Positions 1-53,796 of a DNA stretch of 53,796 nucleotides are shown piece after piece. The stretch is from Thermosipho japonicus. Its GTDB lineage: Bacteria; Thermotogota; Thermotogae; Thermotogales; Fervidobacteriaceae. The stretch is from positions 1-53,796 of the forward strand of contig NZ_JACHEX010000006.1 of assembly GCF_014201655.1 (NCBI RefSeq), in the 5' to 3' direction. A program made the position numbers and the translations under genes. The notes beneath the pieces are model-generated. The model searched no databases, had not been told where the DNA came from, and saw nothing but the letters and a program-made list of their open reading frames with translations. Each line of letters begins with the position of its first letter. Within the stretch, counting starts at the first letter, position 1.

Positions 1-401
1 TTGCTAAATTTATCACTAATATCAGGTGTAATTTCTCCTGTGTCATCAAAGGTTGTGCCATCGCTTAATATTAGGTATGTCCCTAGATAGCCTTCCTTTT
101 TTAGAGAATTTTTTGCATTCCTAACTCCCCAAGAAATTTGTTTTTTTCCAAGGTCGGTTGTTGAGTTCATCAAATAAGGAGCAAGAGAGCCACCAGTAGC
201 GTATTTGTATAGAGGGTCAATGATAGTTTTAAGGCCAGCTTGAATGTCTTTTGAGATAGAAGTTAAAACAAGGTGATTAATTTTTTGAGCACTTTGTGAG
301 ATATTTTTAAAAGAAAGGTAAGAAGATATTGTTACGCTAGTAACAGTTGCAAGAATTGAAACAAGAACAAGCGCAAGTACTAACTTTACTTGTAATTTCA
401 T
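1..401 (-). CDS. methyl-accepting chemotaxis protein, N-terminal part (runs off the window)
   Basis: Only the first about 133 codons are inside the window; the gene continues past base 1. The start ATG at 401-399 is preceded by an AGGTG ribosome site. Residues 1-30 form a short cytoplasmic tip and one hydrophobic membrane helix (LVLALVLVSILATVTSVT). A likely periplasmic sensor region follows, with segments such as DIQAGLKTIID and YLILSDGTTFDDTGE, the latter like the core of a Cache/PAS-type ligand sensor. This layout matches the N-terminus of a chemotaxis transducer. The HAMP and signalling domains lie outside the window, so a sensor kinase or membrane diguanylate cyclase remains possible. 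Confidence 0.6.
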   Translation of the reverse strand, partial: MKLQVKLVLALVLVSILATVTSVTISSYLSFKNISQSAQKINHLVLTSISKDIQAGLKTIIDPLYKYATGGSLAPYLMNSTTDLGKKQISWGVRNAKNSLKKEGYLGTYLILSDGTTFDDTGEITPDISDKFS

Positions 402-430
402 TCAAAACACCTCCAATAGGTTCATTTTAC

Positions 431-441
431 ATTATATTATA
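431..441 (-). promoter_or_regulatory. candidate -10 region for the chemotaxis receptor
   Basis: On the minus strand two overlapping TATAAT hexamers lie about 30-40 bases upstream of the receptor start at 401. The -35 is weak, so the exact promoter is uncertain. Confidence 0.35.
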
Positions 442-604
442 TCATATACTATTTTATCAGTTTTTTAATTGTTTAGAAGTCTTTTTCTTTAGGGAATACG
501 TGCTTGATATACGATTATATTTATTTTTCTTTTCTATTTATGTTTATTTTAAACTTTTTGTTTTTTTAGTAACAAGTTTGTAAGAGGGGATTTTTGGGTT
601 TGAA

Positions 605-636
605 AATAATCCCCTCGTTTTTGAGGGGATTATTTT
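605..636 (-). terminator. intrinsic terminator downstream of the ABC importer operon
   Basis: A perfect 12-bp stem, AATAATCCCCTC / GAGGGGATTATT, with a 6-base loop, lies just downstream of the last importer gene on the minus strand. The T-rich flank makes it plausible in both directions. Confidence 0.85.
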
Positions 637-638
637 TG

Positions 639-1610
639 TCAATATAGATGGCAGGAGACAATGTGATTTTTAACTTTTTTTAGAGGAGGTTCTACTTCTT
701 TGCAAATATCCATTGCATATGGACATCGTGGGTGAAATTTGCAACCTTTTGGAGGGTTAATAGGATTTGGAACTTCACCTTCGGGAATAATTTTTTCCTT
801 TTTTCTTTTTGGATCAGGTTCTGGAACAGCTGAAATTAATGCTTTGGTATATGGATGCAATGGTTCTTTGTAGATTTCTTTAAAATCACCAATTTCTACT
901 ATTTTTCCAAGATACATAACACCAATTTTGTTACATATGTATTTTGTTGTTGCAAGGTCGTGGGTGATAAATAGGAAAGTTAAATCAAATTCATTTTTCA
1001 GATCTATTAATAATTTTAAGAGCTGAGATCTAACAGAAACATCGAGCATTGCAATTGCCTCATCAGCAACTACAAACTTTGGTCTTAAAATCAAAGCACG
1101 TGCTATAACTATTCTTTGCATTTGCCCGCCGGATAATTCGTGAGGATATCTATAGTAAAAATCTTCAGGAGGTGATAAATTTACTCTTTCAAGCATTTTC
1201 ATTACAAGCATTTTTCTCTCCTGATTGCTACCACCTATATTATGAATTTCAAGACCATGTTTGATTGCATCGCCAACTTTCATATATGGATTCAATGCTG
1301 CCATAGGATCTTGAAATATTATTTGCATGTTTTTCCTAAATTTTCTTAATTCTTCTTTTGAAAGTTTGGTAATATCGGTATCTTCAAAAAATATTTTTCC
1401 AGAAGTTGGTTCAATTAATCTTAAAATTAACCTCCCTGTGGTAGTTTTACCACTTCCTGACTCTCCAACCAACCCGAATGTCTCGCCTTTTGAAATACTA
1501 AAACTAACTCCATCAACAGCTTTTACAAATCTTTGAGGAACTCTCAAAAGAACTTCTCCAACCGTTCGTTTAACTGGAAAATATTTTTTTAGATTTTCGA
1601 CTTTAATCAT
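639..1610 (-). CDS. peptide/nickel/sugar ABC importer ATPase, OppF/DppF type
   Basis: This 323-aa cytoplasmic ATPase powers the importer encoded by the adjacent genes. Visible motifs are Walker A GESGSGKTT (about residue 50), signature LSGGQMQR, Walker B FVVADEAIAMLD and the H-loop ITHD. The C-terminal oligopeptide-transporter domain ends with the characteristic Cys cluster (GCKFHPRCPYAMDIC...C), which in this family can hold an Fe-S cluster. Its start overlaps the previous gene by 4 bases, so the two ATPases are translationally coupled. Walker B carries DEAIAMLD, where most members have DEPTSALD. In Thermotogales this transporter class often imports sugars or oligosaccharides rather than peptides, so the substrate is not assigned. 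Confidence 0.92.
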   Translation of the reverse strand: MIKVENLKKYFPVKRTVGEVLLRVPQRFVKAVDGVSFSISKGETFGLVGESGSGKTTTGRLILRLIEPTSGKIFFEDTDITKLSKEELRKFRKNMQIIFQDPMAALNPYMKVGDAIKHGLEIHNIGGSNQERKMLVMKMLERVNLSPPEDFYYRYPHELSGGQMQRIVIARALILRPKFVVADEAIAMLDVSVRSQLLKLLIDLKNEFDLTFLFITHDLATTKYICNKIGVMYLGKIVEIGDFKEIYKEPLHPYTKALISAVPEPDPKRKKEKIIPEGEVPNPINPPKGCKFHPRCPYAMDICKEVEPPLKKVKNHIVSCHLY

Positions 1611-2566
1611 TGTTTCACCTCACTATATAACCAGCATTTAACTTTTGATTCATCAACCTCAACTACCGGTGGTTCCTTTAGTTTACAAATTTCTTTTTTG
1701 TATGGACATCTATCTACGAATCTACATCCAATTGGTGGATTTGAAAGATCGGGTGGGGAGCCAGGTATGTATTTTAAGTCTAAGTCGTTTATGTTTGTGT
1801 TTGGAATACTTTGTAGCAGTAATTTTGTGTAAGGATGCTTTGGCTTATAGTACAGATCTTCACTTCTAGCTTCTTCTACGATATGTCCACCGTACATAAC
1901 GCAGATTTTATCAGCCATTTCAGCGACAACACCTAGATCGTGTGTGATTAGTATCATTGACATATTGTATTCTTTTCTTAGTTCATTTAGTAGTTTCATA
2001 ATTTGTGCTTGGACAATAACATCTAATGATGTTGTTGGTTCATCGGCTATTACAAGAATTGGGTTTAAAACCAGTGTAAGAGCAATCATAACTCTTTGTC
2101 TCATTCCACCACTGAATTGGAAAGAATATTCTTTCATTCTTTCCGGTTCAATTCCAACCTTTTCGAGAACTTTTGCTGTTCTCTTTCGAGCTTCTTCTTT
2201 TGTTATTTCTGGTTCATGTGTCTTTAAAGTTTCATAGAATAATTTTTCTATTTTCATTACAGGATTAAGTGAAGTCATTGGGTCTTGGAAAATCATTCCT
2301 ATTTTTTTGCCCCTTATTTTCCTCATTTTATATTCGGGAAGATTTATAAGTTCCTGATTTTCTATCTTTACACTACCATCGTAATATGTTGTTGGTGGAA
2401 GAATTTTTAATAATCCCTGCCCAAAAGTTGATTTTCCGCATCCCGATTCTCCAACAAGGCCAACGGTTTGACCTTTTTCTATATTTAAACTAATATTGTC
2501 TACAGCTTTAACAAAACCTTTTTTTGTTTTGTAGTAAATTTTCAAGTTTTTTGCTTCAAAAAACAC
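1607..2566 (-). CDS. peptide/nickel/sugar ABC importer ATPase, OppD/DppD type
   Basis: This 319-aa protein is the second nucleotide-binding subunit, which would form a heterodimer with the next gene's product under the two permeases. It has Walker A GESGCGKST, signature FSGGMRQR, Walker B LVIADEPTTSLD, H-loop ITHD and the C-terminal Cys motif CRFVDRCPYKKEIC. The start ATG lies 4 bases after the permease stop, and the stop overlaps the following ATPase gene (ATGA-type), typical of this five-gene operon. OppD and OppF carry the same domains, and the order D then F is the usual one. Confidence 0.92.
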   Translation of the reverse strand: MFFEAKNLKIYYKTKKGFVKAVDNISLNIEKGQTVGLVGESGCGKSTFGQGLLKILPPTTYYDGSVKIENQELINLPEYKMRKIRGKKIGMIFQDPMTSLNPVMKIEKLFYETLKTHEPEITKEEARKRTAKVLEKVGIEPERMKEYSFQFSGGMRQRVMIALTLVLNPILVIADEPTTSLDVIVQAQIMKLLNELRKEYNMSMILITHDLGVVAEMADKICVMYGGHIVEEARSEDLYYKPKHPYTKLLLQSIPNTNINDLDLKYIPGSPPDLSNPPIGCRFVDRCPYKKEICKLKEPPVVEVDESKVKCWLYSEVKQ

Positions 2567-2570
2567 AAGA

Positions 2571-3443
2571 TCACCTTCTTTCCCTTATAGTAGGATTTAA
2601 TAATTCATTTAATCCTTCACTAAACATGGAAAAGCCAAGAACAACTGTTATAATAGCTATTCCGGGGAATAGAAGGCCCCACCAAGCCCTACTTAAAACG
2701 AATCTTTGACCATTACTTAGATCGAATCCCCAGTCAGGGGTAGGAGGCGCGATACCTAAACCTAAGAAAGAAAGCCCTGCTTCAGTCATTATTGCATCTG
2801 CAAGGTTCATTGAAAGTACAACCACTATAGATGGTAAAACATTTGGAAAGATATATTTTAAAAGTATTTCACTATTTTTTGCACCTAATGCCCTTGCAGC
2901 CTCTACATATAGTTCATTCTTTACTGAGGAAACCTGGTTTCGTATCACTCTAAAGTATGTAGGAGTATACACAACTGCAATTGAAATTGAGATATTTATT
3001 ATTCCAGGTCCCAGTACTGCAGCTATCGCTATTGCAAGTATCAATCCTGGAAATGAATAAATTGCATCCATTATTAATGTTAATGTTCTATCTAAAGTTC
3101 CACCGATAAATCCTGAGATTAATCCGAGAGGAACTCCTATTCCTGCAGCGATTGCAACAGCAATAAAAGCGATCATAAGTGCAATTCTTGCTCCGTATAT
3201 TACCCTACTTAATATATCTCTTCCAAGATTGTCGGTTCCAAAAACAAATTGGTCATTAGGTGCTGTTAGAGATCTACCAACTCTTTGTGTAGGATCATAT
3301 GGTGCAATTTGTGGAGAAAATATTGCAAGTATAATGAAAAATATTAAGATCATCGCACCGATGAATGTTAGCCAACCTGTTCCTGTTCCAAACAAATCAC
3401 TTATAAATTCTCCTATTCTTTCGCTAATAAATTTTTTTCTCAC
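2571..3443 (-). CDS. ABC importer permease, OppC/DppC type
   Basis: This 290-aa inner-membrane permease has an N-terminal helix (about residues 22-45), the family segment IFSPQIAPYDPTQRVG, then five or so transmembrane helices. The EAA loop that docks the ATPases is visible as VEAARALGAKNSEILLKYIFPNVLP. The segment FGTDNLGRDILSRVIYGAR is diagnostic of DppC/OppC. It pairs with the upstream DppB-type permease to form the channel. The gene is spaced 11 bases after dppB and 4 bases before the OppD-type ATPase. Confidence 0.92.
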   Translation of the reverse strand: MRKKFISERIGEFISDLFGTGTGWLTFIGAMILIFFIILAIFSPQIAPYDPTQRVGRSLTAPNDQFVFGTDNLGRDILSRVIYGARIALMIAFIAVAIAAGIGVPLGLISGFIGGTLDRTLTLIMDAIYSFPGLILAIAIAAVLGPGIINISISIAVVYTPTYFRVIRNQVSSVKNELYVEAARALGAKNSEILLKYIFPNVLPSIVVVLSMNLADAIMTEAGLSFLGLGIAPPTPDWGFDLSNGQRFVLSRAWWGLLFPGIAIITVVLGFSMFSEGLNELLNPTIRERR

Positions 3444-3454
3444 ATTATCACCTC

Positions 3455-4462
3455 TTAATACCTTACTCTAGGATCAACTAAAGCGTTAACAATGTCTATA
3501 ATAATGCTTATAATCACAACAAAAATAGCAAAAAATATTATTGTACCCTGAATAGCTGGAAAGTCTCTGTACTTTATTTTTAAAACAAGATAACTACCAA
3601 TTCCAGGCCAAGAAAAAGTTGTTTCAGTTAAGACTGCCCCTGCAAGTAGCAATGCAAATTGCATACCCATAATTGTAAAAATTGGGACAAATGCGTTTCT
3701 TACAGCGTGTCCATATAAAATAACTTTTGGTTTTAAGCCCCTTGCTTTTGCTGCTTTTACAAAATCTTTTGAGAGCATTAAGACAGTGTTGTTACGTACC
3801 ATTCTTAAGAAAATACTCGAAATAACAAGTCCTAAAGTAATACCAGGAAGAAGAAGGTGTTTTAAAACATCCCAAAAAGCTTCCCAGTTCCAATTAAGGA
3901 TACTGTCTAATAACAATAAACCAGTTTTTATATCCAAACTTACACGTGGAGATAATCTACCACCTACTGGAAGCCATCTTAGATAGATTCCAAATAGCAG
4001 TTGAAGCATTAATCCTAGCCAGAAAACTGGTACAGCGTATATAAAGATAGAATAAACTCTTGCAGAAATATCCAAGGTTTTATCTTTTCGCCACGCAGCC
4101 TCAGCTCCCCAGAAAATTCCGATAATTAATGCAAAAATAAAAGAGAATATTGTTAATTCCAAAGTAGCTGGGAATCTATCTTTTATTTCGCTCCAGACAG
4201 GTCTATTAGTCAAAGTTGAAATTCCAAGATCACCTTTTGCAACATCTTTTAAATAGTCGAAAAATTGAACTACTATAGGTTTGTCAAGACCAAGTTCATG
4301 CCTTTTCGCCTCAATTACTTCAAGTGGAGCCTTACCACCAAGAATTGCCAAAACAGGGTCACCAGGAATTATTCTAAGTATAAAAAATATCATTACTAAA
4401 AGAATTAAAATCATTGGAAGTGCTAATATTATTCTCGTTATTATGTAGCTTTTTAAGGACAC
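3455..4462 (-). CDS. ABC importer permease, OppB/DppB type
   Basis: This integral membrane permease has six predicted helices. The N-terminus (SLKSYIITRIILALPMILIL...RIIPGDPV) and the EAA loop (VKAAKARGLKPKVILYGHAVRNAFVPI) define the DppB/OppB family. An upstream in-frame ATG exists at 4495, but I prefer GTG at 4462-4460 because GGAGGAG sits directly before it; the protein is then about 335 aa, normal for the family. The 5' end follows a GC-rich hairpin that separates it from the binding-protein gene. Confidence 0.88.
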   Translation of the reverse strand: MSLKSYIITRIILALPMILILLVMIFFILRIIPGDPVLAILGGKAPLEVIEAKRHELGLDKPIVVQFFDYLKDVAKGDLGISTLTNRPVWSEIKDRFPATLELTIFSFIFALIIGIFWGAEAAWRKDKTLDISARVYSIFIYAVPVFWLGLMLQLLFGIYLRWLPVGGRLSPRVSLDIKTGLLLLDSILNWNWEAFWDVLKHLLLPGITLGLVISSIFLRMVRNNTVLMLSKDFVKAAKARGLKPKVILYGHAVRNAFVPIFTIMGMQFALLLAGAVLTETTFSWPGIGSYLVLKIKYRDFPAIQGTIIFFAIFVVIISIIIDIVNALVDPRVRY

Positions 4463-4480
4463 ATTATCTCCTCCTTTAAA

Positions 4481-4507
4481 ATATCCCGCCCGCAAGGGGC
4501 GGGATAT
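4481..4507 (-). terminator. intercistronic hairpin between binding protein and permease genes
   Basis: A perfect 11-bp stem (ATATCCCGCCC / GGGCGGGATAT, loop GCAAG) lies between the binding-protein stop and the permease start. On the minus strand it is followed only by TTTTAAA. It is probably a partial terminator or 3'-stabilising structure that keeps the binding protein in excess over the membrane subunits, as in many binding-protein operons. Confidence 0.7.
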
Positions 4508-4524
4508 TTCTGTAACTTATAGTA

Positions 4525-6027
4525 TTATTTTCTTTCAAGTATGTAATAGCGGAAGATTTGTGTTGGTTCAAGAACAATTCCATCAATGTAATCATGTGCT
4601 TCACAGTCTGCAGAACCTTGCCAGAGAGGAATGTAAGGAGCTTCTGCTGCATGGATATTTTGAACAAGTTTGTATATCATTTCACGTGAGAATTGGTCTG
4701 TAGCAGCTCTTGCAGCAGTCATTAAATCTTCTACATTTTTATTTTCGTAAAATGAACCCAAAGATTTTGCACCGTTAATACTTAAGAATGGCCATAAATA
4801 ATCGTCTGGATCAAGGTAGTCTGGATACCAACCGAGTAAGAAGAGACCCATAGTTCCATTTAAGAAATATTCAACGTAAGTTGACCATTCAGCATATTTT
4901 ATATTTACTTTTATAACACCTGTTTGTTCTAAAGATTCTTTTAATACTTGTGCAACGTCTGCCTCAGTTGTTCCATAGTGAGATGGAGTATACCAGAGAT
5001 CTATTACAAGGGGATTGTCCTTAGTATAACCTGCAACCTTTAGAATTTCCACGGCTGCTTTTAGATCTCTTTTTGGGAATACATCTTCATGGCTCCACAT
5101 TCCAGCTGGAACCATTGAATATAACGGTTTTGCAAGGCCTACAAATATATCATTAACTATAGTTTCTCTATCAACAGCAAGTGCAATGGCCTGTCTTACA
5201 AGAGGATTATCAAATGGTTTTTGTTTTACATTGACAACAAGGTATCTTATTTGTGGGCTTGGACCAAGATAAACTTTTATACCAGGTACATTTTTAAGGT
5301 CTAATATGTCTCTTGGATCTAGGTGTCTGTATGCTATGTCGACTTCTCCGGTTTCTAGTGCTAATCTTAATTGTTGTGCATTTTCATAGAATTGGATAAT
5401 AATTTTTGGTGTTTTTGGTTTTGGACCAAAATATTTTGGATTTTCTTCTAATACAAGTCTTACATCTCTGATCCATTCAGTAATTTTGTAAGGACCAGAG
5501 GCAGATGGAGCTCCCTCATAGAATTTATCTTTAGGAAATACTTTTGGATTCACTGGAAATGCAACTGTATAACCCAACACGGAAACAAATGCTGAATATT
5601 TATTTTTTAAAGTTACTCTGAAAGTAAATTTGTCAACAACTTCTGTTTTTTCAACTGCGTCAGTTAATAAAAATGCAGGATCTCCATTGAGTTTCATTAC
5701 CCTGTCAAATGAATATTTAAAAACATTTGCATCAATTTGTGTTCCATCTTCAAAATATGCATCTTTTCTTATATGGAATGTATATACAAGTCCATCATCA
5801 GAAACATCCCAACTTTCAAATAACCACGGTTTTATGTTTGCTGTTCCAATTTCATAATCTACCGGTCCAGATAAGATATTTTGAAGGATATTACTCGAAA
5901 AGTAATCATAACAATTTGCAGGATCAAGCGTTCTTATTTTGTCAGTTGTTCCAACTACAATAACATCTTTCGATGCAAAAGAAAATACAACAAGCAGCAA
6001 CCCGATGATAATCATGAATTTTTTCAT
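4525..6027 (-). CDS. extracellular solute-binding protein, family 5 (OppA/DppA type)
   Basis: This 500-aa secreted binding protein starts with a Sec signal peptide (MKKFMIIIGLLLVVFSFASK, cleavage near residue 19). There is no lipobox Cys, so it is probably free or held by the uncleaved helix. Family-5 features include DKIRTLDPANCYDYFSSNIL, LVYTFHIRKDAYFEDGT (the family signature region), the hinge segment SGPYKITEW and DNPLVRQAIALAVDRE. It is the first gene of the importer operon and would capture the substrate for the permeases. Peptides, di/oligosaccharides and nickel are all transported by this family, and the sequence alone does not decide. Confidence 0.92.
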   Translation of the reverse strand: MKKFMIIIGLLLVVFSFASKDVIVVGTTDKIRTLDPANCYDYFSSNILQNILSGPVDYEIGTANIKPWLFESWDVSDDGLVYTFHIRKDAYFEDGTQIDANVFKYSFDRVMKLNGDPAFLLTDAVEKTEVVDKFTFRVTLKNKYSAFVSVLGYTVAFPVNPKVFPKDKFYEGAPSASGPYKITEWIRDVRLVLEENPKYFGPKPKTPKIIIQFYENAQQLRLALETGEVDIAYRHLDPRDILDLKNVPGIKVYLGPSPQIRYLVVNVKQKPFDNPLVRQAIALAVDRETIVNDIFVGLAKPLYSMVPAGMWSHEDVFPKRDLKAAVEILKVAGYTKDNPLVIDLWYTPSHYGTTEADVAQVLKESLEQTGVIKVNIKYAEWSTYVEYFLNGTMGLFLLGWYPDYLDPDDYLWPFLSINGAKSLGSFYENKNVEDLMTAARAATDQFSREMIYKLVQNIHAAEAPYIPLWQGSADCEAHDYIDGIVLEPTQIFRYYILERK

Positions 6028-6234
6028 GAAAATCCCCCCTCGTCAAGTTTGGTAATCTTATTTTATCATAAAGTAATATTTAAAATCAAATGTTAACAAA
6101 TGAAATTTTTTATTAAACTAATGAAAGTAAAAATTTTTAAAAAAGTATTTTTATAAAAATCTTTGTTATTGGATAAAAATGGTCTATATTTGAGTTTTTA
6201 AATGCCTAACTTACTATTTTTAAACTAGAGTTTA

Positions 6235-6264
6235 TTGTTTGTTTAAATAAAAGTATGTTATAAT
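6235..6264 (+). promoter_or_regulatory. candidate promoter of the cas operon
   Basis: TTGTTT (6235-6240) and a perfect TATAAT (6259-6264) are separated by 18 bases, about 50 bases upstream of the cas6 start. The remainder of the 6028-6311 gap is AT-rich with nothing else recognised. Confidence 0.6.
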
Positions 6265-6311
6265 TTAATAAAATTGCAATATAAGATAATAATATCAATT
6301 GGAGGAAAAAT

Positions 6312-7046
6312 ATGAGGCTAAAGTTAGAATTTATTTCGGATGATGACATAATCTTGCCGGTTGGTTTCAACAAGTATATACAAGCATTAATTTATAATTT
6401 ATTTAGTATAAAATTAAGAAAATTTGTTCATGAAGAAGGATTTAGGGGAAAGAAAAAGTTCTCACTCTTTTGTTTTTCATCTATTTTAGAAAGAGGAAAA
6501 TTTTTCAAAAATATGAAAGTCTTTAATTTTGGAAAAAAGATAAGTTTTTTTATTTCATCTCCTGTTAATATGCTAATGGAAGATTTAGTTACGAATTTAT
6601 TCAAAGGTGATGAATTTATGTTAGGTGAAAATAAAATATATTTATCATCAGCTATGGCTGTGATAAAGAACGTTTCTGGAAATAGTATTAAAGTAAAAGC
6701 TTTAACGCCAATTGAAGTTCATAGAACATATAAAGAAAGTGGAAAGAATAAGACTAGATATTTTACCCCATTTGAAAGTGAATTTGCAGAGTTAATAAAC
6801 CTTAATATAAAGAACAAATGGGAAGCATTTTATAAGGAAAGGTTAGATAAAGATATTGAAATAGTTCCACTTTTTGATGATGAAAGATACAAGAGTGTTG
6901 TTTATTATGGTTTTGGTGAAAAAAGGTTTGTTATAGAGGGCTGGAAGGGAAGTTATCTATTAAAAGGAGATAAAGAAATTCTTTCTTTTGTATACGATAC
7001 AGGGCTTGGTAGTAAAAATTCACAAGGATTTGGATTTGTAGAGTAA
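6312..7046 (+). CDS. cas6: CRISPR pre-crRNA endoribonuclease Cas6
   Basis: This 244-aa RAMP-fold RNase is predicted to cut the repeat transcripts of the array downstream and keep hold of the 3' stem. The N-terminus (MRLKLEFISDDDIILPVGFNKYIQALIYNLF) matches the first ferredoxin-like domain of Cas6. The glycine-rich C-terminal loop GLGSKNSQGFGFVE is the diagnostic Cas6 G-loop. The gene is preceded by TTGGAGGAAAAAT and is the first cas gene after a clear promoter. Being first in a I-B operon and of normal length, the call is secure; the catalytic His is not assigned from sequence alone. Confidence 0.92.
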   Translation: MRLKLEFISDDDIILPVGFNKYIQALIYNLFSIKLRKFVHEEGFRGKKKFSLFCFSSILERGKFFKNMKVFNFGKKISFFISSPVNMLMEDLVTNLFKGDEFMLGENKIYLSSAMAVIKNVSGNSIKVKALTPIEVHRTYKESGKNKTRYFTPFESEFAELINLNIKNKWEAFYKERLDKDIEIVPLFDDERYKSVVYYGFGEKRFVIEGWKGSYLLKGDKEILSFVYDTGLGSKNSQGFGFVE

Positions 7047-7058
7047 GGGAGGGATTTA

Positions 7059-8753
7059 ATGTTAAAGCAGATGATAGATTTTTCAAAAAGATTGAGAAAT
7101 GAAAATTATTATTCTCAAGATGAAAATGTTAATGAAAATATTGTTTTTGTAATTATTCCTATAGAAAGTAAAAAGAACTTTTATTATGTTTTAAAAGATA
7201 ACTTTTACGACAGGCTTGATTTACTAGAAAGAGCAAAAAAATATGACGATATTGATGATGAATTTAAAATGATTTTAAAGAATGTGCAGTTGTTAACAAA
7301 AAAGCTTCCTGGAGATGAAAAAGGGAATAAAAGTATTGGATCAAATAAGGGTACAAATTCCTATAACTTATTTATATTTCAAGGAGTTAAGGGTGATTTA
7401 TCTGCAAAAATAATGAAGGTTTATAATGAAAAGTTTTTAAAAAAATTTAAAAATGAAGTTGAAGAATCTATTTTAGAAAAGCTTGTATTTACAAAAGAAG
7501 AAGCAGATTTACTCTTTGAAAGTGTAAAAGAAGCATCGATAAAATTATTTGAAAAAGATTATCAAAGTATATACGGAAATTTTTATTTTGTGTTTGAATT
7601 GGAAGATAAGAAAGTCTATGAAGATTTTTATTTAAATTATTTAAAACAAAAGGTTTTCGTTGGAAAAAGTGCTGAGAAAAAAGAAGGAAAATGTCCAACA
7701 TGTGGCAAGGAAGGCATTATTTCTATACCAGATGCGTTTAATACGTTGAATGATAAAAAGCCGTTTTTACTTCACCTTGGAAGACCTATTGGATATAACG
7801 TTATGATTTGTCAAGATTGTGCACTTGAGCTTATAGACTTTGTTGGAAAGTTTTTAAGTCGTTTTACAATATTTCCTTTGTTTATGGATGAAAAGATTCA
7901 ACAGATGGAGATAAGATTTTTGAAAAGCGATGATCAGAAAATGGGATTTAGGGAAATTTTAGAGCAAATACATGAGGAATTTGATAAAGAAGATATGCTG
8001 CTTGATTTTTATCTAATAATACACAAAGATGATTTTGTGTACGTAGATTATGTGTTTAATTTTAAGTATGACTTTAATGGAAAGAGTATTTTTGAGATAG
8101 AAGATAAATTAGATAAACTATTTGATAAACGTTTAAAGAGTAATTATTTTAATCAAGTAAATATTAAGGATAGTTTACTTGCAAAAAACATTCTCAAATA
8201 TCGAGAAATTATTTTTGATTTTGTATATAGAGCAAAATATGATTCGTTGAATAAAAAAGTAATTGATGATATTTTCTATGACTCACTGAGTTGCTATTTG
8301 AAAGGTTTACATAATGAAGAAAAGAGATCTTTAAAGCAAATTAAAAGTGCTTTTGAAAGTTATAAAAGTTTAAATAAAATATTTGGGGGTGATTTCATGG
8401 AGAACTTAGAAAATATCGAAATGGAAAAATTGGAAAAAATAGAGAATAACTACCAATACTATTATCTTATTGGAAAATTGACAAGGTATCTTCTTGAACA
8501 ATCAAAAACATCGGAAAAGACTCACGGTTTAGTAGAACCATTTATTAATGTTAACAATTCAAAGGTTTTACTTGAAAGAGTTTTTGAGCTTTTTAACAAG
8601 TACAAACATGCAGTTGATTTTAAAGATGAAAAGTTTGACAAGACTTTCAGGATAATTTTGAACTATTTTAACAGCGGAAAATTACCAGAGCAGGTAACGA
8701 AAAATGATAAGTTTTATTTCTTTGAAGGGTATTTTTCAGGGAAAAATTTATAG
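7059..8753 (+). CDS. cas8b: type I-B Cascade large subunit Cas8b (Csh1/TM1802 type)
   Basis: This 564-aa protein is the expected large subunit that recognises the PAM and bridges the effector complex. A zinc-finger-like motif is visible: CPTCG at about residues 212-216 and CQDC at about 252-255, which is the hallmark of the Csh1/TM1802 family. The first 200 residues are Lys/Glu-rich with no other motif. It sits between cas6 and cas7 with short gaps (12 and 13 bases). The last 118 codons begin at an internal ATG preceded by GGGGGTGA and appear to encode a separately translated Cas11b, listed on its own. Confidence 0.9.
   Translation: MLKQMIDFSKRLRNENYYSQDENVNENIVFVIIPIESKKNFYYVLKDNFYDRLDLLERAKKYDDIDDEFKMILKNVQLLTKKLPGDEKGNKSIGSNKGTNSYNLFIFQGVKGDLSAKIMKVYNEKFLKKFKNEVEESILEKLVFTKEEADLLFESVKEASIKLFEKDYQSIYGNFYFVFELEDKKVYEDFYLNYLKQKVFVGKSAEKKEGKCPTCGKEGIISIPDAFNTLNDKKPFLLHLGRPIGYNVMICQDCALELIDFVGKFLSRFTIFPLFMDEKIQQMEIRFLKSDDQKMGFREILEQIHEEFDKEDMLLDFYLIIHKDDFVYVDYVFNFKYDFNGKSIFEIEDKLDKLFDKRLKSNYFNQVNIKDSLLAKNILKYREIIFDFVYRAKYDSLNKKVIDDIFYDSLSCYLKGLHNEEKRSLKQIKSAFESYKSLNKIFGGDFMENLENIEMEKLEKIENNYQYYYLIGKLTRYLLEQSKTSEKTHGLVEPFINVNNSKVLLERVFELFNKYKHAVDFKDEKFDKTFRIILNYFNSGKLPEQVTKNDKFYFFEGYFSGKNL
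8397..8753 (+). CDS. cas11b: probable Cas11b small subunit translated from inside cas8b
   Basis: An ATG at 8397, exactly in frame with cas8b (codon 447), is preceded by GGGGGTGA at 8385-8392. This is one of the strongest ribosome sites in the operon and is unexpected inside a coding region. The product would be 118 aa, starting MENLENIEMEKLEKIEN, largely helical and charged, ending at the cas8b stop. In several type I-B, I-C and I-D systems the small Cascade subunit is made exactly this way, by internal initiation near the end of cas8 or cas10d, and no separate cas11 gene exists in this operon. Size and position fit; expression is inferred. Confidence 0.65.
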   Translation: MENLENIEMEKLEKIENNYQYYYLIGKLTRYLLEQSKTSEKTHGLVEPFINVNNSKVLLERVFELFNKYKHAVDFKDEKFDKTFRIILNYFNSGKLPEQVTKNDKFYFFEGYFSGKNL

Positions 8754-8766
8754 AGGAGGGATCTGA

Positions 8767-9693
8767 ATGTTTTCAAAAAGATGCTATGGAATATTTATTT
8801 TAAAGAGTGAAAATAGCAATTGGAATGCCGATTTTACTAAATATCCAAGAAGACTTCCAGATGAAAATGCAACAATATTTGCAACTGATAAATCTGCTAA
8901 ATATGCGATAAGGAAATATTTCGTTGATTTAGGAGAAAGGGTTTTTGTTTGGAGAACCTTTAAAGAAAATGGCCAGCCAAAATCTCTTGAGGAGACATAT
9001 AAATATTGGTTAGAAGTTTTAAAAGATGAAGTGAAAAAGATAAAGATAAAAGTAAAAAATAAAAAAACTAAAAAGGAAAAAGAAGAGGAAGTGGTAGACA
9101 AAAAAGACTTTTTTAATAAATTTATAGATGTAAAATTATTTGGAATAACTTTTGCTGTTGGTGATGAGCAAATGTCGATTACAGGTCCTCTTCAAATAAG
9201 CTATGGAGTAAATAGATACAACGTTAATGTTCCCTATGTTGTAGATATTGCCTCACCTTTTAGAAACAAAGAAAATGACATGCAAACAACTCTTGGAAAT
9301 GAGATAAAGAACTTAAAATCTTACTACGTTTATGATTTTGTATTAAATCCAAGAAATTTACCAGAAGGTATGGAGATTAGTGATAATGAAATTGAAAAAT
9401 TAAAAGATGCATTGAAAAAATTTGCTACTAATTTAAATACAACTTCTAAAATTGGCACAGAAAATGCTTTGCTTTTGTTTGTAACTTTAAAAGAAGGTTC
9501 AAAATTAGTTCTTCCAACAATGAAGAATTTAGTTGATATAAGTGAAAGTGAAGTTTTGGATCTTTCAAAAATTTCAGAGTTATTGAATAAGTACAGAGAT
9601 GAAATAGAAACGGTTGAAGTTTATTACAATGAAAACATCTGCAAGGTTAATGGAATAGGTGAGAGCTGGAGAAAGGGTGATATTTTACTTTGA
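8767..9693 (+). CDS. cas7: type I-B Cascade backbone protein Cas7 (Csh2/TM1801 type)
   Basis: This 308-aa protein would polymerise along the crRNA as the Cascade backbone. The N-terminal RCYGIFILKSENSNWNADF and the central DEQMSITGPLQISYGVNRYN match the Csh2/TM1801 family, which contains an RRM-like RAMP core. Residues about 88-118 form a strongly charged Lys/Glu insert (KKIKIKVKNKKTKKEKEEE), possibly a surface loop contacting nucleic acid. It has a GAGGAGGG ribosome site and lies between cas8b and cas5 in the standard I-B order. Confidence 0.92.
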   Translation: MFSKRCYGIFILKSENSNWNADFTKYPRRLPDENATIFATDKSAKYAIRKYFVDLGERVFVWRTFKENGQPKSLEETYKYWLEVLKDEVKKIKIKVKNKKTKKEKEEEVVDKKDFFNKFIDVKLFGITFAVGDEQMSITGPLQISYGVNRYNVNVPYVVDIASPFRNKENDMQTTLGNEIKNLKSYYVYDFVLNPRNLPEGMEISDNEIEKLKDALKKFATNLNTTSKIGTENALLLFVTLKEGSKLVLPTMKNLVDISESEVLDLSKISELLNKYRDEIETVEVYYNENICKVNGIGESWRKGDILL

Positions 9694-9705
9694 GGAGGGC
9701 TATTC

Positions 9706-10479
9706 ATGAAAGCCTTTTGTTTTGATATAAAAGCCGATATGGGTTTTTTTAAAAAGAACGATTCAAATGCTAGGGTATTTACTACTTACAATTTTATTCA
9801 TAAACCTGCAGTTTTAGGGATTTTCGGTGCAATTTTAGGATATGGTGGTTACGATAGAGATAAAAAAAATAATAGTATTGAATACTATGAAAAGCTTAAG
9901 AACTTTAAGATAGCAATAAAGCCACTGTATAGAAAGCCTTTGAAAAAAACGGTGGTTATATTTAACAATTCATCTGGCCTTGCATCACAAGAACCAGGAG
10001 GTGTACTTCAGGCAAAGGAACAAATTATTGTCGAAAGTTTAGGATATACAATTTTTGTCCCCTTTTTTGAAACATTTAGCGAAGATGAAAAAGAAATCTA
10101 TGAAAAATTAGAATATATGGTTAAAAATAAATATGCAGAATATCCTATATATTTTGGAAAAAATGAATTTTTGGCATATTTTGAAAATTACAAATCACTT
10201 AACGTTGAAGAATTAGAAAGAAAAGAAGTAGTTGTTAACTCTCTTGTTAAAATGAAAGATGTTGATTTTTTTGTAAAAACCGATGAGGAAGAATTTGGTT
10301 TGTTTGAAGATCATAAAGGAGAGAAAAGTGTAACGATAATTGAGGAATTACCATACGATTTTGATGAAAATTATATGTATGTAAAAGATTTATTCATCTT
10401 TACAGATAAAGAGTTGAAAATAAAAAACAACGAAAGTTTTTGGAGGACAAATGATAATGAAGTTATTTACGTTTTCTAA
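9706..10479 (+). CDS. cas5: type I-B Cascade subunit Cas5 (Cas5h/TM1800 type)
   Basis: This 257-aa RAMP protein caps the 5' handle of the crRNA. The N-terminus MKAFCFDIKADMGFFKKNDSNARVFTTYNF followed by KPAVLGIFGAILGYGGYD is the characteristic Cas5 start with its glycine-rich turn. In I-B the protein is non-catalytic because Cas6 processes the RNA. The gene overlaps cas3 by 29 bases, so cas3 translation may depend on it. Confidence 0.92.
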   Translation: MKAFCFDIKADMGFFKKNDSNARVFTTYNFIHKPAVLGIFGAILGYGGYDRDKKNNSIEYYEKLKNFKIAIKPLYRKPLKKTVVIFNNSSGLASQEPGGVLQAKEQIIVESLGYTIFVPFFETFSEDEKEIYEKLEYMVKNKYAEYPIYFGKNEFLAYFENYKSLNVEELERKEVVVNSLVKMKDVDFFVKTDEEEFGLFEDHKGEKSVTIIEELPYDFDENYMYVKDLFIFTDKELKIKNNESFWRTNDNEVIYVF

Positions 10480-12862
10480 GTCCATAAATGATAAAATGGC
10501 TCATAAAAATGATGAAAAATTTGAGACTTTTATTGAACATGTTAGAAAAACAGAATTTTATTTGAAGCAATTAATAGAAAAACATGGTATTGAAGAGATA
10601 TTAAAAAATTTATTTTATGAGTTTGAAATCAATGATTCATATATTGAAACTGTGTATGAGTTTATTAAATACCATGATATAGGAAAGTTAACTGAAGAAT
10701 TCCAGAGTGGTTTAAGACTTGGAGATATTTCAATTACTCACAGTGATATAGGATTTTATACAATTTCTTCACTTTTGACAGATAAAGTGTTGTCAGGAAA
10801 GTTAAAAGAAAAGGAGTTTGTGTTTTTACTTCTTATTTCAACTGTGGTGTCAAGACACCACAGTTTTTTGTTAGATATTAACGAAAGTATTTATTGGAAT
10901 GAAGAAAAAGAAAAGTATGTAAGTTATATTCTTGAGTTTTTAGAAACTGATAATGATAAGGATAGAATAATAAACATGACAAAAAGTGTTTTTGGTAAAT
11001 TAAATATGAAAAAAATGAGAAAGGTCATCAAGATAGAATTTTTCTTGATTTATAAGCTATTGAATTCTTTACTTATTACTTGCGACTATCTTGCAACCAT
11101 GGAATTTATGAAAGGTGTAAAGTTTATTCCAAAAATAATAGATGATGATTTGAAGAATGAAATTTTGGAGAATATATCCTCGAGAAAAATTAATGGAAAT
11201 TTTAACCCAACTATAGATGAAAAGATTGATAAGCTTAGGCTAATGAAAAAAGAAGAAATTTTTGACTTAAATACTTTAAGAAGCGTCATAACTGCAAAAA
11301 TTGAGAAAAAATTTGAAAACAGTAAAAAAGATGTATTTTTTATTGAAGTTCCAACAGGAGGTGGAAAAACAAATATTTCTCTGAGATTGGTTAGAAAGTT
11401 GTTGGAAAAAAAGAAAAAGGTGTTTTATGTAATACCTTACGTAAATATAATTGAACAAAGTTTCGATTACTTTTCCAAATTTGTTCCGAGCGAATATATA
11501 ACAAGATATGATCATAAGTATATTGATATATCAAATGATGAAAACAAAGAAAAAAGTTATACTCAAACATTATTTTTGAATTTCCCATTTGTTTTTACGA
11601 CTCATGTAGGATTTTTTGATATGTTCTTTAGAAATGGAAAGTCTGATAATTTTAATTTTTATCAAATAGCAAATAGTGTAATTATTTTGGATGAAGTGCA
11701 AGCGTACAATCCAAAATTTTGGAATACACTTTCAAATCTTTTTTATTATCTAAGTAAATATCTAAACACAACAATAATTATAATGAGTGCAACGCTTCCT
11801 GATTTTACAAAGTTTATTGAAAAAGAAGACTTTGTTGAAAATTTAACACCTGATGTTGTAGATCATAAATTGTTTGAAAGAGCAAATTATGTGTTTTTGG
11901 ATAAAGATGTTGAAGGAAAAATTTTAGAAGAAGTAAATAAATCAAAAAAGACTTTGGTAGTTGTGAATACGATTAAGGAATCATACAGAATGTATGAGAA
12001 ATTAAAGAGCAAAATAGATGGAGAGGTATATATTTTAAATTCGACTTTACTTGATCTAAGAAAAAGGGAGTTAATTGAATATATAAAAAAGTATGATAAG
12101 GAAAAGCCACTTGTGCTTGTTTCTACACAATCGATTGAAGCGGGTGTTGATCTTGACTTTGATGTAGGGTTTAGAGCATTTTCAATTCTTGATTCTATTA
12201 TTCAAACCATGGGGCGTGTTAATCGAAATGCAAGGTTAAAAAATGCTAAATTATACTTGTTTGATGATGGAATGTGGAAGAGAATTTACAAAAGTGATGA
12301 AAGAGAAAAAATTTTAGAAGATAATTTTTCAAAGTTCAAATCGGGGAACTTAAGTTTAAATGAGTTTTATTCATTAACAATAGAAAAGTTAAGAAGAAGG
12401 TTAAATGCATTTACATTAGACTATTTTGATTATTTTAAGGATTTGAAATTCAAATATATAGATAAAGAATTAAAACTAATCGAAGGTGATAATTTTTCGC
12501 TTTTTGTACCTCTTGAAATTCCTTTGTACAAATTAAATAGTATAAAGAATTTATTGTTAGAATACAAATTAATATCTGATAAAGATGAAGTTTTACAAGG
12601 GGAAAAAGTATGGGATGCTTACATAAATAACGATTTTAATTACGTTGAAAATCACCTGTTTTCAAAAATATTTTCTTTATTTGTCGTTTCGCTTTATAAC
12701 TATAGAGTTGAAGGAAAAAGCATAAAAGAAATATTAAAAGAAGAGATGAATGGTGAATTTTATTTTGCAAAAGATTTTGAAAGATATTATAGCTATGACT
12801 ATGGTTTAAACGTTGAAAAATTTTTGGAATTAAAATCTTCTAGGGAGTATGATTTTCTATGA
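10451..12862 (+). CDS. cas3: CRISPR helicase-nuclease Cas3 (HD domain fused to SF2 helicase)
   Basis: This 803-aa effector degrades target DNA after Cascade binding. The N-terminal HD nuclease shows H30, H75-D76 (YHDIGK) and the H136-H137 pair (SRHHS). The SF2 helicase follows: motif I PTGGGKT near residue 302, motif II DEVQ near 415, motif III MSATLP, motif V SIEAGVDLDFD and motif VI QTMGRVNRN near 588. All key residues look intact. The ATG at 10451 has GGAGG 5-6 bases upstream and lies inside the end of cas5. A C-terminal accessory domain occupies about residues 640-803. Overlap with cas4 is 4 bases. Confidence 0.94.
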   Translation: MIMKLFTFSKSINDKMAHKNDEKFETFIEHVRKTEFYLKQLIEKHGIEEILKNLFYEFEINDSYIETVYEFIKYHDIGKLTEEFQSGLRLGDISITHSDIGFYTISSLLTDKVLSGKLKEKEFVFLLLISTVVSRHHSFLLDINESIYWNEEKEKYVSYILEFLETDNDKDRIINMTKSVFGKLNMKKMRKVIKIEFFLIYKLLNSLLITCDYLATMEFMKGVKFIPKIIDDDLKNEILENISSRKINGNFNPTIDEKIDKLRLMKKEEIFDLNTLRSVITAKIEKKFENSKKDVFFIEVPTGGGKTNISLRLVRKLLEKKKKVFYVIPYVNIIEQSFDYFSKFVPSEYITRYDHKYIDISNDENKEKSYTQTLFLNFPFVFTTHVGFFDMFFRNGKSDNFNFYQIANSVIILDEVQAYNPKFWNTLSNLFYYLSKYLNTTIIIMSATLPDFTKFIEKEDFVENLTPDVVDHKLFERANYVFLDKDVEGKILEEVNKSKKTLVVVNTIKESYRMYEKLKSKIDGEVYILNSTLLDLRKRELIEYIKKYDKEKPLVLVSTQSIEAGVDLDFDVGFRAFSILDSIIQTMGRVNRNARLKNAKLYLFDDGMWKRIYKSDEREKILEDNFSKFKSGNLSLNEFYSLTIEKLRRRLNAFTLDYFDYFKDLKFKYIDKELKLIEGDNFSLFVPLEIPLYKLNSIKNLLLEYKLISDKDEVLQGEKVWDAYINNDFNYVENHLFSKIFSLFVVSLYNYRVEGKSIKEILKEEMNGEFYFAKDFERYYSYDYGLNVEKFLELKSSREYDFL

Positions 12863-13335
12863 TTACTGGAAGTATAATTCAAGCATACCTTATTTGTAAA
12901 AGACAAGCTTGGCTTCTTTCACGGCAGTTAGTAGGTGAGCAAGATAGTGATTTTCTTGCGATAGGTAGGCTTATTTCTCAAGAGTCGTATAGCAGGGATA
13001 AAAAAGAGATAACTATAAATGGTGGGAAAGTTGATATTATAAGGTTAGAAAATGGTGAGATTAAATTGGTTGAAGTAAAAAAATCATCGAGAATGATTAA
13101 AAGTGCTAAATTTCAGCTTTTGTATTATATGTGGAAGGCGAATGTAGATTATGGAGAGATTAGAATTCCAAAAGAAAAGAAAGTTATAGAAGTCCATATG
13201 ACGGACGATGCTAGAGGGGAATTGTTAAATTTAATGAATGAGATAGAAGATATTATAAATAGAGATAAGGTTCCAAAAGCAGAGAGAAAGAAATATTGTA
13301 AAACGTGTTCTTTTGAATATTTTTGTTGGAGTTGA
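12859..13335 (+). CDS. cas4: CRISPR adaptation exonuclease Cas4
   Basis: This 158-aa RecB-family nuclease trims and orients prespacers by their PAM. The cluster-binding cysteines are visible: C13 (YLICKRQAW) and C147, C150 and C156 near the end (YCKTCSFEYFCWS), consistent with a 4Fe-4S cluster. The nuclease motif appears as LVEVKKSSR. It overlaps cas3 by 4 bases (ATGA) and precedes cas1 directly, the usual arrangement for a Cas4-Cas1-Cas2 adaptation module. Confidence 0.93.
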   Translation: MITGSIIQAYLICKRQAWLLSRQLVGEQDSDFLAIGRLISQESYSRDKKEITINGGKVDIIRLENGEIKLVEVKKSSRMIKSAKFQLLYYMWKANVDYGEIRIPKEKKVIEVHMTDDARGELLNLMNEIEDIINRDKVPKAERKKYCKTCSFEYFCWS

Positions 13336-13340
13336 TATTT

Positions 13341-14336
13341 GTGAAGGAAACAATATATATTTTTTCAGCTGGAACGTTAAAAAGAGAAGATAATTCTTTA
13401 GTATTTATAACTGAAGAGAATCAAAAAAAGCATATTCCTGTTGAAAATCTAAAGGAAATTTTTGTTTTTGGAGAGGTAAATTTAAATAAAAGGCTTATTG
13501 AATTTCTTTCTAAAAAAGAAATCATGATTTCTTTTTTTAATCATTATGGGTTTTACGTTGGAAGTTTTTATCCAAGAGAGCATTATAATTCCGGATTTAT
13601 GATTTTAAAACAAGCACAGTATTATATAGATAATGAAAAAAGAATCTATATAGCAAAAAAAATTGTAGAAGGTGCTGCAAGAAATAGTTTAAAGATTTTA
13701 AGGTATTACAAAAATAGGGGTAGAAAATTAGATAACCATATATCAGAAATAGAAAAAAACGTGGAAAAGATATTTAGAATAGAAGAAATACCTAAGTTGA
13801 TGCAAGTTGAAGGAAAAATAAAGAAAATTTACTATGAATCTTTTAATGAAATAATAAATTCTAGTGGTTTTAAATTTACAAAGAGAGGAAGAAGGCCACC
13901 TATTGATAGGATAAATGCGTTGATAAGTTTTTCAAATTCTTTGATTTATAGCATAGTTTTAAGAGAAATTTATGCAACACACCTTGATCCTAGAATAGGT
14001 TATTTACATTCAACAAATTTTAGAAGATTTTCATTAAATTTGGATATTGCAGAGATTTTTAAGCCTATTATTGGTGATAGAACAATTTTTAGTGTTATTA
14101 ATAAAAATATAATTGGAGTTAAAGACTTTGAAAAAAGCTTAAATAGAGTATTTTTGAACGATAGAGGTAAAAGAAAATTTATTGAAATTTTAGAAAAAAG
14201 ATTGAATGAGACAGTGAAACTGAGAAAGATAGGAAGAAATGTGAGTTATAGGACGTTGATAAGAATGGAGCTTTATAAATTAGAAAAACATCTTTTAGAG
14301 GATGAAGTATATGAGCCTCTAATAATGGAGTGGTGA
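13341..14336 (+). CDS. cas1: CRISPR integrase Cas1
   Basis: This about 331-aa integrase inserts spacers together with Cas2. I place the start at GTG 13341, 9 bases after a GGAG site; a TTG at 13323 inside the end of cas4 is less likely. Family features are the N-terminal beta domain (ETIYIFSAGTLKREDNSL), the metal-binding Glu region QVEGKIKKIYYESF, the His region THLDPRIGYLHS, and DIAEIFKPIIGDR. All look intact, so adaptation is likely functional. Cas2 follows after 1 base. Confidence 0.94.
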   Translation: MKETIYIFSAGTLKREDNSLVFITEENQKKHIPVENLKEIFVFGEVNLNKRLIEFLSKKEIMISFFNHYGFYVGSFYPREHYNSGFMILKQAQYYIDNEKRIYIAKKIVEGAARNSLKILRYYKNRGRKLDNHISEIEKNVEKIFRIEEIPKLMQVEGKIKKIYYESFNEIINSSGFKFTKRGRRPPIDRINALISFSNSLIYSIVLREIYATHLDPRIGYLHSTNFRRFSLNLDIAEIFKPIIGDRTIFSVINKNIIGVKDFEKSLNRVFLNDRGKRKFIEILEKRLNETVKLRKIGRNVSYRTLIRMELYKLEKHLLEDEVYEPLIMEW

Positions 14337-14337
14337 T

Positions 14338-14598
14338 ATGTTTGTTATTCTATACTATGATGTTGGTGTAAAAAGAGTTTCAAAAATGCTTAAAGTGTGT
14401 AGAAAATATTTGACGTGGGTTCAGAATTCGGTCTTTGAAGGAGAAATAAGTTATTCAAATCTTGAACGTTTAAAAAGCGAAATAGGAAGGATTATAAAAG
14501 ATGAGGATTCAGTAGTAATATACGTTTTTAATCAAATGTTGTACAGCAAAAGAGAAGTTTTAGGAAAAGATAAAAAAGAAGAAACAAAATTTTTATAG
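14338..14598 (+). CDS. cas2: CRISPR adaptation protein Cas2
   Basis: This 86-aa ferredoxin-fold protein is the structural partner of Cas1. The first strand MFVILYYDVGVKRVSKMLKVC carries the conserved Asp of Cas2, and TWVQNSVFEGEIS matches the canonical WVQxSVFEG segment. It is the last cas gene and immediately precedes the leader and array. A GGAGTGGTGAT ribosome site overlaps the end of cas1. Confidence 0.94.
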   Translation: MFVILYYDVGVKRVSKMLKVCRKYLTWVQNSVFEGEISYSNLERLKSEIGRIIKDEDSVVIYVFNQMLYSKREVLGKDKKEETKFL

Positions 14599-14603
14599 TT
14601 AAA

Positions 14604-14649
14604 TTCAGTCGATGTGTAGTAGTGTAAAAGGTCCTGGAGATCGACTGAA
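14604..14649 (+). other. perfect inverted repeat (stem-loop) between cas2 and the CRISPR leader
   Basis: TTCAGTCGAT (14604-14613) and ATCGACTGAA (14640-14649) form a 10-bp perfect stem around a 26-base loop containing GTGTAGTAGTGTAAAAGG. No T-run follows on the plus strand (an A-run follows instead), so it is not a normal terminator for cas2. It may be an RNA structure closing the cas message or a protein-binding site at the head of the leader. Confidence 0.55.
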
Positions 14650-14727
14650 AAAAATCAAAAAAATGTGTAACTTTAAAATATTTTACGTTAATATTGTTTA
14701 TCATTTATTATGATTTTTTCAAAAAGG

Positions 14728-14756
14728 TTGCAAAAAGTAATAATATGTAATATAAT
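14728..14756 (+). promoter_or_regulatory. pre-crRNA promoter in the CRISPR leader
   Basis: TTGCAA (14728-14733) and TATAAT (14751-14756) are separated by exactly 17 bases. Transcription would begin about 10 bases before the first repeat. The AT-rich leader extends from about 14650 to 14772. Confidence 0.8.
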
Positions 14757-14772
14757 TATAACGTAATCTATG

Positions 14773-15995
14773 GTTTGTACCTTACCTTGTAGGAATTGAA
14801 ATTTCCAATTGTATGTATAAGATCCATCTGATATATCGTTTGTACCTTACCTTGTAGGAATTGAAATGAGCTAATAACAATTCTTTTTGAATATTCCTTT
14901 GAGTTTGTAGCTTACCTTGTAGGAATTGAAATTTAGCATCGCTTCGTACAAAACTACCTGCGTGTAAAGTTTGTACCTTACCTTGTAGGAATTGAAATTA
15001 AGTTCTGCTGTGGAAGAAAATGGTGTTTTAACTATGTTTGTACCTTACCTTGTAGGAATTGAAACATCATTGGTTGCACCAACCTTTTTGGAAATACAGC
15101 AGTTTGTACCTTACCTTGTAGGAATTGAAACAGCCATTTACGTGCTTCCGGTGTTTTATCTTTAATCGTTTGTACCTTACCTTGTAGGAATTGAAACAAA
15201 TATTGCTCTAAAAACTCAATACTTAACTTTTCAAGTTTGTACCTTACCTTGTAGGAATTGAAACATGGCTTATGCAACTGTCATATGTGATGGAAAATAC
15301 AGTTTGTACCTTACCTTGTAGGAATTGAAACAAGTCTTCAAAAGACAATACCTTTTCTTCAAGCATTGTTTGTACCTTACCTTGTAGGAATTGAAACATT
15401 CACCTTTACCTTCCAAAGAAGGTACTTGATACCTGTTTGTACCTTACCTTGTAGGAATTGAAACTAAATATCTAACGATTAACGGTAAGAGCAGTCGTAT
15501 GTTTGTACCTTACCTTGTAGGAATTGAAACTTTAGGTAGTTTATGGATTGTAATATGTCGTTTATCGTTTGTACCTTACCTTGTAGGAATTGAAACTTTA
15601 ATGGGATTTCTGTAATGTTTTGAGACTGCCCAGTTTGTACCTTACCTTGTAGGAATTGAAACTTAAATTCTTTACTGATTATCAAACATTTGAAAAATTG
15701 TTTGTACCTTACCTTGTAGGAATTGAAACCTGTTTTTACTAACGAACCTCCACTACTTCCTACATCGTTTGTACCTTACCTTGTAGGAATTGAAACTCAC
15801 TTATACCTAACATCTTTAATACCATCATATTCATAGTTTGTACCTTACCTTGTAGGAATTGAAACGTTATTTCAGGGCTCCTCCAACCATACTTCTCATA
15901 GTTTGTACCTTACCTTGTAGGAATTGAAACCAAAACGACTGTGATGTTCTGTAATATCTAAGCTTGTTTGTACCTTACCTTGTAGGAATTGATAC
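14773..15995 (+). CRISPR. CRISPR array, 19 repeats of 30 bp and 18 spacers
   Basis: Repeats begin GTTTGTACCTTACC and end TTGTAGGAATTGAAAC. They start at 14773, 14838, 14903, 14969, 15036, 15102, 15168, 15235, 15302, 15368, 15435, 15501, 15567, 15633, 15700, 15767, 15836, 15901 and 15966. The period is 65-69 bp, giving spacers of 35-39 bp. The GAATTGAAAC end is typical of type I-B/III repeats processed by Cas6. The first four repeats end in T instead of C, the third also has GTAGC for GTACC, and the last one is degenerate (GATAC). The leader and promoter are on the cas2 side, so transcription runs plus and new spacers enter at 14773. Confidence 0.98.
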
Positions 15996-16012
15996 AAGAA
16001 AAATTGGTAAAA

Positions 16013-16043
16013 AATAATGGCTCCACAAGGAGCCATTATTCTT
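16013..16043. terminator. bidirectional terminator between CRISPR array and phzF-like gene
   Basis: AATAATGGCTCC / GGAGCCATTATT with loop ACAA forms a 12-bp perfect stem, flanked by A-rich and T-rich sides. It can end both the pre-crRNA and the convergent minus-strand operon. Confidence 0.85.
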
Positions 16044-16064
16044 AGTTTTATTATTTAATTTTCT

Positions 16065-16904
16065 TTAAACTTCCAGATTTCCTTCTATTATAATCTTTGC
16101 TTTCCCACCTATGAAGACTTTTTCATTTTCAATTTTTCCAAATATTTCCGATTTCCTGTTCATTGATTCACCTTGAATAATTTTGTGTACTTTTTTTTCA
16201 TCAATTATGTTATTTTTGTATAGATAGTATAACAATGCACCATTTGCTGTACCAGTTGCTGCTTCTTCATTTATTCCATATAATGGTGCAAAATCTCTTG
16301 TGTTTGCAAGCGCTTCCCTTTCATCTAAAGTAAATAAGTGAAAACTTACAATGTTGTTTTCTTTTGTGAACTCTTTTATTTTTTCAAGATTTGGTTTTAA
16401 TTTAAGTAATGTTTCTTTCTTTTTTATTGGAATAAGTAGATCCCATAGTCCAGTATACGAAGCTTGTGGTTTAAAACGTTCATCTAAATCTTCAAAGTTT
16501 ATGCCTAATATTTCTGTTATTGCATCTTTATCATAAACTTTTCCAAGCTCAGGTTTTGCTTGCTCCATCAAAACTAAGTCATTTTCTATTAAAATACTTA
16601 GTTTTCCAACGTTTGTATGTAGATTGTATTTATTGTTTGAAAAAACTAAGTTTTTTTCTTTGAGAACATAAAAAGTTGCAATTGTTGCATGGCCACAAAG
16701 ATCAATTTCCGAAACAGGTGTAAAATATTCTATTTTAAAGTCATTTTTAGATATCTTTTTAATAAAAGCTGTTTCAGAAAATTTAACTTCACTTGCAATA
16801 AGCTGCTTTATATTTTTTGGAATATCTTTTTCTAAAATAACAACACCTGCAGGGTTGCCTTTGAAAGGTTCACTAGTAAAAGCATCTACTATGTAAAAGT
16901 TCAT
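16065..16904 (-). CDS. PhzF-family isomerase-like protein
   Basis: This 279-aa protein has the PhzF/diaminopimelate-epimerase-like fold. Diagnostic segments are VDAFTSEPFKGNPAGVV at the N-terminus, KFSETAFI, and DLCGHATIATFYVL; in the second lobe, NEEAATGTANGALLYYLY is the matching phosphate/substrate loop. PhzF proteins isomerise small hydroxy or amino acids, but the substrate of stand-alone homologues such as this is generally unknown, and there are no phenazine genes nearby. It overlaps the peroxiredoxin gene by 4 bases, so they form a two-gene operon. Confidence 0.88.
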   Translation of the reverse strand: MNFYIVDAFTSEPFKGNPAGVVILEKDIPKNIKQLIASEVKFSETAFIKKISKNDFKIEYFTPVSEIDLCGHATIATFYVLKEKNLVFSNNKYNLHTNVGKLSILIENDLVLMEQAKPELGKVYDKDAITEILGINFEDLDERFKPQASYTGLWDLLIPIKKKETLLKLKPNLEKIKEFTKENNIVSFHLFTLDEREALANTRDFAPLYGINEEAATGTANGALLYYLYKNNIIDEKKVHKIIQGESMNRKSEIFGKIENEKVFIGGKAKIIIEGNLEV

Positions 16905-17365
16905 TTTGCAATTACCTCTTCTACCTCATTGTATGAAGGTTCTTTACCAGGATCATCTGAAACCCAAGAATATATTATTTTTCCTTCTTCATCAATTATA
17001 TAGACCGCTCTTTTTGAAACTGTGTAATTTTTGATTCCTACAAAATTTTCGTGTACTCCTCCATATTTTCTTGAAACTATGCCACCAAAATCAGAAAGTA
17101 GATCAAAATTTAGTCTGTTTTTTTCGGCAAACGCTTTGTTTGCAAAAGGTGAATCTACACTGATACCAAAAACTTTTGCATTTAAATTATTGAATTTTGC
17201 CATCATATCCCTAAAAGAACACAGTTCTTTTTCACACACACTTGTAAATGCCCCAGGATAGAAAACTAAGACTATTTTTTGCCCTATTAATGATGAAAGT
17301 TTAACCTTTTCAAGTTTTGTGTTTACAAGTTCAAAATCAATATACATACTACCTTTTTCTAACAT
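16901..17365 (-). CDS. peroxiredoxin, Bcp/PrxQ-like
   Basis: This 154-aa thioredoxin-fold peroxidase has the active-site segment YPGAFTSVCEKELC. C44 is the peroxidatic Cys, and C49, four residues later, is the likely resolving Cys, as in atypical two-Cys Bcp/PrxQ enzymes. PxxxT/SxxC is present as PGAFTSVC. The protein should reduce hydroperoxides with thioredoxin and help oxygen tolerance in an anaerobe. ATG 17365 has AAGGGGTGAG upstream and is divergent from the CoA-binding protein gene. Confidence 0.9.
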   Translation of the reverse strand: MLEKGSMYIDFELVNTKLEKVKLSSLIGQKIVLVFYPGAFTSVCEKELCSFRDMMAKFNNLNAKVFGISVDSPFANKAFAEKNRLNFDLLSDFGGIVSRKYGGVHENFVGIKNYTVSKRAVYIIDEEGKIIYSWVSDDPGKEPSYNEVEEVIAK

Positions 17366-17497
17366 AATCTCACCCCTTAATTAGTTATGCCTAACTGAAC
17401 AATTAAATTATAACATATTTAAAAAAATAACAAAATCTTAAAATTATTTATGATATACTCGAGTGATATAATATATTCTAGAAAGGAGAGTGAAAAA

Positions 17498-17872
17498 GTG
17501 GATTTGACTAATGTAAAAAAGATAGCTCTTGTTGGAGCAACTACTAACAAAGAAAAATTTGGAAATATAATTTTGAGGGATTTAACAAAAAAGGGGTTTG
17601 AAATTGTTCCTGTTACTCCAAGGTATGAAGAAATAGAAGGAATAAAGACGGTAAACTCAGTTAAAGAACTTTCCAAGGATATTGATTTAATAGTTTTTGT
17701 TGTTCCTCCATCAGTTGGGATAGAAGTTACAAAAGAGGCAGTAAGTGAAGGATTTAAAAATCTATGGTATCAGCCAGGTGCTTATTCTCAAGAAATTGAT
17801 GAGTATTTAAAAAGTGTTGGTATTGAAGCTGTGCATGATATATGTATTATGGTAGAAACAAATAGGAGGTGA
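17498..17872 (+). CDS. CoA-binding domain protein (YccU-like)
   Basis: This about 124-aa single-domain Rossmann protein resembles the CoA-binding domain of succinyl-CoA synthetase alpha and the YccU family. Visible segments are [23 protein letters not shown] (nucleotide-binding loop), [26 protein letters not shown] and [17 protein letters not shown] take GTG 17498 as the start because AAAGGAG precedes it at a normal distance; an ATG 48 bases earlier has no ribosome site. Its specific role is unknown. Phosphohexomutase follows 4 bases later. Confidence 0.82.
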
Positions 17873-17876
17873 TTAT

Positions 17877-19595
17877 ATGAATTACATGGAAGAATACAAA
17901 GCGTGGCTTGAAAGCCCTTATATTGATGAGGAGACAAAAAAAGAACTTTTATCTATTAAAGATAATGAAGAAGAAATAAAAGAAAGATTCTTTAAATATC
18001 TTGAATTTGGTACAGCAGGTCTTCGTGGGAAGATAGGAGCAGGTACAAATAGAATGAATAAGTACATTGTTGCAAAAGCAACTCAAGGTCTTGCACAATT
18101 TATTCTCGAAAATAGCGATCCAAAAATGGGAGTAGTTATTGCATACGATGTTAGACACTTTTCTAAGGAATTTGCAAAGATTGCCAGTGAAGTGTTAGCC
18201 GGAAATGGAATTAATGTGTATATCTTCGATGATATAAGACCCACACCTATGCTTTCTTTTGCAGTAAGGCATTTAAAGGCTACTGCAGGTATTGTGATAA
18301 CTGCAAGTCACAATCCACCAGAATATAATGGATACAAAGTTTATTGGAAAGAAGGTTCTCAAATTTTAGATGATGTTGCAATTCCTGTACAAGAAAACAT
18401 CAAGAAAATAAAGGATTTTGGAGAAATTAAATATCTTGACTTTGATGAAGGTGTAAAAAAAGGAATCATTAAGGTAATTGGAAAAGAAGTTGATGAAGTA
18501 TACTATGAAAAAGTCTTATCCCTTGCTTTAAATGATGATATTGATAAAAATATAAACATTGTATACACTCCTTTGAATGGAACGGGGAATATTCATGTTA
18601 GACATGTATTAAAGGAAAGAGGTTTTAATAATGTTTATGTAGTTAAAGAGCAAGAACTTCCAGATCCAGACTTTAAGACGGTTGGTTATCCAAATCCAGA
18701 GGATATAAAGGCGTTTAAACTTGCACTTGAACTTGCAAGAGAAAAAGATGCTGACATTGTTCTTGCAACCGATCCTGATTGTGATAGACTTGCCGTTATG
18801 GTAAAGCACAATGGTGAGTATGTTGCATTAAATGGCAATCAAACAGGTGCTGTTTTAATTAATTATTTGCTTTCTCAAAGGAGCAAGAAAGGATTACTAA
18901 AGGAAAAGAGTATGATTATAAAGTCTATAGTTACTGGAAATTTGGGTAAGAATGTTGCAGAAAAATATGGTGTTTTAACCTTTGAGACGTTAACTGGTTT
19001 TAAAAATATTTGTGGACTTGAAAACAAACTTGAAAAAGAAGGATACCAATTTGAATTTGGATATGAAGAAAGTATAGGATTTGTTACAGGAAATTTTGTT
19101 AGGGATAAAGATGGAGTTATCTCCGCTATGATGCTTTCAGAAGCTGCTGGTTATTACAAAAAACAAGGTAAAACTCTTGTAGACGTCTTAAATGATTTAT
19201 ATAGAGAATACGGTTATTATCTTGAAAACAACTTTTCTCTAATATATGAAGGGATAGAAGGTATGGAAAAGATAAAGAGGATCATGGAATATTATAGAAA
19301 CAACTTCCCAAAAAAGATAGGAGATTTAAATTTAGAAAAGTATATTGACTATCTTGACGGAAATGTTTACAACGTAGATGGTGGAAAGATCGGAGAAGTA
19401 AATAAGGATCATATTCCATCATCCAATGTTTTAAGATTTTTCTTTGAAGATGGTAGCTGGTATGCAGTAAGGCCATCGGGAACCGAACCAAAATTAAAGG
19501 TGTATATTTATTCTTTTGCAACTGATAGAGAAGAATCAGAAAGAAAATTAAAACTAATAGAGGAAACGTTTAGAAATATTGTTGATAATATATAG
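17877..19595 (+). CDS. phosphoglucomutase/phosphomannomutase
   Basis: This 572-aa alpha-D-phosphohexomutase interconverts hexose 1- and 6-phosphates. All four active-site elements are present: phosphoserine loop [13 protein letters not shown] (near residue 142), metal-binding loop DPDCDR (near 300), sugar-specificity loop GYEESIGF, and phosphate-binding loop [10 protein letters not shown] near the C-terminus. The N-terminal [19 protein letters not shown] marks the long PgcA/PGM2 subfamily. The gene has AGGAGGTGATT before its ATG and lies directly after the CoA-binding protein gene. Confidence 0.94.
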
Positions 19596-19619
19596 CGAAA
19601 AATTTTAATATGTAAAAAA

Positions 19620-19655
19620 CACCCCCAACTCATTTTTATATTGGGGGTGTTTTTT
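19620..19655. terminator. bidirectional terminator between phosphohexomutase and TDT transporter
   Basis: AACACCCCCAA and TTGGGGGTGTT pair around a 12-base AT loop, with a T-run on the plus side and an A-run before it. It serves both convergent genes. Confidence 0.9.
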
Positions 19656-19675
19656 ATATGTTTCAATTGAACTAA

Positions 19676-20785
19676 TTAATTTTTACTTGATTTACCGCTG
19701 TTTTTTTGATGTGGTATAAGTAATTTTCCATTTAATGTTCCTATTAAGGATCGGACAAATGTACTAACCCATATTAATGTTAATATTGATGCCAGAAATA
19801 TAGCGTACCAATATATCAGTTTTATTTTCGTGTACATGTAAACATTTAAAGTTGACATTGTGTATGCAGAAAGTGGGAAGATAAAGGCCCACCAGGAAAG
19901 TGAAAACGGTATTCCACCTCTTCTTATGTAGTTTAACGTTACAATGATGGTTAATAGGAATGCCCACAATCCAAATCCCCATAGTATTATTGATAAAAGT
20001 TTAAGTGTGGCTCCTGATGAAATAAGTCCTAATTTTTTGGAAATATCTGCTATTCCTGATAAGGTAACCTGACCAATTCCAATAGGTCCCAAGATAATCC
20101 AAAAAGTAGGTGTAGTTGCAGCATGTGGCATGGAATGATTTATAAATCTATTTAGTATTATACTGCTTAAAATAATAAAGAGTATCATTCCTATTCCATA
20201 AAAGGAAATATCTATTATATTTATCAGCTTTGCAAATTCTATGTTTGTTTTTAGATAAAAATTTGCTAAGATATTTCCTAAGAGTGGAACTGCAACGCTT
20301 GCCACTGGAGTTATATACCATGAATAATTTGTAAGTTCCGGGCCAATGTTTTCTGAAAGCATCATATTGTAGGTCACAAATACTCCAAAAATTAGTGAGA
20401 GTGCAACAGAAAAAATCCAAAAGAATATTCCAAATCCTAAAATTATTGACATACTAATGAATTCTTTTCCGATTATAAAAAAGTTTGTTCCAAGAATTAG
20501 ACCACCTATTGGCATAGTAACAAAGAAATTGGACATAACTGGATGTTTTAAATCTTCTATAACTTTATCAAAAGCAAGAATCCATCTAAGAATCCAAGGA
20601 ATCAAGAGAAAGAAAAAGAGAAAAATATTGAGAAAAAATAAACTAATTGCGAATGATTTTAAAAAGTGCATTTTGGAACTTAACATGTAAAATACATTTG
20701 CAAGTCCACCTGTTCCCATAACAGATGCATACCATGCTGGTGAAAAATATTTAATAATCTCGCTGAACTTGACCTTTTTCTTCAT
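19676..20785 (-). CDS. TDT-family transporter (TehA/SLAC1-like anion channel or exporter)
   Basis: This 369-aa protein has about ten hydrophobic helices and the family start FSPAWYASVMGTGGLANVFY, typical of the tellurite-resistance/dicarboxylate transporter family, which includes TehA, Mae1, Ssu1 sulfite efflux and plant SLAC1. The substrate cannot be read from the sequence. Proximity to a TauE-type protein and a ferredoxin makes sulfite or another small anion conceivable, but this is inference. AAGGAGGTAC precedes the ATG. The gene is divergent from an ArsB/NhaD-type transporter gene. Confidence 0.82.
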   Translation of the reverse strand: MKKKVKFSEIIKYFSPAWYASVMGTGGLANVFYMLSSKMHFLKSFAISLFFLNIFLFFFLLIPWILRWILAFDKVIEDLKHPVMSNFFVTMPIGGLILGTNFFIIGKEFISMSIILGFGIFFWIFSVALSLIFGVFVTYNMMLSENIGPELTNYSWYITPVASVAVPLLGNILANFYLKTNIEFAKLINIIDISFYGIGMILFIILSSIILNRFINHSMPHAATTPTFWIILGPIGIGQVTLSGIADISKKLGLISSGATLKLLSIILWGFGLWAFLLTIIVTLNYIRRGGIPFSLSWWAFIFPLSAYTMSTLNVYMYTKIKLIYWYAIFLASILTLIWVSTFVRSLIGTLNGKLLIPHQKNSGKSSKN

Positions 20786-20987
20786 TTTTGTACCTCCTTT
20801 TCGTAATTTTTAATAAAGTTCTTCGATATAACATTATATATTAATATGATAATATTTTCAATAATTTTGATAAAGTTTATCGATTATTAACAAATTCAAC
20901 ATTGTACTTTCAAAAATAGGTGGTAAACTTTGTAGAGACACAAGAGTATATTGATATTATTATATACCTAGGTCAAGAGGTGATAAA

Positions 20988-22262
20988 ATGAGCTTAAAAG
21001 CCATTTTAGTACTTATTTTAGTGTCGATAGCATATCTCTACATAATATTTGGTAAAAAAAATAAGTCTGTTGTAGTTTTTAGTATTGCATTGCTAATTTC
21101 TGCTTTTAGACTTGTTGATGGGATGGTTACAGAAAACTTCAGTCACATAGTGGACTTAGATACGTTAGGCCTTCTGACAGGAATGATGATAATAGTTGCT
21201 TTTCTCAACAAGTCAGGATTTTTTGAATTTTTTTCGATAAAGATTATAAAGATTGGTGGAAAGAAATTTTATTTAACAGTTACTTTGTTGATGATTATTG
21301 TTGCTCTAACTTCGGCATTTTTGGATAATGTGGTAACAATATTAGTTATGGCTCCAATGATATTCTTAATTTCGGACATGCTTGAAATGGATCCTATACC
21401 TTTGATAATGCTAACAATTCTTATGGATAACATTGGAGGTTCTGCAACATTAATCGGAAGTCCTTTGAATCTTGTTATAGGTTCTATAAGTGGTTTATCA
21501 TTTAATGACTTTTTGATAAAAATGGGGCCGGTAGCGATTTTGGCTTTTATTGGAGTTTTGTTTTATTTTAAGAGGCATGTGAAAGTAAATGAAAAGATGT
21601 TGAAAAATATAGAAAAACTTTTTGAGCTTGATGAAAATAAAAGTATAACAGATAAAAAGATGATGGTGTTTTCTTTAATAGATTTTGTGATTGTAATAGT
21701 TTTATTTATTTTACACTCTCTTTTAAATGTAGAATTAGCTGTAATTGCTTTGCTTGGTGGTTCATTTTTGATCTTTAAATTTGCAAATGGATATGAAGAT
21801 GTAGGCAAAGAAATTGATTGGGACATGCTGTTTTTCTTTGCAGGATTATATATGACATCATATGCGCTTGAAGAGATAGGATTTACAGAGAAAATAGCTT
21901 CAATGTTTAATCCTATTATTAACCATCATATATTAGTATTATTTGTTTTTTATATAATTTCAATTTTAACTGTCCCAATTCTTAACAATGTTCCAACTGC
22001 ACTGATCCTTGCCCCTGTTATTAGAATATTAGTTTCAAGAGGAGTTTCACCAGTTTTGTGGTGGACTTTTGCCGTTGGTGCAAACTTTGCAACGAGTTTA
22101 ACCCCCCTGGGTGCGGTTCAAAATATAGTGGCTGTGAATTTTTTGGAGAAAAATTTAGGAAGGAAATTTGGATTTTTTGAATACTTTAGGTGGAAAATAG
22201 TACCTGTATTAATAACATTATTCATAGGTGCTTTGTACATAATGTATCTATTGTTATTCTAA
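20988..22262 (+). CDS. ArsB/NhaD ion-transporter superfamily permease
   Basis: This 424-aa membrane protein has about eleven helices. The paired motifs TSAFLDNVVTILVMAPM and DNIGGSATLIGSPLNLVIG in the first half, and LNNVPTALILAPV and LTPLGAVQNIVAVNF in the second, are the inverted-repeat signatures of the ArsB/NhaD/P-protein group. This group moves arsenite, sodium/protons or other ions, and the exact substrate is unassigned. The neighbouring ArsR-type regulator makes metalloid efflux possible, but it lies beyond another gene on the opposite strand. AAGAGGTGAT precedes the ATG. Confidence 0.82.
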   Translation: MSLKAILVLILVSIAYLYIIFGKKNKSVVVFSIALLISAFRLVDGMVTENFSHIVDLDTLGLLTGMMIIVAFLNKSGFFEFFSIKIIKIGGKKFYLTVTLLMIIVALTSAFLDNVVTILVMAPMIFLISDMLEMDPIPLIMLTILMDNIGGSATLIGSPLNLVIGSISGLSFNDFLIKMGPVAILAFIGVLFYFKRHVKVNEKMLKNIEKLFELDENKSITDKKMMVFSLIDFVIVIVLFILHSLLNVELAVIALLGGSFLIFKFANGYEDVGKEIDWDMLFFFAGLYMTSYALEEIGFTEKIASMFNPIINHHILVLFVFYIISILTVPILNNVPTALILAPVIRILVSRGVSPVLWWTFAVGANFATSLTPLGAVQNIVAVNFLEKNLGRKFGFFEYFRWKIVPVLITLFIGALYIMYLLLF

Positions 22263-22370
22263 TTTCCAAAAAAATACTTGACAAGATGAATTTTAAGGAT
22301 TATTATTTTTATAGAAACGAATCAGTATATGTTCATATGATGTTTTATTAATTTTCGAGGAGGTGGAATT

Positions 22371-22682
22371 ATGACATGGAAGGGTTGGACAGTGTTAATT
22401 TTATCATTATGGTTAATTATTTCAGCATTTATTCCTGGAATAACTGGTTCATCAACGGGTAATCTTGTAAACTTTTTGATAGTTGGTATTATAATGCTTG
22501 TTGTTTCATTTCCAATGTTTAGAGGTTCAAGAGGTATAGCTACAACCGTTTTGATTTTTTCAGTATGGTTAATTATTTCGGCGTTTATTTCAGGGATAAC
22601 TGGTTCAAAAGGTGGAGCTTTAACAAATTATCTTATAGTTGGTATAGTCACCTTAATTTCTTCAATTTTTTATAGAGACTAA
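22371..22682 (+). CDS. SPW-repeat small membrane protein
   Basis: This 103-aa protein is an almost perfect internal duplication: residues about 7-47 (LSLWLIISAFIPGITGS...NFLIVGI) and about 61-100 (FSVWLIISAFISGITGS...NYLIVGI). Each half has two hydrophobic helices, giving four in total, as in the SPW-repeat family. The function of that family is not known. A strong GAGGAGGTGG ribosome site and a following terminator indicate a monocistronic, well-translated gene. Confidence 0.82.
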   Translation: MTWKGWTVLILSLWLIISAFIPGITGSSTGNLVNFLIVGIIMLVVSFPMFRGSRGIATTVLIFSVWLIISAFISGITGSKGGALTNYLIVGIVTLISSIFYRD

Positions 22683-22696
22683 TAAAAATTAAAAAA

Positions 22697-22732
22697 AGAT
22701 ATGGCCCTGGTTTTTCCGGGGCCATATCTTTT
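22697..22732. terminator. intrinsic terminator after the SPW gene
   Basis: AAAGATATGGCCC and GGGCCATATCTTT form a long stem around a T-rich loop, followed by TTATAC. It also lies downstream of the convergent ArsR-type gene. Confidence 0.85.
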
Positions 22733-22782
22733 ATACGGTGAGTATTAAATTATGTCTGATTGTAAAATCAATTAAAAAAAAT

Positions 22783-23097
22783 TCATTCATCGTTTTTAGA
22801 TGAATATTTTTCTCCGAGTTGTATAATTTCCTTAATTTTGTCATCTGATATTTTGTAACGAATAAATTTTCCATCTCTTATGGTTTTGACAACTTTGTGT
22901 TGTCTTAATAGTTTTAATTGATGCGAACATGTGGATTGTTTTATACCAACAATTTCACAAATCTTTTTTACACACTTTTCCCCATCAAGCAATGCATGTA
23001 ATATTTTAAGCCTGGTTGGATCTGAAAAAATAGAGAAAAGTTCTGCCATATTTTCATAATAATCGTGGGTTTCTATAATTTTTTTTGTTTTATTCAA
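22783..23097 (-). CDS. ArsR-family metal/thiol-responsive repressor
   Basis: This about 104-aa winged-helix repressor contains FSIFSDPTRLKILHALLDG and the recognition helix IKQSTCSHQLKLLRQHKVV. Cys residues in GEKCVKKICEIV occupy the place of the ELCVCDL metal-binding helix of ArsR/SmtB, and a third Cys lies in the recognition helix (STCSHQ), so it may sense metalloid, metal or persulfide. I choose the TTG start at 23097, 7 bases after GAAGGAGG; the ATG 21 bases upstream has no ribosome site. Targets are probably the neighbouring transporter and ferredoxin genes. Confidence 0.88.
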   Translation of the reverse strand: MNKTKKIIETHDYYENMAELFSIFSDPTRLKILHALLDGEKCVKKICEIVGIKQSTCSHQLKLLRQHKVVKTIRDGKFIRYKISDDKIKEIIQLGEKYSSKNDE

Positions 23098-23180
23098 ACC
23101 ACTTCCTCCTTCATGCATAAAATGATCATTTGTTGATATATTTATCTTAATTATAATATAAATAATATATTAATGTCAAT

Positions 23181-23207
23181 AAAAAAGGCCCTGACAGGGC
23201 CTTTTTT
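23181..23207. terminator. intrinsic terminator between ferredoxin and ArsR-type genes
   Basis: AAAAAAGGCCCTG / CAGGGCCTTTTTT is a near-perfect palindrome. It ends the minus-strand ferredoxin gene just upstream of the repressor gene. Confidence 0.85.
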
Positions 23208-23628
23208 ATTTATTAAAATCTGATTGTGTTTCTTCTTCCGGTAGATTCTGCTTGCATTCAATTATAGGGGAGATTATTTCAAATGATTTTTTTACTACAT
23301 TGTGTTTGGCTACAAGTTTTTTCATTTCGGAAGGATCTGGAAATGTTATAGCATTTGTTGGGCAAATATTTGAACATGTTTGACAACCTACCAAACAGTT
23401 GTATTTGTACTTTACAATTGGCTTTGATAACTCTTTATCAAAATCAAAAACTCTACGTCCGCATGTAACAAAACACAAGCCACATCCAGCACATTTGTCA
23501 TGATCGATAGTTGGGTACCATTCAATTTCTGTTCTTTTAACTCCCCACCATGGGATTACTGATAAATCTTTCACTGGCCTTTCAAGAGCATCTTTTCCAA
23601 TTACTGGTGCATTTTCAGGTGTTGACAT
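23206..23628 (-). CDS. two-cluster 4Fe-4S ferredoxin-type protein
   Basis: This 140-aa protein carries two cluster motifs: C46-x2-C49-x2-C52-x3-C56 (CAGCGLCFVTCGR) and C78-x3-C82-x2-C85-x3-CP (CLVGCQTCSNICP). The Pro normally after the fourth Cys is missing in the first motif and the second has a 3-residue first spacing, so it is not a standard small ferredoxin. About 40 residues precede the clusters (DLSVIPWWGVKRTEIEWYP) and 45 follow. It is probably a cytoplasmic electron-transfer subunit. AGGTGAAAAT precedes the ATG. Confidence 0.88.
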   Translation of the reverse strand: MSTPENAPVIGKDALERPVKDLSVIPWWGVKRTEIEWYPTIDHDKCAGCGLCFVTCGRRVFDFDKELSKPIVKYKYNCLVGCQTCSNICPTNAITFPDPSEMKKLVAKHNVVKKSFEIISPIIECKQNLPEEETQSDFNK

Positions 23629-23841
23629 ATTTTCACCTCCGTATTTTAGTTTCTAAGTATATTATAATATGCTTATATTTCAATATATTTATTTGTTGAT
23701 TAATTTTTGGTTTCTAAAACTGAGTTTGTTGACAGGGTTATATTGCTGGTATATAATTTCATATGAAGATATTAGCAGATATTCATTTTTTAAATAAACA
23801 ATATGAAATGAGATAAGTTAGTCAAAAGGAAGTGAAAAAAT

Positions 23842-24615
23842 ATGATTATACTAGGGTTTATTTTGTTTGGAGTTACTTTAGTGCTTTCAATGTTGGGAAA
23901 AGGTGGGGGAGAATTTTTTGTTCCAATTTTTTTAGCAGCGGGTATACCGTATCAGCAAGCTGCTTCAGCTTCTTTATTTATTTTAATGGTTTCAGGATTA
24001 ATTATGATGTTAGTTTTTCATAAAAAAACGCTCATTGATTGGAATGTTGGGTTAATTTTAATTCTTTCTGTTGCTTCCGGATCTTTTTTTGGTGGATTTA
24101 TCTCAGCAAGTATAAATGAAGTTGTATTAAAAATTACCTTTTCAGTTTTGCTTATAATTTCAGCTTTCTTTATTGCAAGGCCAAAAAAGAGGTCAATTGT
24201 TAATTTTGGAATAAAAATCAAAAGAAAATGTTGTGGAGAAAGCTATGAAATTCCAATATTAATAATTATTCCAATAGTATTTGTTATAGGCTTTATAGCA
24301 GGTATGGTTGGTATTTCAGGTGGAGGCTTGATCGTGCCTTTGCTTATAATCATAGGTAATATGCCAATGAGGATTTCATTTGCGACAAATTCTTTGATGG
24401 TTTTGTTTTCAGCAACTACAGGATTTATTGGTAGGGGAATTTCAACAGATATTAACTGGAAATTTAATATAGTTATGGCTTTGTTTGCTGCTATTGGATC
24501 TTTAATTGGTTCGCACTTTTCTACTAAAGTAAAAATAGAAAATCTAAAGAAAATATTTGTTTTCGTACTTGTATTTGCATCTGTTTGGATGTTTGTAAAA
24601 ACTTTGGTTGGATAA
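23842..24615 (+). CDS. TauE/SafE-family sulfite/anion exporter
   Basis: This 257-aa membrane protein has two homologous halves, each with a glycine-rich loop: LSMLGKGGGEFFVPIFLAAGIPYQQA and AGMVGISGGGLIVPLLIIIGNMPMRIS. About eight helices are visible. Family members move sulfite, sulfoacetate or other small organosulfur anions, and the substrate here is unproven. GGAAGTGAAAAAAT precedes the ATG. The next transporter gene begins within 15 bases, so they form an operon. Confidence 0.88.
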   Translation: MIILGFILFGVTLVLSMLGKGGGEFFVPIFLAAGIPYQQAASASLFILMVSGLIMMLVFHKKTLIDWNVGLILILSVASGSFFGGFISASINEVVLKITFSVLLIISAFFIARPKKRSIVNFGIKIKRKCCGESYEIPILIIIPIVFVIGFIAGMVGISGGGLIVPLLIIIGNMPMRISFATNSLMVLFSATTGFIGRGISTDINWKFNIVMALFAAIGSLIGSHFSTKVKIENLKKIFVFVLVFASVWMFVKTLVG

Positions 24616-24629
24616 TGGAGGTGACAATC

Positions 24630-25622
24630 TTGCAAGTTTTAATGAAGATTTCGTCTAATTTAAAAAAATATCTTATATTTTATTCAATTGGTGCTATAAT
24701 TTTAGGTTGGTATTTGGGAGTACAATTTTCAAATTTTGCGATGGGTTATAAAGCAGTATTTAGTAAATTAATTGTTTTCTTTGTATTTTTCATGATCTAC
24801 CCCATGATGATTAATATTAACTGGTTAAAAGTGAAAAATATAGCAAAGGATCCTAAAGCAGTATTAATGAGCATTTTCTATAATTATATTTTAACTCCAA
24901 TAATTGCTTTTATTTTAGCTAAGTTATTTATTCACGACGAAGAATTGTTTCTTGGATTTCTGCTTGTAATGCTAATACCAGTAAGTTCTTCTAGTGTTGG
25001 TTATACAGGAATTGTTAAGGGGAGTATTGAAGTTGCATCAATTGCTCAAGCGATAAATTTTTTGTTAATTCCAGTTTTGACACCTATATATTTTCATTTT
25101 ATTGGAAAAGGAGTAAGTATACCAATCCCAATGGGACAAATACTTAAATCATTATTGTATGTAGTAATTTTACCTATTGTTTTGGGAGCTATTACACGTT
25201 GGGGATTAATAAAGGCAAAAGATGAAAATATTTTGATTAAATTAAAACCTTTGTTTTCGTTCATTACGTTAATTTCAATGTTATTTATAATATTTACCAT
25301 ATTTTTCTTAAAAGGAAAAATGTTATTGACAAAAGTTCATTTAGTAATTATATTGGGAATTATAACTTTGATCTATTTAATAATAGCTCTTTTATTGGAA
25401 ACATATTTGAATAGAAAAATAGGGTTATCATATGAAGAACATATGGGAATAGTTTTTTTAAGTACGGGCAAAAATAATGGCACAGCAGTTGCTATTGCAT
25501 CACTTGCTTTTGGTCCTATGGTAGCTATTCCTGCCGCAGTCCTTCCAATTTTTCAGATAATTTTTCTTATAGCATATATTCACATGGAAAATTTGATAAG
25601 AAAGTATTTTAAAAATAATTAG
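24630..25622 (+). CDS. BASS/ACR3-like transporter (bile acid:sodium symporter superfamily)
   Basis: This about 330-aa protein has ten hydrophobic helices. The cross-over regions LVMLIPVSSSSVGYTGIVKGSIEVAS and STGKNNGTAVAIASLAFGPM resemble the two broken-helix motifs of the BASS/ACR3 superfamily. The conserved ACR3 Cys is not seen where expected, so arsenite export is unproven. TTG at 24630 is the likely start because GGAGGTGAC ends 6 bases before it; the upstream in-frame ATG at 24615 overlaps the TauE stop and has no ribosome site. Confidence 0.78.
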   Translation: MQVLMKISSNLKKYLIFYSIGAIILGWYLGVQFSNFAMGYKAVFSKLIVFFVFFMIYPMMININWLKVKNIAKDPKAVLMSIFYNYILTPIIAFILAKLFIHDEELFLGFLLVMLIPVSSSSVGYTGIVKGSIEVASIAQAINFLLIPVLTPIYFHFIGKGVSIPIPMGQILKSLLYVVILPIVLGAITRWGLIKAKDENILIKLKPLFSFITLISMLFIIFTIFFLKGKMLLTKVHLVIILGIITLIYLIIALLLETYLNRKIGLSYEEHMGIVFLSTGKNNGTAVAIASLAFGPMVAIPAAVLPIFQIIFLIAYIHMENLIRKYFKNN

Positions 25623-25628
25623 AAAAAA

Positions 25629-25658
25629 ATACCCCCAAAATGTAATTTGGGGGTATTT
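25629..25658. terminator. bidirectional intrinsic terminator
   Basis: ATACCCCCAAA and TTTGGGGGTAT pair around a short AT loop between the convergent BASS-like and DUF438 genes, with T/A tracts on both sides. Confidence 0.88.
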
Positions 25659-25671
25659 CATTAATCTTTAT

Positions 25672-26928
25672 TTAGTCTTGATCATCATATATTCTTTTTT
25701 CTCCGGTGATTTTCTGAAGAGGTGCAATATCTTGAGTAACTTCTAAAGTTCCAATATATTTCCCATTTTCGTCTCTAACTGCAAAATATTGAATATAGAC
25801 ATATTTTTCGCCAAGTTTAAGCCAAAAATCTGCTTTATCTCTCTTTCCGGATTTAAAATCGGAAAGGATTTTGTTTACTATTTCAATACTTTTTTCTGGA
25901 TGACAATTTTGAACCTTTCTTCCAATTATTGTTCTACTTCTAACAAATATTCTATCTTTTGTTTCACTGAAATATTTTACTTCGTCATTTTCATCTACAA
26001 AGGTTATATCAACTGGTAAGGTATTTAATATCCAAAGAAGTTGTTTTTTTGTCAAAACACCACTTGGAAATTCAATTTTATCACTTGAAGATTTTTCAAG
26101 ATATTTTTTAATCATGTAATTGATCTTTTCAATTGTTATATCTTCATCATTGGTATTATCATTTTCTTTTGGATATTCTTCAGGCTTGTAGCAACAATAT
26201 CCTATTTTATCGAATTCTTCCCTAATTGTTTTCCATTCTTCATCTGTTATTGTTTCAAGGGCCGAAGGAAATAACACAAAATGCTCTTTGTATATATGGT
26301 TTAATATTAGATCAACCATTGCGGTGCTAATATTCCACAACTTTTCTTTTAGATCTTTAAAATTGATCTGCCTATTCTCTTTTAATTGTTTAAGCTCTTT
26401 TCTTAAAGTTCTAAAAACGTCATGTTCTTTCCACATTACCATAGGTGGTTTTTCAATTCCGTGTTTTTCAATTACTGAGAATAAAACATTTTCTTCCTTT
26501 TGAAAATAAAGTTCAAGATTTTCAAATTCATCGATAAATTCTTGAATTTTGATAATTAGTGGCATAGCTTCAGAAAAGTTATCTTTTTGATTTATTTGAT
26601 CAACTAGTTTTTTAAATTCGACAACCTTTTCTTGAAAATGTTCGTGTTCCTTTACAAGTATATAAATAGGATGCCACTTTGGAACATCAAGATTTGGACC
26701 TTTTGTTTTGCTTTCTAACACATCGATATGAATATTACATACTTTTCTAACTTCATCGACACTTATTCCTTCTTCGTTCATAAGCTCTTGCTCGACAATT
26801 GCTATTTCAAGTGGTGAAATTTCAGAAAGAATTTGCTGAATTTCTTTCTTTAGCTTTTCGCTATCTTCTGTTTTAGTTCTTTTGATAAGATTTTTTAAAT
26901 ATTCTCTTTTGTTAAATACCTCGCTCAT
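25672..26928 (-). CDS. DUF438 / hemerythrin-like / PAS domain protein
   Basis: This 418-aa cytoplasmic protein shows three domains in order: DUF438 (about residues 5-75, with ISPLEIAIVEQELMNEEGIS), a hemerythrin HHE four-helix domain (about 80-235, with KWHPIYILVKEHEHFQEKV, ENVLFSVIEKHGIEKPP, MWKEHDVFR and LNHIYKEHFVLFP providing His/Glu ligands for a di-iron site), and a PAS domain (about 310-410, LPVDITFVDENDEVKYFSET... through IGTLEVTQDI). The combination suggests an oxygen, nitric-oxide or redox sensor. No output domain is visible, so it may act through a partner. A GGAGGTGTTAAT site precedes the ATG. Confidence 0.88.
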   Translation of the reverse strand: MSEVFNKREYLKNLIKRTKTEDSEKLKKEIQQILSEISPLEIAIVEQELMNEEGISVDEVRKVCNIHIDVLESKTKGPNLDVPKWHPIYILVKEHEHFQEKVVEFKKLVDQINQKDNFSEAMPLIIKIQEFIDEFENLELYFQKEENVLFSVIEKHGIEKPPMVMWKEHDVFRTLRKELKQLKENRQINFKDLKEKLWNISTAMVDLILNHIYKEHFVLFPSALETITDEEWKTIREEFDKIGYCCYKPEEYPKENDNTNDEDITIEKINYMIKKYLEKSSSDKIEFPSGVLTKKQLLWILNTLPVDITFVDENDEVKYFSETKDRIFVRSRTIIGRKVQNCHPEKSIEIVNKILSDFKSGKRDKADFWLKLGEKYVYIQYFAVRDENGKYIGTLEVTQDIAPLQKITGEKRIYDDQD

Positions 26929-27095
26929 ATTAACACCTCCAAAGTAACTTAGTTTTTACTAATTACATTATATCATTAATTTATTTTGTTGCGTGTAATA
27001 TAGATTACAGTTTTAAAATTAAGTTTAAAAATTTTTTGAGTTCATGATAGAATATTCGAGAGAATAATCTAATTAAGAATAAGGGGGGAAGGTGC

Positions 27096-28322
27096 GTGTT
27101 TAAATTTATCTTTCTATTTATTGTTGTATTTGAAGTTTTATGGGAAGAAATATTATTATTTTTGAACCTTAAATATTCTACTTCTAAAAATGCCAGCGTT
27201 CCTGAAGTTTTGAAAGATAAAATTTCTGATGAAGATTTTGAAAGATCTAAAAGATATTTGAAGGATAAAACTTTGCTTGAATCAGTTTCTCAGTTTGTTA
27301 AGCTTGGCGTCACTTTAATACTTTTACTTCACGGTTTTCCATTTCTTGAAAATGTAGTTTCGTCATTTTCAAATTCAATAATCATTCAGGGGTTATTATT
27401 TTTTGCACTATATGGATTTATAACTTTTCTTGTAAATCTACCTTTTAATATTTATTCAACTTTTGTTATTGAAGAAAAATATGGTTTTAACACAATGAAT
27501 GCTAAGACTTTTGTTGTTGATATAATTAAAACTTTTGTTGTATCAATAATATTATTTGCCCCTTTAATTTCTCTTCTATTGTGGGTATTAAGTATAGATC
27601 AGAATTGGTGGTGGAAAGTTTCTATAGGATATATACTATTTCAGGTTATTTTAACTTTAATATATCCAATATTTATTGCACCAATGTTTAACAAATTTAC
27701 TCCTTTAGAAGATGAAAAACTAAAAGAAAAGATAAATAAATTACTTAAAAAGGCAGGATTTAACATATCAAATATTTACGTAATGGATGCATCAAAAAGG
27801 ACAAAAAAACAAAATGCATCACTTACGGGAATTGGAAAATCAAAAAGAATTGTATTATACGATACAATTTTAAAATATTCAACAGAAGAGATTTTAGCAA
27901 TTATAGCTCACGAGCTTGGACACAATAAAAGAAACCATATTCCAAAACTTTTGACAATTATATCAGTACTGTATACGCTTATATTTTACCTTGTAAATGT
28001 TGTTTACAACTATATATTAAATAACAACGTATTCGGAATAAGTATGAGTTATACAGCATTTACATATTCATTCATATTTATTAGCTCAGTTGTATATTTT
28101 GCAATACCGATTATTAATTTCTTGCAAAGAAAGTTTGAGTTTGAGGCAGATAGATACTCATCAGAGCTTTTAGGAACACCAGAATACCTAATTTCATCTT
28201 TAAAAAGCCTAGTAAAAGAAAATCTCTCCAATGTAAATCCTTTGCCTTTATATAAAATTTGGCACTACAATCACCCATCGCTGGAAGAAAGAATAAATAA
28301 TCTTCTTAATAAAAAGAAATAA
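27096..28322 (+). CDS. M48-family membrane zinc metalloprotease (Ste24/CAAX protease type)
   Basis: This 408-aa integral membrane protease shows the zinc motif AHELGHNKRNH (near residue 271) and the downstream ligand motif FEFEADRYSSELLG (near 347). Several N-terminal helices and the segment INKLLKKAGFNISNIYVMDASKRTKKQNASLTGIG place it in the Ste24-like rather than HtpX-like branch. Start is GTG 27096 after a purine-rich GGGGGGAAGG site. The likely role is membrane-protein or lipopeptide quality control. Confidence 0.9.
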   Translation: MFKFIFLFIVVFEVLWEEILLFLNLKYSTSKNASVPEVLKDKISDEDFERSKRYLKDKTLLESVSQFVKLGVTLILLLHGFPFLENVVSSFSNSIIIQGLLFFALYGFITFLVNLPFNIYSTFVIEEKYGFNTMNAKTFVVDIIKTFVVSIILFAPLISLLLWVLSIDQNWWWKVSIGYILFQVILTLIYPIFIAPMFNKFTPLEDEKLKEKINKLLKKAGFNISNIYVMDASKRTKKQNASLTGIGKSKRIVLYDTILKYSTEEILAIIAHELGHNKRNHIPKLLTIISVLYTLIFYLVNVVYNYILNNNVFGISMSYTAFTYSFIFISSVVYFAIPIINFLQRKFEFEADRYSSELLGTPEYLISSLKSLVKENLSNVNPLPLYKIWHYNHPSLEERINNLLNKKK

Positions 28323-28349
28323 TTGCGAATTTGTGATACTAGAATATAA

Positions 28350-28403
28350 AAAAGCTACACCTTTTTTGACTTTTATTGCAAGAGGGGTGTAGCTTTTTTT
28401 TGT
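28350..28403 (+). terminator. intrinsic terminator after the M48 protease gene
   Basis: AAAAAGCTACACC and GGTGTAGCTTTTT form a 13-bp stem with a long AT loop and a strong T-run on the plus side. The rest of 28404-28617 is AT-rich and presumably carries the promoter of the next pair. Confidence 0.88.
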
Positions 28404-28617
28404 AATTGTTTTAATTTTTTATTTTCCTATAAATTCGTAAATTTCGTAAAAAACTTTTAAGGAATTAATAATATATTAACTTTTTTGTTTGTATTATTAC
28501 ATTTTAATTTTTATTTTGATAAACAAATTACTTTATTATTAATGATATAATAATTTGACATGAAAATTTTAATTTCTAATTTATTTATCATTATTATTTT
28601 TTACAAGGGGGGAAAAA

Positions 28618-29175
28618 ATGATTAAACTCTTTGGAGATTTTTTCATTCCTGAAATAGAGGAATTTTGCTTTGCTAAGTCAGAGGTTTTACTATTTTCATT
28701 TTTAATTTCAAAGAAAAGTATAGTAAGTTTCCTAAATGTAAAGCAGTTATTTGCTGATTTAAAAGATATTGATGATAGATACATAAGAAGGTTAGTGTCG
28801 AGGCTCAATGGAAAAATTGAAAGTATTGGGAAGATAGAGCTACTGAATAACAAGCGTATTGAACTTGTAATGAAGGATAATGTTAATGTAGATCTATGGG
28901 AAATGGAAAAAGTGTTAAGTACTTTCGATAGTTCAGAGAAAGCTTTGGAAAAAATTTTAGATTTATATACTGGACCATTTCTTGCTGGTATAGAATGTTT
29001 GTGGGCAAGGCAGATGAGAAGATATTACAATGTTCTTGTAAAGAATATTGTAGATGACTATTTAGAGAATATGGGGTTTGAAAGTAGATTAGCTGTAAAA
29101 TTAATGAAAGTATTTCCTGATTTGTCTATTTTTGACGAAGAACTTGAGAGGGAATATTTGTATGATTTTTTTTAA
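28618..29175 (+). CDS. SARP/BTAD-like transcriptional regulator, first of a tandem pair
   Basis: This 185-aa protein begins IKLFGDFFIPEIEEFCF, the opening seen in AfsR/SARP and DnrI-type regulators, followed by an OmpR-like winged helix with a basic recognition region (DDRYIRRLVSRLNGKI). A short BTAD-like helical segment follows (ALEKILDLYTGPFLAGIECLWARQMRR). It is shorter than most SARP proteins and has a poorly conserved DNA-binding strand region. It overlaps the next gene, a paralogue, by 14 bases. Heterodimer formation is plausible. No target is known. Confidence 0.65.
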   Translation: MIKLFGDFFIPEIEEFCFAKSEVLLFSFLISKKSIVSFLNVKQLFADLKDIDDRYIRRLVSRLNGKIESIGKIELLNNKRIELVMKDNVNVDLWEMEKVLSTFDSSEKALEKILDLYTGPFLAGIECLWARQMRRYYNVLVKNIVDDYLENMGFESRLAVKLMKVFPDLSIFDEELEREYLYDFF

Positions 29176-29884
29176 ATTGTTTGGTGATTTTAAAATATTT
29201 GTTGATGGTAAACAAATAATAATAAAAAACAATAAAAATTTGAAATTGCTTTTTTATATTATCTCTTCTAGAAAGACTTATATTTCAAAAGAAGAGATAT
29301 ACGAAATATTTTGGAAGAATATGACAAGAAGTTATGCAAGAAAAAACTTAAATGTTCAAATGTATAATTTAAAGAAGACATATGAATTTTTAAAAGATGT
29401 GATAAAAAACTATAGGGAAAACATACACATAGACAGAGATAAAATTAGTTCTGATTATGAATTTTTTATGGATAATATAGAAAAAAATAGTTTAAAAGCG
29501 CTTAAGGTATATTCTGGTGATTTTTTAGAGGGATATGAGGATGATTGGATCATTGAAAAAAGAAAGCAGTGTAGAAAATTAGCAAACCTTGCTTTATATT
29601 TTCACACAGAAGAAACAAAAAAGATTGAGGCTTTATTAGAAATTCAAAAGGATATGAGAGAAAAACCGTACGTAATACTATTTTTAAATGAAATAAAAAA
29701 ATTCAGGATGAGAAAAGGAGATTTTCTTTTAAATCTTGAAAATGGAGCACTTGTTTTATTAGAAAAAGGTAATAAAACAGTCTCTCAAGTTGTTAATGGA
29801 TTTCTGAAAAGGTCAGGTATAGAACATGCAAAAATATTAAATGAAGATGAAGCATTGAATTTGATAAACTTTAAAAATTCTTGA
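29162..29884 (+). CDS. SARP/BTAD-like transcriptional regulator, second of a tandem pair
   Basis: This 240-aa paralogue of the preceding gene starts IFFKLFGDFKIFVDGKQIIIKNNKNLKLLFYIIS, the classical SARP winged-helix N-terminus. It continues YISKEEIYEIFWKNMTRSYARKNLNVQMYNLKK (recognition helix) and has a BTAD segment ALKVYSGDFLEGYEDDWIIEKRKQCR. The last about 70 residues, including KPYVILFLNEIKKFRMRKGD, are not recognised. ATG 29162 has GAGGGA upstream and lies within the end of the first gene. Confidence 0.72.
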   Translation: MIFFKLFGDFKIFVDGKQIIIKNNKNLKLLFYIISSRKTYISKEEIYEIFWKNMTRSYARKNLNVQMYNLKKTYEFLKDVIKNYRENIHIDRDKISSDYEFFMDNIEKNSLKALKVYSGDFLEGYEDDWIIEKRKQCRKLANLALYFHTEETKKIEALLEIQKDMREKPYVILFLNEIKKFRMRKGDFLLNLENGALVLLEKGNKTVSQVVNGFLKRSGIEHAKILNEDEALNLINFKNS

Positions 29885-29954
29885 GAAAAGGAAATTTTTA
29901 ATATAAAATTTCAAAATTATGCAAATGGTTGTTTTAAGTTAAAAATAAAAATAC

Positions 29955-29986
29955 AAAACGGTGCCTCCAGTTAGAAGCACCGTTTT
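29955..29986. terminator. bidirectional intrinsic terminator
   Basis: AAAACGGTGC / GCACCGTTTT form a 10-bp stem with a 12-base loop between the convergent regulator pair and the protease gene. Confidence 0.88.
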
Positions 29987-30012
29987 ATAAAATCTATTAT
30001 TTTTACTAAATT

Positions 30013-31695
30013 TTAATTTTCTACTTGCATTGCAATATCAATTGGTCCATAAGTTCTGCCAGAGATAAATGTGTAGCTTCCTTTGTATCCAAAGTAATCT
30101 CCTGTATCTATAACACCATTGTTATTGTAATCTCTCCAAGCGCATACATAGGAATAGTACCCTGGAATTACAGATTTTAATGTGTAATTTCCGTTACTTA
30201 CTTTTCCAAATTCACTAACTACTTCATAACTTCCAGTCCAGAAATTGTATCTTAGTACGAAAACTTTTGTTTCTACATCACTTGGTTGAGGTTCTGGATT
30301 TGGAGGATTTGTACTTCCACCATTATAGTTAATAGCTGCGTATGCGTCTATTAAACCTGCACCGTAGTAGTCATCTTCACCAGTTGGTCCTAAATCTTTT
30401 GCAGTATTTTTCAAAGCGGCTCTAATTTCTTCTGGTTGTGTTTTTCCAGAAGCATACAATAATGCAGCAACGCCAGCTACGTGTGGCGCGGCCATTGATG
30501 TACCCTGTAAGAACATATAAGTATCACCATTGCTTGGAGTCCATGCTGTACTTAAGACGCCATCTGCATAACCATCTCCATTTTGATCAACGCTTGTGTC
30601 TCCACCTGGTGCTGCAACATCAACTTCTGGTCCATAGTTTGAATAAGGTGCCCTTTGAAGGTCATACCTTACTGCTGCAACAGCTATTGTTTCAGGATAT
30701 TTGGCTGGGTATGAAACAGGTCCATTTTCATTACCTGCAGCACAAACAATTGTAACACCTTTATTATATGCGTATTGGATTGCATCTCTTAAAATTTGAG
30801 AATCTCCACCGCCGCCAAGGCTCATATTTATTATTTTTGCTCCATGATCTGCAGCGTATCTTACACCTTGAGCAACTGCGTCAAGTGTTCCACTGCCGTC
30901 CGCCCCAAGTACTCTTATAGGCATTATCTTTATACCGTATCCACCCCAGTTGACTCCTGCAACACCTTTTCCGTTGTTACTTAATGCAGCAATCGTACCT
31001 GTTACGTGTGTTCCATGACTTACGTCTTTTGCAGGATCTGTTGGATCACTATCATTATCAACAAAGTCGTAACCTTGTACAAAGATACCTTGCAAGTCTG
31101 GATGTGTAAAGCTTACTCCTGTGTCAACAACTGCAACAACGACGTTTGCACTTTTTATAACGTCCCATGCTTTTGGCAAATTGATTGCTTCATAGTGCCA
31201 TTGATAGCTGTAGTAAGAATCATTTGGAACAGCAAATGCTCTATAAATATAGTTAGGTTCTATGTACTTTACTCCACCAAGTTTTTTCAAAACATTTAAT
31301 TTTTTGTCATCTGCTTTGACTTTGAATATATAAGCTTTTTTTCCATCAAGGCTGTTAGTTGAATATGCATTTTCTACAGAAATTCCCAGTTTTGAAATAT
31401 TTTGAATATCTCCTTCATAGTAAACGACATATTCGCCTTTTACAAATTCTGCATTTTGATTTTCTACACTGTATGGTGCATATGTTCCATTGGGAAGTTT
31501 TACTGTACCGTAAACTGTTGCATAACTTGTTGCTTTTGAGCTAACAAGTGTAAGATCTGATAAACTTTTTCCTTTAAGAAATTCTAGTGGATTTGTAGAA
31601 ACAGCTCCATCAGTATTTTTTGTAACATTTGAATCCATACATCCAAATAAAACAAAAGTAACTACTGCCAAAACAATCAACAAAACTTTTTTCAT
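30013..31695 (-). CDS. subtilisin-like serine protease, lipoprotein (fervidolysin-like)
   Basis: This 560-aa protease carries a lipoprotein signal peptide with the lipobox LFGC (Cys19), so it is probably anchored on the outside of the cytoplasmic membrane. A propeptide inhibitor-like region spans about residues 55-155. The S8 domain has D191 (AVVDTGVSF), H227 (SHGTHVTG), oxyanion N322 (AAGNENG) and S400 (GTSMAAPHVAG). Residues 371-378 (QNGDGYAD) look like a calcium loop, and a beta-rich C-terminal domain with another such loop (NNNGVIDTGDYFG) follows. The layout resembles fervidolysin, a keratin-degrading enzyme of Fervidobacterium. It is likely used for extracellular protein breakdown. Confidence 0.93.
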   Translation of the reverse strand: MKKVLLIVLAVVTFVLFGCMDSNVTKNTDGAVSTNPLEFLKGKSLSDLTLVSSKATSYATVYGTVKLPNGTYAPYSVENQNAEFVKGEYVVYYEGDIQNISKLGISVENAYSTNSLDGKKAYIFKVKADDKKLNVLKKLGGVKYIEPNYIYRAFAVPNDSYYSYQWHYEAINLPKAWDVIKSANVVVAVVDTGVSFTHPDLQGIFVQGYDFVDNDSDPTDPAKDVSHGTHVTGTIAALSNNGKGVAGVNWGGYGIKIMPIRVLGADGSGTLDAVAQGVRYAADHGAKIINMSLGGGGDSQILRDAIQYAYNKGVTIVCAAGNENGPVSYPAKYPETIAVAAVRYDLQRAPYSNYGPEVDVAAPGGDTSVDQNGDGYADGVLSTAWTPSNGDTYMFLQGTSMAAPHVAGVAALLYASGKTQPEEIRAALKNTAKDLGPTGEDDYYGAGLIDAYAAINYNGGSTNPPNPEPQPSDVETKVFVLRYNFWTGSYEVVSEFGKVSNGNYTLKSVIPGYYSYVCAWRDYNNNGVIDTGDYFGYKGSYTFISGRTYGPIDIAMQVEN

Positions 31696-31827
31696 ATCCT
31701 TCTATCCCCCCTACTAAAATGTGGTAAAGTAATTTATAAAGACATGGAGTATTTTATCTATTTTTATATTCATTTTTAAAACCAAAACGATAAATTATTG
31801 ATAAATTTTCAATCAAAATTTGATTTG

Positions 31828-32337
31828 TTAAAATTCTATTCCCTTTCTTGCCTTGACACCTTTTTTGTAATAGTGCTTAATTTCTTTCATTTCAGTTACA
31901 AGGTCTGCAATTTCTATAAATTTTTTTGGAGCATATCTTCCAGTTAAAATAATTTCTACATTTTCATCTCTTTTATTTAGAACTTCTAAGACGTCTTCAA
32001 CAGAAAATAACTTGTAGTAGATTGCAACGTTTACTTCATCAAGGATTACCAAATCGTATTTTTTATTTTTTAATACTTCTTCAATTCTCTTGAGTCCCTT
32101 TTTTGCAGCATCGATGTCTTCTTGAGTTGGTTTGTTAAAAATGAAGCAATTTCTTCCAAATTGTTCTATTTCTATGTTCTTTATAAATTCTGGAACTCTT
32201 AGCTCGCTATAATCCATTCCTTTTATAAATTGACCAATAAACACCTTTTTATCGGCACAGGCTGCCCTAAGTGCAAGTCCAAAAGCCGCAGTTGTTTTTC
32301 CTTTGCCATTACCCGTGTAAACATGGATGTATCCCAT
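31828..32337 (-). CDS. cobO: cob(I)yrinic acid a,c-diamide / cob(I)alamin adenosyltransferase, CobO/BtuR type
   Basis: This about 169-aa ATP:corrinoid adenosyltransferase attaches the upper adenosyl ligand. P-loop YTGNGKGKTTAAFGLALRA is at the N-terminus, with VFIGQFIKGMDYSE and the Walker B-like YDLVILDEVNVAI following. I take ATG 32337, preceded by GGAGGGG; an ATG 54 bases upstream within cobD has no good ribosome site. It is the last gene of the cobalamin operon, one base after cobD. Confidence 0.93.
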   Translation of the reverse strand: MGYIHVYTGNGKGKTTAAFGLALRAACADKKVFIGQFIKGMDYSELRVPEFIKNIEIEQFGRNCFIFNKPTQEDIDAAKKGLKRIEEVLKNKKYDLVILDEVNVAIYYKLFSVEDVLEVLNKRDENVEIILTGRYAPKKFIEIADLVTEMKEIKHYYKKGVKARKGIEF

Positions 32338-32338
32338 T

Positions 32339-33319
32339 TTATCCCCTCCATTTCCTAAGAGTATTAAGCAATTTTTCATTGCTTTTTTCATCTTTAAGAC
32401 CTATTCTCACAAGGTTTAGTCCAAAATTTCTTGCGTCCCTAACATGGATTTTTCTACCGTGGCAAAAATTTAAAAAGTTATCTATATCTGAGACATCTAC
32501 TAGAAAGTAGTTGGTATCACTTTTTGTGTAGATAAAGTCTTTAAATTTTTCTTTTTGCTCCTTTATAAATGAGATGGATCTATCTTTAAAACTATTAACT
32601 GTCTTGATGTTTTTTAAAAGGGTATTTAAAAATGTGTAGCCCATTCCACCTATAGCCCATGACATTCTATATTTTTTAAATATTTTTTGGTATTTTTTTG
32701 TTTTTACATATCCTACCCTTATTCCTGGTATTCCAAAAAATTTTGTAAAAGTTCTAATCAATAGTACATTATCAAAGTTTTCATAATCTTTTGGATTTTC
32801 TACAAAATCTATGAAGGCTTCATCTAGAACAATTTCTATATTTTGGTTTAATTTAAAAAATTCTTCTAAGTCTTTATAAATCCCTGTTGGATTATTTGGA
32901 TTTCCAAGTATTAACACTATCTTTTTAAATTTTTTACTAGCAAGTTTTATTTCGTGATCAATAACATTTAGGTCAAGGGTTTTATTTACAAAATACCAAG
33001 GAGTTTTAATTTCTTTTGCTGAAAATTGTGCAACTTTAAAGTATTCTGAATAATTGGGTCTGGGTATAATAACACAGGCATCGTTTAAAATGTGATATCC
33101 TATTATGTGAAATGCTTCGGTTGCACCAGCAACTATTACACTTTCTCCAAAAATTTTTTGAAATTTATCTTCTATCCAATCGACGTAGGTATATCTAAAA
33201 ATATCCTCTTTTCTTATAACATTATCAATCCAGTCAATTTTTATTGGATTTACAGATATTGAAAAATCTAAAAAATTTTCGTCTTTAATACCACCGTGAA
33301 CAAAACTATTGCTATCCAC
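32339..33319 (-). CDS. cobD: L-threonine-O-3-phosphate decarboxylase CobD (PLP enzyme)
   Basis: This 326-aa class I/II aminotransferase-fold enzyme would make (R)-1-amino-2-propanol phosphate, the linker of the nucleotide loop. The N-terminal FVHGGIKDENFLDFSISVNPI is characteristic of CobD. PLP-fold motifs are LILGNPNNPTGIY, VLDEAFIDF, the Schiff-base Lys region RTFTKFFGIPGIRVGY, and the C-terminal Arg region VRIGLKD. The start is GTG 33319 and overlaps cbiB by 52 bases. A histidinol-phosphate aminotransferase is excluded mainly by operon context and the HGG start. Confidence 0.88.
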   Translation of the reverse strand: MDSNSFVHGGIKDENFLDFSISVNPIKIDWIDNVIRKEDIFRYTYVDWIEDKFQKIFGESVIVAGATEAFHIIGYHILNDACVIIPRPNYSEYFKVAQFSAKEIKTPWYFVNKTLDLNVIDHEIKLASKKFKKIVLILGNPNNPTGIYKDLEEFFKLNQNIEIVLDEAFIDFVENPKDYENFDNVLLIRTFTKFFGIPGIRVGYVKTKKYQKIFKKYRMSWAIGGMGYTFLNTLLKNIKTVNSFKDRSISFIKEQKEKFKDFIYTKSDTNYFLVDVSDIDNFLNFCHGRKIHVRDARNFGLNLVRIGLKDEKSNEKLLNTLRKWRG

Positions 33320-34119
33320 ACAAACACCACCTTTGTATATAAAGATAGTCCCTTTAAAATATCCTCTTTTTCAACACATTTTCCTTCAAGTTTATAAACT
33401 CCAACTTTTTCAAATCCAAGGTTTAAAACACCAGCAAACGCGCTCATTGGATACATGGAGTTTATTTTTAGTCTTCTGTATTTTTTTAGATAAGAAAAGG
33501 CATCTTTAAAGTTAAAAAGGGCAATTAATAAAGCAGTAATTCTTGCGGGAATAAAGTTTAATACATCATCGAATCTTGCAGGAAATTTTCCAAACCATTC
33601 ATACCTTTCATTTCTATATCCAAATAGCGCATCGTAGGTGTTAACTACTCTATATATGAGCGCACCATATATTCCAAAAATCAAATAATAAAAGAGTGGT
33701 CCGACGATACCATCTGATATGTTTTCAGATAAACTTTCAAGGGCTGCAGAATAAAGTTTATCTTTGCTTAATTTTGAAACATCCCTACTTACAATGTATG
33801 ATACGTTTCTTCTAAGTTTTTCTACATCATCTTCATAACACCTTTTTACATGAGAATATAATGACTTTATAGAAAAAGTGGATGTTAAAAAATAAATTTC
33901 AAACCATTTTGAGATTGATAATAAAGTTTTACACAAAAAAAACCAAAACAAAATTTCTAAAAGTAAGGCAAACATTCCTAAAAGAAAACGTGCATGCTTT
34001 GATTTTTCAAAAATCTTTCCAATAAATCCCATGTATACAACAGGATGAATAAAAGTAGGAAACTCACCAATAGTTATGTCAATTAGAAGACTAATTAAAA
34101 GAATAAACAATTTTCTCAA
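33268..34119 (-). CDS. cbiB: adenosylcobinamide-phosphate synthase CbiB
   Basis: This 283-aa inner-membrane enzyme joins the aminopropanol linker to cobyric acid. The diagnostic segments are IDITIGEFPTFIHPVVYMGFIGK at the N-terminus, SRDVSKLSKDKLYSAALESLSENISDGIVGPLFYYLIFG, and YDALFGYRNERYEWFGKFPARFDDVLNFIPARI. It has five or so membrane helices. The likely TTG start at 34119 overlaps the end of cbiP by 29 bases, and its 3' end runs into cobD. Confidence 0.93.
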   Translation of the reverse strand: MRKLFILLISLLIDITIGEFPTFIHPVVYMGFIGKIFEKSKHARFLLGMFALLLEILFWFFLCKTLLSISKWFEIYFLTSTFSIKSLYSHVKRCYEDDVEKLRRNVSYIVSRDVSKLSKDKLYSAALESLSENISDGIVGPLFYYLIFGIYGALIYRVVNTYDALFGYRNERYEWFGKFPARFDDVLNFIPARITALLIALFNFKDAFSYLKKYRRLKINSMYPMSAFAGVLNLGFEKVGVYKLEGKCVEKEDILKGLSLYTKVVFVWIAIVLFTVVLKTKIF

Positions 34120-35494
34120 TCTCCTTCATATTAAGACTAGACGTTATGATTTCAGTAACTTTATCTATTTCTTCTTCCAGTGTTCTAACCACAATTTCTT
34201 TTTTTGAGTAACCCCTTTGAATTCTTAAAAAATTTAAGAATTTTTCTAGAAAATCATTGTTGTGGAATATGTTATGAATGTATGTTGCAAAGATATTATC
34301 TTTAATGGCACCGTCTTTTATAACTTTTTTGTTGAAATATAATTTTGAAAAAGGTTTTTCAAATGATTTTGTAATTCCATGGTGAATTTCAAAGCCTTTT
34401 ATGGTTGTATTAAATAATTTTTCTTTTGCAAATACATTTCTTACAGTTTTTTTGTCTATAAAGTATGTATATGAATTGAGATATCCAAGTCCTTCATATT
34501 CTTTTTTTTCTTCTACGAGTTTTTTGCCAAGCATTTGATAACCACCACATATACCGAACAAAAATGCACTTTTTGAAAGAGCCTTTTTGATTTGTGTGTT
34601 TTTTTCTTTTAGCCATAGCAAATCGTGAATTGTTGATTTTGTACCAGGAATTATAATTAGATCAACATCTTCCCTTATGTTTTCTACATACCTTGCATTT
34701 GTGTTTAAAAAGAGAGGTTCAAAATCAAATGTATTTGATATATGTGGAAGCTTTAGTATATCAACTTTTAGATCACCTTTTCCTTCTTTAAATGGAGTAA
34801 TATCTTCTTCAAAGAGGTTGTGATTAAAGTATTCTATAGTCCCAAGAAACTTTATATTAAATCTTTTTCCAAACTTTTCAGGAAAGTCTAAAAGAAGCCT
34901 TTTGTCTCCTTTGAATTTGTTGAATATATACCCTTTTACTAATTTTCTTTCTTCTTTATTGAATAAAACCATAGTTCCTGCAATTTGTGCAAAAGCACCG
35001 CCTCTGTCAATATCCGCAACCAATATTACATTTGCGTTTGCCTTTTTTGCAATTGCCATATTTGAGATATCTTTTATATTTATCTCGGCAGCAGATCCAG
35101 AACCTTCTACAATGACAAGATCATGTTTTTTTTCTAAATTTTTAAGACATTCATATGCAACATTTAAAAGTTCTTCTTTGGATGAATACATGTATTTTTT
35201 GTTTTTAATCTTTTCTACTGGTTTTCCTTTTACAATAAGCTGGGAGCCAGTGATATCAGGTTTTAAAAGTATGGGATTCATAACATAGCTTGGCCTTTTG
35301 TTGCAGGCAATTGCCTGTATATATTGTGCAATTGCCATCTCTCCACCGTCATCGCTTACTATGCTGTTTAGAGAAATATTTTGAGCTTTAAACGGTACTA
35401 CGTCTACTCCTTTTTTTGCAAAATATCTGCAAAGAGCTGTTGCAATGATAGTTTTACCAACATTTGAGGCCGTTCCTTGTATCATTAACACCAT
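34091..35494 (-). CDS. cbiP: adenosylcobyric acid synthase CbiP/CobQ
   Basis: This 467-aa glutamine-dependent amidotransferase amidates the b, d, e and g side chains of the corrin. The N-terminal synthetase half has GTASNVGKTIIATALCRYF (P-loop-like), VVPFKAQNISLNS and LVADIDRGGAFAQ. The C-terminal glutaminase half has nucleophile Cys in FGICGGYQMLG and the His region FATYIHNIF. It follows cobS after 0 bases. It uses a corrin precursor, so the operon can join a de novo route encoded elsewhere or act on scavenged corrinoids. Confidence 0.94.
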   Translation of the reverse strand: MVLMIQGTASNVGKTIIATALCRYFAKKGVDVVPFKAQNISLNSIVSDDGGEMAIAQYIQAIACNKRPSYVMNPILLKPDITGSQLIVKGKPVEKIKNKKYMYSSKEELLNVAYECLKNLEKKHDLVIVEGSGSAAEINIKDISNMAIAKKANANVILVADIDRGGAFAQIAGTMVLFNKEERKLVKGYIFNKFKGDKRLLLDFPEKFGKRFNIKFLGTIEYFNHNLFEEDITPFKEGKGDLKVDILKLPHISNTFDFEPLFLNTNARYVENIREDVDLIIIPGTKSTIHDLLWLKEKNTQIKKALSKSAFLFGICGGYQMLGKKLVEEKKEYEGLGYLNSYTYFIDKKTVRNVFAKEKLFNTTIKGFEIHHGITKSFEKPFSKLYFNKKVIKDGAIKDNIFATYIHNIFHNNDFLEKFLNFLRIQRGYSKKEIVVRTLEEEIDKVTEIITSSLNMKEIEKIVYSFN

Positions 35495-36193
35495 CTATAC
35501 CACCTCAAGTATAAGTAAAATAAGTCCATGAACGAAAAGGCAAGTCCCACCAAGAACATCTCCTGTCACACCACCAATTTTGTTAGTAGCAATCTTGGAT
35601 ATTAAATAAGCAGTTATTAAAGTTACAGCCAATGAAATGATATATTGTTTAAAGAATATAATAAGGAAAAATGTAAAGATTGTTGAAAGTAATAAATTCT
35701 TTTTTTCAAAAGGAAAAAATAATGCGCCAAGTCCTTCTTTTTTGGCAGGCTTTGAAAATGCCATTAAAAGGACCATAGAATATCTTCCGAATGTTGAAGA
35801 TATAAAGAAATGAAATGGTTTTGCATTTAGATAAAGATTCCAGAAAACGACTACAAACAGTGTTCCAAAAAAAACGGCAAATGGACCAACGTCTCCTTTG
35901 CTCATAATTTCTAGTCTTTTTTCCTTATTGGATTGATTTAAAAATCCATCAAGTGTGTCTAAAAATCCATCGAAATGGAAAAGATCGAAAAAGTAAAAAG
36001 CTAATACAAGGAAAAAGACTTTAAGCGCTAAGTTATTTGATAAAGCTCCAAGATAATATATGCTACCAACTATGTAACCTACGAGTGGAAAAAAGCTTGG
36101 AAGTTTTTTAACCCTTCTATCAAAATCATTTACTTTAATATTTAATGGTAGTCTTGAGATAAAGGAAAGTGAAAGAAGAAAATTTTTTATCAT
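35495..36193 (-). CDS. cobS: adenosylcobinamide-GDP ribazoletransferase CobS
   Basis: This 232-aa membrane enzyme joins activated cobinamide to alpha-ribazole (phosphate). Family motifs are FISRLPLNIKVNDF at the N-terminus, FHFDGFLDTLDGFLNQSNKEKRLEIMSKGDVGPFAV (metal-binding Asp-rich loop) and NKIGGVTGDVLGGTCL. About five helices are visible. It overlaps the CbiR-like gene by 4 bases. Confidence 0.94.
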   Translation of the reverse strand: MIKNFLLSLSFISRLPLNIKVNDFDRRVKKLPSFFPLVGYIVGSIYYLGALSNNLALKVFFLVLAFYFFDLFHFDGFLDTLDGFLNQSNKEKRLEIMSKGDVGPFAVFFGTLFVVVFWNLYLNAKPFHFFISSTFGRYSMVLLMAFSKPAKKEGLGALFFPFEKKNLLLSTIFTFFLIIFFKQYIISLAVTLITAYLISKIATNKIGGVTGDVLGGTCLFVHGLILLILEVV

Positions 36194-36801
36194 AAATTTT
36201 CCCTCCAGAGTTTGTAGGAGTCTAAAAAGTCGTTTAGATCGAAGACTTCAAAACATATATATTTAAGATTTGGCATTAATTTCATGTATTCTTTTGAAAG
36301 TAAAAGGGTCTCTTTGTCAAGTTTTAGGTGATCTTGATCTCCTTTTACTCCCATTAAATGAAATTCTACGGTATTTTCGAAAAATTCTTTTGTTACTTTC
36401 ATGCCTAAAATGTGATGACCTATATCAAATACCGTTCTATTGTGTATTAAAATGTCCTTTTTTAGATTTTCTACGGAAATTTTGTCTGATTTTTTCAATA
36501 AAGGTTCTATACAATCTATTGGGTGGGCAACATAATTTAATATTGGTAAGTTACTTTCTTCAAAAAAATTAAATGCATCTTCAACGTTGTTTATACAGTC
36601 CGTTGGAAGGTGTACGGTATATTTTAGCCCATATTTTTTTGAGATTTTATAAAGTTCTGGAAGTTCATTTTTTAGCATATGCCTTGTTTCCTTGTCAAAT
36701 GAAAAAACAAGAAGTTCTACAAAATCGACTATTTCTGCAACTAGTTTAACATTTTCAAGATATCCACCTGGAATAAGCCATGAAGTGGTTCCTATTTTCA
36801 T
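36190..36801 (-). CDS. cbiR: CbiR-like cobamide-remodelling amidohydrolase (AP-endonuclease-2 superfamily)
   Basis: This 203-aa TIM-barrel protein has the N-terminus MKIGTTSWLIPGGYLENVK and metal-ligand-like positions in YTVHLPTD, NYVAHPID, VFDIGHHIL, VEFHLMGVKGDQDHLKLD and ICFEVFD, consistent with the xylose-isomerase/AP-endonuclease-2 superfamily. CbiR, known in Akkermansia, belongs to this superfamily and removes the nucleotide loop of cobamides so the lower ligand can be exchanged. It sits between cobU and cobS with 4-base overlaps on both sides, which strongly favours this role. Function by context and fold; alternative: another metal-dependent hydrolase of the operon. Confidence 0.68.
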   Translation of the reverse strand: MKIGTTSWLIPGGYLENVKLVAEIVDFVELLVFSFDKETRHMLKNELPELYKISKKYGLKYTVHLPTDCINNVEDAFNFFEESNLPILNYVAHPIDCIEPLLKKSDKISVENLKKDILIHNRTVFDIGHHILGMKVTKEFFENTVEFHLMGVKGDQDHLKLDKETLLLSKEYMKLMPNLKYICFEVFDLNDFLDSYKLWRENL

Positions 36802-37295
36802 TTTATTTTCACCCCTATTCCCGATACCATTAAATAAACATTATCTGAAATTGATGCAACTTTTTTATTGAGTAATCCCAAGCTGTCTACATATTTTCTT
36901 GAAAGACTGTTTTCAGGTATTATTCCCCATCCTACTTCGTTTGTGACGATGATTAAGTTGTAATTGACTCTTTGCAGTGAATCAATGAGTTTTTTTGTAT
37001 AGTATTCTATATCTTTTTCATAGTAAAATAGGTTTCCAAGATAGGTTGTGAGACAGTCAAGTATTGCAACTTCATATTTTTGATTTAGACTTTCAATGAT
37101 TTTGTAGATCTCTACAGGTTCTTCAAAGGTGTCAAAACCTATTCTTTCTTGTTTATGTTTTTCTATTCTTTTTTTCATCTCTTCATCAAAAGCAACACCA
37201 GTTGCAATGAATGCCTTTTTTTTAAAGTTTTCAGATAATTTTAAAGCAAAACTACTTTTTCCAGATTTTACACCACCAGTTATAAGGGTTATCAT
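36798..37295 (-). CDS. cobU: adenosylcobinamide kinase / guanylyltransferase CobU
   Basis: This 165-aa bifunctional enzyme phosphorylates cobinamide and converts the product to cobinamide-GDP. The N-terminal P-loop ITLITGGVKSGKSSFALKL, the segment AFIATGVAFDEEMKKRIEKHKQERI (with His guanylylation site), VAILDCLTTYLGNL and IIVTNEVGWGIIPE are diagnostic. It overlaps cobT and the CbiR-like gene by 4 bases each. Confidence 0.94.
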   Translation of the reverse strand: MITLITGGVKSGKSSFALKLSENFKKKAFIATGVAFDEEMKKRIEKHKQERIGFDTFEEPVEIYKIIESLNQKYEVAILDCLTTYLGNLFYYEKDIEYYTKKLIDSLQRVNYNLIIVTNEVGWGIIPENSLSRKYVDSLGLLNKKVASISDNVYLMVSGIGVKIK

Positions 37296-38233
37296 GATAT
37301 CACCTTTTCATTTTTAAAGTTAAAATATTTTATAGCGGCTTCTATTAAATAAACAGATAAAGCTGCGCCAGTTCCTTCTCCAAGTCTCATATCAAGATCT
37401 AAAATAGGTCTTACACCTAGGCTATCTAAAATGACTTTGTGCCCTTTAACTTTTGATAAATGTCCGAAAAAGGCGTAATCTAAAACTCTTTCATTTATCT
37501 TGTATGCTAGATAAAATCCAGCGGTTGTTGGAAATCCATCTATAACCACAGGAACTTTGTTTTGAAAAGCGCCTAAAATAAAACCTGCCATTTGGCCTAT
37601 GCAATATCCGCCAACCTTTGAGAGGACATCAATTGGATCATTTGGGTTTGGTCTATTTATTTTCAAAGCTTTTTTTACAATATTTCTTTTCTTTATTACG
37701 GAAGAAGGAGGTATAGGTGTTCCAATATCAGTTATTTTATCCACATCAAAACCAAATGCGGCAAATATTGCGGTTGCTGTTGTTGTATTACCAATACCTT
37801 TGTCACCTATTACAAGTAAATCAGCCCCTTGTTTTATGGCTTTTTTTGCAACTTTCATTCCATAGTCAATACATGTAATTGCTTCTTCTCTTGTCATTGA
37901 AGGTCCCTTTGAAAAGTCTTTTGTACCATGTCCTACTTTCATTTTTATCAATGAAGGATTATCTTCAAAATCATAATCTACACCACTATCCACCACAAAA
38001 AATTTAAGACCCATATGCCTTGCAAAGACGTTTATGCCTGCGCCACCTTTAAAATAATTGAGAACCATTTGATAGGTGACATTTTTAGGATATGCGGAAA
38101 CTCCGTTTTGTACTACTCCATGATCTGCTGCAAATACATAAACTCTTTTGTCCTTGAACATTGGCAATGGAGTTTGCTTTTTAATTTTAAAAAGTTTATT
38201 AGCAATTTCTTCAAGGTACCCCGCCTCTTTCAT
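37292..38233 (-). CDS. cobT: nicotinate-nucleotide:dimethylbenzimidazole phosphoribosyltransferase CobT
   Basis: This 313-aa enzyme activates the lower-ligand base as alpha-ribazole phosphate. Family segments are VYVFAADHGVVQNGVSAYPKNVTYQMV, GGAGINVFARHMG, LLVIGDKGIGNTTTATAIFA and PVVIDGFPTTAGFYLAYK; the catalytic Glu region near the end is LDMRLGEGTGAALSV. It is about 35 residues shorter at the N-terminus than the Salmonella enzyme. It overlaps both neighbours by 4 bases. Confidence 0.94.
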   Translation of the reverse strand: MKEAGYLEEIANKLFKIKKQTPLPMFKDKRVYVFAADHGVVQNGVSAYPKNVTYQMVLNYFKGGAGINVFARHMGLKFFVVDSGVDYDFEDNPSLIKMKVGHGTKDFSKGPSMTREEAITCIDYGMKVAKKAIKQGADLLVIGDKGIGNTTTATAIFAAFGFDVDKITDIGTPIPPSSVIKKRNIVKKALKINRPNPNDPIDVLSKVGGYCIGQMAGFILGAFQNKVPVVIDGFPTTAGFYLAYKINERVLDYAFFGHLSKVKGHKVILDSLGVRPILDLDMRLGEGTGAALSVYLIEAAIKYFNFKNEKVIS

Positions 38234-38613
38234 TTTAATTCCCCCTTGAGTATGTTTGAAACTATTTTTGAAAATTTATCGAAATTATCTATATAATATA
38301 GATTAGTCTGTACTTTTAAATCTGAACTGCCAAACCCTTTAGGACCTGTAAAAAATTGAGACATGTAGAGTGAAATCTTTTCCTCGCATTTTGTATTTGA
38401 AGAAACCATTATAACTGATTTTACGCTTGATTTATCGAGAAGATAGTCAATATGCCAGTGTAACTTTTTAGATTTTGACAGGTGTCTAGATACTCTTTTT
38501 TCGAGGTTGTTCATAGCAGAGCCCACATATACGTAAGTACCTTTTTTTAGATTCCATTTTTTAATTTCAATATCCATTGGTAATTCGATTAATAGTAAGT
38601 AGCATCCTTTCAT
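38230..38613 (-). CDS. DUF123 / GIY-YIG-like nuclease-fold protein
   Basis: This 127-aa protein has GTYVYVGSAMNNLEKRVSRHLSKSKKLHWHIDYLL, matching DUF123, a compact GIY-YIG-related family (GTYVYVGS for the Y-Y core, followed by Arg/His residues). Two Cys occur at the start and in NTKCEEKIS. It is the first gene after the cobalamin riboswitch and is coupled to cobT by a 4-base overlap. No link between DUF123 and B12 is known to me, so it may be a passenger or have an unrecognised role. Confidence 0.8.
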   Translation of the reverse strand: MKGCYLLLIELPMDIEIKKWNLKKGTYVYVGSAMNNLEKRVSRHLSKSKKLHWHIDYLLDKSSVKSVIMVSSNTKCEEKISLYMSQFFTGPKGFGSSDLKVQTNLYYIDNFDKFSKIVSNILKGELK

Positions 38614-38640
38614 ATTTTCACCTTAATAAAAACAAAAATT

Positions 38641-38666
38641 TCCCCGAAATGCCCTAGCATTCGGGA
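38641..38666 (-). terminator. riboswitch expression-platform terminator
   Basis: On the minus strand CCCGAATGC and GCATTTCGGG pair around TAGG, followed by AAATTTTTGTTTTT. It lies between the B12 aptamer and the first operon gene and would be formed when the aptamer is occupied. Confidence 0.85.
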
Positions 38667-38670
38667 AGTA

Positions 38671-38829
38671 ACTTTCATCATAGGCAGGTCTCCCGGCTCC
38701 CGGATCAACCTACTCTCCACGCCTTCCCAGGAAATGCTCCCAGTGGCATTCTGTGGATTTCGTCCCCGGTTACGGTTGCTGGGCAGCCCCGGCCTTTCAC
38801 CGGTGTTCCCTTAGCCTATGATGGTTTTC
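38671..38829 (-). ncRNA. cobalamin (AdoCbl) riboswitch
   Basis: The minus strand shows the conserved cobalamin aptamer elements in order: AGGGAACACCGGTGAAAGGC, GGGGCTGCCC-GCAACCGTAA, GAATGCCACTGG (the universal GCCACTG core), GGGAAGGCG, and the B12 box AGCCGGGAGACCTGCC near 38684-38699. It precedes the nine-gene operon and a terminator, so it represses the operon when B12 is plentiful. Confidence 0.96.
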
Positions 38830-38832
38830 TAT

Positions 38833-38838
38833 ATTATA
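38833..38838 (-). promoter_or_regulatory. candidate -10 element of the cobalamin operon
   Basis: A minus-strand TATAAT lies just upstream of the riboswitch. The matching -35 would fall inside the tRNA terminator stem and is weak, so read-through from the tRNA gene may contribute. Confidence 0.45.
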
Positions 38839-38845
38839 TACTATA

Positions 38846-38869
38846 AAAGGCCGGATTACCCGGCCTTTT
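38846..38869 (-). terminator. terminator of the tRNA-Pro gene
   Basis: AAAAGGCCGG and CCGGCCTTTT pair around a 4-base loop directly after the tRNA CCA end on the minus strand, with a T-run. Confidence 0.88.
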
Positions 38870-38945
38870 GGTCGGGGTGACTGGACTTGAACCAGCGACC
38901 TCTTGCGCCCCATGCAAGCGCGCTAGCCAACTGCGCTACACCCCG
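38869..38945 (-). tRNA. tRNA-Pro (anticodon GGG)
   Basis: The 77-base cloverleaf has acceptor stem CGGGGTG/CACCCCG, D-arm GCGC-AGTTGGCTA-GCGC, anticodon stem CTTGC/GCAAG with loop ATGGGGC (GGG at positions 34-36), variable AGGTC, T-arm GCTGG-TTCAAGT-CCAGT, discriminator A and an encoded CCA. Confidence 0.96.
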
Positions 38946-38955
38946 ATACATTAAA

Positions 38956-38984
38956 ATTATATTCTATCTTTTTTTTTATGTCAA
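38956..38984 (-). promoter_or_regulatory. consensus promoter of tRNA-Pro
   Basis: On the minus strand a perfect TTGACA (38984-38979) and a perfect TATAAT (38961-38956) are separated by exactly 17 bases, about 11 bases before the tRNA 5' end. Confidence 0.92.
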
Positions 38985-39155
38985 ACAATGTAAAATTGTT
39001 GAATCTTGTAAAATATGCTTTTTTGATTTGTTCTTTGCTAAAAAGCATTAATTTTTGAAGAATCTTGAAATTAAAAATTATTGTATAAATCTGGAATCTT
39101 TATGTCGGATTTTTAGTTTTTTTTATGTTAAAATTAAACGTAGGAGGCGTTTTAG

Positions 39156-40628
39156 ATGTTTAGATTTTATCTAAAATATTTTTTAATTGCTTTTTTAATT
39201 TTTTTATTATTTCCTATGTTTTTTTATTATTTTTCGCATCCAAAAGGAGTGAAGATAGAAAAAGCAGAGAATGGAATAAAGCTTCCTATTTCAATGGTTT
39301 TAGATTCCAGGAAAACTATTAATCTGGAATTTAAAATTCCAAGCGGGTATAGATATATATATTTTCCATATGTTGAATGTTCATATATTAAAGTACATTC
39401 TTCAGGAAAATTGATAGGGAAATATGGATTTAATGACAGGAATGCTCATTCTTGGTTTATTCCGATGTTGTTTGAGATTCCAGAGAATATAAAAACTTTG
39501 GAAGTTGAAATCAGTGGAGTTTATTCAATTGGACTTGATGGTTTTTATTTGATAGATAGCAAAGAAAGGATAAAATACTTCTGTTTAAAATTTCTATCTG
39601 ATAATTTAATAAATATATCTATAGGACTAGTTTTAACACTTGGGATATTGCTTTTAATGCTTTCAAAAAATACGACACTTTCAAGAAAAAATGCATATAT
39701 ATATTTTGGACTTTCAAGTATTTTTGCCTCTATATGGGTTTTTGATCTTGTATCATTTGAAGCTTTTTGGTTTCCTATGAGGAAATTATTTATATCATTT
39801 GCATATTTTTCGCTTTTATTAATAATTGTTGGATTTGAAACTTATAACTTTTCAAAAGTTGGTAAAGTGGGAAAGATTGTAGCATTTTTGAATTTTACAG
39901 CGGGATTCTTACCTTTACTAACACTTTCTGAATACCAATTGAAAGTTGTTTCGACATACATATCTCCTCTTTTAATGATTGATGCATTGTATATAGTATA
40001 TATAACTTTTAGGGCATATATACCTCTTGATATGCTTTTTTCTTCATTTTTTGCGATAGCTGTATTTCATGATGCTTTAGTTATGATTTTGAAAGTTCCA
40101 ACAAGATTTTTTTCGCCGTATGGAATAATTGCAATTTATTTAAGTTTTGCGTCAAATATTCTTTTTGAATACAAAGAAAAATCTACGGAGGTAAATATAT
40201 TATATGCACAAAGTATTATAGATAAATTAACTGGGGCGTATAACAGAGGAGTTTTAAATAGTAATTTTTTGAAGAAAGGCGATGTGCTAGTTTTTGTTGA
40301 TCTAAATAAATTTAAGCAAATCAATGACACGCTGGGGCATGATGTCGGTGATAAGGTATTGCAAAAACTTTCAAGTATAATTAAGTCGAATATTAACTCT
40401 TCAGATCTTCTCATTAGGATGGGAGGCGATGAATTTTTAATTGTTTTGAAAAGTAAAGATGAGAATATAGCAGAAGATTTGATTAAAAAAATTTTTGAAG
40501 AATTTAAAAATTCTTTTGAATTTTCACCAACATTTTCATGGGGTATTTCAAAGATTGAAGATGATAATATAGACAATGCTATTAGGGATGCAGATGATTT
40601 AATGTATAAGATGAAAAGAAAAAAATAA
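39156..40628 (+). CDS. membrane-bound diguanylate cyclase (GGDEF)
   Basis: This 490-aa signalling protein begins with one membrane helix, then an extracytoplasmic beta-rich domain (about residues 30-145, similar in style to 7TMR-DISM sensors), about seven membrane helices (145-335) and a GGDEF domain (about 345-490). The active loop is intact: GGDEF near residue 422, with DLNKFKQINDTLGHDVGD upstream. The feedback RxxD I-site before it reads NSSD, so product inhibition is probably absent. It has a TAGGAGG ribosome site and meets the following minus-strand gene with no gap. Confidence 0.92.
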   Translation: MFRFYLKYFLIAFLIFLLFPMFFYYFSHPKGVKIEKAENGIKLPISMVLDSRKTINLEFKIPSGYRYIYFPYVECSYIKVHSSGKLIGKYGFNDRNAHSWFIPMLFEIPENIKTLEVEISGVYSIGLDGFYLIDSKERIKYFCLKFLSDNLINISIGLVLTLGILLLMLSKNTTLSRKNAYIYFGLSSIFASIWVFDLVSFEAFWFPMRKLFISFAYFSLLLIIVGFETYNFSKVGKVGKIVAFLNFTAGFLPLLTLSEYQLKVVSTYISPLLMIDALYIVYITFRAYIPLDMLFSSFFAIAVFHDALVMILKVPTRFFSPYGIIAIYLSFASNILFEYKEKSTEVNILYAQSIIDKLTGAYNRGVLNSNFLKKGDVLVFVDLNKFKQINDTLGHDVGDKVLQKLSSIIKSNINSSDLLIRMGGDEFLIVLKSKDENIAEDLIKKIFEEFKNSFEFSPTFSWGISKIEDDNIDNAIRDADDLMYKMKRKK

Positions 40629-41201
40629 TTATATAGTAATGCTTTTTTGGTATATATTCCAAAGATGCAGAGCAGGATCGTAGCTTTGTACAAAAAGATT
40701 TACTTTATTTTCTTTTAAAACTTTTTTTGTTTTGTTATTGTATGTAATAATAATCTTTCTTTTTTCATCGTATATAATGAATTTTTCATTTTTGAGTCTT
40801 TCAAGAAAGTATAAGAATAAAAGATCTATTATATTAGAATTAGAGAAAAATGAAGATATAAATACTCCATTGTATTCTAAAAAGTAAAGCTTTCTTTTAA
40901 TTTTTTCAAATTCATTCAATACATCTTTAGAAATTTTTCTAAGTGTTTTTTCTAAAAAGATATTTTTGGTAATAACATATTTTATAATTAGCGATTCAAT
41001 ATTTCTGATTTCAGAAAGAAATGGTAAAAAAACGGAATTGTCATGTATAAATTTTTTAGTAAATTCTATTTCAGAAAGATCGATAAGAATTGAATTTTTC
41101 CTTTCTTTTTTTAAGACAAAATCTGGTATTATGTTGTTTTTATAGCAAAATTGAATTAGTTTAAGCAGTCCATTAAAGGTTCCATCATATGATACCACCA
41201 T
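40629..41201 (-). CDS. DUF4130-like partner of a DNA-repair radical SAM protein
   Basis: This 190-aa protein starts MVVSYDGTFNGLLKLIQFCYKNNIIPDF, the characteristic opening of the DUF4130 family, often fused to or next to uracil-DNA-glycosylase. No UDG domain is fused here and the protein is shorter than the fused forms. It follows directly after the radical SAM gene (0-base gap), the family's usual partner. A role in DNA repair or base modification is inferred from this linkage; no catalytic motif is apparent. Confidence 0.75.
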   Translation of the reverse strand: MVVSYDGTFNGLLKLIQFCYKNNIIPDFVLKKERKNSILIDLSEIEFTKKFIHDNSVFLPFLSEIRNIESLIIKYVITKNIFLEKTLRKISKDVLNEFEKIKRKLYFLEYNGVFISSFFSNSNIIDLLFLYFLERLKNEKFIIYDEKRKIIITYNNKTKKVLKENKVNLFVQSYDPALHLWNIYQKSITI

Positions 41202-42362
41202 TTACAAGTCCCACCCATTTTGAGAAAATTCAAATAAAGGCATATAAGTCTTTGAATCTTTAAAGTTTTTTCCTTTAATAGTGATGAAGTTTTTTGCTTT
41301 TTTTAGAGAAATTCCTGCTTTTTTTAGAGTTTCAAAGTTAAGTATTCCATGTTTTCTTAGCATGATTATTTTTTGAGCAGATTTAAGGCCAATCCCGGGG
41401 ATCCTTATTAATTCATCAAATGTTGCTTTGAATATATCTATTGGAAAGAATTCTGGATGTTTGAGAGCCCACAAAGATTTTGGATCGATATTTAAATCCA
41501 GATTTTCACAGTTATCAAAAATTTCTTCTATAGAGTAATTGTAGAATCTTATGAGAAAATCTGTTTGATACAATCTGTGCTCTCTTAAGGAATTTTCACT
41601 CCTTTGTGGAAGCCTTTTATCTTTGTTTATGGCTATATATCCAGAATAATACACCCTTTTAAGTTTATATATTTTATAGAGTTTACTTGAAAACTCTATA
41701 ATTTTTTTATCTGATTCGTTAGTTGCCCCAACTATTATCTGTGTTGTTTGTCCCAAAGGAGAATAAGGCTTTACATGTGAATATTTCTTTTTTTCTTCAA
41801 TGTATTGAAGATATTTGATTGCGGAAGTTTGTAGTGGTTTTTGTATTGCTTCTGGCTTTTTTTCAGGTGCAAGATTAAAAAATGCATCTTTTTTTAAAAA
41901 TTCTACATTTATACTTACCCTGTCTGCGTACATCCCAGCCTTTTCAACTAACATTTCATCTGCTCCTGGAACTATTTTTAAGTGAATGTAGCCAGGAAAT
42001 TTTTCTTCTTCTCTTAGCTTTTTTGCAACGTTTACCAATTGCTCCATAGTATAGTTTGGATCCTTTATTATAGCCGAACTTAAAAAAAGACCTTCTATGT
42101 AATTTCTTTTGTAAAAATCCACAGTTAGTTTCACAACTTCATCCACTGTAAAACTTGCACGTTTTATATTATTTGATTTTCTGTTTATACAGTATGCACA
42201 ATCGTATATACATGCATTTGAAAATAATATTTTTAAGATAGGAACATACCTACCGCTTGCCACGCTGTAATACACAAAATCTTTTTTTCTCTCTCCAAAA
42301 GAGCATGAAACATCGTATTTTGCAGCAGCAGAAAGAATACTTAGTTTTTCCTCAAGTGTCAT
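41202..42362 (-). CDS. putative DNA modification/repair radical SAM protein (UDG-linked type)
   Basis: This 386-aa protein has the radical SAM cluster motif C51-x3-C55-x2-C58 (NACIYDCAYCINRK). Its N-terminus MTLEEKLSILSAAAKYDVSCSF matches the UDG-linked radical SAM family. Residues 330-380 hold a helix-hairpin-helix segment (IPGIGLKSAQKIIMLRKHGILNFETLKKAG), a DNA-binding element that supports action on DNA. The partner DUF4130-like gene follows immediately. The reaction catalysed is not known. Confidence 0.87.
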   Translation of the reverse strand: MTLEEKLSILSAAAKYDVSCSFGERKKDFVYYSVASGRYVPILKILFSNACIYDCAYCINRKSNNIKRASFTVDEVVKLTVDFYKRNYIEGLFLSSAIIKDPNYTMEQLVNVAKKLREEEKFPGYIHLKIVPGADEMLVEKAGMYADRVSINVEFLKKDAFFNLAPEKKPEAIQKPLQTSAIKYLQYIEEKKKYSHVKPYSPLGQTTQIIVGATNESDKKIIEFSSKLYKIYKLKRVYYSGYIAINKDKRLPQRSENSLREHRLYQTDFLIRFYNYSIEEIFDNCENLDLNIDPKSLWALKHPEFFPIDIFKATFDELIRIPGIGLKSAQKIIMLRKHGILNFETLKKAGISLKKAKNFITIKGKNFKDSKTYMPLFEFSQNGWDL

Positions 42363-42599
42363 ACCAACCCCTCCAAGTATACGTTTGTATATATTATATC
42401 ATGAAAAAATACATTTTTCAAAATTTTGAGATATAAAAGTTGTGTTGAAGTTGAGTTTTAAACAAATTTTATTTATTTTTAAAAGGCTAAAGATACTGGG
42501 AAGCTTGGCTACACAAGGATATGTATTATAAATATAGAAAAGTACTGAACTGATTTTTTGTGTGATAAGGAAAGGTTTGGTAGTATGAAACCTATCGAA

Positions 42600-42695
42600 C
42601 TAAGAACCGAAGGAGACAATTATCTCGGCTTGAATTCGCTTGATATTCTTTATTTGTTTTTTCAGATTTTTCTTTATATCCTCAAGTGTTTTCAT
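42600..42695 (-). pseudogene. remnant of a minimal nucleotidyltransferase (MNT-type antitoxin/toxin)
   Basis: The 31-codon reading frame MKTLEDIKKNLKKQ...AEIIVSFGS ends in a stop right where the active-site GS(Y)xRGE motif of nucleotidyltransferases should continue. It is therefore a truncated N-terminus. The rest of 42363-42599 holds nothing recognised. Confidence 0.5.
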
Positions 42696-42801
42696 TTTTT
42701 TACCTTCATGTCAGTTACTCTTTTAAAGTTTTGAACTCACAAAAACGATTTTCTGACTTCTAAAAAAGTAACGACAGGTTCTTTTCCAATACTTTTTCTA
42801 C

Positions 42802-42924
42802 TTATATTATATTTATTAATTTTTGGATGATTTTACTTTGGAAATAGCATTCAGAGATTTTCACAACTTCTCCTGAGTAAAAACCATATTTGTCTTTTTC
42901 AATTGTCACATAGAGCTCTATCAC
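42802..42924 (-). pseudogene. HicB/UPF0150-like antitoxin remnant
   Basis: Forty codons from GTG read VIELYVTIEKDKYGFYSGEVVKISECYFQSK, the first beta-hairpin of HicB-type proteins, and then stop. The C-terminal half and any HicA partner are missing. Confidence 0.5.
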
Positions 42925-43079
42925 TCTTTTACCTCTTCGAAAGTTATTAGTTATTATTTAAAATTCTCTGCGTTTAATTAATTGAACAAGTTTAAGTATC
43001 AAAACCTTTTCCATTTGTCACTTTTCCTTCTAGATATCTTTACATCAATAATACCAAAAAAGCAAGTGATAATGCTATC

Positions 43080-43472
43080 TTGCTATGATTTCCAAATTGT
43101 GAATGTTTTCATTTGGAATCTTATCGAAATCATTATCATAACTCACAACAATAAAATCGTACTTTGCAGATGCGATGTACTGATATACGCCTTTTGACTT
43201 GAATTTCAGTTTTCCTATTTTTTATCTTTGAGGTAATTGATGCCTACGCTCACCGTGAAAATTTATTCATCTTGAAGCTCTTTAAGAAATATAGGGTAAA
43301 GATCTTCTAACCTGTTCTTCGACAAGAACACATCTATATTGTGCGATGAAAAATCCGTAATTATCATGTTAATTATGCCAATGGTGATGATAAAATTCCA
43401 AATTCCCTCGAAGCGAATGATTCGATGAATAAGTTAGTATCGATCAAAACATCTTTTTTCTTTATTCTAGCA
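43080..43472 (-). pseudogene. PIN-domain (VapC-like) toxin pseudogene
   Basis: Three consecutive pieces in different frames resemble a PIN nuclease in order: KKDVLIDTNLFIESFASREFG (first catalytic Asp), MIITDFSSHNIDVFLSKNRL with EDLYPIFLKELQDE, and VYQYIASAKYDFIVVSYDNDFDKI followed by PNENIHNLEII (last acidic residues). Stops and frame changes separate them, so the gene is dead. The remaining bases up to 43646 are without a recognised gene. Confidence 0.7.
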
Positions 43473-43646
43473 TCTCGTATTGTCAGTAAATTCCATTGTG
43501 GTCTATATCATTAACTATCTTACTACAATCTTTCTTTTGTTGGAGAAAAACTTTATTTTCTTAGCAAAGTCAATGCGATTTTTACCCCCTTTTCTCAAAA
43601 ACATTATAATAACATACTAATTATGGCCTTCTCACTTTTTAATGTT

Positions 43647-45230
43647 TCAAACAGATATTTTTCTTAAAACTCTCTCCAATCTTCCTCTTGTCCTTTTATC
43701 ATCCACACACCAGAATGCCAAAATCGTTGGTTGTATCTTTAGTTGGTATTTCTTCGCAAATTCCCTTACCACTTCTGGTGCCATCAAGCTTATCCCAAAC
43801 TCTATCCCATCATATCTGCCATAGTTTCTCAAAAAACTGTCTATTAGTTTTCTGTCTGGTTCGTCAAGTTCTATATATCTCTGAATGATTTTCCTTAATT
43901 TCTTTATCTCTATTTTATCTATTGCTTTCTTAACTACCGCTTTTCGCCCTTCTACATAAGGGTGCGCTTTTATCATTTCTACCACAAATTTCATTGTTTC
44001 GTATCTTCTTGCCATGTGCTTTCCAAATTTCTCGATATCCCCAAGCAGTTTGTATGTTTCTTTAAATTTGTCTTTTCTTGACAGATAAAACTTTGCTCTT
44101 TCAACCTGCGCTGTGTATGTGCATATAAAAAATCGCTCTCTTTCAGAAAGTGGAATCTGTTTTAATTTTTTCAGCGCCTCTTCAAATTGCTTTTTTATCA
44201 ATATCTTTATATATTCGTTGTACAAGGGATAGGGAAGTTTTAAACTTTCCACTCTCTTTCCGTCCAATATTTTTCTCAACGTGTTGCCCCGGATCCTTTT
44301 CTCCTTCGTGGTTATTATCTCCGATATCCTTCCGGTTGATACCTTCTCTTTTCTGTACGGTTCTATAATCTCTCTTATGGACTTTCTCAAACTTTTTGTG
44401 TTTACATAGATCGACACGTCAAATTTTGGAATGTATTTCTCTGCTTCTTTCAAAAGCTTCTCGTATCTTTTTGGAACTTCCAGTGATTTTATTATCTTCG
44501 ATGTTTTGTAAATGGAAAACGCGTTGATTATTTTTTCAGTCACGAACAGGGTATCTATTACACCGAACAGATTACCAGGTGATTCACGGTAATATCCAAG
44601 CCAAAAAACAGCTCCTTGAGAAATTTTGTAGGCGAGCCTTGGATGTTTTTCTTTAATATCCCATGCAAGATCGTTCAAGGAGGAAACAATACAGGTAGGA
44701 TGAGGAATTTCTTTAGCCTGTTTATAGGCTTGTATGTAATTATGTACAGCTTTAGAGAATTTTTCAGAACTTGCCTCTCTTCTCGCCAGAGAAAGATACA
44801 AAAGTGAGAGTGTGGATTTTCTGTAATCGTTTTTCCACACCCGTACTTTTCGCAGAGAATTAACTTTATCTGCTTCAAAACTTATCAAAGTAACGATAAC
44901 AGTATCTCTTATGGACTTTGACATTTTAGGAAGTTTTCTTTTCAAGTATCTGTATAAATCCAGATTCAGTTGACCTATATATTTTAAAAACACAAGTTTG
45001 TTCGCTAAAAGAATATACTTTACTGTTTCAGACTTGTAGTTTTTTAAAGTTTTATCTATTTTCTCGAGTGCTTCCTTGAAATTACCTTTCCATGCAAGCT
45101 TCAAGATACAGAGAATTTCCCTGTAATCTTTTGGAATATTTCCTTCACAAGATAGATAATTCGCCGCCGGTAAAGAAAACGCACCATACTTGAAAATATC
45201 GTTCAAGCTCTCTATGACTTTCATTTCCAA
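43647..45230 (-). CDS. large TPR-like putative regulator of the peptide-export locus
   Basis: This 527-aa cytoplasmic protein has no signal or membrane helix. Much of it reads as helical repeats (for example ILKLAWKGNFKEALEKIDKTLKNY, KFSKAVHNYIQAYKQAKE and RFFICTYTAQVERAKFYLSR), consistent with TPR-like folds. Residues about 300-335 (TGRISEIITTKEKRIRGNTLRKILDG) could be a small helix-turn-helix. It is transcribed divergently from an ABC exporter across a region that is duplicated at 47.5 kb, where a truncated copy of its own N-terminus (KYGAFSL...NY) survives. This supports a regulatory, perhaps peptide-sensing role, but that is inference. No named family is recognised. Confidence 0.7.
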   Translation of the reverse strand: MEMKVIESLNDIFKYGAFSLPAANYLSCEGNIPKDYREILCILKLAWKGNFKEALEKIDKTLKNYKSETVKYILLANKLVFLKYIGQLNLDLYRYLKRKLPKMSKSIRDTVIVTLISFEADKVNSLRKVRVWKNDYRKSTLSLLYLSLARREASSEKFSKAVHNYIQAYKQAKEIPHPTCIVSSLNDLAWDIKEKHPRLAYKISQGAVFWLGYYRESPGNLFGVIDTLFVTEKIINAFSIYKTSKIIKSLEVPKRYEKLLKEAEKYIPKFDVSIYVNTKSLRKSIREIIEPYRKEKVSTGRISEIITTKEKRIRGNTLRKILDGKRVESLKLPYPLYNEYIKILIKKQFEEALKKLKQIPLSERERFFICTYTAQVERAKFYLSRKDKFKETYKLLGDIEKFGKHMARRYETMKFVVEMIKAHPYVEGRKAVVKKAIDKIEIKKLRKIIQRYIELDEPDRKLIDSFLRNYGRYDGIEFGISLMAPEVVREFAKKYQLKIQPTILAFWCVDDKRTRGRLERVLRKISV

Positions 45231-45352
45231 TCCCCCCTTTATATTTATACCTCAAAAAATTCAATTAGTCCAGATTCCATAAAATTTGGTTTTGTGAATG
45301 CCATATTAAAGAGGATTTCGGAAAAGACAAAAGTTGAAAGCCATATAAGATA
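45173..45352. repeat. imperfect direct repeat, copy 1 (regulator 5' end plus divergent promoter region)
   Basis: About 180 bases covering the first codons of the regulator and its upstream region recur at 47499-47680. Shared stretches include TATACCTCAAAAAAT, CATAAAATTTGGT, TAAAGAGGATTTC and AAAAGTTGAAA. Confidence 0.85.
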
Positions 45353-45357
45353 TAGTA
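45334..45357 (+). promoter_or_regulatory. shared motif TTGAAARCCATATA, site 1
   Basis: TTGAAAGCCATATAAGATAT lies upstream of the SPASM remnant and ABC exporter. Related sites occur at 47663, 48045 and 51682 (minus), each at the head of a peptide/export cassette or its remains. Confidence 0.6.
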
Positions 45358-45436
45358 AGATATAAAATAAGAATAGGTAATGTTTATTTAATTGTAATAA
45401 AATTAAAATTTATTTTGCTGAGGAGATTAAATTTAG

Positions 45437-45784
45437 ATTGTTAATCAACTTAAAAGATATAACTGTTCTGCGCTTTACAATCAATTGTCTCTTGATCCAG
45501 ATGGTTATTTGTATCCTTGCAGTGAATTAATAAGTTATAGATTTAAAATTTGTCACATTACTGAACAGGAAAAACTAAAGGAAATGGTTCATCAGTTTCG
45601 ATCTTAAACAGTTTTTGGATTGCCTATTGTTCAAGAGATTTGCCTAGATTGCCCCATAAAATATTTATGTTGTGGTGGACACAGAACAGTTGACTTACTT
45701 TCTGGAAAAAATTACTTTGATGCACTGGCTAATGGTTTAATTTGTAATATATTTTTATTAAGTATTTTTAATGTTTTGTGGTAG
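45437..45784 (+). pseudogene. remnant of a radical SAM/SPASM peptide maturase (C-terminal SPASM domain)
   Basis: One frame reads NCSALYNQLSLDPDGYLYPCSE, then TVFGLPIVQEICLDCPIKYLCCGGHRTVD and ends near LICNIF. The spacing of Cys residues and the LxxDGYLYPC core are typical of SPASM auxiliary-cluster domains of peptide-modifying radical SAM enzymes. An in-frame TAA at 45605 interrupts it and no start codon or radical SAM core precedes it, so it is a decayed 3' fragment. It precedes the ABC exporter gene. Confidence 0.78.
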
Positions 45785-45858
45785 TCTGCTATTATAAATT
45801 AAATACAAAAATTTTTCAATAAGTTTGTTTTATCCCAACAGAATTTTAAAGGAGGTAT

Positions 45859-47481
45859 ATGAATGTGAAAAAATACACTAAAAAGCAGATATTGCAGTTG
45901 TTTAAAGAACATTTTTTATACCTTCTTTTTGCCTTTTTGTTGCTTGTTTGTGCAACAGGGATGACAATTCCCATTCCGTTGCTCTCGAGAAATATCATTA
46001 ACTCCATATTGACTAAGAGTATTTCGAGCAATCTGTTCAAAATTCAAATAATACTGCTTCTAATGGTAAGTCTATCGAAGGAATTCTTAATGTATATTTC
46101 GTATTACATCTTTGAAAGTAGAATGAGATTTTTTTCCTCATCGCTAAGGAAAACTATATTTGAAGTGGCTCAGAATAATTTCAACCAGATTTCTTCTTTA
46201 GAAACAGGTAGATTGTTAACCTACATTAGTTCAGATACGGAAAGAATTCAAAAATTTTTCTATCCAAGTTTAGTGTTTTTCATGAAAGACTTACTCACGT
46301 TTTCATTTGCCTTAACTGTTGGGCTCTTTTTAAATCCCTTGACCATTGTTGTATCAATCCTTCCTTTGGTGATTTTTTTCGTATTGGCTCACTACGTGAA
46401 TCCTAAGATTAGAGTTTTAACACACAAAGCTCTTGAGTCACAGACAGAGTTTGTAAGTAGGTTGAAGGAATACATCCAGGGTATGGAGATGTTCAGGGTG
46501 TTTTTGAAGCAAAAATTTTCTATAACAAAATTTAAGGAGTTCAATGAGGAGTATACAAAGAATGATATCAGACGAGTAAAGTCAATTATTCTATTTAACA
46601 TACCACTTACTATACTCTTTAATAGTGGCTATGTCATAGCAATTATCGTAGGGGTTTATCAAATGAAAATAGGTACTATGCAAGCTGGTGGTTTGGTGGC
46701 GGTATTGATGGTGGTAAACTACATTTACGATTCAGCTAGAAACTTCTGGGATTTCAACATACATCGCCAAGAGATAAAAGTTGTGTCCAAAAGACTTTCA
46801 GAAATTTTGGAAACACCGTTTACAAAAAGATGCGATATTACTGCCGTGCAACAACACTTGAATGGAAAAATCGAATCGCTGAAGATATACATACCAAGTT
46901 TTTCTTACAAAAGTGGAACTTTGTTGCTTGAAAACTTCAAACTGCATGCCCAAAAAGGTGAAATTGTTGGGCTTTTTGGAAAAAGCGGAATAGGAAAGAG
47001 CACGGTAATAAAGATCATTCTGGGGCTTTTAGGTATAGAAAAGAACTATGTTTTTGTCAACAACGTACCGCTGAATAAAATCGAGATAAATTCGTATTAT
47101 AGCAGAATTGGTTATCTTCCTCAACATTCGGTTTTATTCAAGGGAACGGTTAAAGAAAACATACTTCTTGGAGAAGAGAAATCTCTTGATAATAAGCTAC
47201 TGGAATTTCTTGATGATCTCTCACTTGAAAAAGAAGTGGAAGAAGGCGGTCGCAACCTTTCCGGGGGAGAACGACAGAGGATATCGATAGTAAGAACATT
47301 TGCAAAAGGTGATAAAGATCTGTATCTTTTAGATGAACCAACAACTTATTTGGATGGAGCAAAGATTAGAACATTAAAAGAACTGATAAAAAGCAAATCA
47401 AGCGAGTCTATAATTCTGATTGTTTCGCACTCCCGGAATTTCTTGGAAAATTTATGTGATAGTATCGTAGAATTTTCTTAA
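45859..47481 (+). CDS. ABC exporter (fused membrane and ATPase domains), first copy
   Basis: This 540-aa half-transporter has six membrane helices (about residues 15-300) and an ATPase domain: Walker A GKSGIGKST (about 374-382), Q-loop YLPQHS, signature LSGGERQR, Walker B LYLLDEPTT and H-loop VSHS. The fold is that of peptide/lipid/drug exporters; no peptidase C39 domain is present. GGAGGT lies very close to ATG 45859, so GTG 45865 is an equally good start. Flanking SPASM remnants, signal-peptide genes and the second exporter suggest export of a modified peptide. GC content is near the local background. Confidence 0.9.
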   Translation: MNVKKYTKKQILQLFKEHFLYLLFAFLLLVCATGMTIPIPLLSRNIINSILTKSISSNLFKIQIILLLMVSLSKEFLMYISYYIFESRMRFFSSSLRKTIFEVAQNNFNQISSLETGRLLTYISSDTERIQKFFYPSLVFFMKDLLTFSFALTVGLFLNPLTIVVSILPLVIFFVLAHYVNPKIRVLTHKALESQTEFVSRLKEYIQGMEMFRVFLKQKFSITKFKEFNEEYTKNDIRRVKSIILFNIPLTILFNSGYVIAIIVGVYQMKIGTMQAGGLVAVLMVVNYIYDSARNFWDFNIHRQEIKVVSKRLSEILETPFTKRCDITAVQQHLNGKIESLKIYIPSFSYKSGTLLLENFKLHAQKGEIVGLFGKSGIGKSTVIKIILGLLGIEKNYVFVNNVPLNKIEINSYYSRIGYLPQHSVLFKGTVKENILLGEEKSLDNKLLEFLDDLSLEKEVEEGGRNLSGGERQRISIVRTFAKGDKDLYLLDEPTTYLDGAKIRTLKELIKSKSSESIILIVSHSRNFLENLCDSIVEFS

Positions 47482-47484
47482 TGG

Positions 47485-47553
47485 ATAATTTATCACTGAA
47501 AGAGAAAACGCGCCGTACTTTAAAGTTTCTTTCAAGCACTCTACGCCTTTCAT
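47485..47553 (-). pseudogene. truncated 5' end of a second copy of the TPR-like regulator
   Basis: On the minus strand ATG 47553 opens MKGVECLKETLKYGAFSLSV-INY, aligning with MKVIESLNDIFKYGAFSLPAANY of the regulator at 45230. The similarity stops at the 3' end of the ABC exporter gene, so the duplicate was cut there. Confidence 0.8.
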
Positions 47554-47680
47554 TTTTAATTATCTCTTTATAGTTATACCTCAAAAAATCGAATTGTTTC
47601 AAAATTCATAAAATTTGGTGCTAGAAATGGCCTTCTAAAGAGGATTTCAGAACAGGCAAAAGTTGAAAACCATATAAGAT
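47499..47680. repeat. imperfect direct repeat, copy 2
   Basis: The partner of 45173-45352. It includes the regulator remnant and the divergent promoter region with the TTGAAAACCATATA motif, showing that a regulator-promoter module was duplicated around the exporter gene. Confidence 0.85.
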
Positions 47681-47686
47681 GTGATA
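47663..47686 (+). promoter_or_regulatory. shared motif TTGAAARCCATATA, site 2
   Basis: TTGAAAACCATATAAGATGT lies 64 bases upstream of the first small secreted-peptide gene. Confidence 0.6.
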
Positions 47687-47726
47687 AAAGGTGAAGTGAG
47701 AGAAAGAAAAGAGGGGATAAGGGGGG

Positions 47727-47831
47727 ATGAGGAGAATTCTTTTAGCTGTATTTCTAATACTCTTACTTTTACCTGGAATCATTTTCGCTGATAAGACAAA
47801 TGCGGATAACGAAACACACAGATTGTTCTGA
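47727..47831 (+). CDS. small secreted-peptide precursor (leader), frame-interrupted
   Basis: This 34-codon gene encodes MRRILLAVFLILLLLPGIIF followed by ADKTNADNETHRLF: a Sec-type signal with an Ala cleavage site near residue 21, then a short charged tail. In the adjacent frame the sequence continues without a stop as TDCSESTVACRCSCGGYQAM and SRKETGIHTLLLERRF to a stop at 47930. The two parts look like leader and Cys-rich core of one precursor separated by a single-base frameshift. Its leader resembles that of the next small gene (48092). Confidence 0.6.
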   Translation: MRRILLAVFLILLLLPGIIFADKTNADNETHRLF

Positions 47832-47930
47832 AAGTACAGTTGCTTGCAGATGCAGTTGTGGTGGTTATCAAGCAATGTCGAGGAAAGAAACAGGTATTCA
47901 TACTCTATTGTTAGAGAGGAGATTTTAATT
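47805..47930 (+). pseudogene. Cys-rich peptide core in a shifted frame
   Basis: Read in the frame next to the leader gene, this stretch gives TDCSESTVACRCSCGGYQAM, with four Cys in sixteen residues (C-x7-C-x-C-x-C), then a basic tail and stop. No start codon of its own is evident. Either one base has been gained or lost (dead gene) or a ribosomal frameshift joins it to the leader. Cys-rich cores of this kind are substrates of SPASM maturases, fragments of which lie on both sides. Confidence 0.55.
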
Positions 47931-48046
47931 GAGTGTTTCTGTTATACGCGAAAAAAATCAAGTGCTTCAAGTTTACAAAAATATTACACACCGGAAGAGT
48001 CTTTAAAAACTAAATTCATGATACTCACATATTGGTTGCTGTACTT
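47931..48046. repeat. inverted copy of the segment at 51682-51790
   Basis: The stretch from TTTCTGTTATAC to ACTTGAAAACCATATAG, with shared AGTTTACAAAAA between, recurs on the minus strand near 51682-51790 with moderate divergence. It appears to be the upstream half of a second promoter-module type. Confidence 0.6.
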
Positions 48047-48068
48047 GAAAACCATATAGGTTGTATTA
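48045..48068 (+). promoter_or_regulatory. shared motif TTGAAARCCATATA, site 3
   Basis: TTGAAAACCATATAGGTTGT lies 47 bases upstream of the second small secreted-peptide gene at 48092. Confidence 0.6.
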
Positions 48069-48091
48069 GTGTTTGTCGATGGGCTGGGAGA

Positions 48092-48466
48092 ATGAGGAAG
48101 TTTTTTGCGGTTATGATCATTTTTATCTTTGGATGTGAATTGATCTTTGCTGGTGAGACGGAGGTAAATGATGCAACGGACAGCCCACTACCTCCACCGA
48201 GTAAGCACAGCGTTGGTGTGAAGGAGATGGTGGAAAGTATGGAAGTCTTGATAGGTATTGATAGTCAAGCGAAGGGGGTGGGATGTTTAGATTCCAAATA
48301 TATATATATTATGAATACTAAGAACGAGATGTTTGAGACATTACTTCCTGCTGAATCATGTAATTTTGCATGTCCTTATTGTTTTCAATATCGGGAGCGA
48401 AACAAAATTATGAATCCAAGCTGTTTGAGCGGAGCCTGCTGTCAAAGCTCAAAGCTAAAGGGATAA
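48092..48466 (+). CDS. secreted-peptide leader fused in frame to a radical SAM N-terminal fragment
   Basis: This 124-codon frame has two unlike parts. Residues 1-30 (MRKFFAVMIIFIFGCELIFA then GETEVNDATD) form a signal peptide and acidic tail similar to the leader at 47727. From about residue 68 it reads as the start of a radical SAM enzyme, with CNFACPYC (C90, C94 and C97; CxxxCxxC) at 48359-48382. After YRERNK the frame soon stops, while the neighbouring frame continues helix-like (KLFERSLLSKLKAKGISTE). It is most likely a deletion fusion of a peptide gene with a decayed maturase, and a functional product is doubtful. Confidence 0.6.
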   Translation: MRKFFAVMIIFIFGCELIFAGETEVNDATDSPLPPPSKHSVGVKEMVESMEVLIGIDSQAKGVGCLDSKYIYIMNTKNEMFETLLPAESCNFACPYCFQYRERNKIMNPSCLSGACCQSSKLKG

Positions 48467-48474
48467 GCACAGAA

Positions 48475-48501
48475 TGAGGAGGGAAAACTTCTCCCTCCTC
48501 A
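48475..48501 (+). other. GC-rich hairpin upstream of the second exporter
   Basis: GAGGAGGGA and TCCCTCCTC pair around a short loop, without a following T-run. It may act as an attenuator or stabiliser between the peptide and exporter genes. Confidence 0.5.
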
Positions 48502-48554
48502 CTCTCATCGTCAGTTAGGTATCATTATCAATAATATGCAGGAGGGGGGAAAGC

Positions 48555-50297
48555 ATGAATCTTAAGAGCATTCGAAAAATCTTTCGCTTTTATTCTTTGG
48601 TCAGAAAACGCTTTCTGGTACTCATAGTTATAGGCGGTTTTCTCGCGACATCTTCAGTTGCGTTTGATTTTTTTGTTCCTCTTCTTGTGCGGGATGTTAT
48701 TAACGGGTTAACAAAAATGGAACTGAAACTGAACACGCTCTACCTTCTCGGACTAGTCTACGCTACATCATTTGTTTTGACATATGTTGGAGATCAGATC
48801 TACTTGAGGGCAAAGTACAGAGCTGTTGCGGATCTTTCCAGTCGTATCTTTAACCTATCGTTCTTCTTTCCCTGGAAGAAGCTCAAGCAAAAGGGTTCTG
48901 CCTATTATGCCACTTTGATCAATCATCAACTCAACGACGCTTTCCTCCTGTTAGATTACGGCTTTTTTGAAAATGCCTTAGTAATAATCCGGAGCATATT
49001 CATTCTGGCGACGGTTTTCGTGTGGAGCAAGATCTTCTTTATTTTATTCGTGATCAACGCCTTGATAGTTGGAATTTATTTGAACATAATTGGTAAGGTA
49101 ACAGAACGACCGTATGCAAAAACATACGAGATGATTCGGCGTGTGACAAATTTCATAACCGAAACCTTTGAAAACATCCACGAAGTTCTTGCAGGGGGAG
49201 CTCAGAAAAAGTGTCAGAAAGAGTGCGAAAGGATGTACCAGGAGATAGCAGACACCGCTTTGAAGGCAGAGCTTCCTCGCTCAAGATTCGACAAACTGAT
49301 GGTGAATCTACCGGAATATTTCACACGACTATTCATTCTGGCCTACGGAGCTTATCTGGTAATAGGTGGAAAGATGACCGTGGGAACGATATGGGCGTTG
49401 TGGAGCTATTTTTCTTTTGTGGTGGCGCCCCTGTACATGTTCCGGGAGCTGGCTCGTGTTACCACGCGAGTATCAGCAAACTTGGATGCTGTACTTGCTT
49501 ATTTCGATGAGGTAAAGCAAGCCGAGGAAACCTTCAAGAGCTCTAAAATAAAACCCATTCCTGGAAGTCCCGTATACGAACTGATAGATGTCGCTTTCGG
49601 TTTCGATCCGGAGAACCCCATTTTAAAACAGATCAGTTTCAAGATACAACCCCGTGAGATCGTTGCCATAGTGGGACTTTCCGGAGAAGGGAAATCCACC
49701 TTGCTGAACATATTGCTCGGTCTGGAAGAGAACTACGAGGGAGTGGTAAAGTTTCTTGGAAATGATTTAAAACGATTGCCGTCTTCAGCCGTTTTTGAAC
49801 ATGTAGCTTTTTACTCTCAAAATGTTGGTATATTTAACGACACACTGGAAAACAACATAATCCTTGGAAGGGAGTACGATGAAGATAAACTCAACAGAGT
49901 GATAAAAGAGCTCGGAATAGAACACTTGAAAGGAAGGAACTTAGGAGAAGGGGGAAGCTTCGTTTCAGGGGGAGAAAAACAAAGAATCCAGCTTGCCAGA
50001 CTTTTCTACGCAGATAAACCCGTTGTTGTTCTGGACGAACCTCTCACAAACCTCGATACGATAACCGAGAAGTTTTTGCTGGAAAAGCTATCTGAATTTC
50101 TGAAGAAAAGAACGACTGTCATGATTTCGCACAAACCAAACATCATTGGCATTGCCAGCAAAATAGTCTTCCTTGAAAATGGTAGGATTTCCGCGATTGG
50201 GGAATTCGAGGATTTAATGCAAAATAACGAAACATTCAGAAAAATAATAGAAACGTATGTGAGTGAATCGAAAAAGATCGCTGATAGAAATATCTGA
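48555..50297 (+). CDS. ABC exporter (fused membrane and ATPase domains), second copy
   Basis: This 580-aa half-transporter has six helices in the first 320 residues and a full ATPase domain: Walker A GLSGEGKST, Q-loop FYSQNVGI, signature VSGGEKQR, Walker B VVVLDEPLT and H-loop ISHKP. It may pair with the exporter at 45859 or act as a homodimer. Base composition is clearly richer in G+C than the window (27 of 60 bases in the line at 49261), and codon choice differs from the AT-rich genes upstream, suggesting transfer. AGGAGGGGGGAAAGC gives a strong ribosome site. Confidence 0.92.
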   Translation: MNLKSIRKIFRFYSLVRKRFLVLIVIGGFLATSSVAFDFFVPLLVRDVINGLTKMELKLNTLYLLGLVYATSFVLTYVGDQIYLRAKYRAVADLSSRIFNLSFFFPWKKLKQKGSAYYATLINHQLNDAFLLLDYGFFENALVIIRSIFILATVFVWSKIFFILFVINALIVGIYLNIIGKVTERPYAKTYEMIRRVTNFITETFENIHEVLAGGAQKKCQKECERMYQEIADTALKAELPRSRFDKLMVNLPEYFTRLFILAYGAYLVIGGKMTVGTIWALWSYFSFVVAPLYMFRELARVTTRVSANLDAVLAYFDEVKQAEETFKSSKIKPIPGSPVYELIDVAFGFDPENPILKQISFKIQPREIVAIVGLSGEGKSTLLNILLGLEENYEGVVKFLGNDLKRLPSSAVFEHVAFYSQNVGIFNDTLENNIILGREYDEDKLNRVIKELGIEHLKGRNLGEGGSFVSGGEKQRIQLARLFYADKPVVVLDEPLTNLDTITEKFLLEKLSEFLKKRTTVMISHKPNIIGIASKIVFLENGRISAIGEFEDLMQNNETFRKIIETYVSESKKIADRNI

Positions 50298-50568
50298 CAT
50301 GCTTACTGGCATAAATCACAAGGAAATGAAGTGAGTTTCTATAACATCGCTGGAGTTTTTTCAATCCAGGTGAAATAGATTTTGTTTAATGGAAGATCTT
50401 TCTCTGATCTCAAGGATTTTCGAGTGTTTTCTTGAATTCTTTCACTTATATACCCCTTATATACCAGTTTCTGCACTGACTCCAGTAAATGAGACAAGAT
50501 AAAAAAGAAGTGAAAACACCTCCGAAGTGATACAATATAACCAACAAGGGGGTGTTTTTCTTTGGCTA
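50298..50568. other. intergenic stretch before IS remnants
   Basis: No gene is recognised. The last about 70 bases, ending AACAAGGGGGTGTTTTTC, probably belong to the upstream end of the IS3-type element. Confidence 0.4.
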
Positions 50569-50965
50569 AGAAAGGTCAAAAGCATTGTATGCTTTGGATA
50601 TAAAACAGGAAGTCATTAGACTTTACATGGATGAAAAAATTCCTAAGAAGATTATTGGTTTTCTCTTAGATTTCCCTGAAAGTAGAGTTTGATTGTGGAG
50701 AGATTAAAATCTGAGTATGCTTACTTAAAACTTTTGATAGAAAAGATACTTGAAGAAAGAGAAGTAAAAAAACAAAACTTGAGATAATAAATAAACTAGC
50801 AAAAGATTTTCATATTAAAGAAGAAATGGTAAAAATAAACAAAGAAAAAACAAAAGAAGAATACAAAAAGTTAATAGAAGAATACATAAAATTCTGCAAC
50901 GAAGAAAGATATCAAGCAAGATTAAAAAACATGGCTCTGGTGGAGTACCGAAGCCATGCTGTTTG
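50569..50965 (+). mobile_element. IS3-family transposase remnant (internally deleted)
   Basis: The start reads as OrfA-like (LDIKQEVIRLYMDEKIPKKI in a shifted frame after LAKKGQK), and the end at 50863-50965 as the OrfB C-terminus: EEYKKLIEEYIKFCNEERYQ then ARLKNMALVEYRSHAV and stop. The DDE core is missing and frames are broken, so the element is dead. Terminal repeats were not delimited. Confidence 0.75.
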
Positions 50966-51063
50966 AAAGAGACCATAAAAAAATTTGTGTAGATGAAAAA
51001 TATAGGAAATAGGTAACCCTCTTCTTGGTATGGTAAAATAAAACCAAGAAGGGGGTATTTTAA

Positions 51064-51625
51064 ATGGTAAAGAAGAAGAAAAAGGAAGAAAGTAACATTG
51101 AAAAATTAGCAAAGTTAATAGCAAGGGATCCAGAAGTAAATACAATGAAAGACGTATATTTTTGACAAGATTAAAGAATTGATGGGACCGATAATACAAG
51201 AAATATTAGAAACGGAATTAGAAGATGAATTAGGATATGAGAAATACGATAAGGAAAATAAAGAAACGGATAACTCCAAAAATGGATACAGCTCAAAAAA
51301 GGTAAGATCAAGCATGGGTGAGATAGAATTGAAAATAACCAGAGATAAAAATGGGGAATATGAACCGAAAATAATACCAAAGTATAAAAAGGATATCTCA
51401 GATATTGAAAGTAGAATAATAGGGATGTATGGTTTAGGATTAAGTACGAAAGATATAGCTAAGAATGTTGAAGATATATATGGTGTAGAATTATCAGCTG
51501 AAATGATAAGTAAAATTACTAATAAGATATTACCAGAAATTAGAGAATGGCAAAGCAGACCATTAGAAGAGATATACGCTTTTGTTTTCATGGATGGAAT
51601 AGTATTTAAAATAAAAGATGTTAAA
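51064..51625 (+). mobile_element. IS256/Mutator-family transposase remnant (frameshifted and truncated)
   Basis: ATG 51064 opens VKKKKKEESNIEKLAKLIAR; an extra T in the run at 51158-51163 breaks the frame, which resumes DKIKELMGPIIQEILETELE then DELGYEKY. IS256 hallmarks are NSKNGYSSKKVRSSMGEIEL, GMYGLGLSTKDI and VFMDGI, the last being the first catalytic Asp region. Similarity ends near 51625, so the remaining DDE residues are lost. The breakpoint joins a promoter module in inverse orientation. Confidence 0.85.
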
Positions 51626-51658
51626 CTTTTTTTATTTTCCCATCCTCCATGCGAAAGC

Positions 51659-51682
51659 TAACACAATCTATATGGTTTTCAA
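51659..51682 (-). promoter_or_regulatory. shared motif TTGAAARCCATATA, site 4 (minus strand)
   Basis: TTGAAAACCATATAGATTGT on the minus strand now points into the truncated IS256 remnant, so the gene it served is gone. Confidence 0.6.
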
Positions 51683-51790
51683 GTCATGAAGGCAATTTCA
51701 GGGTGTTCTCAAACAATCTTGTAAAGCTATTTCTGGAGTGTCATGTTTTTTGTAAACTCACAGCGTTTGAATTTTTCCGTGTATAACAGA
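51682..51790. repeat. inverted partner of 47931-48046
   Basis: On the minus strand this stretch shares TTTCTGTTATAC, GAGTTTACAAAAA and ACTTGAAAACCATATAG with 47931-48060. The inverted pair flanks the second exporter and both dead IS elements. The rest of 51791-52005 has no intact gene, although a weakly hydrophobic frame (GPLVIFTSTVLCYLLPLSD) is present. Confidence 0.6.
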
Positions 51791-52005
51791 AACATGGAGG
51801 TGATGGGTATGGGGTTTACTCTATTTTAGGATACAGGGCCTCTTGTTATTTTTACATCAACTGTTTTATGCTACCTTTTACCTCTAAGTGATAAGGCACT
51901 TAAGTTCAAAAATACTGTGACCTTGCGTATCTGATAAGCCAAAAAGAACAAACCGGGCAACTGCGACTTTGTAATTTTGTAATATAAGGTTATTATTTAC
52001 CAAGA

Positions 52006-52119
52006 ATGTCCTTGCTCGACATCCTCTACATAAAACGATATAACAAGTCAATTTCCATTTTCTTGACAGGTATCATAGTCTTTGCATCGCTTATCTTTGT
52101 TTTAACAGGAAAAATTTAG
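52006..52119 (+). CDS. possible 37-aa single-helix membrane peptide
   Basis: The frame MSLLDILYIKRYNKSISIFL then TGIIVFASLIFVLTGKI has a basic start and one clear membrane helix. No obvious ribosome site precedes it. It may be a small membrane protein or the broken N-terminus of a permease. Not recognised. Confidence 0.3.
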   Translation: MSLLDILYIKRYNKSISIFLTGIIVFASLIFVLTGKI

Positions 52120-52186
52120 CACACACGAAGATAGAATAGATAAAATAATTTGATTTACATGAAGTGGAAGTTACCACACGCTCAGT

Positions 52187-52906
52187 TCACTCTGGAATTG
52201 TAAGGACCACTGTCTCTTGATTTACACCCTTTCCAAAAAATATTCCCAATGTGAGGAATCCCACTCCTGTGATGAGCGAGAAAGTCAGCAAAAGCGTGAA
52301 GATATCACCTTGAAAGTTTTTCACAGTCGTGTTTATCAAAACATTTCCCCCATAACCGATTGCAAACACACTGGTCATTGTGAGAAATCTCATAATGGCA
52401 ACCCTTCTTATTCTCAGCACAACACTGCTTATAAAAGCCGACACGCCCAGATTTACGAAAGTTATGTAGACGAAGATTATCAACATGTCTGCGATGGGCG
52501 TTTTGGGAAGGTAACGCTGTTTCAGGATGAAAAAGACTGTCAGAAAGACAGCAAGGTAAATCTCTCCGGAAAGCCACATGATAAGCAAGGCACTCTTCAA
52601 ATAACTCTTTATCCTGAATCCATTCGACAGGAGAAATTCAATCCTTCCACTCTCTTTTTCCGGAATGAGTATCTGCTGAAGATTTGCAAAGATGCCCATT
52701 ATGATCATACTCAAACTCATTACATATACCGTCTCTGTAACATATACTCTTGCAACATCCCGGCTTGCGAGGATCTGTTTTATCGATTCGTCTGTAAACA
52801 GTTGAAACAGCGTGAAAGAGAAAAGAGCCATTATGAAAATCATCACGAAGTAAAAAGGAGGTTTCTTAAAGTTCATTTCACAGAAATACCCGAGTTCTTT
52901 TTTCAT
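52187..52906 (-). CDS. ABC-2 type exporter permease
   Basis: This 239-aa membrane protein has six hydrophobic helices. It has the general ABC-2 layout, including an amphipathic segment after the second helix, IPEKESGRIEFLLSNGFRIKSYLKS, which is the coupling region of NatB/CcmB-like permeases. It overlaps the ATPase gene by 4 bases (ATGA), so they form one transporter. The pair may export or give immunity against the peptide made by the locus. Base composition is high in G+C compared with the first 45 kb. Confidence 0.85.
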   Translation of the reverse strand: MKKELGYFCEMNFKKPPFYFVMIFIMALFSFTLFQLFTDESIKQILASRDVARVYVTETVYVMSLSMIIMGIFANLQQILIPEKESGRIEFLLSNGFRIKSYLKSALLIMWLSGEIYLAVFLTVFFILKQRYLPKTPIADMLIIFVYITFVNLGVSAFISSVVLRIRRVAIMRFLTMTSVFAIGYGGNVLINTTVKNFQGDIFTLLLTFSLITGVGFLTLGIFFGKGVNQETVVLTIPE

Positions 52907-53613
52907 GATTTTCCCTCCTTAACCATATCGATGAAAAGTTGCTCAAGGGTTTGGTATTTTGACAAGATATCCCATATCAGATCATCAGCCAGAATTTTGC
53001 CGTCTTTTATCAGGACGAACCTGTCGGCGAGCTTTTCTACCTCAGCAAGGTCATGCGAAGTTATGAGGACGCTCTTCCCCATTTTTTTGAGCTCTTTTAT
53101 CATCTCCCTCATGTTTATTCTCGATATTGGATCGAGCCCGCTCATTGGCTCGTCAAGTATCAAAAGATCAGGATCTGGAAGGAGGGCAAGCAAGAAAGAT
53201 AATTTTCTTTTTGTACCTTTTGAATAAGTGTGAACCTTCTTTTCCAGAAACTCCTTCAATCCGAGCTTTTCCGAGTAATGATTTATCTTTTCTTTACTCA
53301 ACTTTCCTTCGAAATACCTGTAAACCCTCTCGATATTTTTATAGCCGCTATCCCCTTCCCATAGAAAGTCCTTTTCGCTCATCACAGAGATTCTAAGGTT
53401 GTGATTCTTTTCAACATCACCAGAATCGATTTTGTAAATTCCAGATATACAACGTATGGTGGTCGTTTTTCCCGCACCGTTGGGACCTATCAATGCAAGT
53501 ATCTCATCCATGAAGATGTCAAAAGAAACATTCTTCAAGATATGTTTTTCTCCTATCCTTTTATTAGCTTTTCTAATAGCAACGGCTTTGATTCTAAAAT
53601 CTCTTTTCTCCAT
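52903..53613 (-). CDS. ABC-2 type exporter ATPase
   Basis: This about 236-aa ATPase has Walker A GPNGAGKTTT, a Q-loop region VMSEKDFLWEGD, signature YSKGTKRK, Walker B LLILDEPMSGLD and H-loop ITSHD. The signature has K in place of the second G (SKGTK for SGGQ), seen in some NatA-like proteins. I place the start at ATG 53613 (MEKRDFRIKAVAIRKANKRIG); the longer frame to 53700 reads through the end of the SPASM gene. It overlaps that gene by about 60 bases and would be co-transcribed with it. Confidence 0.88.
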   Translation of the reverse strand: MEKRDFRIKAVAIRKANKRIGEKHILKNVSFDIFMDEILALIGPNGAGKTTTIRCISGIYKIDSGDVEKNHNLRISVMSEKDFLWEGDSGYKNIERVYRYFEGKLSKEKINHYSEKLGLKEFLEKKVHTYSKGTKRKLSFLLALLPDPDLLILDEPMSGLDPISRINMREMIKELKKMGKSVLITSHDLAEVEKLADRFVLIKDGKILADDLIWDILSKYQTLEQLFIDMVKEGKS

Positions 53614-53796
53614 AAGCATCCTTCTCCCTTCTCTGATGCTTTTTGCATGCCCCTTGTTATACATCCGTGACAAAACCATAGATCGCTGCAATCCATGCAT
53701 ATCTCATCTTTATCCTCTGCTTCAGTCTTTCTATATACCATTCTATTTCCCATCTTTTGCTATATATCAACCTATTTATTTCTCTTTCCATAAATT
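53553..53796 (-). pseudogene. C-terminal SPASM part of a radical SAM peptide maturase (runs off the window)
   Basis: From 53753 the minus strand reads DEICMDCSDLWFCHGCITRG with a final GCLWRKEIL, the Cys pattern of a SPASM domain (C-x2-C-x5-C-x2-C...C). Farther upstream in this frame there are stops, but the neighbouring frame reads MEREINRLIYSKRWEIEWYI then ERLK, like the preceding part of such enzymes. A frameshift near 53720 would join them. Most of the gene is beyond 53796, so it could also be intact if my frame reading at the edge is wrong. Confidence 0.65.

Follow-up and report, generated by a model that had tools for sequence, protein, structure and literature searches.

A probable decayed gene for an exported, pheromone-like peptide, split between two frames in a degraded RiPP locus of Thermosipho japonicus

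Results

A small peptide gene split between two reading frames

The window, by which we mean the whole stretch of 53,796 nucleotides that was analyzed, is contig 6 of a draft genome of 1.92 Mb in 9 contigs, and the features around the split gene are listed in Table 1. Its leader frame, MRRILLAVFLILLLLPGIIFADKTNADNETHRLF, is 34 residues long, begins with an ATG that has a ribosome-binding-like GGGGGG shortly before it and ends at a TGA stop codon (47829–47831). Past this stop the +1 frame is open as far as 47928, where it ends in TKHTDCSESTVACRCSCGGYQAMSRKETGIHTLLLERRF and a stop. An earlier note on this DNA had described a leader that runs into a stop while the neighboring frame carries on with TDCSESTVACRCSCGGYQAM, and its coordinates and peptides proved correct; the cysteine spacing it gave, C-x7-C-x-C-x-C, is in fact C-x6-C-x-C-x-C. 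The stretch at 47917–47935 may hold the start of the next gene with its ribosome-binding site or, equally, be a piece of eroded tail. Elsewhere the window holds a CRISPR-Cas locus with Cas6, Cas3 and a CRISPR-DR2 repeat array (6312–15930, array at 14903–15930), a radical SAM/HhH protein gene adjoining one for a DUF4130 protein (40629–42362, minus strand) and a cobalamin riboswitch over the gathering score that adjoins a tRNA-Pro (38666–38834, minus strand).

Table 1. Features of the peptide locus, in window coordinates.
Feature	Position	Strand	Remarks
TPR protein with central Cro/C1-type HTH region, intact	43647–45230	-	53–61% to full-length relatives
C-terminal remnant of radical SAM/SPASM maturase	45434–45784	+	N-terminal part gone, one in-frame TAA
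ABC exporter 1 (membrane + ATPase), open	45859–47481	+	Pfam ABC_membrane, ABC_tran; 81% to G024
Remnant of second TPR-HTH regulator gene (N-terminus + upstream region)	47452–47602	-	Truncated by end of ABC exporter 1
Element TTGAAAACCATATA, promoter region of leader	47663–47676	+	Also 45334–45347 (GCC), 48045–48058, 51669–51682 (-)
Leader of exported peptide (signal peptide + ADKTNADNETH, end RLF and stop)	47727–47831	+	Frame 0
Tail	47820–47928	+	+1 frame; 47855–47918 shares homology with the tails of g1/g2 (T. maritima type)
Chimeric ORF	48092–48466	+	Second peptide leader + maturase piece + Cys precursor tail
ABC exporter 2, open	48555–50297	+	Pfam; 78% to G022
Mutator-family transposase fragment	51179–51661	+	PF00872, 3e-42; abuts fourth remnant
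Fourth peptide-gene promoter/TPR start remnant	51668–51830		51668–51794 (-) matches 47934–48059

At least four cysteines within 12 codons arise in 0.3% of simulated 111-nt stretches, and the six frames of the window contain 23 comparably dense cysteine clusters, mostly in obviously non-coding frames, so that the cluster alone is weak evidence for a peptide. The homology of the two halves, leader in frame 0 and tail in frame +1, is in contrast beyond chance. The leader shares 58–77% identity over 30–31 residues with leaders of peptides in the related genomes G022, G024, G029, G031 and G033, which have the consensus ...FADKxxxDNETHSW and in which the same frame leads past the leader into differing tails. 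DNA similarity between the leader and its relatives ends at 47818–47819, the end of NETH, and the conserved SW that follows in the relatives is missing from the window. The copies in G029 and G033 have a short tail (...DNETHSQKI, then a stop) that runs directly into a maturase remnant, and may perhaps be broken themselves.

The tail is related to two exported peptides of a Thermotoga maritima-type genome, g1 and g2. At the DNA level 46 of 63 nt agree (73%), a score equaled in none of 1000 shuffles, and the corresponding protein match of 18 residues (YQAMSRKETGIHTLLLER in the window, YQTTVRKKTVVHTLLLEK in g1 and g2 of G031 and close genomes) lies in the +1 frame only. When each frame was scored against 26 family peptides, a set collected by hand, the +1 frame reached 57, where the null mean was 24 and none of 1000 shuffles did as well, and frames 0 and +2 stayed at the null. 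The match is short (63 nt), and the phylum-wide search that first revealed it gave only E = 0.088; it is credible despite this weak value because it falls in the same peptide family as the leader. No clear third-position bias was seen over the whole length of the match, and 47820–47855 had no match in any relative. The conserved part of the cysteine frame is YQ..RK.T..HTLLLE. Tails in this family are patchworks, with NETHSW joined to DDYQT in G022, NETHSW to TAGNQ in the T. maritima-type peptide and DDYQT to TAGNQ in g1, and these shared patches imply that leader and tail both belong to a single kind of gene. Several further matches were set aside as chance: a protein match to the core in G026 (E 6e-4), which is not in the frame of the annotated-size ORF and falls in an unrelated region, one in G086 with stops inside it, and short DNA matches to the tail within unrelated sequence in G022 (at 531334), G032 and other genomes. 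A search of a plasmid collection gave no match.

A 14-base element (TTGAAANCCATATA) stands 5′ of each peptide gene or remnant in the window. Exact copies of TTGAAAACCATATA in related genomes are concentrated ahead of these peptide genes, from which we infer that the element is likely the promoter or operator of the family. Copies in G002 (contig C2) and G000 (contig C4) lie outside any peptide or TPR context, the latter within a 719-aa ORF, and were judged to be chance occurrences. At a further locus (L144 of G017, 3482–5469) two ORFs that by eye resemble IS21-type transposases separate the TPR gene from TTGAAAACCATATA, a disrupted pair.

A mosaic of decayed cassettes

The locus is a mosaic of several decayed cassettes in which only one regulator and two ABC exporters are still open. 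Cassette 1 has kept the open regulator and ABC exporter 1; it has no peptide, and its maturase is reduced to the SPASM end, which matches the G024 maturase at 78% and 68% and exceeds the TIGR04085 cut-off with one TAA inside. Of cassette 2 only three parts are left, a regulator start, the broken peptide and the element upstream of it. Its regulator remnant was recognized from 79% identity between 47503–47680 and 45174–45351, with the ORF MKGVECLKETLKYGAFSLSVINY comparing to MKVIESLNDIFKYGAFSLPAANY of the open gene. Cassette 3, the chimeric ORF followed by ABC exporter 2, lies in a stretch of raised GC content (0.42 over 48001–50000, against about 0.31 for most of the window). Residues 1–37 of the chimeric ORF are the leader of a second exported peptide (65% to the peptide leader of G021), residues ~71–109 come from the N-terminal part of a radical SAM maturase and include the motif CNFACPYC (85% to the G022 maturase over residues 83–109), and the end, CLSGACCQS, is the tail of a Cys-rich precursor (compare CLSGVCCKSVLNG of G022). 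In cassette 4, the promoter/TPR start remnant is accompanied by ABC genes at 52187–53700 that resemble those of two related loci (L020 and L022). The ABC genes together with an apparent maturase end (CMDCSDLWFCHGC) occupy 52187–53796 and reach the end of the contig.

The high GC content, together with the placement of the nearest relatives outside the family, suggests acquisition by horizontal transfer and later loss. No intact radical SAM maturase lies beside the peptide, only the fragments at 45434–45784 and inside the chimeric ORF; with the peptide frame-broken and the maturases fragmentary, the product can hardly be made. On a speculative note, the surviving exporters might serve self-protection.

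The regulator and its pairing with exported peptides

The intact TPR-HTH protein is probably a peptide receptor and regulator. AlphaFold models it as a helical solenoid (pLDDT 88.1, pTM 0.88), for which Foldseek returned generic TPR-like proteins first and no match below E 0.001; PlcR (4fsc) was among the matches at rank 48 with a target TM of 0.50. Pfam TPR_12 was found weakly in two of eight members of the regulator family, and a PDB sequence search with the TPR protein gave no match at E ≤ 1. The HTH region occupies approximately residues 280–325 of 525, between the helical halves. HTH_26 scores 24.3–24.8 bits (cut-off 22) in the middle region of three relatives (L058, L059 and L060) and is weak or undetected in the others, including the protein of the window, where it is not significant. 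The family was found in 57 of 103 Thermotogota genomes. In a T. maritima-type genome, two paralogous regulators share 34% identity over their first 345 residues and 90% over the rest, and they face different peptides, as if specificity halves had been swapped; this divergence of the N-terminal part alongside different partner peptides is as expected if the first part recognizes the peptide.

A small exported-type peptide is encoded ~150–400 nt upstream on the opposite strand at 20 of 37 TPR loci, compared with none of 202 control genes (the other genes in the fetched loci), a count in which related copies are not independent; at 17 of the 37 no peptide so defined was present. In intact relatives the peptide occupies a single frame, with a signal peptide, a FADKxxxDNETHSW-type region and a variable tail, and heads an operon in which there may also be a Cys-rich RiPP precursor, one or more radical SAM/SPASM maturases and ABC exporters. 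In these operons the real Cys-rich precursors are encoded farther downstream by ORFs of their own that have no signal peptide, such as MEFLNNP...ECCQSNGNCSECF... at locus L019 and ...FTGFCCLSGVCCKSVLNG in G022. In G031, which we take to be a T. maritima MSB8-type genome, the exported peptide g2, divergent from a TPR gene, directly precedes a 31-residue Cys peptide, MQKMPKPVVPNDYLNPGKGCGGAGLVCGWCG, at a locus that also has radical SAM and ABC genes (L139, 14811–17100). The Cys peptide is presumably TM1316, for which the same length is reported. At two other loci (L107 and L114), a very Cys-rich secreted protein of ~130–140 residues (CATCGTNAVCYAACTAYCLAQC) lies 3′ of the exported peptide, ~600–750 nt from the TPR gene.

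Discussion

Our reading is that 47727–47928 is probably the decayed gene of a small exported peptide, a pseudogene of an RRNPP- or Rgg/SHP-like pheromone that would have controlled radical-SAM RiPP cassettes, its signaling role being putative. In the proposed scheme, an intact peptide would be exported and, once cut after its signal sequence, be shortened to a C-terminal pheromone; when cell density is high, the pheromone would re-enter the cell, bind the TPR regulator and switch the RiPP operon, with the pheromone role, import and DNA control all conjectural. More broadly, Thermotogota may possess a phylum-wide and undescribed class of peptide pheromone, in which a divergent exported peptide and a TPR receptor with a central Cro/C1-type HTH and swappable N-terminal halves switch TM1316-type radical SAM RiPP operons, the window representing decay after transfer; we regard the case for this class as evenly poised. 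A somewhat unlikely alternative gives the exported peptide a structural or immunity role in the RiPP cassette, with the TPR protein sensing something else. Co-location with RiPP genes accords with this, but the pairing with a divergent TPR-HTH gene spans several Thermotogota families, and the tails show the high variability expected of pheromones.

A net frame offset between 47820 and 47865 parts the leader from the tail in the window; either an indel or a recombination joint that brought the two together out of frame could have caused it. The leader frame might instead encode a functional short peptide by itself, with mature form ADKTNADNETHRLF and a new, shorter tail, leaving the +1 match as a fossil. 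The intact signal peptide and upstream element accord with this, as do the short tails elsewhere in the family, but the short-tailed copies in G029 and G033 run on into what is left of a maturase and are perhaps broken too, and the operon in the window has neither maturase nor precursor; we consider such a peptide unlikely. That a sequencing or assembly error has split an exported-peptide gene which is in truth whole and still partners the intact regulator appears more doubtful still. The assembly is a draft in 9 contigs, with the joint inside one of them, and the regulator as well as both exporters have kept open frames. Against an error, the SW after NETH is lost and the interval between leader and tail aligns with no relative, so more than one base differs, and the lesions nearby (the internal TAA, deletions, fusions and transposase fragment) are real decay. 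A programmed +1 frameshift at the leader stop (TTC TGA), yielding one secreted Cys-rich peptide, is very improbable even though the +1 frame passes the joint without a stop and the 3′ part is genuinely peptide-derived, since leader and tail share one frame in all intact relatives, TTC TGA has no visible prfB-like internal Shine-Dalgarno ahead of it, the cysteines lack conservation and the maturases for a Cys-rich product are broken at the locus.

We therefore favor a frame lesion over programmed shifting, all intact relatives using one frame. The earlier note had proposed one gene in two frames: the two halves do come from one kind of gene with a frame lesion between them, and what lacks support is the programmed shift, every intact relative being single-frame, together with the Cys-rich product. 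Neither the shift site nor the two-frame layout is conserved in homologues. Where the window reads CGGYQAM, the tails of g1 and g2 read SDDYQTT, so the cysteines that would have defined the secreted peptide are not conserved, and a cysteine follows the signal peptide in only 3 of the 26 family peptides. The non-conserved cysteines and broken maturases also led us to reject the Cys-rich core as a RiPP. Conservation of the leader frame alone had been named as the observation that would speak against a joint peptide, and the outcome is mixed: the leader is kept and the cysteines are not, yet part of the cysteine frame is.

The broken gene itself is ordinary decay; it led to exported peptides that form a family associated, throughout Thermotogota, with TPR-HTH regulators. 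The TM1316-type RiPP locus of T. maritima is reportedly induced in stationary phase (Frock et al. 2013, AEM 79:6637), and the pairing of the peptide with a TPR-HTH protein offers a testable explanation for that induction. In the open-access library that was searched, RRNPP and terms beginning with Thermotog co-occurred in just one paper, which mentions each once.

Among known systems, TM1315–TM1319 of T. maritima is one of the nearest. The corresponding locus of G031 has a divergent TPR gene, g2, the 31-residue Cys peptide and radical SAM and ABC genes, and the tail in the window matches g2; the window differs in its broken peptide frame and in a maturase and precursor that have been lost or fused. 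With RRNPP systems such as PlcR the Thermotogota family shares a predicted TPR solenoid, a Cro/C1-type HTH (above cut-off in three relatives) and an adjacent gene for a small exported peptide. The RRNPP arrangement of an N-terminal HTH with C-terminal TPRs is not found in the Thermotogota regulator, and because the position of the HTH differs and the search turned up no sequence homology to known receptors we call the system RRNPP-like in anatomy and do not claim membership. If the signaling reading is true, it would represent an RRNPP-like class of quorum sensing outside Bacillota, and at high temperature. In streptococci, Rgg/SHP pairs control radical-SAM RiPP operons in a density-dependent manner (PMC13361665). 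The Thermotogota peptides are longer than those of the Rgg/SHP pairs and carry a D/N-rich stretch, and the HTH of their regulator is central rather than N-terminal; the likeness consists in a small exported peptide beside a TPR-type regulator, heading an operon of radical SAM RiPP and exporter genes, and would, if it reflects function, place intracellular peptide signaling of the Rgg/SHP kind in a deep-branching thermophilic phylum.
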